Virus record (IMG/VR): IMGVR_UViG_3300046009_003274
Span: 1 to 30,052 of that record
Length of the DNA stretch: 30,052 nucleotides
From: a virus
Direction: 5' to 3' (one strand)
Of the stretch, positions 1 through 30,052 are shown one piece after another; positions within the stretch are counted from its first letter, which is position 1, and every line of letters begins with the position of its first letter. The translations under genes and the position numbers were made by a program. The notes under the pieces were generated by a model. The model was not told where the DNA came from. It did not search any database and saw nothing but the letters and a program-made list of their open reading frames with translations.

Positions 1-72
1 GCAGTTAACGTGAACTCAACGGAGGAACTCCCTGCAGCCATGATGAATATCGTACAAGAGTTGTACTCCTGA
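1..72 (+). CDS. C-terminal end of an unidentified protein (partial)
   Basis: The window opens inside a reading frame that runs 23 codons and stops with TGA at 70-72. The stop shares its last base with the ATG of the primase gene (TGATG), the same tight coupling seen throughout this operon. The visible tail contains the residues STEELPAAMMNIVQELYS, too little to name a family. By position it is an early or replication gene of the phage. It is treated as real because of the junction, not because of any motif. Confidence 0.55.
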   Translation, partial: AVNVNSTEELPAAMMNIVQELYS

Positions 73-854
73 TGTTACCCCGGACTGATCCAAAGATAGA
101 CTTGAACGTACAGGGTACGCACTACTATCATCATTCCGGGTGCAATAACCGTGAATCCAGCAAGTCACTAAGTGTGACGAGGAAGCGAAATGGACATGTT
201 TGGCATTGCTTTAAATGTGGTAACAGTGGTTTTCACCCTCTTGTGGGCTTTCACTCAGTGGAAGCTAAACAAGGCGGAGCAGCAAGCAAGACACCTTCAC
301 GAAGCCTTGAACAGTATCTCTCTGGAGCTGTTTCTTATCATGCAATGTCTCCACTCGCACGGGAGTACCTCAGAGGTTATTTCGGAGATGAAGAACTCTT
401 CGAGCATGAAGCTGTGGAATTCTCTTGTGAAGGCAGGACTGGTCTCCGGTGGAAAACCGCAAGAGGCTACCAAGAACGTACACTGAGTGGTGACGGACCT
501 AAGTGGAAATCCTACGGAGGGTCAGACGATTTTTACCTCCGTGGGAGAGGTGATCTTCTGGTAATCACCGAGGACGTGATCAGTGCTAGGATGGTATCAC
601 AGCACACAGCAGCCCTAGCTACGCTAGGTACTACTGTGAAAGACTCCCTGCTACCTCTGATCGCTAAGTACAAGTACTGCGCTGTGTGGTATGATGACGA
701 CTCAAGCATCGTTAAACGACAGCAGATGCAGGCTTGTATCAAGATCCAAGCTTACCTTCCCTGCACAGTGATCCATACTGGTACTGACCCAAAGAACGTA
801 CCAGATATCCCAGCTGTCCTTCAGGACGTTATGGAGCACTTTAATGCTAGCTAG
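72..854 (+). CDS. DNA primase (zinc-binding and Toprim domains)
   Basis: A 260-residue protein that probably synthesises RNA primers at the phage fork. Its N-terminus has a zinc-ribbon pattern, H21-x2-C24 then C46-x2-C49 in WHCFKCG, as in DnaG and T7 gp4 primases. A Toprim-like core follows: LLVITEDV with acidic E167/D168, and a second acidic strand VWYDDD at 205-210. There is no helicase domain; that is a separate gene 138 nt downstream, so the T7 gp4 primase-helicase activities are divided between two proteins here. The start ATG overlaps the preceding stop. Family assignment is from visible motifs; the priming role is inferred from the family and the neighbouring helicase and polymerase. 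Confidence 0.85.
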   Translation: MLPRTDPKIDLNVQGTHYYHHSGCNNRESSKSLSVTRKRNGHVWHCFKCGNSGFHPLVGFHSVEAKQGGAASKTPSRSLEQYLSGAVSYHAMSPLAREYLRGYFGDEELFEHEAVEFSCEGRTGLRWKTARGYQERTLSGDGPKWKSYGGSDDFYLRGRGDLLVITEDVISARMVSQHTAALATLGTTVKDSLLPLIAKYKYCAVWYDDDSSIVKRQQMQACIKIQAYLPCTVIHTGTDPKNVPDIPAVLQDVMEHFNAS

Positions 855-1107
855 CGAAGAAGAGACTATAATCTGTTTAACCATCAAGCGATGGTCTGGG
901 ATGACTGGACAACCTTACAGTGATTACTGGGAAAGAAACTACATAATTTCCAAGTTATCTCCAGAAGCACAAGAACTTACGAGGATGCAATATGGAATCA
1001 GAGATCATCGCAGCTTGCAGGTCGCACAGTTGGTACTCACAGTACAGGAAGCTTCTCCGGCCGGAGATGGTATCCTCACACGCATACGTTGTGCTTACCG
1101 TACTTGA
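844..1107 (+). CDS. Hypothetical small protein overlapping primase and helicase
   Basis: An 87-residue frame whose ATG overlaps the end of the primase gene by 11 nt, with GGAG about 10 nt upstream. It is the only frame covering 855-991. Its last 116 nt lie in a different frame inside the helicase N-terminus. The first half (EEETIICLTIKRWSGM, then SKLSPEAQELTRMQYG) looks protein-like. The second half is compositionally less convincing and may be constrained only by the helicase frame. No known domain is recognised. Alternatively 855-991 is a leader for the helicase gene. Confidence 0.45.
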   Translation: MLASEEETIICLTIKRWSGMTGQPYSDYWERNYIISKLSPEAQELTRMQYGIRDHRSLQVAQLVLTVQEASPAGDGILTRIRCAYRT

Positions 1108-2173
1108 TAAGTACTACTCTAGTACTAAGAAAGATATCAGTACTCAAGATCTGTATACTCTAGTTAAGCTTCAAACACAGAATCAAGGAGTACTTGATCT
1201 AGTTCAAGACATTACTCCTAGTACTGTAATCCTTGAAGCTCTTCAAGAGAGGTATTACTTCAGCAAGATCGCTGAGATGTCTCTGGATATTGTAGAGTCT
1301 GGCAATGTAGACCCTAAGGATGTTCAGAAATTACTAGCGGAATTTTTCAGCAAAACTGGAGTGGTCCTAGAACATGACCAGACCAGCGTAAACGACCTGT
1401 TCAGCTCCCAGAGCGTTCAAGGGTTCGACTGGCCTGTGAAGTTCCTTGACGACGCTGTAGGCCCGCTTGAGCCGGGGAGCATGGTACTGTTCGGAGCTAG
1501 GCCAGAGGCAGGCAAGACAACCATGCTTGCACACGTTACTACCCACATGGCCCAGCAGACTACCAGTCCTGTGCTTGTGATCCTGAACGAGGAGCCTGTG
1601 AAGGCTGCGAAGTCTAGGTATATCCAAGCACTGCTTGGCAAGACACGAGCTGAGATCCAGCAGGATATCATCCTCTCCCTTAGTGAGATCAAGAGCAAGC
1701 TAGGGTGTGAATTCGATGAACGATTCAAGTTTTACCATAACCCATCTCTCACAATTGAGGATATTTCTAGCCTTGCGGAGCGTTGGAGTCCTAGTATCAT
1801 CGTCGTTGATCAGCTCCGAAACGTTCAAGCTCGCGGGAGATATGGTACGGACGTTGAGCGTCTCAAATATCTATATGAACACTCCCGAAGGATGGCAGCC
1901 GCTGCCAATGCTGTATTTTTCACAGTCCATCAAGCAAGAGGAGACGCTGAGGGAGTGCCTTACATCTCTGGGAATCAGCTAGAGGGCTGCCAGACTGAGG
2001 TTCAGGGTGCTCTGGACGTGCAGATCATGATCGGCAAGGACAACGATCCAATGAACGAGCACATTCGGTACCTGAACATCGTCAAGAACAAGTCACGAGG
2101 TGTGCGTGACGAGAGCAAGCGTCACGGTAGAGAGCCTGTGCATCTGGACAGGATGAAAGCGAGGTTCACATGA
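992..2173 (+). CDS. Replicative DNA helicase (DnaB / T7 gp4 C-terminal type)
   Basis: A 393-residue RecA-fold helicase that would unwind DNA ahead of the polymerase and partner with the separate primase. Walker A is GARPEAGKTT at 168-177 (K175, T176). Walker B is IIVVDQ at 269-274 (D273). A conserved HQARG stretch lies near 315. The C-terminal LNIVKNKSRG segment matches the DnaB motif around the arginine finger. Residues 1-125 form a helical N-terminal domain. The start is chosen for the upstream GAGG (acgaggatgcaatATG). The DNA for the N-terminal domain is visibly more AT-rich than the ATPase half, with the change near 1370. The stop overlaps the polymerase start (ATGA). Confidence 0.9.
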   Translation: MESEIIAACRSHSWYSQYRKLLRPEMVSSHAYVVLTVLDKYYSSTKKDISTQDLYTLVKLQTQNQGVLDLVQDITPSTVILEALQERYYFSKIAEMSLDIVESGNVDPKDVQKLLAEFFSKTGVVLEHDQTSVNDLFSSQSVQGFDWPVKFLDDAVGPLEPGSMVLFGARPEAGKTTMLAHVTTHMAQQTTSPVLVILNEEPVKAAKSRYIQALLGKTRAEIQQDIILSLSEIKSKLGCEFDERFKFYHNPSLTIEDISSLAERWSPSIIVVDQLRNVQARGRYGTDVERLKYLYEHSRRMAAAANAVFFTVHQARGDAEGVPYISGNQLEGCQTEVQGALDVQIMIGKDNDPMNEHIRYLNIVKNKSRGVRDESKRHGREPVHLDRMKARFT

Positions 2174-3285
2174 CATATGCAATACTAGACATTGAGACTA
2201 CCAGCAAGAAAGATCTAGCTAGAGGTCTGCATCCTTACGGGCTTAACGATATCGTTTTGATCGGAGGCAAGAGAGAGAAGAACAACTGTGAGATCATGCC
2301 GGGAGGAACTAGCATCCATCTCAATGCTGATTACATCGTAGGGCATAACCTTGCGTTCGACCTTGGGTTCTTGCTAGCCAACGGCAATCTTCACCCGAAC
2401 GATTTCAAGTCTGTCCCTTGGGATACTCAGATCTTCCATTACCTCTGGCTTGGGCAGAAGAAATACCCTAGCCTTGAGGAGGCAGCGGAGTACTGGTGCC
2501 CCGGTGAGGAGCTGAAGAAGACTGCGGATATCGGAGACCTGATCGAGCAGTACGGAGACACGGATAAGATCCCTCGTGTGATCCTTGATCCTTACCTTGA
2601 GATGGACCTGATCCTTACGGAGAAGGTATTCCAAGCTCAGTGGAGACAGCTTGAGTTCGCTTCTGAGGATGTAACGTTCCTGATCATGAGTGAGATGCTT
2701 GCATGCAAGGAGAATATCCTTGCTACGTGTAACGGTATCCCTCTGCACATGGAGAAGCTTGCCCTGAAGAAAGTGAACCTGCTTTCTACGGCTGATCTCC
2801 TGAGAAACAGGTTCATCCATGAGATCGAGAAGACTATCTCTAGCAGCACTGCTGTGAAAGATCCAGATATCATCAACAGCACCAAGTTTGCTCAGCAGTT
2901 GATCTACGCAGATACCGCCACGTTCGACGTGGTTTCTCCTACTGGATTCTACAAGTCTGGACTCAAGAAAGGACAGGTGAAGTGGAGTACCTCTCAGGGA
3001 GCGATGATTCTGCAAGGGACGAAGGTCACGCCTCTCGATGGAAGTATGTCTACTGATGAGGAGAACATTCAGAAGTACCTGAAGTTCGGAGATCCACACA
3101 GTAATCGTGTTACTCTCTTGAAGATGATCCTTGAGTATCGCTCAGTTACTAAAGCACTAGGTACATACTGTGCTAACCTTGAGAAGTACCAGATCGCTGG
3201 AGTACTGCATCCCGGATTCCAGCAGGTATCCACAGGCACAGGCAGAGCCAGCGCAGTTAAACCTAACATCCAGAATCAGCCTTAG
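2170..3285 (+). CDS. Family A DNA polymerase, N-terminal half (3'-5' exonuclease, thumb, start of palm)
   Basis: A 371-residue first part of a PolA-type replicative polymerase. All three proofreading motifs are present: Exo I LDIETTS (D7, E9), Exo II HNLAFDLGFL, and Exo III YLEMD (Y-x3-D). The exonuclease is therefore predicted active. The C-terminus carries the template-contact motif TGTGRASAVKPNIQNQP, matching TGRLSSTDPNLQNIP of E. coli Pol I, then ends at TAG 3283-3285 just before motif A. The catalytic palm and fingers are in the next ORF, in a different frame. The gene is thus either split into two polypeptides or joined by frameshifting. The start overlaps the helicase stop by 4 nt. Confidence 0.9.
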   Translation: MTYAILDIETTSKKDLARGLHPYGLNDIVLIGGKREKNNCEIMPGGTSIHLNADYIVGHNLAFDLGFLLANGNLHPNDFKSVPWDTQIFHYLWLGQKKYPSLEEAAEYWCPGEELKKTADIGDLIEQYGDTDKIPRVILDPYLEMDLILTEKVFQAQWRQLEFASEDVTFLIMSEMLACKENILATCNGIPLHMEKLALKKVNLLSTADLLRNRFIHEIEKTISSSTAVKDPDIINSTKFAQQLIYADTATFDVVSPTGFYKSGLKKGQVKWSTSQGAMILQGTKVTPLDGSMSTDEENIQKYLKFGDPHSNRVTLLKMILEYRSVTKALGTYCANLEKYQIAGVLHPGFQQVSTGTGRASAVKPNIQNQP

Positions 3286-3296
3286 GAGGACTCGTG
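3284..3296 (+). promoter_or_regulatory. Strong Shine-Dalgarno serving the second polymerase ORF
   Basis: AGGAGGA at 3284-3290 overlaps the stop codon of the first polymerase ORF (3283-3285) and lies 4 nt before GTG at 3294. This is close to a perfect anti-SD match, and it argues that the downstream half is started afresh by the terminating or a new ribosome. An in-frame ATG at 3318 is a less well placed alternative start. Confidence 0.7.
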
Positions 3297-4088
3297 GACT
3301 TCACAACCAAAGACTTGATGATTCCACCTGAGGACAGGACATGGGTGGAGGTAGACCTTTCCCAGATCGAGGTGCGTGTCCTAGCTGCAGTGAGTAACTG
3401 CCCTAAGTACATCAAGCAGCTTAACGACCCTGAGTTCGATCCTCACTGTCAGAGTGGTGCGCTTGCTGCAGGTGTTGAGTACGATTACTTCGTATTCCAC
3501 TACAAACTAGGAGATCCGGGATTTGTAGACGCACGCAAGCATGGCAAGACGATCAGCTTCGAGTTCCAGTACGGAGCCAAGATCATTAGTATCGCCAAGC
3601 GTAATGGTATCCCTGAACGTACTGTTCAGGCTTACGCGAATAACTTCGAGAAGCTGTACCCGGAGGTGATGCAGTTCCATAAGAAAAACAGAGACACTGT
3701 GGCTAGGGAGCATGGCAAGCTGTTCGTAGATGTTCTCAGGAACGGAGTGGTCAAAGCGTACCCACGCTGGTGGAACGTGGAGAGGACGAAGTACGACAAG
3801 TGGAACGTGAACCAGATCATGAACTACCCGATCCAAGGGATCAGCTACGACGTGAACAAGCTGGTGTGGATACAGCCCATGAGTTCTGGTATACTCAAGC
3901 ACCGTCAGGTCCACGACAGTATCCTGTACAGTGTTCCTGATCATAAACTACAGGAGGGAATCAACGAGATTCGTTCAGTGTATGCTACACTCCAAGCCAA
4001 GGTGACAGAGTGTTTGTTTGATTGTCCAGTGATTCTTCCTTACGAACTCAAGGTTGGTAAGGATCTTACTTTCAAAGAGGTGAAGTAA
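3294..4088 (+). CDS. Family A DNA polymerase, C-terminal half (palm and fingers)
   Basis: A 264-residue catalytic part of the PolA-type polymerase. Motif A is EVDLSQIEVR with catalytic D21 and E26. Motif B is R81-x3-K85-x3-F89-x3-Y93 with YG, aligning exactly with E. coli R754, K758, F762 and Y766. The NYPIQG helix lies near 177-182, and motif C is VHDSIL with D208. It lacks exonuclease and thumb, so it must assemble with the product of 2170-3285 to act. It starts at GTG with a strong SD overlapping the upstream stop. Phe at the 762-equivalent has been associated in phage surveys with virulent lifestyles. The stop overlaps the next start (TAATG). Confidence 0.9.
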   Translation: MDFTTKDLMIPPEDRTWVEVDLSQIEVRVLAAVSNCPKYIKQLNDPEFDPHCQSGALAAGVEYDYFVFHYKLGDPGFVDARKHGKTISFEFQYGAKIISIAKRNGIPERTVQAYANNFEKLYPEVMQFHKKNRDTVAREHGKLFVDVLRNGVVKAYPRWWNVERTKYDKWNVNQIMNYPIQGISYDVNKLVWIQPMSSGILKHRQVHDSILYSVPDHKLQEGINEIRSVYATLQAKVTECLFDCPVILPYELKVGKDLTFKEVK

Positions 4089-4588
4089 TGCAAGCAGTAG
4101 TTGAAGACATCAAGTCCGCTCCCCTCCCCTCTGGCAAGGGGTTCCGATACAGTGTGAAACTGAATGGACAGTATATCTCAGCAGGTTTCAAGGCTCCCGG
4201 TTGTAACGTCGGAGACACTATCGAGTACAATACAGTTCAGAACGGACAGTACACTAACTTGGGGTCCATCCAAGTACTCAGCCAAGGAGGTGCAAGTGCT
4301 TCTGCTCCTAACAGCGGAGCTGTTTCCAGTGCTCAGCCTGCTGGCAAACGTGAACGTTCTATCGTACGTCAGAATTCTCTCAGTCACGCGGTAGTGACGA
4401 TGAACACGTTCTTGGATAGTGTCCGTAGTAGCAGTGGCGTGGAAGCCAAGAACTACACTAATGCAGTAGACCTTGCTCAGGACACCTTGCTGGTTGCTCG
4501 TGTGTATGAGCTGTACTCCATGCAGGACATGGATGACGACGCACTGAACGAGAAACTGGAACAGCTGTTGGGTTCCACTGCGGAGTAA
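4088..4588 (+). CDS. Putative single-stranded DNA-binding protein (OB-fold-like)
   Basis: A 166-residue protein directly after the polymerase (1-nt overlap). The first ~65 residues are beta-rich with alternating hydrophobics (FRYSVKLNGQYISAGF, then GDTIEYNTVQNGQYTNLGSI), consistent with an OB fold. A Ser/Ala/Gly linker follows (about 70-90), then a helical segment and an acidic tail (MQDMDDDALNEKLEQLL). A DNA-binding barrel, flexible linker and acidic C-terminus is the usual layout of phage SSBs, and the position between polymerase and exonuclease fits. No diagnostic signature is visible, so this rests on layout and context. Confidence 0.5.
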   Translation: MQAVVEDIKSAPLPSGKGFRYSVKLNGQYISAGFKAPGCNVGDTIEYNTVQNGQYTNLGSIQVLSQGGASASAPNSGAVSSAQPAGKRERSIVRQNSLSHAVVTMNTFLDSVRSSSGVEAKNYTNAVDLAQDTLLVARVYELYSMQDMDDDALNEKLEQLLGSTAE

Positions 4589-4594
4589 GCTAGC

Positions 4595-5371
4595 TTGAAG
4601 ACGTTCATCGACGGGGATACTATTGCGTACGCAGCTGCTGTCAGTGGGTACAAATCCGTCGATGGAACGGACGACCCTGTGATGGCTGTTCAGGTGACCT
4701 TGGGTAGGGTCAAGCGGTCCCTAGACCATATCATCGAAGCCACACAGGCGTCGGAGTACAAGCTGTACCTCTCCGACGATACAGTGAACACGTTCCGTAA
4801 GGCTTTCTACTCTGACTACAAGAACAACAGACCGAAGGAGAAACCACCCTTGCTGGAAGCAGCAAGGGATTACATGAAGCACGTATGGGGTGCTCAGGTG
4901 TGGCCCGGACTGGAGGCTGACGATGCAGTTGCTATTGAGCAAACAAGAGTGCAACACACTGGGTGTATTGCTGCAATTGACAAAGACCTCCTCCAAGTTC
5001 CGGGGCTGGTGTATAACTGGAGATCGGGAACGACTGTTCTGGTTAGCCCAACAGATGGTGCTGAGAGTCTGTATCGTCAGTCCCTCATGGGGGATAAAAC
5101 AGATGCTATCCCCGGACTTGGCTATTGTGGAGAATCTACTATACAAAAACACTCCCTTACTAGTCACGCAAGACGTGGTTGTGGCGAAGTCTCCGCAAGG
5201 AAAATCCTTTCAGGAGCCAGTAACGAGCTAGAGATGTACCAGAGGGTGCGTGACGCATACGAGGATACATACGGATCAGAATGGAAGTACCGACTGGTAG
5301 AGCAGATGAACCTTGTGTACCTGATCCGTGAGTTCAATGGAGGGCCTGTCCTGTGGACACCTCCCCAGTGA
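4595..5371 (+). CDS. 5'-3' exonuclease, FEN / T7 gp6 family, with an insertion
   Basis: A 258-residue PIN/FEN nuclease. Metal-binding acidic residues lie in FIDGDTIAY (N-terminus), WPGLEADDAVAI, AAIDKDLLQ and the GDKTDAIPGL stretch. It would remove RNA primers and degrade DNA to recycle nucleotides, as T7 gp6 does. It begins at TTG 4595, with GGAG 9 nt upstream and 6 nt after the SSB-like gene. Oddity: between IPGL and RGCGEVSARKIL, where relatives continue directly into the DNA-binding helix-hairpin, about 18 extra residues are present (DNA about 5120-5173). They are in frame and may loop out. The C-terminus looks complete. Confidence 0.8.
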   Translation: MKTFIDGDTIAYAAAVSGYKSVDGTDDPVMAVQVTLGRVKRSLDHIIEATQASEYKLYLSDDTVNTFRKAFYSDYKNNRPKEKPPLLEAARDYMKHVWGAQVWPGLEADDAVAIEQTRVQHTGCIAAIDKDLLQVPGLVYNWRSGTTVLVSPTDGAESLYRQSLMGDKTDAIPGLGYCGESTIQKHSLTSHARRGCGEVSARKILSGASNELEMYQRVRDAYEDTYGSEWKYRLVEQMNLVYLIREFNGGPVLWTPPQ

Positions 5372-5796
5372 AACCTGAGAAACGTCTGCCTAAACAGCAG
5401 ATCATCAAGAACCTCAGAGAGAAATACCAAAAGGAACAGAATGACATTTGCAACTTGTGTGGTTGTGTCCTCAGTGATAACCTACCTAGCCTTGATCACG
5501 ACCACAAGACTGGGCTGGTAAGATCGGTACTCTGTAGAAACTGTAATCAATGTGAAGGGAGAATACTGAAATGGGTGCATCGAGCAAAGCGAAAACTAAC
5601 ACCGCTGCAGTGGCTAAGCGCACTGGTAAAGTACTGGGAGTTTCACGAGGTAAGTCAAAGGGAACTCCATCCCTTACACGGAAGTACACCCAAGAAGAGA
5701 TCGAGAAAGCGAAGCAAGGCGCAACCCCAGCGCACTACAAGAAAAACTGGACGTGGTTCATCACGGAGCACCTCACGTTCTCGCAAGGCTGTGTGA
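5353..5796 (+). CDS. Recombination endonuclease VII
   Basis: A 147-residue His-Me finger nuclease that probably resolves branched replication and recombination DNA. Zinc ligands are C33-x2-C36 and C61-x2-C64. The catalytic region is LDHDHKTGLVRSVLC (D48, H49, H51), the hallmark of the endonuclease VII family. The tail is very basic (RSRKRSK and further Arg/Ser stretches). The start GTG 5353 is preceded by GGAGGG at 5339-5344; GTG 5368 is a second option in the same frame. It overlaps the exonuclease end by 19 nt, and its last 226 nt also encode the start of the next ORF in another frame. Confidence 0.85.
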   Translation: MDTSPVKPEKRLPKQQIIKNLREKYQKEQNDICNLCGCVLSDNLPSLDHDHKTGLVRSVLCRNCNQCEGRILKWVHRAKRKLTPLQWLSALVKYWEFHEVSQRELHPLHGSTPKKRSRKRSKAQPQRTTRKTGRGSSRSTSRSRKAV

Positions 5797-6104
5797 TGAA
5801 GCGGCTGGTACGTCTTGGTCTGAAGGATAAACCTCTGTTTGATCTGTACAAGATCCAGAAAGAACTGGAATCCTGTGAGCGGTATCCTCACCAACAGATG
5901 AACGAGAAACGTAAGCTCCAGATGTACGGAGACTTCCGTCAGATGATGTCGAGTCTTCCTTGGCAGGATTCTCCCGGCAGCATCGATACTTGGTGGCTGC
6001 TTCCTGAGTTCATCGAGGCTGTGCTTGCTGACGACTTCGAGAAGTTCTCTTACGAGATCAAGCAAGCTATCTTTGAAGAAGAGAACCAAGAAATCTTCCA
6101 GTAA
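5571..6104 (+). CDS. Hypothetical protein, overlapping endonuclease VII
   Basis: A 177-residue protein of unknown function. The first 45 residues are basic and low-complexity (KAKTNTAAVAKRTGK). The rest is mainly helical and acidic at the end (EEENQEIF). ATG 5571 has a usable SD (GGGAGA, 8 nt upstream), but this start makes the first 226 nt overlap endonuclease VII out of frame. An in-frame ATG at 5796 overlaps the endonuclease stop exactly (TGATG), like most junctions here, and would give 102 residues. Codon choice across 5680-5796 in this frame looks coding, so I prefer 5571. By position it may serve in replication. Confidence 0.7.
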   Translation: MGASSKAKTNTAAVAKRTGKVLGVSRGKSKGTPSLTRKYTQEEIEKAKQGATPAHYKKNWTWFITEHLTFSQGCVMKRLVRLGLKDKPLFDLYKIQKELESCERYPHQQMNEKRKLQMYGDFRQMMSSLPWQDSPGSIDTWWLLPEFIEAVLADDFEKFSYEIKQAIFEEENQEIFQ

Positions 6105-6121
6105 CCAGAACTAAAGTTCTA

Positions 6122-6198
6122 GCACCCGTAGCTTAATCGGATATAGCAGCGAACTTCTAATTCGCAGGTTGCAGGTTCGAGTCCTGCCGGGTGCGCCA
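6122..6198 (+). tRNA. tRNA-Arg (anticodon TCT)
   Basis: A full cloverleaf: acceptor GCACCCG pairs with CGGGTGC, discriminator G, encoded CCA at 6196-6198. The anticodon stem GCGAA/TTCGC encloses the loop CTTCTAA, giving anticodon TCT, which reads AGA. The T arm is GCAGG-TTCGAGT-CCTGC. AGA codons are frequent in the surrounding genes, so the tRNA probably offsets a host shortage. It lies between two protein genes and must be cut from the operon transcript. Confidence 0.93.
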
Positions 6199-6213
6199 TC
6201 TAAGGAGAGTGTC

Positions 6214-6414
6214 ATGATGCCTAAGTACCGTGTGGTTCTGTATAACGCTATCGGTGACCTTGAGGATATACTTCAGGAGTCAGACGACCTTGGTGTTATC
6301 CTGAATTCCTGTGGGAATTTTTCCAAGAACCCAGACTACCGGAGTTATATTATCCAAGCTGAGGAGTTCCTCGGGTACCAACCTCTGCCTATGCACTACG
6401 AGGTAGCGTCGTGA
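6214..6414 (+). CDS. Hypothetical protein, 66 residues
   Basis: Starts at ATG 6214 with AAGGAG at 6202-6207, 6 nt upstream. The frame extends back into the tRNA but cannot start there. The protein (MMPKYRVVLYNAIGDLEDIL and onward) is mixed alpha/beta, and no domain is recognised. The stop overlaps the GTG of the next gene (GTGA). Base composition is like the phage core, so it is probably the last native gene before the GC-rich block. Confidence 0.7.
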   Translation: MMPKYRVVLYNAIGDLEDILQESDDLGVILNSCGNFSKNPDYRSYIIQAEEFLGYQPLPMHYEVAS

Positions 6415-6665
6415 GTACAGACAAACTGCCGGCGTGGCCGGAGAGGAAGCGCGGCCAACTGCTTGTCAACTACAACCATGACCTTGCCGACGCCTACCGC
6501 GCGCGCATGGAGGCGCTGGTGGAGTACGCGGAGCACACCGATAGCTGGACGTATGGATGCGCAAGCCTTGGGGCAACGACCAAGGCATGGACCGACGGCA
6601 AGCGTGGCTGCACCTGCGGCCTCGACGCCCTGCTCTCCGCGTGCGTGCGAAAGGAGGGGCGATGA
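6411..6665 (+). CDS. Hypothetical protein of the GC-rich island (84 residues)
   Basis: Starts with GTG 6411 inside the stop of the previous gene. The product is small and soluble, with a helical middle (NHDLADAYRARMEALVEYAE) and a Cys-containing end (RGCTCGLDALLSACV). The CxC and following Cys could bind a metal, but no family is recognised. Codon use is GC-rich and unlike the phage core. GGAGGGG near its end doubles as the ribosome-binding site of the next gene. Confidence 0.65.
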   Translation: MSTDKLPAWPERKRGQLLVNYNHDLADAYRARMEALVEYAEHTDSWTYGCASLGATTKAWTDGKRGCTCGLDALLSACVRKEGR

Positions 6666-7006
6666 AATGCGAATGTAAAGAAAACGAATCCCCGCCGCTT
6701 TCCTACATCGAGGAGTCGGAGAAGCAGATCACCACCCTCCGCGCCGAGGTGGAGCGGCTGACGCGAAACGTGACCATGCTGGGGAAGTGGCGCGATCTTG
6801 CGGAGGAAGACAACGAAAGCCTCCGCTCCCAACTCTCCGATCGCGACGCCGAGGTGCGGGCGCTGCGGGAACTGATCGAAGGCAGCGGCGAATGGTCGCC
6901 GAACTCGCGCGGAAAGATGATCTTTCGCTTCGGCGGCGGGTTCATTGCAGACGACGCAACGCTCGCTTTGATCACGGGCGAGCCGGGGCCAGGGGGTGAG
7001 GGATGA
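6662..7006 (+). CDS. Hypothetical coiled-coil protein of the GC-rich island (114 residues)
   Basis: ATG 6662 overlaps the preceding TGA and has GGAGGGG just upstream; the frame stays open further 5' but with no better start. The N-terminus is Cys-rich (MKCECKENE). Residues about 20-75 form a heptad-like coiled coil (EKQITTLRAEVERLTRNV and the following stretch). The C-terminal part is Gly-rich (FRFGGGF). The function is unknown; coiled coils of this type are common in small accessory proteins of phages of GC-rich hosts. It is coupled by ATGA to the next gene. Confidence 0.7.
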   Translation: MKCECKENESPPLSYIEESEKQITTLRAEVERLTRNVTMLGKWRDLAEEDNESLRSQLSDRDAEVRALRELIEGSGEWSPNSRGKMIFRFGGGFIADDATLALITGEPGPGGEG

Positions 7007-7209
7007 GCGACGAACTGCGACTGGCGCAATCAAACCTTGAGTACGCGGAAGCCGAGATCGAGAGGCTGAAGAATGCACTCGACATGGCGAGGGCAGACTA
7101 CGCGGAGAGGGCAGAGCAGCACCTCGATGCATTGATCGAACTGGAGGACCGACGCGAGTTCATGACGGCGGATCAGAAACTAGGACGAAGCACTGGAGGA
7201 AAGTCATGA
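7003..7209 (+). CDS. Hypothetical coiled-coil protein of the GC-rich island (68 residues)
   Basis: ATG 7003 overlaps the previous stop (ATGA). The product is almost entirely one charged helix (NLEYAEAEIERLKNALDMAR, then an Ala/Glu-rich stretch to about residue 55), suggesting a coiled coil that may pair with the product of 6662-7006. No family is recognised. The last ~35 nt (aaactaggacgaagcactgg) already look like phage-core composition, placing the island's right edge inside this gene. Its stop overlaps the thyX ATG. Confidence 0.65.
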   Translation: MSDELRLAQSNLEYAEAEIERLKNALDMARADYAERAEQHLDALIELEDRREFMTADQKLGRSTGGKS

Positions 7210-7841
7210 CTAATGTACGACTGATCTGTGTAAGTAAACCTGTTCTCCCTGAGATTCCTGACAGTGAAGCCCTGCTTGGGTACTTCGCTAGAGTATCCTC
7301 TGCGAAGCAGGAGGAGCACGAGACAGCACCTAGACTCCTGAAGTACCTGAAGCGTCATGAGGAGTGGTCTCCATTTGAGATGTGCTCAGCGACTATGGAG
7401 ATACATACTACTCGTGATATCTCCAGACAGATCCTGAGACACAGGAGCTTCAGCTTTCAGGAGTTCAGTCAGAGATATGCAGAGGTTCCTGATGAGATCT
7501 CTCCTAGGGAAGCTAGGATGCAGGACCATAAGAACAGACAGAACAGCACTGAGACTGATGATGCTGTGCTCAGTAACTGGTTCCACTGGGAACAAAAAGC
7601 GGTATGGAAACACGCCATGAGTGTATACAAGGACGCACTGCATGCTGGCGTTGCCAAGGAACAAGCCAGAGCACTGCTACCTGAAGGTCTGACTAGTACC
7701 AAGCTGTACATGGCAGGGACTGTCAGGTCATGGATGCACTACACTGACCTGAGGTGTAAACCTGAGACTCAGAAAGAACATCGTGAGATCGCTGAACAAT
7801 GCCGTGAAATCCTGTATACTGAGTTCCCGTCCCTGAGGTGA
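7206..7841 (+). CDS. thyX: FAD-dependent thymidylate synthase ThyX
   Basis: A 211-residue flavin-dependent thymidylate synthase, which converts dUMP to dTMP using methylene-tetrahydrofolate, NADPH and FAD. The ThyX signature RHR-x7-S is intact at R78-H79-R80 to S88 (RHRSFSFQEFSQRY). Length is normal for the family. A C-terminal RSWMHYTDLRC stretch matches the substrate-binding end. GGAGG precedes the start at the usual distance and the ATG overlaps the upstream stop. With RNR and MazG it forms the phage dNTP-supply set. Confidence 0.95.
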   Translation: MTNVRLICVSKPVLPEIPDSEALLGYFARVSSAKQEEHETAPRLLKYLKRHEEWSPFEMCSATMEIHTTRDISRQILRHRSFSFQEFSQRYAEVPDEISPREARMQDHKNRQNSTETDDAVLSNWFHWEQKAVWKHAMSVYKDALHAGVAKEQARALLPEGLTSTKLYMAGTVRSWMHYTDLRCKPETQKEHREIAEQCREILYTEFPSLR

Positions 7842-7845
7842 CAGC

Positions 7846-8640
7846 ATGAACTCTAAGACAAAGCCGATCACTCACTGTGTGATTCCTGATACTCAGATCA
7901 AACCCGGTGTTCCCACTGAGCATATCACTGCAGCGAGTAACTATATCCTCGACAAGAAGCCTGACGTGATCGTGGTACTAGGTGACTGGTTCGACATGCC
8001 TAGCATGTCTCAGTACGAGCAGAGAGGGAGCAAGTACTTTGAAGGTAAGTCCTACATATCAGATATCGATGCTGGGATTGCTGGTATGGACTTGCTGTTT
8101 GACCCGTGGATCAGATACAATAACGCTCGTAAGAAATCCAAGCATGCTTTATACACTCCACGGACGGTGTTTATCACAGGAAACCATGAGCATCGCATTC
8201 AGCGAGCAGTCTATCAAGACCCAAGGTTGGAAGGTACAATTTCCCTAGACGACCTCAGGCTCCGTAGACACTTCGATGAGGTCCATGACTTCTTGGAGAT
8301 TGTAGACATCGATGGCATTCTATACTCCCATTACTTCCAGAATCCCGACTCGGCGAAACGTATGCCTCTGGGAGGACAGGTTCCTAACAGACTTAGATCC
8401 ATCGGTCAGAGTTTTACCCAAGGACACCAGCAGGGTCTTAGTGTTGGTATGCGATACACTCCTACTGGTAAAGCACAGCGAGGCATTGTCGCAGGCAGTT
8501 TCTACCAACATGACGAGCATTACGCTGGACCGCAAGGAAGTAATTACTGGCGTGGCATTCTCTTCTGCCACGAGGTTCAGGCCGGCGACTATAGCTTGAT
8601 GGAGGTCAGCATTGATTACCTACTTAAGGAGTGGCTGTAA
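7846..8640 (+). CDS. Calcineurin-like metallophosphoesterase
   Basis: A 264-residue member of the metallophosphoesterase fold found in many phage replication and nucleotide operons. Metal-binding blocks: IPDTQ (D15; the usual DxH is altered to DxQ), LGDWFD (G46-D47), GNHEHR (N113-H114), YSHYF (H162), and GHQQG (H194, where GHTH is usual). The third and last blocks show that it is not a Ser/Thr protein phosphatase of textbook type. The substrate is unknown. The neighbouring thyX, mazG and nrd genes suggest nucleotide or nucleic-acid phosphoester cleavage. It starts 4 nt after thyX. Confidence 0.85.
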   Translation: MNSKTKPITHCVIPDTQIKPGVPTEHITAASNYILDKKPDVIVVLGDWFDMPSMSQYEQRGSKYFEGKSYISDIDAGIAGMDLLFDPWIRYNNARKKSKHALYTPRTVFITGNHEHRIQRAVYQDPRLEGTISLDDLRLRRHFDEVHDFLEIVDIDGILYSHYFQNPDSAKRMPLGGQVPNRLRSIGQSFTQGHQQGLSVGMRYTPTGKAQRGIVAGSFYQHDEHYAGPQGSNYWRGILFCHEVQAGDYSLMEVSIDYLLKEWL

Positions 8641-8798
8641 TGGCTAAGACAGAGACAGCTAAGGTAAAGAATCAAACCACAGTCCTGAAATGTTCCTGCT
8701 CTCACGAGTACCAAGATCGTAAATACGGTAACAAGATGAGAGTCAAGAACAGCTGTGGTAAAGGTTTCCGTTGTACCGTGTGTGGGAGCGTGTCATGA
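8640..8798 (+). CDS. Small zinc-ribbon protein, 52 residues
   Basis: A short gene that fills 8640-8798. ATG 8640 overlaps the phosphoesterase stop (TAATG) and TGA 8796-8798 overlaps the next ATG (ATGA), so both junctions match the operon style. The protein has Cys at C18 and C20 (LKCSCSHEYQ), C39 (KNSCGKGF) and a clear C45-x2-C48 knuckle (FRCTVCGS), consistent with a single zinc site. The function is unknown; such mini zinc ribbons are often nucleic-acid or polymerase binders. Confidence 0.75.
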   Translation: MAKTETAKVKNQTTVLKCSCSHEYQDRKYGNKMRVKNSCGKGFRCTVCGSVS

Positions 8799-8983
8799 TC
8801 GAAGCGTTTGTTACCAGAGCAGTAGGACTCACAGAGAAAGGGAAAAAGATCGGAGTCTGGGTAGTGGAAGAAGTAGACGACAAGCAGAACACGGTGAAGT
8901 ACACTGAGTACACTACCAAGGAAGAAGCTTGGAAGCGTGCATGCAAGGTGAACAAAGAACCGTACATTGAAGGAGACTTCTAG
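8795..8983 (+). CDS. Hypothetical protein, 62 residues
   Basis: Starts at ATG 8795, coupled to the zinc-ribbon gene by ATGA; an earlier in-frame ATG at 8771 would lie inside that gene. The product is small, charged and beta-rich (IGVWVVEEVDDKQNTVKYTE), then a helix with EEAWKRACKV. No known domain is recognised. Its TAG overlaps the GTG of the MazG-like gene. Confidence 0.65.
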   Translation: MIEAFVTRAVGLTEKGKKIGVWVVEEVDDKQNTVKYTEYTTKEEAWKRACKVNKEPYIEGDF

Positions 8984-9402
8984 TGGAGAGCTACAGAGAA
9001 CTAGTAGACGCACTCACTGTACCTGTGTTCGAGGTACGTGGTAACTTCAAGAACATGGCTGCCACTGAGGTTGACTTCCTGCATGCATGTGTAGGACTCA
9101 GCACAGAGGCAGGGGAGCTTCTGGACGTAGCCAAGAAGATCCTGTTCTACGGTCAGTCAATGGACGAGCACCGTGAGAACATCCGTGAGGAGCTGGGGGA
9201 TCTGATCTTCTACCTTGAGCTGGCATGTGCTGCCATGAGCACAGACTCAGACTCCATGAAAGCCAAGAACAAGGTGAAGCTTCTTACTCGGTACTCCTCT
9301 GGCAGGTTCAGCAAGGAGGAAGCCAAGTGCAGGCTTGACAAGTCTCTTGATACCCCTGATCCTGCAATGGTCCAGAACAAAGACGGGAGCTTCGAGATCT
9401 AA
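8983..9402 (+). CDS. MazG-like nucleoside triphosphate pyrophosphohydrolase
   Basis: A 139-residue all-alpha NTP pyrophosphatase. The MazG/dUTPase-like metal site is visible as GLSTEAGELLD (E42-x2-E45) and REELGDLIFYL (E70-x2-D73). Such phage enzymes hydrolyse unwanted (d)NTPs or, in host MazG, lower the alarmone ppGpp; the substrate cannot be told here. The start is GTG overlapping the previous stop. It is the last protein gene before the tRNA pair. Confidence 0.85.
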   Translation: MESYRELVDALTVPVFEVRGNFKNMAATEVDFLHACVGLSTEAGELLDVAKKILFYGQSMDEHRENIREELGDLIFYLELACAAMSTDSDSMKAKNKVKLLTRYSSGRFSKEEAKCRLDKSLDTPDPAMVQNKDGSFEI

Positions 9403-9409
9403 CTGTTCC

Positions 9410-9485
9410 GCCTGTGTAGCTCAGTTGGTAGAGCAACTGCCTTGTAAGCAGAAGGTCGTGGGTTCAACTCCTACCACAGGCACCA
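9410..9485 (+). tRNA. tRNA-Thr (anticodon TGT)
   Basis: Acceptor GCCTGTG/CACAGGC, discriminator A, encoded CCA 9483-9485. The D arm is AGCTCAGTTGGTAGAGC. The anticodon loop CTTGTAA sits on the CTGC/GCAG stem, giving TGT, which reads ACA. The T arm GTGGG-TTCAACT-CCTAC has a G-T pair. It lies 7 nt after the MazG-like gene and 4 nt before tRNA-Gly. Confidence 0.94.
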
Positions 9486-9489
9486 CTTT

Positions 9490-9564
9490 GCGCTGCTAGC
9501 ACAACGGCTAGTGCTACTGCCTTCCAAGCAGAGGATCGGGGTTCGATTCCCCGGCAGCGCACCA
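9490..9564 (+). tRNA. tRNA-Gly (anticodon TCC)
   Basis: Acceptor GCGCTGC/GCAGCGC, discriminator A, encoded CCA 9562-9564. The D arm is GCACAACGGCTAGTGC. The anticodon loop CTTCCAA gives TCC, which reads GGA, a very common Gly codon in this window. The T arm is CGGGG-TTCGATT-CCCCG. It forms a tandem pair with tRNA-Thr. Confidence 0.94.
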
Positions 9565-9615
9565 CAGGAATCCCGATTCTAAGGGCCTTCCAGACAGACC
9601 CGCTACCCTCCTACC

Positions 9616-9637
9616 GGGCCTCTCTAAGAGGCCCCTT
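9616..9637 (+). terminator. Terminator-like hairpin after the tRNA pair
   Basis: GGGCCTCT (9616-9623) pairs perfectly with AGAGGCCC (9627-9634) around a 3-nt loop, followed by CTTCT, so the U tract is short. The hairpin lies in the 178-nt gap between tRNA-Gly and nrdA. It could end part of the upstream operon transcription or define the 3' end of the tRNA precursor. Confidence 0.5.
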
Positions 9638-9695
9638 CTAGGGCTTCCTAGAGCCTTACAGAGGCATGTTTTACTGGCATCCTAGATCCGAACTG

Positions 9696-9707
9696 TGGGG
9701 TACCCCA
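9696..9707. promoter_or_regulatory. 12-bp perfect palindrome upstream of nrdA
   Basis: TGGGGTACCCCA is a perfect inverted repeat 36 nt before the nrdA ATG, in the only real intergenic space of the plus-strand operon. It could be an operator for a dimeric protein or a small leader hairpin. It does not resemble the NrdR box consensus. The nrdA SD (CAGGAG) follows at about 9732-9737. No convincing -35/-10 pair is seen in 9640-9695. Confidence 0.3.
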
Positions 9708-9742
9708 GTGGTCAGAGGGAACCACCTACTTCAGGAGTCACC

Positions 9743-11434
9743 ATGAACCTGTCCGACCATGCAGAGAAGCTTCTCAGAGAACACTACATGCTCCCTGAGG
9801 AGAAGAACCCTAGGGACGTAATGATCCGTGCAGCTAGCACGTTCTGCGGGGGAGACACAGAGCTACGGGATCGTCTGATCTCCTACACTGACCAGAAATG
9901 GTTCATGTACTCCAGTCCGATCCTGAGTAATGCAGGCACTAGGAGCATGCCTATCAGCTGCTTCCTTAGTTACGTACCAGACTCAATCACAGGGTTGATT
10001 CAGCATGAATCAGAAATCAGACACCTTTCAATTCTTGGAGGGGGAATCGGTACTCATTGGAGTTCTGTGCGCAGTATCGGGCAAGAAACTAAACACGGTG
10101 CTAGAACTCCCGGAATCATACCGTTCCTGCACTGCACTGACTCAGCCATGCTTGCTTACCACCAAGGACAAACTAGACGAGGAAGCGCTGCTGCATATCT
10201 GGATGTATCACATCCAGAGATTCTAGAGTTCATCACCATGAGAACCCCCAAGGGGGACTCGAACAGAGTGAACCTGAACCTGCACCACGGTGTGAATATC
10301 TCCCAGAGGTTCATGGATGCAGTGGTTCAGGGTACAGAGTTCCCTCTGGTAGATCCTCACTCAGGTATAGTTACGAAGTACGTGGATGCCAGAGAACTCT
10401 GGAGTCTCCTGATCAAGACTCGGTACCAGACAGGTGAGCCGTACCTGCACTGGATCGACAAGAGTAACGCTGCACTGAACCCTGCCCTGCACCAGAAAGG
10501 CTACCGTGTACGTGGTAGTAACCTGTGTGCAGAGATCGTCCTGCCTACTGGACCTGATTACACAGCAGTGTGCTGCCTCTCCTCACTGAACCTTGAGTAC
10601 TACGGTGAGTGGGAACACACGAGGATCGTGGAAGATGTCACTGAAATGCTGGATAATGTCTTGGAGTACTTTATTGCTAGAGCGCCTGAGTCTGTTCGTA
10701 ATGCTGTGCGTTCTGCACAGTATGAACGCAGCATTGGCATTGGTGCAATGGGCTTCCACAGTCTACTCCAACGTAGAGGTATTCCTTTCGAGTCTGCTCA
10801 GGCAGTCTCCTTGAACAAGAGAATCTTCAGAGAGATCAAGTTGCGTGCGTACGAGCATTCGTGTAACCTTGCTAAGGTACGAGGAGAGCCAGAGGGGCTT
10901 GCTGGAACAGGCCAGAGAAATGCTCACCTGTTGGCTATTGCTCCTAATTCTAATAACAGTATCCTTCTCGATACATCCCCAAGTATCGAACCTTGGAAAG
11001 CTAATTGCTTTGAACACACGACCAGAATCGGTAGTATCTTCAAGAAGAACTCATACTTGGAAGCTACGCTTGGTTCACTCGGCATGAACACACCTGAGGT
11101 GTGGAAGAGCATCATGCAGAACGAGGGATCAGTACAGCATCTGGATATCCCTGAGTGGGATAAGCTGGTGTACAAGACGGCTAACGAGATCGATCAACAC
11201 TGGGTTGTCCAGCATGCTGCAGACAGACAGGAGTACGTGTGTCAGGCACAGAGCCTGAACCTGTTCTTCCCTGCAGCAGCAGACGTGAACTACGTGCAGA
11301 GTGTTCACCTGAAAGCAGCTATGTCTCCGGTGAAGACTCTGTATTACCTTAGAACTGATGGCAAGAAGTCTGAGAGCATTGACCTGAAGATCATCAGGAA
11401 TCCTCTCCAAGACTGTATTGCCTGCGAAGGCTAG
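9743..11434 (+). CDS. nrdA: Ribonucleotide reductase class I, large (alpha) subunit
   Basis: A 563-residue catalytic subunit that reduces ribonucleoside diphosphates. Active-site residues are visible: redox Cys C73 (SCFLSY) and C277 (VCCLSSLNL), radical Cys C262 with N260 and E264 (SNLCAEI), paired tyrosines in TLYYLRT, and a C-terminal CxxC (CIACEG) for re-reduction. It is much shorter than E. coli NrdA (761) because the N-terminal ATP-cone domain is absent, so dATP inhibition through that site should be lost. Start ATG 9743 is chosen for the CAGGAG SD; the frame opens earlier at 9695 inside the palindromic leader. The partner nrdB lies 975 nt downstream. Confidence 0.95.
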   Translation: MNLSDHAEKLLREHYMLPEEKNPRDVMIRAASTFCGGDTELRDRLISYTDQKWFMYSSPILSNAGTRSMPISCFLSYVPDSITGLIQHESEIRHLSILGGGIGTHWSSVRSIGQETKHGARTPGIIPFLHCTDSAMLAYHQGQTRRGSAAAYLDVSHPEILEFITMRTPKGDSNRVNLNLHHGVNISQRFMDAVVQGTEFPLVDPHSGIVTKYVDARELWSLLIKTRYQTGEPYLHWIDKSNAALNPALHQKGYRVRGSNLCAEIVLPTGPDYTAVCCLSSLNLEYYGEWEHTRIVEDVTEMLDNVLEYFIARAPESVRNAVRSAQYERSIGIGAMGFHSLLQRRGIPFESAQAVSLNKRIFREIKLRAYEHSCNLAKVRGEPEGLAGTGQRNAHLLAIAPNSNNSILLDTSPSIEPWKANCFEHTTRIGSIFKKNSYLEATLGSLGMNTPEVWKSIMQNEGSVQHLDIPEWDKLVYKTANEIDQHWVVQHAADRQEYVCQAQSLNLFFPAAADVNYVQSVHLKAAMSPVKTLYYLRTDGKKSESIDLKIIRNPLQDCIACEG

Positions 11435-11443
11435 TGAGGGATA

Positions 11444-11533
11444 ATGCAAGAACTAATTCTAGTGTTTCTGGGTGTAGTGTTCTTTGGTGTACTGATCTGG
11501 ATTCTTGATGGAGGGATAGATGATGAAACTTAG
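11444..11533 (+). CDS. Predicted single-pass membrane peptide, 29 residues
   Basis: A tiny frame, ATG 11444 to TAG 11533, preceded by GAGGGATA. Residues 4-21 (LILVFLGVVFFGVLIWIL) form one strongly hydrophobic helix, followed by a short acidic tail (DGGIDDET). It fills the gap after nrdA and overlaps the next gene by 14 nt. It resembles other small phage membrane peptides in shape only. It has no holin features beyond the single helix, and the function is unknown. Confidence 0.55.
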   Translation: MQELILVFLGVVFFGVLIWILDGGIDDET

Positions 11534-11732
11534 GTCAACTGAAACCAGTAACCGTCAGGAGATCTGGAGCCGTAACGATCATATCGGAGACACGGTGTGG
11601 AACCCAGTGAGCAACCAGTGGGAGCTGGACTGTACTAGCGTGGAAGAGATGCTCACAGTGGACCAGCTGAAGCAGATCTGCAAGATCCTTGAGACGAAGA
11701 ACAGCATGATCGGAGGTTCTGTTCATGGGTAA
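11520..11732 (+). CDS. Hypothetical protein between nrdA and nrdB (70 residues)
   Basis: ATG 11520 (or 11523) follows GGAGGG in the end of the membrane-peptide gene. The product is soluble, with an N-terminal polar part (NRQEIWSRNDHIGDTVW) and a C-terminal amphipathic helix (SVEEMLTVDQLKQICKILET). It overlaps the next gene by 8 nt. No family is recognised. There is no CxxC, so it is not a glutaredoxin for RNR. Confidence 0.65.
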   Translation: MMKLRSTETSNRQEIWSRNDHIGDTVWNPVSNQWELDCTSVEEMLTVDQLKQICKILETKNSMIGGSVHG

Positions 11733-11949
11733 GGTGATCAGCTTCAAGGGTGGACAGAAGGTAAACCATCTGGACGAGATGAACTCAGCGTTCAAGCAGC
11801 TTGACAAGTACTTTGTCCTGTGTGAGAATGAATCGCATATCATGTGCTTTCACTCAGACATGGAGCTGAGTGATCTCCTGATGTTCCAGAAGATCCTGAA
11901 TATCTATATCGATGAATGCTTCGAGCAAGGCGTGGAGTATAGCGAATGA
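11725..11949 (+). CDS. Hypothetical protein between nrdA and nrdB (74 residues)
   Basis: ATG 11725 has GGAGG about 9 nt upstream. The product is small and acidic toward the C-terminus (IDECFEQGVEYSE), with a basic start (MGKVISFKGGQK) and scattered cysteines that do not form a redox motif. It is coupled to the next gene by ATGA. Function unknown; placement within the nrd cluster is the only clue. Confidence 0.65.
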   Translation: MGKVISFKGGQKVNHLDEMNSAFKQLDKYFVLCENESHIMCFHSDMELSDLLMFQKILNIYIDECFEQGVEYSE

Positions 11950-12419
11950 GCGATCCAGCTGAAATTAATCTTCCTCCTTTGCAGGACAGACAAGTCCTGA
12001 TGGTGTTAGGCAAGCCCAAGCTGTACCAGCTTAAAGCACTGAAGACAGCACTGCACGAGATCATCAAGTCCACTCCCGGACTTGTTCTGGTTATCCCTGA
12101 AGGGGAGATCCCTGTGTTCAAGCTGGATCTGGGTAACACTCCTTGTGTGTTAGTTGAACCAATCAAAAACATACGAGGCAAGCCCAGAGTTATCCCTACA
12201 CTACGGTTGTGCTGGAGGACAAGTGTAAAACTGGTTCACCAAGAAAATGAGAACTACCTCAGCAGGATCGCTGTTCTTGCTGTTGACGGTGCTACCCCTT
12301 GGGGTAAGCAGACAAGAAACTTCTTTAACAAGCTTCCTCCTGTGTTGTACCTTTACAACGGAAGGACGGTAGTGAATGAGATAAGTAACTTCCCTGAAGG
12401 AGAGAGTAATGCTGCATGA
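11946..12419 (+). CDS. Hypothetical protein between nrdA and nrdB (157 residues)
   Basis: An alpha/beta protein with repeated beta strands (RQVLMVLG, LVLVIPEGEIPVFKL, CVLVEPI, IAVLAVDGA, VLYLYNGRTV) separated by helices. This suggests a compact soluble domain. No P-loop, zinc or redox motif is seen, and no family is recognised. It starts by ATGA overlap with its upstream neighbour and overlaps nrdB by 11 nt, so it should be translated with the RNR subunits. Confidence 0.7.
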   Translation: MSDPAEINLPPLQDRQVLMVLGKPKLYQLKALKTALHEIIKSTPGLVLVIPEGEIPVFKLDLGNTPCVLVEPIKNIRGKPRVIPTLRLCWRTSVKLVHQENENYLSRIAVLAVDGATPWGKQTRNFFNKLPPVLYLYNGRTVVNEISNFPEGESNAA

Positions 12420-13416
12420 TCCGTCACTGACGTACAGACCTTTCCAGTACCCGTGGGCTGTGGAGTATAACCAGACCCACGAGATCGACCTGCACTGGCA
12501 CGAGAAAGAGGTGAACCTGCAGCAGGATATCCAGCAGTGGAACGATGGGAAGATCACTGAACAGGAGAAGCAGTTCATAACGAACGTCCTGCGACTGTTC
12601 ACCCAGAGTGACGTGGCTGTAGGTGAGGCGTACAAGCACCTGTTGATCCCGTACTTCCAGAACAACGAGGTGAGTAACATGCTCACCAGCTTCGCTAACC
12701 GGGAGTCAGTACACCAGAGAGCTTACGCCCTGATCCCTGAGTCTCTCGGTTTCCCTGAGAGCACATGGCATGAGTTCATGGACTTCAAGGAGATGAAGCA
12801 GAAGTTCGAGTTCATCGCTCCTCACGTAGCCAAGAACAATACTGCTACCGGGATGGCTACAGCTCTGGCTAACCAGATCTTCTCTGAGGGTGTGTGCCTG
12901 TTCGGTAGCTTCGCTATGCTGTTGTACTTCAAGCAGCACGGCAAGATGCTGGGCATGTGTGAGGTGGTAGAGTGGAGTATCCGAGACGAGACCCTGCATG
13001 TTCAAGCTAACGCTGACCTGTTCCGTGCTCACTGTGAGGAGACTGGGTGTGTCTCTGATGCCCTGAAGCGCAGGATCTACAGCATGGCTAGAGAGTGTGC
13101 TGCTCTGGAGGAAGCTTTTATCCATCAGGCGTACAGTATCTGGCAGCCTCCCGGCTTACCCAAGGAGGATCTGATCCAGTATATCCAGTACCTGACTGAC
13201 CGTAGACTGGTGCAGATGGGACTCAAGGAGAACTTCGGTGTGGCACTCCCTGCCAGCCTTGAGTTCGTGTCTTGGGTAACGTCAGCTCCCCGCTTCGCGA
13301 ACTTCTTCGAGAGGCGGGTCACTGACTACCAGCAAGCAGGACTTACTGGGACGACTGATTGGCAGGCTTTGCTGGGGAATTCAACTCATCCAGAAGGGCC
13401 TTCATATCCTGAGTAA
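12409..13416 (+). CDS. nrdB: Ribonucleotide reductase class I, small (beta) subunit
   Basis: A 335-residue ferritin-like radical subunit. Ligands and radical site match E. coli NrdB in spacing: D68 (TQSDVAVGE), E99-x2-H102-x3-Y106 in RESVHQRAY (E115, H118, Y122), the EGVCLFGSF helix (E204), and DETLH (E238, H241). The radical Tyr is therefore present and this is a canonical class I enzyme. It starts at ATG 12409 with AGGAGAG about 6 nt upstream, and works with NrdA. Its last 74 nt overlap the end of the convergent minus-strand virion gene. Confidence 0.95.
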   Translation: MLHDPSLTYRPFQYPWAVEYNQTHEIDLHWHEKEVNLQQDIQQWNDGKITEQEKQFITNVLRLFTQSDVAVGEAYKHLLIPYFQNNEVSNMLTSFANRESVHQRAYALIPESLGFPESTWHEFMDFKEMKQKFEFIAPHVAKNNTATGMATALANQIFSEGVCLFGSFAMLLYFKQHGKMLGMCEVVEWSIRDETLHVQANADLFRAHCEETGCVSDALKRRIYSMARECAALEEAFIHQAYSIWQPPGLPKEDLIQYIQYLTDRRLVQMGLKENFGVALPASLEFVSWVTSAPRFANFFERRVTDYQQAGLTGTTDWQALLGNSTHPEGPSYPE

Positions 13417-15121
13417 GGAGGCCATTAGCATACAAGACTTGTATTCCGTTCATGGTGTCACGAATCTCTCCTGAGAGAGGGAAGCTGATCTCGTTAGAGC
13501 CTACTGAAGGATCTTCAGAAGGAACAAAAAACGGCTTGCTAGTCTGCAGGATCACGGTCCTGCCATCTTTTTCTCCCAAGAGATCCCACCCTTGTTCATC
13601 AGCATGGTGGCGCAGACGAACGTTTTCATATCTGCTTATGTCCTGCTTGAACCTTCCAATAGCAAAACGTAGCTGAGCTTCCAGCTCAGGTGTGTTACGT
13701 ATGCTGGTGAACACGGTGTTTGTTCCTCTTTGGTTCTGTTCGTTTTGAATCCTTGTAGCAATACCTCCCAAGGAAATCCTTTTGCCCGGAGGCAAGCCCA
13801 TTAGCCTACGGTACAGAAGGTTCGTAGTTTTCTCATCCATGTCTTCCGTTGTGCTGTCTTCAGTGAACATGCGCAGCATTACCTCAGCTGCGGCAGCTGA
13901 ATTCACAGTAGTGGGTTTATTCGGATCAAGGGCATCCTCGATTGCACCCTGTACCGCTGCTCCTCGTACTTGATCAGAAGCTCTGATTACACCCAGCTGA
14001 GCTTCAAGAGATCTCCGAATAGCTCTGTACGGGATTGATCCCATAGTTGCTTCCGCTGTGGTATCCAGCAGCAGTCGCTGGTAGGACTCTCCGACTCGTG
14101 AGATATCTTGTCCTGAAGCAATAGCTCCCGCAACTGAAGGCGGGAGTCTGGCAAGGAAGTTATGCTTCAGAGAGGATTCAAAGTTGTTGTTAGCGGCATT
14201 GCTCCAAGCAAGCAATTTGTTAGCATCACTCGCTGTTTCTAGAGTGCTTTCAAAGCTCTCGATCACAGCCAGCAAAGCTTTTGATTCTTCTGAGTTAGCA
14301 GGAAGGTTACCGATGACCTGCAAGCGTGCCTGACTGATAGCGTTAGTCAGTTCAGCTTTGCTGGCAAGGTAAGCCTCGTTGGCTCCCGGTGCAGTTGGAT
14401 TACTCGCGATTCCAGCCATTCTGGCTTGTATCCCAGACACCAGTGCTCCAAGTCTTCCCGTGATCTCTACCTGCACTACACCAGCATTAGCTGCTGCTCT
14501 CTCTTCATCATCAGCTGCCCGAAGTTCAGCCTCGATCTTTCTAGCTTGTGCTGCTGCAGCCCTAGCACCGAACAAACGGACAATAGCTACGTCGTTCGGG
14601 TTATTAGGATCACGGTTAGCATCGATAACCATGTTACGTACTCGCTGCACTTCAGCAGCTTGTACTTTTTGTGCAGCCATAGCTGCATCCTGCTCGAACA
14701 GGCTAGCAGCTTGAGTAGTAAGGTCAGTGTTCCTGCTGGTGAACTCAGAAGCAAAACCGGGAAAGCGTCTAGCGTACTCTCTGGTAAGACTGTCAAGACG
14801 CATCTTTGCTGTGCTTGACCCAATAGCACCTTGGGCAACAGCGTTATTGATGTTCGATACTTTCCTGTCGTACTCTGACACAACTCCGTTTACTTCAGCT
14901 TGTACGGGTTCCTGCAACTGAGCCAGCTGCTGCTGGGTTTCTTGTAGTGTCTGGGAGATAGCCGCCTGTGCTTGTTCATCGTATTCTTTAGTTACGATAC
15001 TAGTCCCTGCTTCCAGCACCATAGGAGTAAGCTGCTCGAATACATCAGCAGTCGTCCTGTCCTGTACTACACTTCTGCCATCTGCAGGGATACCGGGTTC
15101 TTGGATTCTAGGGCTGGGCAT
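13343..15121 (-). CDS. Internal virion / ejection protein (592 residues)
   Basis: A largely helical, Gln/Ala/Glu-rich protein with coiled-coil segments (QTLQETQQQLAQLQEPVQAE; AQARKIEAELRAADDEERAA). It is the last gene of the virion operon. Location beside the giant ejection protein and the gp14-like gene, plus the composition, suggest the role of T7 gp15: an internal core protein that enters the periplasm with DNA. There is no enzymatic motif. ATG 15121 overlaps the upstream gene's end by 14 nt. Its 3' end runs 74 nt into nrdB on the other strand. Assigned from context more than from sequence identity. Confidence 0.65.
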   Translation of the reverse strand: MPSPRIQEPGIPADGRSVVQDRTTADVFEQLTPMVLEAGTSIVTKEYDEQAQAAISQTLQETQQQLAQLQEPVQAEVNGVVSEYDRKVSNINNAVAQGAIGSSTAKMRLDSLTREYARRFPGFASEFTSRNTDLTTQAASLFEQDAAMAAQKVQAAEVQRVRNMVIDANRDPNNPNDVAIVRLFGARAAAAQARKIEAELRAADDEERAAANAGVVQVEITGRLGALVSGIQARMAGIASNPTAPGANEAYLASKAELTNAISQARLQVIGNLPANSEESKALLAVIESFESTLETASDANKLLAWSNAANNNFESSLKHNFLARLPPSVAGAIASGQDISRVGESYQRLLLDTTAEATMGSIPYRAIRRSLEAQLGVIRASDQVRGAAVQGAIEDALDPNKPTTVNSAAAAEVMLRMFTEDSTTEDMDEKTTNLLYRRLMGLPPGKRISLGGIATRIQNEQNQRGTNTVFTSIRNTPELEAQLRFAIGRFKQDISRYENVRLRHHADEQGWDLLGEKDGRTVILQTSKPFFVPSEDPSVGSNEISFPLSGEIRDTMNGIQVLYANGLLTQDMKALLDELNSPAKPANQSSQ

Positions 15122-18100
15122 CTGTAGCTCCTTCTGCTCTTGCTCTGTCGGCTGCTGCCTTGATTCTCATGTTTCTGAACGCTGTCGTATTATACAGATC
15201 AGGATTAATCTGATCCAGAACAAACTCTCTGTACTGAGAGCCCTGCTCCATAAGCAGACCAGTTACTTTCACAGAGACTTGTTTCTGCATTTCAGGAGGA
15301 AGTCCTCCCATGATTTCATTCACCCTTGCCTGAAACAGCAGGGGAGCTTTTCCCTCCCTGTACTTAGGATCTTGTGCCATAGTGTTCAGGATGGCCGCGA
15401 TTCTTTTCGCACGGTTAGTAAGATCCTGCTCGATCTCCCGCTTGTCCATGCTCACTCTGGGAAGATCCAGAGCACTCTGCATTCTGAATCCGATACCAGT
15501 TACCGCAATCTCTGCGGTACTATACTCATCAGTGATAACAGTGTTCCCTGATCTGGTTCGGTACGCATGGTCGTAGTACATATCCAGAGCCGTCTTGGCC
15601 GAGTTCACTGTACTGATACTATCCAGTACATCCAGTCCAGTACGGAAGTTAGACAGGTTATCGTCTGACGGATCAGTTACCAGCATCTGAGCTGGATACA
15701 GGAAGTCTCCAGAGAACACGTCCTGCAGCCAAGTCTTGCTAGCTCCCAGCATGAACTCGTTCAAAGGCTTGTCACCAGTGAACACTCCATCCAGAGTCTC
15801 AGCTACTCCGTTAAGGATACTCATCCTGTTAGCAACAGAGAACTCTGTTCCTCCTGTAAGGGCATACAGAGAGTAGCTTGCCATGCCTCCACGGAGGGCA
15901 ACCATTCTTTGCTCCACAGTAACAGGATCGGTCTTCGCATCTTCTTCTGCAGAAGACCCGTACATACCTTCATACAAGGAGTATGAGAGAGCAGGTACTC
16001 CGATACCAGCTGCTCCATACATCAAGCTCTGCATGCTCATGAGCTTGGCTACTCGTCTAGAGCCTGCAAAGGCTTTATCAGATTCTCCTGTCACCATTCT
16101 GCTGCCAGTGAACGCTGCCTCAAGAAACTTGCCTTGTACTTGCCAGAACTGTGTAGGCAGTCGAGTAAGAGTATTCTCTTGGAATCCTGCTCTGTTCACA
16201 CTGGTCATGTTCAGGGTCAGATTCTGCTGGTCAGCAAAAATCTGGTTCCAGTCAGCACTAGTCCAGTCTGTCATGGCTCTGGTGTCACCACGAGCAATCA
16301 GAGTGTCCCTGTAGTTCATGAACGCAAGAGCGTACGCATACGTTCTCTCTACCCGGACTCCTCCGTTATAGAAGAACAAGCTCGCCTGCTTCAGATCCTG
16401 CAGTGCATGCAAGGAAGAAGCGTCTGCTACTTCAGACAGGTCTCCTGTGTTAACTAGGTTATCCAGTAGACCTGTGTTTCTGAATTTCTGAAAGAACAGA
16501 CGAGACTCTCGAAGAGAGTTAAACATGTTCATCTTCATTGCCAGTCTAGCAACGTATTCCTGTCTCTCGGCTATAGTGACAGCATCTGCCATTACTCCAG
16601 CAAAACTCTGAGTACTCAGTAGAGAGGCAAGAGGAACGGCAGGAATAGCATGCTTGGGCAGCAGAGAGCCTGCAGCCAGAGCGTTACTGGACTGTGTGAA
16701 CAGCTGTGCAGGGTTAAAGAACCCAAGCTGTGTATGCATCGTCACAGTCTGAACCCAGCCGATGGGATCTTTATCTGCAAGAGAGAACAGAGTCCTAGGT
16801 ACGACATCAGGAGCCACGTTGATCAGCTTGGCAGCCATAGTGCTGAAAGCCTTGTGCCACAGATTCTCCTGATCAGTTCTAGCACCAATCACCCGTCTGG
16901 TGTATTCACGCACCCTCTCGAATTGAGTTCCCAGATCTCCTGCGTCTCCCCTGATTCTGATATCATCGAAGTACTCGCCAGAGGCAACTACTTTTGCTCT
17001 CTTGGCTGCAGTAGCCCAGCGTTCTTTCTGCAGTCTACGGAAAGCTTGCATGGGAATATTATCCGCAATCAAGCTTAACGAACGAGAGACAGCAGACACA
17101 GGGTCCATCTGTTGTACGATGTCCAGATTCTGGACAGCTACGATCTCGTCATCAATCACAGAAACAGGAGCGTAGTCTACGTCTCCTCTCCATCTAGAGA
17201 CGTTATCCGGTCTTACCGTAACTCGTTCGTTTCCGAATCTGGTGACTGAATCAGCAAACAGCTGCGCTTCTTCAACAGAGCCAGCTCTGGCAATCACTCT
17301 GGACTTGATAGGATTCACTGTATCCTCTAGTCCGTTGATGTTCCCGAATGTCTCACGAACCACTACGTGGTGGGTACCAAGACCTACATCAGGAATCCAT
17401 GTGTTTGCCTGCCACGGCACACCCTCAGGGATCTCTTTCATATCGGAAGAGTTCACAAGAGCTAGAGTGTACTTGTCGTTGGCTGAAGTCATCAGGCCAT
17501 ACTCAAGTTTCACCGCTACGTAAGGAGAATGTGCAACCCCTTTAGGATCGTAGAAGTTATCCTTGAACTCACTCCAAGACCAGACAGCTTTCACTTTGCC
17601 ATCTTTTCTAGCTGCTCCAGCTAGGTTCAAGATAGCAGGGTGCCTGAGAGGATCGCCTGAATCTACCGAGTAGATAAAGTTATCCCCGATCTCTCTTGCG
17701 TACATGTCCCCATGCTCAGGGTGTACGAACGTCTTGACTCCCTTTGAACGCAGCTCTCCTGTTCTCATGGCGTTCAGGACGTATGCGTTCACCTCAGTGA
17801 GGTCAAGAAACTTCTGGTAAGCCTGTGCCTCTTTCTGTGAAAGCACCAGTGCCTGTCCGTTATCCAGTCTGAACTGCCCGCTAACGAGATCTGGAACACT
17901 AGCTCGGATGTATTTCCCATCCCCCAGCTGTACGGATCTGGCAATAGCTGTCTTAACTTTTCTGGTTTCTCCTTTTGTAAGCCCAGAAAAAACCTCTCTG
18001 ATTGCAGAATCAAAGATCCTCTTGTACTTGTCTTTCTGATGGAGCATGATCTCCGCGTTCTCTACGAGGAAATCAACAGTCCTACCAGGATTAAACATGA

Positions 18101-20348
18101 ACTGATACTTAGGAGAAGCCACACCGAGAGAAGTGCGAAGCACTGAATCGGGTAGATCACCAGCTTCACGAATGTCATCCGCTCCGATAACGACAATTTT
18201 AGTCCTCTCTCCGATTACTCTTGCTTCTTTCGCAGAAACTGCATCACTGTTATCAGTGATCTTGTATTTAACTTCATACGTGTGATCCCCGATCTGTCTC
18301 AGGGATGTTCTTCTCACGGACACTTCTGCATCACGCTTGATTACCGCTTGGATCTCGCGTTTGATCTTGCGACGAAGCTCTAGTGTACTACGTCCCAGTG
18401 CTCTTTTGATCTCCTTGCTGGTAGCAAGAGTGCCTTGTTCTCCTGAATACGCATCTCGTAGAGAAGCAAACAGAGCTTCTTTCAAAGACACCAGCTTGGC
18501 GTTACCTGCTGAAGCCAGAGAATCCGTGATCACTTCCCCCACTCTGGGAGCAACAGGGTAAAGCTCCTCCCCACCGGGGATCAGGTGAGCTACTACCTGC
18601 CCGAGATTCGTACCAGTAGCCTCTGCTACTGCAGGGACTCTGAGAGTAAGAGCACCGAGTTGTCCAGTGATGATCTCGTTGCCATCAGGAGCTACGCTCG
18701 GAGCAGTTACTTCGGAGATAAACGGCTCTCCTGCACGATCCCTGAGTGGTCCAGTCACGGGGCCGGACACTACTGGCTCATCGAGGATATCCTGCATGTT
18801 CCTGTAATTCACCACAGGAGTATTAGGATCTCTTGGAGATATCGTAGGCTCTACCCTTGTTCCCGGTCTTGCCAGAGGCAACTCCATCTGACGAGGCTCT
18901 GGGGAGATCACAGGCTCCCCTACTCTGGGAGTCCTAGCGTCTCTGCTGGCGTTAGCCAGAGCGTTCTCCTGCTCTCGAATCGCGGCCTGCTGAAGTCCTC
19001 TACGGGTAATCCTAGCTCCCTCTTGCACCTCTCCTGTGGCAGCTGCTGCTCTGTCTCTGGCAGCCTGACGTACGTCTCCCCCAGTCCCGAAGTTCCTGTA
19101 GTCATCCTTGGTGAACGGACCGGGTTCCACGTCCAGCTGAAACTCAGGGTTCTCCCCTGCAGCTACAGCCGCAGCCGGATCTCTAGGAGCCTCTGTAGCA
19201 GCCCCTGTTTCAGTACCCGGTAGGGTAGTAGCGCCCCCCTGTGCAGAGGCCCCTTCCTGAGCCTCCTGCGCGGTTCTAGAGGCATCTGTGGATGCCTCCT
19301 GCAAGGGCTGCGTCCTAGGGGCATTCCCTGCTGGCCCTCTGGGGGCCTCAGCCGCTGGAGCAGGCGTGAGGTTCGTACGTACCCTGCCAGCACGAGAAAC
19401 TGCTCGTCTTGCAGAGTCCTTGACTCCTGCTCCGAATCTTCCTCCGAGTCCACTCAGACGCACTACAGCACGGATACCACGGATAGCATCAAGTCCGATA
19501 GCTGCGTTAATTGCGTACCCAATGATCTTGCTGGTGTCCGGTTCTACCCCATCAAAAAAGCTGCTCATGTTTCCAAGGACGTGCAGGATATTCGTCTTGG
19601 CTTCTCTGGAAGCAGTAGAACCAGTACCACTGATCAGGTCACCAGCTATACCTTGGATACTGAGGTCAAGGAAGTTTCCATGCACATCGATCAGGGTGTC
19701 CTGCCAAGCAGCAATAGCTGCCAGCTGCTGATGGGCAGGTAGTCTACGAATCCTTTGCACGAGAGCAGTATCAAAACTGGCTGGACGCTCAGGATCAATC
19801 AGACCAAAAAAGCTTGCGTTCGGATCTGCAGTCACCAGAAGGGCCGCAACGTCCAGAGCTACATCACCAGCAGAAGTTTTCTCCCATAGATCTGCAGCCT
19901 GAATCTGTCCCATCAGACGAACAGCAGCTTCATTCTGCTGGTCAAGGGAATACTCAGGGCTAGTAAGCCCTGCCTTGATGGCAATCTCTCTGAATCCAGC
20001 CAGAGCACCTCGTGATCTGGCATTGATATCAGCGTAAGCATCCCGAATACTCGGACCTACAGCTGCCAGCTCTGCTGGTTTCATTCTAGCTATTACAGCG
20101 TCTGCTGCTTTGTAATCCTCTTCTTGTGCGATTCTGGCGTGACGTGCAAGGAATCCCGCAGGATCTCTCATTGCCTCCCTGCGATCATTATTCCATGCTT
20201 GGTAGATCTCGCTAGGATTACCTGAGTACAGGAAATCCTGAATGTTATTAGCTGTAGCCAGATCTCTAGCTGCATTAGCGCCGAGCACAGGAGTACTTGC
20301 GGGAAGAACTCCCGGCAAAGTAATATTCAGAGGCTTAGGAAGCGGCAT
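15108..20348 (-). CDS. Giant internal virion / DNA ejection protein (1746 residues)
   Basis: The largest gene here, in the place of T7 gp15/gp16 after a gp14-like gene. Residues 1-310 are helical. About 320-410 is a Pro/Ala/Gly/Glu-rich low-complexity linker (DNA about 19120-19390). The stretch near 1210 (LGFFNPAQLFTQSSNALAAG) resembles the NP-Q-LF-Q segment recurrent in podovirus internal virion proteins. Hydrophobic stretches follow around 1420-1440 (MYGAAGIGVPALSYSLYEGM). No lytic transglycosylase or lysozyme motif was recognised, unlike T7 gp16. ATG 20348 has GAGAGGG upstream. Its role is probably to form the trans-envelope channel for DNA entry. Confidence 0.75.
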   Translation of the reverse strand: MPLPKPLNITLPGVLPASTPVLGANAARDLATANNIQDFLYSGNPSEIYQAWNNDRREAMRDPAGFLARHARIAQEEDYKAADAVIARMKPAELAAVGPSIRDAYADINARSRGALAGFREIAIKAGLTSPEYSLDQQNEAAVRLMGQIQAADLWEKTSAGDVALDVAALLVTADPNASFFGLIDPERPASFDTALVQRIRRLPAHQQLAAIAAWQDTLIDVHGNFLDLSIQGIAGDLISGTGSTASREAKTNILHVLGNMSSFFDGVEPDTSKIIGYAINAAIGLDAIRGIRAVVRLSGLGGRFGAGVKDSARRAVSRAGRVRTNLTPAPAAEAPRGPAGNAPRTQPLQEASTDASRTAQEAQEGASAQGGATTLPGTETGAATEAPRDPAAAVAAGENPEFQLDVEPGPFTKDDYRNFGTGGDVRQAARDRAAAATGEVQEGARITRRGLQQAAIREQENALANASRDARTPRVGEPVISPEPRQMELPLARPGTRVEPTISPRDPNTPVVNYRNMQDILDEPVVSGPVTGPLRDRAGEPFISEVTAPSVAPDGNEIITGQLGALTLRVPAVAEATGTNLGQVVAHLIPGGEELYPVAPRVGEVITDSLASAGNAKLVSLKEALFASLRDAYSGEQGTLATSKEIKRALGRSTLELRRKIKREIQAVIKRDAEVSVRRTSLRQIGDHTYEVKYKITDNSDAVSAKEARVIGERTKIVVIGADDIREAGDLPDSVLRTSLGVASPKYQFMFNPGRTVDFLVENAEIMLHQKDKYKRIFDSAIREVFSGLTKGETRKVKTAIARSVQLGDGKYIRASVPDLVSGQFRLDNGQALVLSQKEAQAYQKFLDLTEVNAYVLNAMRTGELRSKGVKTFVHPEHGDMYAREIGDNFIYSVDSGDPLRHPAILNLAGAARKDGKVKAVWSWSEFKDNFYDPKGVAHSPYVAVKLEYGLMTSANDKYTLALVNSSDMKEIPEGVPWQANTWIPDVGLGTHHVVVRETFGNINGLEDTVNPIKSRVIARAGSVEEAQLFADSVTRFGNERVTVRPDNVSRWRGDVDYAPVSVIDDEIVAVQNLDIVQQMDPVSAVSRSLSLIADNIPMQAFRRLQKERWATAAKRAKVVASGEYFDDIRIRGDAGDLGTQFERVREYTRRVIGARTDQENLWHKAFSTMAAKLINVAPDVVPRTLFSLADKDPIGWVQTVTMHTQLGFFNPAQLFTQSSNALAAGSLLPKHAIPAVPLASLLSTQSFAGVMADAVTIAERQEYVARLAMKMNMFNSLRESRLFFQKFRNTGLLDNLVNTGDLSEVADASSLHALQDLKQASLFFYNGGVRVERTYAYALAFMNYRDTLIARGDTRAMTDWTSADWNQIFADQQNLTLNMTSVNRAGFQENTLTRLPTQFWQVQGKFLEAAFTGSRMVTGESDKAFAGSRRVAKLMSMQSLMYGAAGIGVPALSYSLYEGMYGSSAEEDAKTDPVTVEQRMVALRGGMASYSLYALTGGTEFSVANRMSILNGVAETLDGVFTGDKPLNEFMLGASKTWLQDVFSGDFLYPAQMLVTDPSDDNLSNFRTGLDVLDSISTVNSAKTALDMYYDHAYRTRSGNTVITDEYSTAEIAVTGIGFRMQSALDLPRVSMDKREIEQDLTNRAKRIAAILNTMAQDPKYREGKAPLLFQARVNEIMGGLPPEMQKQVSVKVTGLLMEQGSQYREFVLDQINPDLYNTTAFRNMRIKAAADRARAEGATDAQP

Positions 20349-20356
20349 GTACCCTC

Positions 20357-21172
20357 TCAGCTGAACAGATCTGTGAAAACACCCTGACCAAAGTAAGCTC
20401 CTACTTTAGCCACTGACCCTGCCATCCCTGCACGCTCAGAGCTGGTCTGTGCTCTCTGGGCCTGACCGAAGATATCACTCTGAAGCTGACGCCCTTGGTC
20501 TAGGAAGCTGATATTAGCTCCAACCTGAGAGCCAACAGAGGCGATACTCCCTGCAGCCCCTGAGCTGCCAGTGCCACCAGTCTGGGCAGCGTTATTAGCT
20601 ACCTGAGCCTGAGCTACTCGACCAGAGTTAATCTGGGAGAGAACCTCTCTGCGAGTCTGGAGATCACGGAGTCTGCCTGCGAACATGTTCTGACGTTGTT
20701 GTGCTCTGACAACATCCTTGTTAGCAACGTTCTGTTGGTACCCGCCACCGATAGCAGCTACAGCTCCTGCACCTTGGATAGCCTGAGAGCCAGAGATACC
20801 CGTGCCAAACAGTCCTGCAGCTGCGCCAGTATCAGCAGCAACTGCGCCAGCTGCGCCACCTGCAGAACCTGCCACCGTGGAACCAGCAGCAGCACTGCCT
20901 GCAGCAGCTGCCTCAGTTGCCGTGGCTCCACCTGCAAGGGCAGCACTCTCTGCTGCCAGTCCTGCTGATCCAGCTGCGGTACCAATCCCAGTGCCCGCTG
21001 CGCCAGCAGCAGTGGCTCCAGCACCTGCTCCAGCGCCTGCACCAATGCCTGTGGCAGCTCCGATACTGGCACCTAGTCCTCCGAACGCAGCAGGAGCAAA
21101 CGCAGCCAGAGCTGCTCCACCTGTAGCCACTACCCCCACAGCCAGTGCGATCTCATCTAGGTATTTAGCCAT
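20357..21172 (-). CDS. gp14-like internal virion protein (Gly/Ala-rich)
   Basis: A 271-residue protein. Residues about 12-150 are almost wholly Ala/Gly/Ser/Thr with small hydrophobics. A helical stretch follows (DVVRAQQRQNMFAGRLRDLQ) and a Ser/Gly/Gln-rich end (VANNAAQTGGTGSSGAAGSI). This layout and the position before the large ejection protein match T7 gp14, which makes the outer-membrane part of the ejection channel. A strong SD, GGAGGAG, lies just upstream of ATG 21172. The low-complexity Ala/Gly part is compatible with membrane insertion. Confidence 0.75.
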   Translation of the reverse strand: MAKYLDEIALAVGVVATGGAALAAFAPAAFGGLGASIGAATGIGAGAGAGAGATAAGAAGTGIGTAAGSAGLAAESAALAGGATATEAAAAGSAAAGSTVAGSAGGAAGAVAADTGAAAGLFGTGISGSQAIQGAGAVAAIGGGYQQNVANKDVVRAQQRQNMFAGRLRDLQTRREVLSQINSGRVAQAQVANNAAQTGGTGSSGAAGSIASVGSQVGANISFLDQGRQLQSDIFGQAQRAQTSSERAGMAGSVAKVGAYFGQGVFTDLFS

Positions 21173-21181
21173 TATCTCCTC

Positions 21182-21586
21182 CTACAATTTAACACTGAAC
21201 CTGTCCTTGTATTTTTGTATTTCAGGTTTAGACATTCCTCTAGGATGTTTACTGTCGTGCCTGTTCTCTACTATTACACTGAACACTGGTACTTGAAACT
21301 CTTCTGCTATCTCCATGTAAGGAGTAATCTCGAACTCTCTGGTTAAAGTCTGATGTACTACTACAGACTTACCTTCCATTAAAGCTTGTCTTACTTTAGC
21401 CCTAGTTCTACTAGCACACTGAGGAAACCTTTTCGGATCAAAACTTCCTCCATCAGCAAACATGTACTCGTCAGGAGAAGCTGCTACTAGCCCTAGAGTT
21501 TCTAGTTTCTCTGCTAAGGTAGTCTTACCTGCTCCCGGTGCTCCCCTGAGAAGCAGTATAAAATTAGCAGTAGATGTGGTAAACAT
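21182..21586 (-). CDS. P-loop kinase (AAA_33 / polynucleotide-kinase-like)
   Basis: A 134-residue ATP-binding protein with Walker A RGAPGAGKTT (G15 to T23; K21, T22), an ASPDEY strand end and a KSVVVHQTLTR segment corresponding to the V-D-T/N strand of Zeta-toxin and PNK-type kinases. A C-terminal lid, MSKPEIQKYKDRF, resembles the VPE..I..M..RF end of the family. It would phosphorylate a nucleic-acid end, nucleotide or other small substrate. It sits oddly inside the tail gene block and in AT-rich DNA (about 40 % G+C by eye). It overlaps the GNAT-like gene by 23 nt. Confidence 0.75.
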   Translation of the reverse strand: MFTTSTANFILLLRGAPGAGKTTLAEKLETLGLVAASPDEYMFADGGSFDPKRFPQCASRTRAKVRQALMEGKSVVVHQTLTREFEITPYMEIAEEFQVPVFSVIVENRHDSKHPRGMSKPEIQKYKDRFSVKL

Positions 21587-21938
21587 CTAGATTCTTCCAA
21601 GTACCTACTCTAGTAAAGCCAAACATCTTGTGTAGTTTATCCAGCTTGCTACTAGGATCAATCATGTTATAGATCTCAGGGATATCCTGTCTTAGGTTAT
21701 CTCTGATCAAGTCAAAGATCTCTCTGATCTCTCTCACTGCTTGAGGACCGAATCTCTTGGGTACTAGGTGTATACTGGTTACACCCTGTAGAGTCTCTAG
21801 CTCAATAAAGCAGAGGTCATCGTTAACTAGAACTGTCCTCTCATACTCTAGTCCGTCCAGTGAACTCAATGTCGTAGCCCAGGAATCTAAGATCCTTTCC
21901 GGCCTCAGTTCTGACGTTAACTGCACAACCTCGCCCAT
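21564..21938 (-). CDS. Putative GNAT-fold protein in the T7 gp13 position
   Basis: About 124 residues from ATG 21938; the frame stays open to 22001, and TTG 21869 is a shorter option. The core LCFIELETLQGVTSIHLVPK followed by a helix and the C-terminal LDKLHKMFGFTRVGTWKNL looks like the acetyl-CoA-binding half of GNAT acetyltransferases (the KL...GF..VG.W end). It lies between gp12-like and gp14-like genes, where T7 has gp13 and many podoviruses carry a GNAT-like protein. With the 21938 start it overlaps the tail gene by 98 nt. The acetyl-CoA loop is not clear, so activity is uncertain. It is AT-rich like the kinase gene. Confidence 0.55.
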   Translation of the reverse strand: MGEVVQLTSELRPERILDSWATTLSSLDGLEYERTVLVNDDLCFIELETLQGVTSIHLVPKRFGPQAVREIREIFDLIRDNLRQDIPEIYNMIDPSSKLDKLHKMFGFTRVGTWKNLDVYHIYC

Positions 21939-24072
21939 GTCCTCGTACTCTCTGTTTAAAACTAACCACGTCGTGGCTGTAGTCGAAAACACCCACACCA
22001 CTGGGTGCCGTGAAGTTCTTCAAGCGGTAACCTTGGAACTCCGAAGTCCACCGATTACCTGTTGCAGTGCCAGTAAAATCAAACTTGACTCGGCAGAGAG
22101 CCGAGCTGGGATTGTCAAACGTGTAGTCGTCACCAACGGCGATCCAGTTCTGTTCTGTTCGCTGGAAGTGTATGACAAGGAATTGTATTTGCTTGTCTCT
22201 GGAGACATCAGAGAGGGTGTACCATCCGGGTTCAATTTCAGCAGGCGCATCAAGTCCTGTGTTATCTGATGTGTACCAATCAAGGAATTCATCGTTCCAG
22301 AACTCGCTGAAAGTGAGGTCATGATCAGCTCCGTTAGCTACGAATGTGATATACTTCAGCCCGAGTGTGTTACTACCGGAGCTGGACATGCTGAGTGTTA
22401 CGTCTGCAGGAGTGCTATCTGTGACTGGGAACCCACCAGAGTCCGTGACTGTTTCTGATACACTCTCCCTGCTCAGGGCACTCTTCGGGAGTGCTCCTAC
22501 CATGAACGGAGACGTGCTAGACTCTGAGATCACGTAGTCGTAGAACGCCGTGAGAGTCATGTCGAGCCAGAGAATCTTGTTACAATTGTACGTGCCAGTG
22601 ATTTCTGAATCCTGCTGATACATCCAGAGGACACGCTGTTGATTCCGGTCGTATACTCCCACTGCAGACGCCTTGCTGGCACTTGGTATCGCAAGGTAGT
22701 CAGACTGTATCGTCGTGAGAGAGACGTTACGAACCTGAACCCCGTCAGTGAAGCTGAGAGCGTAGATACCCTGAGCACTCCAGTACAGGTACCCGTCGTC
22801 GGTCTCGATGATGCTCTTGCTGCCCAGCGCACCAGCACTCGTGATGAAGTTCACAGTGAACGTCGTTGGCGTGAAGCCCAGATCGCTAGAACCGGATATA
22901 TACCAAATCCCGTTTTTAGCGAATACGAGTATACCCTGTTTGTACGGAGTCAGCCGGATTATATTCCCAGCGTCAGGGATACGAATAACTCCACCATCAG
23001 TGTCGAGGACACTGTTCGTAACCTCTGCAGTGGGGTCTTGATCTTGGTAGCAGAACCCTGCACGTTCCAAGGATTCCAGCACTTGGGAAAAATAGACGGC
23101 CGTAGCTTCTTCCGTACCTTCAGAACCACCATAAAAAGCTCGTCCAGCGAAGAAGGCCGTTGTACTCGGGCGGGAAGTCGTTACTACTGGTACCAATCCT
23201 GTTATACCACTTACACCACTATAGTCCTTGCTAAAAGCATCCAAGATATACCTGCCCCTAGGAGCACGGGTATTACCTAGGTTAAACTCCTGAAGCTTGA
23301 AAGGCTCGTAAGGGTTAGTACCGTTACTGAAAGTCCTTCTCGCGATGTGGATGATATCAGCGTTACTGGGATACACCCCCAGCTTGGTCTTCGTCAGGTT
23401 AATCGGATTCTGTACAGAGACCCGCTCAGGGTTCGGCACACTAGGAGCACGAGCTTCTGTGCTGCACTCGAAGCTGGTCGGCCACCCTTGGTTCTGGAGG
23501 TTATATCTATGCGTAGGAATATCGGCGCTCGGCCTTTCATCGGGGTCCAGTCCATCATCCAACCCCTCGAAGTCTCGAATCTGAATCAGGATTCTCTCCA
23601 CGGAGAATGCTGCATCTACGTAAGTGATTCGTACAGGGTCAATGTTAGAACCTACCACGAACAGGGCACCACGGCCAGAGCTGAAACTGTACTCGTAGTT
23701 ATCTCCTGCATTGACCTTGTAACTGGAAAGATTCACAGTACCGAGATACCCGTCAGAGACAACCGACTCCGTGAGATCGAACATCCAGAGAACTGATCCT
23801 ACTTGGATCACTCCGAAGTCCTGAGCTGCTTGGTTATCAACAGACTTCCATTCGTAGTAACTGATAGCCTTGTTGCTGATACTCCCTACGTTGTGCAGGG
23901 AGTACCCAGACTCGTAGTCGATACCAAGGCGTCTACGAACAGACTTGTCGATCCTAAGCTCGAAGTTCTCACAGACTCGGACAGCTCCCTCGGGAAACCC
24001 AAGGTTCGTGACTTCAGTGATCTTGCCTTTACTGAAGTCGATCTGGAGAGAGTGTTGCTTAGCTCTAGCCAT
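21841..24072 (-). CDS. Tail tubular protein B-like (T7 gp12) structural protein
   Basis: A 743-residue beta-rich protein of the size and place of T7 gp12, the distal nozzle of the short tail. Features typical of the family: an N-terminal stretch about a ligand-like CENFELRIDKSVRRRLGIDY, long beta/propeller-like repeats with SFTDGVQV and FAKNGIWYISGS, and a C-terminus ending in GKDLRFLGYDIEFTGRTRV, resembling the EPGK...LGW end seen in relatives. Start ATG 24072 overlaps the upstream stop (TGATG). It attaches below the gp11-like ring. Confidence 0.8.
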   Translation of the reverse strand: MARAKQHSLQIDFSKGKITEVTNLGFPEGAVRVCENFELRIDKSVRRRLGIDYESGYSLHNVGSISNKAISYYEWKSVDNQAAQDFGVIQVGSVLWMFDLTESVVSDGYLGTVNLSSYKVNAGDNYEYSFSSGRGALFVVGSNIDPVRITYVDAAFSVERILIQIRDFEGLDDGLDPDERPSADIPTHRYNLQNQGWPTSFECSTEARAPSVPNPERVSVQNPINLTKTKLGVYPSNADIIHIARRTFSNGTNPYEPFKLQEFNLGNTRAPRGRYILDAFSKDYSGVSGITGLVPVVTTSRPSTTAFFAGRAFYGGSEGTEEATAVYFSQVLESLERAGFCYQDQDPTAEVTNSVLDTDGGVIRIPDAGNIIRLTPYKQGILVFAKNGIWYISGSSDLGFTPTTFTVNFITSAGALGSKSIIETDDGYLYWSAQGIYALSFTDGVQVRNVSLTTIQSDYLAIPSASKASAVGVYDRNQQRVLWMYQQDSEITGTYNCNKILWLDMTLTAFYDYVISESSTSPFMVGALPKSALSRESVSETVTDSGGFPVTDSTPADVTLSMSSSGSNTLGLKYITFVANGADHDLTFSEFWNDEFLDWYTSDNTGLDAPAEIEPGWYTLSDVSRDKQIQFLVIHFQRTEQNWIAVGDDYTFDNPSSALCRVKFDFTGTATGNRWTSEFQGYRLKNFTAPSGVGVFDYSHDVVSFKQRVRGHGRGCAVNVRTEAGKDLRFLGYDIEFTGRTRV

Positions 24073-24563
24073 CAGCTTCTACGGATGAACACAGTGACGA
24101 TACAGCTGGAACCACCAGAGCTTGCTCCATCCGTCTGGACCTGCACAGCCTGCCCTGCAGTCACACTGTTACCTGAGGTAGGAGAAGCAGTGTCCACGTC
24201 CCCTGCTGCAGATCCTGCGTTCGTAATAGTGATCTCCGAGTCAGTGACTGCAATACCGTTAAGTCTGAGTCTGATTTTCTCGTCTGCTGTTGCAATTGCA
24301 CCATTAATAACTGACTGCAGTTTCGTGATCACACCGTTATACGGAGCAGCGAAATACAGAGAACCAGCAGTGGTCACGTCAGAGAACAGAACACTGATCA
24401 CGTCAGTGACCTGACTGATCTCGGTTTCCAGAAGCTTCCTCAGTTCCCCTACCCCTGCTACTGCACTAGGAGTGGTAACCTTGCCAGCATCACCGGGAAC
24501 AGCGGTGCTGATCAGTCTGTCCTGATGAACCTCAGACCCGGAAAGGGTGTTATGCACTGGCAC
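24072..24563 (-). CDS. Putative virion-associated beta-rich protein (163 residues)
   Basis: The N-terminal half carries a helix (GELRKLLETEISQVTDVISV). From about 65 it is a beta-sandwich-like segment rich in Ala, Thr, Ser and Gly (GSLYFAAPYNGVITKLQSVI, then GIAVTDSEITITNAGSAAGD). This style recurs in phage decoration, fibre and tail-accessory proteins. No enzymatic motif is present. It overlaps the upstream gene by 14 nt and the tail gene by 1 nt, so it is part of the tail operon. The structural role is inferred. Confidence 0.6.
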   Translation of the reverse strand: MPVHNTLSGSEVHQDRLISTAVPGDAGKVTTPSAVAGVGELRKLLETEISQVTDVISVLFSDVTTAGSLYFAAPYNGVITKLQSVINGAIATADEKIRLRLNGIAVTDSEITITNAGSAAGDVDTASPTSGNSVTAGQAVQVQTDGASSGGSSCIVTVFIRRS

Positions 24564-24858
24564 TGGTTACCTCCTTTTCCTTGGCTTTGGCTTTCAGGCT
24601 CTCTTGGATCTTCTGGTCCCCTTCCTCCAGTCTGCAGCAGTACATGAACAAAGCTCGTGCTGCTACATCCAGACTGGTGAACAGGGTTCTGAGTGCGTCA
24701 GGAAGGTTACCTGCCTGACCAAGACGAATCTCCCACTTGTTCAGTCCGGGGTTCTGGACGAACACGTATTCTTTACCGCCCTTGTTAAGCTTGACTCGGA
24801 TACTGTGGTCCCCTTGGTCAACCACAGTGTAGTACTTGTAATACTCTTGTCGGAACAT
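24550..24858 (-). CDS. Hypothetical protein in the tail module (102 residues)
   Basis: The N-terminal half is beta-rich and basic (DHSIRVKLNKGGKEYVFV, then NKWEIRLGQAG). The C-terminal half is helical, ending in a Lys/Glu-rich tail (IQESLKAKAKEKEV). No family is recognised. It lies between the lipoprotein gene (7 nt gap) and the 163-residue gene (14 nt overlap). It could be a tail assembly factor; the sequence gives no proof. Confidence 0.6.
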   Translation of the reverse strand: MFRQEYYKYYTVVDQGDHSIRVKLNKGGKEYVFVQNPGLNKWEIRLGQAGNLPDALRTLFTSLDVAARALFMYCCRLEEGDQKIQESLKAKAKEKEVTSASA

Positions 24859-24865
24859 GTCAGTC

Positions 24866-25069
24866 TTATCTCGTAAGTAGATCCATAATCGCAGATGCGT
24901 CGTTACTCTGTGTTTCCTTGATGCTCAAGGAGCCATCAGAATTCGCTGTTGCTTCAACGTCGAAGTCACTCCAGAACGCAGTACGCTTCACCACCATGTC
25001 TCCTCGTGTGAACTCAGTGGTTACACAGCCAGAGCAAAGCAGTGCCAAAACAATAAATACCGTCTTCAT
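24866..25069 (-). CDS. Small predicted lipoprotein
   Basis: 67 residues. The N-terminus MKTVFIVLALLCSGC is a short signal sequence ending in a lipobox-like CSGC with C15 as the lipidated residue; Cys at the -3 position is unusual, where Leu is normal. The mature part is about 52 residues, beta-like and acidic (FWSDFDVEATANSDGSLSIK). Small lipoproteins in podovirus tail modules are known. Possible roles are envelope exclusion of other phages, or lysis in the manner of Rz1. No Rz partner is beside it. The ATG is 9 nt after the gp11-like gene. Confidence 0.7.
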   Translation of the reverse strand: MKTVFIVLALLCSGCVTTEFTRGDMVVKRTAFWSDFDVEATANSDGSLSIKETQSNDASAIMDLLTR

Positions 25070-25078
25070 GTTACTCAG

Positions 25079-25810
25079 TTACCTCCCGTAGTCAGGTCTG
25101 TTCGTGAACTGGTAAACCCCAGAGGCTCTGGAGCTGTATGCTCGTGTCCTGCGGGACTGCTGCTCAGCTTTCGGGTTAGCCTCCTGAGCGATCTGGACAG
25201 CTGCTACCGACTTGCTCTCTGCAAGCAGGTTCGTGAACCATCGGTCAGGGAGGTTCGGAATAAAGTCGTCCTGAATATCAAAGTCAGGGACGAACAGGAG
25301 GATACACTGTGTCTTGCTCGTCTGAGTGGTGTTCTCCACGTCTGAGTCGTATGAGTCAAGGATAACCTGAGTCTGGTTAAACGTGGTCCAGTACGTAGGT
25401 GCTACGTTATCGTAGATATACAACGGCACGTTATCTTGTACAGTCTGGGTATTACTGTCCCCAGCTCTGCCTGCACTGAGATCCAGAAACTGCTCAGGTG
25501 TGAGGTACCGGAGGGCCTTCCACTCAGGTGTAACCGTCTCGGAGACGTTATACTTCAGGGTATCGGGAATGATCTCCTGAGTGTCCTCAGGGATATCGAA
25601 ATGTGTGGGCTTGCTTGTGCTGCCAAGACTCGTCAGAGTGCTGGTCTTTTTCAGGTGAGGCCAGTCTCGCGTACTGAGCATCTCAAGATAAACATCCCGG
25701 ATGATATACGCTGCTTCAGTTGATTCTTCCGTGTCTCCAATGCTGTTCACGGAGTCAGAGCCAATGCTCTCAAGGACACGCTGTACCATATCAAGCAGAG
25801 TTAGCTTCAT
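25079..25810 (-). CDS. Tail tubular protein A-like (T7 gp11) head-tail adaptor
   Basis: 243 residues. The N-terminus (LLDMVQRVLESIGSDSVNSI, then EAAYIIRDVYLEMLSTRDWP) matches the opening of T7 gp11-type gatekeeper proteins: a helix-turn with L..I...V and R-DWP. The rest is mixed, ending in a basic tail (SRRTRAYSSRASGVYQ). In T7, gp11 forms the ring between portal and gp12. Here it is the first gene after the terminator that ends the capsid section. The gene order from here on (11-12-13-14 type) matches T7 apart from small inserts. Confidence 0.85.
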   Translation of the reverse strand: MKLTLLDMVQRVLESIGSDSVNSIGDTEESTEAAYIIRDVYLEMLSTRDWPHLKKTSTLTSLGSTSKPTHFDIPEDTQEIIPDTLKYNVSETVTPEWKALRYLTPEQFLDLSAGRAGDSNTQTVQDNVPLYIYDNVAPTYWTTFNQTQVILDSYDSDVENTTQTSKTQCILLFVPDFDIQDDFIPNLPDRWFTNLLAESKSVAAVQIAQEANPKAEQQSRRTRAYSSRASGVYQFTNRPDYGR

Positions 25811-25824
25811 GTGCTCCTTACTCC

Positions 25825-25852
25825 AAAAGCAACCCTCCCCCGAAGGGGAGGG
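25825..25852 (-). terminator. Rho-independent terminator after the capsid genes
   Basis: On the minus strand, CCCTCCCC (25852-25845) pairs with GGGGAGGG (25840-25833) around TTCG, a very stable C(UUCG)G tetraloop, followed by TTGCTTTTGG. It lies in the 57-nt gap between the accessory capsid gene and the gp11-like gene. T7 has its single late terminator in the same relative place, just after the capsid gene. It probably tunes the high capsid to low tail ratio by partial termination. Confidence 0.85.
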
Positions 25853-25867
25853 CGCTAGATTACTAGC

Positions 25868-26413
25868 TTAGAGTCCCGGACCCGGAGGCATGTACTGGAC
25901 CACAGTACGTGCTCGGCCGGCCGTGAAAGTTCCAGTTGCTGTGACCAGAACGTATGCGTCCTGAGTAGCACTCACAGCAAAATCATCGAACGTGCCCGTG
26001 CTTCTCAGCACGTCTACGCCGTTCGGACGAAGGTAGTCTCCGACCGCATCCATGTTAGCCAGTGCTAACTCAGTTGCGTTATAGAAACCGTCTGCGTCGA
26101 TCACGGTGCCGTTCTTCTGGTATGTACCCATCACGTAGCTAGTTCCACCAGCAAACGCCTGTGTAATCACCGTGTGAACATCCACGACAATCGAGCCCTT
26201 CGGGATATACGGGATTGCTTCACTGAACGAGTCAGGGGTGTTACCTCCGCCTGCGTCCTGATCGAATCCCGGAAGGCTGTTAAAACGCCAGTCAATAACC
26301 AGATAGTCGTACGGACCCTGATTCTTGACATTCTGGTACACGACGTTATGCTGGAATGTACCAACACGCCCGACTTGTACCACCAAGTTATCGCTGTTTG
26401 TGTATTTAGGCAT
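25868..26413 (-). CDS. Putative accessory capsid (decoration) protein, 181 residues
   Basis: A beta-rich protein directly after the major capsid gene (9-nt gap) and just before the terminator, so it should be made in capsid-like amounts. Strands include LVVQVGRVGTFQHNVVYQNV, GSIVVDVHTVITQAF, YVLVTATGTFTAGRARTVV. It has a Pro/Gly end (MPPGPGL). Codon use is the same strongly biased, CGT/AAC-type style as the capsid gene. No signature names the family. A head decoration or fibre role is inferred from position, expression context and fold. Confidence 0.55.
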   Translation of the reverse strand: MPKYTNSDNLVVQVGRVGTFQHNVVYQNVKNQGPYDYLVIDWRFNSLPGFDQDAGGGNTPDSFSEAIPYIPKGSIVVDVHTVITQAFAGGTSYVMGTYQKNGTVIDADGFYNATELALANMDAVGDYLRPNGVDVLRSTGTFDDFAVSATQDAYVLVTATGTFTAGRARTVVQYMPPGPGL

Positions 26414-26422
26414 GGTACCTCC

Positions 26423-27400
26423 TTAGATCGTGGACTTCGTGAGGACGCAGACCATGTTTTCCGGCCACTTCAGCTTCAGACCCCAGCGGCAGGTAGTCAC
26501 GTACTCTTCCTGCTGAAGGTCTTTGTTGAATTCCCCGTCCACAATCGGCATTTGACGCCATGCGCCAATCACCGGAAGCAGGCCGGGAGTAGCCGAGAAC
26601 ATCAGGTTCTGCACAAAACCAATGCTCGCAGTCTGCGAAGCATGGTCAGTCGTGTTAATCGACTCAGCTGTCGTGAGCACGTCGAGGAAGTTACTCTCGT
26701 ACACGTCAAAGCCGAACACGTTACGGATGAATCGACGGCCATCCGAGAGACCACTCGTGACAATCCCTTCCCACATCGGGTTATTCGAGATGTTCACGAT
26801 GTTCGAGGTCGTCTCAAGGTGGTAAGCCGACACCGGGTCAACGAACGCCACGAGGTTCGTGGTGGGAACGTTAGCCTTGCGCAGTGCAAGCTTCGCATAC
26901 GCGAAGTCGTTAACACTGATGATGTTAGACGAACCAGTTCCAGCATAGCGATGGTCGAACGAGTTAATCGTGTTACCAGAAGATGCTGTCTGTCCACCTT
27001 GGGTAGCGTTCGGACCCGGAGAGCGGAAGATACTCTCTTCCAGCCGCTTCATGATCGCACGCGACTCCTTCGGAACGAACGCTGCTTGAACCTGCGGACC
27101 CCAGTACGAGTCTTGCAGGAGCTTGCGAGTGATCGAGTGAGCGGAACCCACGTACTCGTTGATGATGAACTGGAACTCACCAGTATCAAGGTTCGAGTAG
27201 CGAATCGTGTCGCCTTCCGAGTAGTCGAAAGTGGTAGCCTCGCCAATGCTGGGCATCGTGAGAGTCGTACCGTCAGGGAAATCAGTGAGCCAATCGACCC
27301 ATTTCTGAGCTTCCAGCGCGTCCTCAAGGATGTCCTTGAGTTGCAGCGTGTACAGTTCAGAACGAATCAAAAGGTCGCTGTTGGTTGTATTCTGAGCCAT
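26423..27400 (-). CDS. Major capsid protein
   Basis: 325 residues, following the scaffold gene with a 16-nt gap and an excellent SD (GGAGG, 7 nt before ATG 27400). Size, position and content fit a podovirus major head protein: an N-terminal arm (MAQNTTNSDLLIRSELYTLQ), a long mixed domain with LDTGEFQFIINEYVGSAHSI, and SRAIMKRLEESIF as spine-helix-like. The C-terminal end is WGLKLKWPENMVCVLTK. Codon use is strongly biased, as expected for the most abundant virion protein, and this bias opens a long shadow frame on the other strand. No programmed frameshift extension is seen. Confidence 0.85.
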   Translation of the reverse strand: MAQNTTNSDLLIRSELYTLQLKDILEDALEAQKWVDWLTDFPDGTTLTMPSIGEATTFDYSEGDTIRYSNLDTGEFQFIINEYVGSAHSITRKLLQDSYWGPQVQAAFVPKESRAIMKRLEESIFRSPGPNATQGGQTASSGNTINSFDHRYAGTGSSNIISVNDFAYAKLALRKANVPTTNLVAFVDPVSAYHLETTSNIVNISNNPMWEGIVTSGLSDGRRFIRNVFGFDVYESNFLDVLTTAESINTTDHASQTASIGFVQNLMFSATPGLLPVIGAWRQMPIVDGEFNKDLQQEEYVTTCRWGLKLKWPENMVCVLTKSTI

Positions 27401-27416
27401 CAGTTACCTCCGTCAG

Positions 27417-28133
27417 TTAAGAATAAAATGCTTCGCCAAGCCGTTTCCTGTCTGCAAACAATTTCGTCTGCGTCTTGGGATCATGGTACTTGGCAGGATC
27501 AGTTTTACGCATCTGATTCCACCAAGCATAAGTCCCTTCCTTCGGAGCACCGCCTCCGCTAGTAGCCTGAGTATTCACAGATCCAGTCCCAGCAGATCCC
27601 GAAACCTGAAAGTACGCAAGTACTGCCTTCGGGGATCTCTCAGACAAAGCGCCTAGTTCTTGCACCGTGACTCCGAGTTCCTTAGCTTTCTCAGCAAGCA
27701 CCTGAGGAGCTATGTCCCCAAACGCTGCCTGCAAAGCGGCACTCACAGCCTGTCTGTTCTCTGCACGAACCCGTTGTTCGGATTGTTCAGAAGCTGCTTT
27801 CGGGACTGCTTCTGCTACACTCTTGGAAACCATTGCTTCCAGAGCTGCTTGCAGTCGTGCTTCCATCTCCTTGGTCGACTCTGCCGGAGCACTCGGCTCT
27901 TGCCGGCTTGTGGCCGGTGTTTCCTGAGGCTTCTTCAGACTCTCCAGTACCTCCTCAAGTGCTTTAGCCTTCGAGAGTTCCTCGTGCAGGTCTTTCACTT
28001 GCTTCTGAAGCGAGTCAATCAAGAGTTCCTTATGAGGGAGGCTCTCAAGAGCTACTTCAGGAGTGGCGTACTTCTTCCCTTCTCCTACCAGATCTTCTAC
28101 TCGGGGAGTTCCCCCATTAAACACGTCAGACAT
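27417..28133 (-). CDS. Capsid scaffold protein
   Basis: 238 residues, acidic and helical, directly upstream of the capsid gene. The N-terminus is GEGKKYATPEVALESLPHKE, followed by a coiled coil (LQKQVKDLHEELSKAKALEE), typical of podovirus scaffolds. The middle is Ala/Glu-rich (ESTKEMEARLQAALEAMVSK). The C-terminus, with YAWWNQMRKTDPAKYHDPKT and basic residues, probably contacts the coat, as in T7 gp9 and P22 gp8. It acts during procapsid assembly and is absent from mature heads. Confidence 0.8.
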   Translation of the reverse strand: MSDVFNGGTPRVEDLVGEGKKYATPEVALESLPHKELLIDSLQKQVKDLHEELSKAKALEEVLESLKKPQETPATSRQEPSAPAESTKEMEARLQAALEAMVSKSVAEAVPKAASEQSEQRVRAENRQAVSAALQAAFGDIAPQVLAEKAKELGVTVQELGALSERSPKAVLAYFQVSGSAGTGSVNTQATSGGGAPKEGTYAWWNQMRKTDPAKYHDPKTQTKLFADRKRLGEAFYS

Positions 28134-28144
28134 GTAAACCTCGT

Positions 28145-28378
28145 TTAGTTCAATTTAACCGGACTGGGTTCAGTCGGCAGTAAGTCTAGGGCTTTCTTCA
28201 GTCCTCTGATCTGTCCTAGATAACTACGTATTTCGTAATCCGTGGTTTTCGGATCTTCTACCTTAGTCCTCGCTTCAGTGATCAGTTTATCTATTTCCTT
28301 CCGTACCAGAATAAACCCATCCAGACACCTGTTCATGGTGTCGATAGTCTTCTGGTCTCTGCAGAATCTGGAATCCAT
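28145..28378 (-). CDS. Hypothetical protein upstream of scaffold (77 residues)
   Basis: A small, charged helical protein (CLDGFILVRKEIDKLITEAR; SYLGQIRGLKKALDLLPTEP). ATG 28378 overlaps the upstream stop. Its base composition is slightly AT-richer than its neighbours. Heptad-like spacing suggests helix pairing. No family is recognised. It lies between portal and scaffold, where podoviruses keep small head-assembly or regulatory genes. Confidence 0.65.
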   Translation of the reverse strand: MDSRFCRDQKTIDTMNRCLDGFILVRKEIDKLITEARTKVEDPKTTDYEIRSYLGQIRGLKKALDLLPTEPSPVKLN

Positions 28379-28842
28379 TAACCTCGCGGGGACGAACCAC
28401 CGCGCCTCCGGCTTCTGGATGCAGCTTCTCGTTTAGTAGTCGTGCTTTGGCTCTGTCTGCGAGCAGACACCATGCTGTCAGCAAGCTCTCCTACCGTCAT
28501 GGCTGCCCCTGCAACGCCACCAGCTAGACCAGCTGCCACTCGTGTAGCCAGTCTCCCAAGGGCTTTCCTTCCAGCACTCTTGGCAGCATTCCTCGTTTGG
28601 GTAGCAGCCAGTTCAGCTCTACGGGTTCGTAGCACCTCTTGTCGATCTCTGCGGAGACCTTGATTAAGAGATCTACGAGCGTTCGGCGGTGTAACATTAG
28701 CGCCAGAGACTCTTCCACCCGCGTGTGTGCTTCCTTGAGTTCTACGTAAGGATCGGTCATGGATTCTCTGCTCGGCCTCCGATACCATAGGAGGCCGTCT
28801 GTTGACTTCTTTCGGATCGTACTTAATCGGCTTCTTTGCCAT
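28378..28842 (-). CDS. Basic hypothetical protein with a Gly/Ala hydrophobic segment (154 residues)
   Basis: A strongly basic protein with Arg-rich ends (RRSLNQGLRRDRQEVLRTRR; EAASRSRRRGGSSP) and one Ala/Gly/Val stretch (LATRVAAGLAGGVAGAAMTV) that could cross or bind a membrane or pack in a core. ATG 28842 overlaps the HNH-like gene stop (TAATG). Such basic proteins may bind DNA in the head. No family is recognised. Confidence 0.65.
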   Translation of the reverse strand: MAKKPIKYDPKEVNRRPPMVSEAEQRIHDRSLRRTQGSTHAGGRVSGANVTPPNARRSLNQGLRRDRQEVLRTRRAELAATQTRNAAKSAGRKALGRLATRVAAGLAGGVAGAAMTVGELADSMVSARRQSQSTTTKREAASRSRRRGGSSPRG

Positions 28843-29111
28843 TAGTTTCTGCCTCCTCGGGCTTTGCCTGCTCTTGAACCAACTTTTCCACCATGAGAGC
28901 GATTACTGCTTCTCGATCTAACCCGTAGGTTGCTTCCACCTTGTGCCGTGTTTCGGTTCTTGTGGTCAACGTCTTTACCATCTCCCTTACGGACCTTGCC
29001 TTTGTCTTCCATCTCTCTACGAGACTTGTTCCTCTGGGCGCGTCTGGTCTTCTGTTCTTCGGATGCATGGTAAGTCTCGTACTCTTTCTTGTAGTCTCGT
29101 TTCTTGGTCAT
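28842..29111 (-). CDS. HNH-like small protein (89 residues)
   Basis: A basic protein, rich in Lys/Arg at its start (EEQKTRRAQRNKSRREMEDK). It then has GDGKDVDHKNRNTAQGGSNL, the DVxH...N....NL pattern of HNH-type phage proteins found next to portal and terminase genes. It is coupled upstream by ATGA and downstream by TAATG. In headful or cos phages HNH proteins assist terminase; here nicking activity is uncertain, because the second conserved His of a full HNH is not visible. The alternative frame on the same stretch is treated as a shadow. Confidence 0.65.
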   Translation of the reverse strand: MTKKRDYKKEYETYHASEEQKTRRAQRNKSRREMEDKGKVRKGDGKDVDHKNRNTAQGGSNLRVRSRSSNRSHGGKVGSRAGKARGGRN

Positions 29112-29431
29112 TTCTTGCCCCGTCTGGACTTACTTGCGTATAACCTCTCCTGCTCTCTGTGGAGGTTCTGGGCGTAGTTCGTAGCAGTCTTGACAGAGTT
29201 AAACACCCCAAGATGTCTACCAGTCCTGCGGTACTGGTTAATAGCTCCTTGGTCAGACAAAACTCGTCCTTTATCCGAGACGGTAGGGATCAGAGTTTCC
29301 CCTCTCTCAGTTCCGATGCTCCTGCTTCTGACTGTGCTGATGCTGCCATCTTGGTTGCGTACTCTAGGTCTGTTACCGAGATTAATATTCCCCGGTGCAA
29401 CCTCTCCAGCAGGCTTTTTCCTCTTAGCCAT
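29108..29431 (-). CDS. Small conserved phage protein with PGNINLxNRP-type domain (107 residues)
   Basis: Start ATG 29431 overlaps the portal stop by 8 nt. After a basic lead (MAKRKKPAGEV) comes PGNINLGNRPRVRNQDGSIS, then SIGTERGETLIPTVSDKGRV, AINQYRRTGRHLGVF and NYAQNLHREQERLY. I recognise this pattern from many phage structural modules, where it also occurs as a domain of larger virion proteins, but its function is not established. It sits between portal and HNH-like genes, suggesting a head or DNA-packaging role. Confidence 0.7.
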   Translation of the reverse strand: MAKRKKPAGEVAPGNINLGNRPRVRNQDGSISTVRSRSIGTERGETLIPTVSDKGRVLSDQGAINQYRRTGRHLGVFNSVKTATNYAQNLHREQERLYASKSRRGKK

Positions 29432-30052
29432 ACCGGACCTCACGTTCCATATCCGTAGCCGGAGTAGCTGCCTGCTCCTGCAGCATAGCCATGCCCTCCT
29501 GCTGAAGCTTCGCTGTCTCCATAGCCTCCTCCACTCGGACGTTCTCTCTGACAAGGTCGTATTTCTCTAGACCAAGCAGATCCTCGAACATTCGTGCCTC
29601 TGCTTTACCAGAGATATGAGCCATCACTGTGGGATCAGCTGCGATAGCGTTCCTGAGTCCGATATAGTTCTGGATAGCAAGGTTCCTCTGGAGGAAATGA
29701 CGTGCTCCGATAGGAACAATTTTCCCTTCGATACTCAGATCCTCACGAGTGATCGTGATAAAGTTCTGGGTACCAAAGTCGTCATCCATCGTGCTGATCA
29801 GGTCCACAGCCTCGATGTTTCGTCTGGCTGTTTCCAGCATCATGTTCAGGAGAGGCTCAAGGACGTTAACCTCGAACCGCTGGATCTTCTCTTGGAACAT
29901 CTTGCTGGAGTTCTGCTCCAGAACTTGGATCTCGAACGCAGTCTTCTCCCCCGGAGTCCTCTGGCCGACTGCCTGTCGGGGTGCTCCTGCGAACTCCTCC
30001 ATCTTCTGCTCAAGGATGCTGATCTGGGTCTCTGCTTGTAGAGCCTTGGCAT
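29424..30052 (-). CDS. Portal (head-tail connector) protein, C-terminal part
   Basis: The frame is open to the window edge (first complete codon at 30050) and ends at TAA 29424. About 208 residues are visible: a coiled stretch (AKALQAETQISILEQKMEEF), then APRQAVGQRTPGEKTAFEIQ and FQEKIQRFEVNVLEPLLNMM. These are characteristic of podovirus portals, where the RTPGEKTAFE segment lies in the wing/stem part. The C-terminus is helical and Glu/Gln-rich (AMETAKLQQEGMAMLQEQAA), fitting a barrel or crown. The N-terminal clip-and-wing part is beyond the window. Confidence 0.85.
   Translation of the reverse strand, partial: AKALQAETQISILEQKMEEFAGAPRQAVGQRTPGEKTAFEIQVLEQNSSKMFQEKIQRFEVNVLEPLLNMMLETARRNIEAVDLISTMDDDFGTQNFITITREDLSIEGKIVPIGARHFLQRNLAIQNYIGLRNAIAADPTVMAHISGKAEARMFEDLLGLEKYDLVRENVRVEEAMETAKLQQEGMAMLQEQAATPATDMEREVRYG

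Follow-up and report, generated by a model that had tools for sequence, protein, structure and literature searches.

A probably acquired cassette of small GC-rich genes among the replication genes of a podoviral relative of marine Cobavirinae

The locus and its virus

The window, meaning the whole stretch of DNA analysed, comprises the 30,052 bases of one IMG/VR virus record. Its genes are arranged in two arms that converge, the first with replication and nucleotide genes and the second, on the other strand, with virion genes. This two-armed layout has been described for cobaviruses (PMC6775973). The left arm encodes a primase, a helicase, a two-piece DNA polymerase, an exonuclease, endonuclease VII, thyX, a metallophosphoesterase, MazG and RNR; primase, helicase, polymerase and RNR were named from their sequences and from matches in relatives. 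The region of interest lies within this arm and contains the following features:

5353..5796, + strand: endonuclease VII; left border of the slot, a core gene 53-55% identical to relatives
5571..6104, + strand: protein related to DUF3310 / 'SaV-like' (weak match); start of the accessory block, overlapping the end of the endonuclease VII ORF
6122..6198, + strand: tRNA-Arg (TCT), upstream of ORF1; reads AGA, a codon absent from ORF1-3
6214..6414, + strand: small ORF of 66 aa downstream of the tRNA, an orphan of native composition; stop overlapping the ORF1 start
6411..6665, + strand: ORF1, 84 aa, GTG start; C50, C67-x-C69 and C78, CTCGLDALL near the C-terminus, foreign codon usage
6426..7171, strand not applicable: GC-rich segment, best fit, 63% versus 49%; start within about 6351-6486, end within 7027-7204
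6662..7006, + strand: ORF2, 114 aa, ATG start; foreign codon usage, CxC at the N-terminus, a coiled-coil helix at 13-75 and a small tail predicted as beta-beta-alpha
7003..7209, + strand: ORF3, 68 aa, ATG start; acidic heptad-repeat protein with codon usage indistinguishable from that of the phage
7206..7841, + strand: thyX (FAD-dependent thymidylate synthase); native codon usage, ribosome-binding site GGAGG inside ORF3
7846..8640, + strand: metallophosphoesterase; right border of the slot, a core gene about 50% identical to relatives

An earlier sequence-only reading had described ORF1-3 as three genes between a tRNA-linked gene and thyX, with a 4-nt overlap at every joint, the outer two included. 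Both the coordinates and the overlaps were confirmed at all four joints (GTGA or ATGA at 6411/6414, 6662/6665, 7003/7006 and 7206/7209), as was the placement between tRNA-Arg(TCT) and thyX. Further upstream, the endonuclease VII and DUF3310-like ORFs overlap by 226 bp (5571-5796) in different frames, and the true start of the latter may be later. The window carries two more tRNAs, tRNA-Thr(TGT) at 9410-9485 and tRNA-Gly(TCC) at 9490-9564; the cobavirus genomes of PMC6775973 were reported without tRNAs.

Alignments spanning 96-99% of the major capsid protein show 46-48% identity to its counterparts in SIO1-type podoviruses: Lentibacter phage ICBM2, Roseobacter phage SIO1 and the oyster-associated Cobavirinae phage T5S1. 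The phage is a podovirus related to marine Cobavirinae (Zobellviridae). It is called related to this group, not a member, because its two RNR genes (9740-11434 and 12409-13416) may encode a two-subunit enzyme instead of a cobalamin-dependent RNR. The nearest relative by capsid, G002 (75%), stops in the RNR small-subunit gene, short of the slot. The RNR small-subunit-like gene is 87% identical to that of G002 at the protein level (L169 13140-13889 versus window 12622-13350), and most other shared genes are 29-83% identical; this contrast possibly reflects recombination or strong conservation.

Two ORFs make up the family A DNA polymerase (2170-4088); the break lies between motif A and the NIQNQP motif, and TAGGAGG precedes the GTG of the second piece. 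The same split is found in one relative (L178), with two small ORFs between the pieces. A two-gene polymerase is also annotated in ICBM2 and CRP-5, and the split thus appears to be known in Cobavirinae.

An accessory slot that varies among relatives

In four relatives (L173, L174, L176 and L178), endonuclease VII is followed directly by the metallophosphoesterase, and in L173 and L178 the two ORFs overlap. Identities to these relatives are 56% for RNR, 53-55% for endonuclease VII and about 50% for the metallophosphoesterase. At the slot, none of the four has any of the genes that run from the DUF3310-like one through the tRNA, the small ORF and ORF1-3 to thyX. Because the block, thyX included, is absent from relatives with the gene order endonuclease VII - metallophosphoesterase - RNR, the region represents an accessory slot. 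It covers about 5.8-7.84 kb, exceeding the island first proposed, and ORF1-2 are a foreign piece inside it. ORF1-3 are thus not core genes of the syntenic relatives, and their composition does differ, as detailed below. The absence is in itself compatible with gain here or loss there; composition favours gain for ORF1-2.

In L173, L176 and L178, the relatives scanned for tRNAs, tRNA-Arg(TCT) and tRNA-Thr are adjacent and lie between the metallophosphoesterase and RNR, so that tRNA-Arg is placed differently in the window. A DUF3310-like sequence in L178 follows the large RNR gene. Other thyX-bearing relatives have different small genes, of ordinary GC, ahead of thyX.

The seamless joints had been taken as a sign of notable splicing, which overstates them. 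In three Cobavirinae, 4-nt overlaps occur at 7/28, 11/27 and 22/46 neighbouring gene pairs (40/101 in all), making them standard architecture.

Base composition and codon usage

The three-ORF block of 799 bp has a GC of 0.62. Likelihood segmentation of 5001-9000 assigns 63% G+C to 6426-7171 and 49% to its surroundings, a gain of 26 nats, with boundaries within 2 nats spanning 6351-6486 (start) and 7027-7204 (end). On this segmentation, the reported rise in G+C is real. Gene by gene, GC is 0.651, 0.620 and 0.565 in ORF1, ORF2 and ORF3, and GC3 is 0.79, 0.77 and 0.65, compared with 0.46-0.68 in the other left-arm genes. ORF1 and ORF2 follow the codon-position pattern GC3 > GC1 > GC2; in ORF3, GC3 equals GC1 (0.65). 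The GC3 of ORF1 and ORF2 exceeds that of their neighbours by about 0.2, whereas the largest upward deviation in 104 left-arm genes of three Cobavirinae is +0.13.

Codon usage was compared between a table of the phage left arm and tables of two plasmids (one from Phaeobacter, one from Paraburkholderia) and of two GC-rich viral contigs. The GC-rich tables, which are small and indicate 'GC-rich' only, without pointing to a donor, outperform the phage table by 14-18 nats for ORF1 and 16-32 nats for ORF2. For ORF3, the log-likelihood ratio versus the GC-rich tables runs from +0.3 to -12.6 nats, and a separate comparison gives z -1.9; its codons do not stand out. Three flanking genes (the DUF3310-like one, the small ORF and thyX) fit the phage table better, by 8-82 nats. 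Arginine codons illustrate the difference: AGA accounts for 0/24 in ORF1-3 and 27% in phage genes, although the phage has tRNA-Arg(TCT), and CGC for 42% and 6%, respectively.

The sequence-only reading had attributed different codons and a distinct composition to all three ORFs. The composition difference is present, and both different codons and foreign origin are supported for ORF1 and ORF2; for ORF3, with ordinary codons and intermediate GC, different codons are not confirmed.

Two other GC-rich stretches lie in the window, at 20357-21172 and about 18500-19700. The former owes its GC to an Ala/Gly-rich protein (high GC1 and GC2, low GC3), unlike the ORF1-2 block. GC-rich windows of the relative L168 were considered as the same cassette and rejected, as they are part of two long ORFs of 642 and 603 aa.

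Origin of the cassette

Taken in aggregate, ORF1-3 are probably an acquired accessory cassette embedded in the operon. ORF1 and ORF2 use the codons of a GC-rich organism and are probably recent arrivals. GC-rich DNA bearing ORF1 and ORF2, and possibly ORF3, would have recombined into the variable slot, which endonuclease VII bounds on one side and the thyX, metallophosphoesterase and RNR genes on the other. The donor would probably be a phage, or else a GC-rich bacterium that supplied chromosomal DNA. Transfer is proposed because of composition together with absence from relatives that are rather remote, with 50-60% identity in core proteins; no donor was found, and no recombination scar was seen at the cassette.

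The same genes could instead be native and fast-evolving, with a high GC produced by Ala, Arg, Glu and Leu content and by drift. Cobavirinae arms are indeed full of tiny unshared ORFs, often with 4-nt overlaps, and the native codon table fits ORF3. In ORF1 and ORF2, however, the excess is located at synonymous sites, codon choice is off by 14-32 nats, and 0/104 genes in relatives deviate upward as far. This makes a native origin unlikely.

Predicted proteins and homologue searches

The clustered cysteines noted earlier for one protein are present in ORF1 (C50, C67, C69 and C78) and, with H42, are candidate metal ligands; ORF2 also begins with cysteines (MKCEC). The single-sequence model of ORF1, built with no homologue alignment, has a pLDDT of 55, too low to be usable. 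For ORF2, one helix is predicted at residues 13-75 with pLDDT mostly >90, followed by a small beta-beta-alpha tail (mean 81). The heptad periodicity of both ORF2 and ORF3 exceeds that of all 300 shuffles (p ~0.003). The proposal of two coiled-coil proteins is thereby supported, through predicted helix and heptads in ORF2 and heptads in ORF3. A duplication relating ORF2 to ORF3 was rejected: only 12 residues align, at E 0.07.

Homologues outside the same virus were found neither for ORF1 and ORF2 (tblastn of phages and plasmids to E 1-10; scans of viral_contigs and genome_contigs) nor for ORF3 (tblastn of phages; phmmer limited to the collected loci). ORF1 has weak matches in two phages, Shewanella phage KASIA and Sphingomonas phage Birtae; they lie within longer ORFs and are no better than expected by chance. 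Pfam, NCBIfam, PHROGs and PADLOC gave no family for ORF1-3, ORF2 having weak matches of coiled-coil type. PDB and fold searches named nothing for the three, and the ORF2 fold search was without a match at E <= 0.001.

The motif CTCGLDAL of ORF1 recurs on viral contigs of 54-62% GC, close to the C-terminal end of five different small ORFs (L185/L189, which are copies, L196, L197, L199 and L202); these were retrieved by the motif itself, and the shared motif is only suggestive of homology. Like ORF1, they mostly carry His/Cys just upstream of the motif, and in L197 the overlapping neighbour is helix-rich too, as is ORF2. None has alignable similarity to ORF1 beyond the motif. A tblastn query taken from around the motif in an ORF of another phage returned unrelated matches only (E 0.9 or more).

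Expression and possible function

GAGG, AAGGAGG and GGAGG lie upstream of ORF1, ORF2 and thyX, and ORF3 has a weaker GGTGAGGG. The site before ORF1 is Shine-Dalgarno-like; those at ORF2 and thyX are clear. No promoter-like site was detected on the + strand within 5300-7790 (sigma-70 consensus scan), and no terminator-like site on the + strand before 9650 (simple terminators). The cassette is probably read from the operon transcript. Its translation would proceed by termination-reinitiation at the 4-nt overlaps and from the genes' own Shine-Dalgarno sites, placing its products alongside thyX and the enzymes of DNA synthesis.

ORF2 and ORF3 may self-associate or pair through their helices, and the ORF1 cysteines may form a metal knuckle. 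During takeover the products might tune a protein of the host or of the phage. A tentative assignment is that they are small, non-enzymatic modulators.

A more specific role is counter-defence or host inhibition, a kind of function raised in the sequence-only reading. Here a coiled-coil complex of ORF2 and ORF3 would block a defence protein of the bacterium, and ORF1 would be its partner and bind zinc. The accessory position, the small orphan proteins and the helices are compatible with it, and many small phage early proteins behave in this general way. However, PADLOC gave weak coiled-coil matches only, the other searches named nothing, there are no defence-gene neighbours, and many such small Cobavirinae ORFs have no known role. 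Searches of Pfam, NCBIfam, PHROGs and PADLOC yielded no specific match of ORF1-3 to a described defence or anti-defence family. The proposed function is possible but judged improbable. A broader version, in which ORF1-3 are an unnamed mobile effector cassette moving among phages of GC-rich hosts, the helix pair and the cysteine protein forming one complex that targets a defence system or regulator of the host, is doubtful indeed.

Coding status and assembly

In a rival reading, the GC-rich stretch holds chance ORFs only, or the antisense ORF of 212 aa at 6494-7132 is the real gene. The antisense ORF is longer than in 98% of synonymous shuffles. Yet GC-rich genes often have long antisense ORFs across from them (in the shuffles the longest averages 143 aa), and this one is taken as a probable by-product of GC-rich codons. 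Against both possibilities, ORF1 and ORF2 show the + strand codon-position GC pattern, the Shine-Dalgarno sites are in place, the neighbouring genes are all on +, and full tiling by ORFs with 4-nt overlaps arises in 8/20,000 mononucleotide shuffles. Either is very unlikely.

An assembly chimera, which the abrupt change of composition might bring to mind, is scarcely credible: a second record (L002) has the same block with identical joints and flanks, 100% over 14,385 bp (window 1-14385) with offset ends, so that two chimera events would be needed, unless both records, which are not independent if built from the same reads, share those reads. A third sample holds a 99.4% variant of window 23.4-30 kb.

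Comparison with known systems

The probably acquired cassette represents a clean case of probably recent gene acquisition in a podovirus lineage, at a site that varies among relatives. Slots like this tend to house host-interaction genes, making this a reasonable place for new small phage proteins; nothing found sets the cassette apart among phage accessory genes.

ORF2 matches the ParD1 antitoxin (PDB 8c24) weakly (E 0.094, not significant), which may reflect helical similarity; unlike ParD1, ORF2 has no toxin-like partner alongside.

Phage morons resemble the cassette in three respects: foreign composition (here ORF1 and ORF2 only), a position between conserved genes, and absence from relatives. 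In contrast, the cassette is embedded in the operon, and the + strand shows neither a promoter-like nor a terminator-like site belonging to it (sigma-70 consensus, simple-terminator scan).

Among the closest parallels are the small overlapping hypothetical ORFs of Cobavirinae (Lentibacter phage ICBM2, Roseobacter phage CRP-5 and phage T5S1-k141_653015). These lie in the same replication arm, have similar sizes and frequent 4-nt overlaps, and keep the same gene company: exonuclease, endonuclease, thyX or metallophosphoesterase, MazG and RNR. They differ in that none is convincingly similar to ORF1-3 and none is as GC-rich at third positions. Small accessory genes that relatives do not share are a known type of event in phage operons; the sequences here are new.
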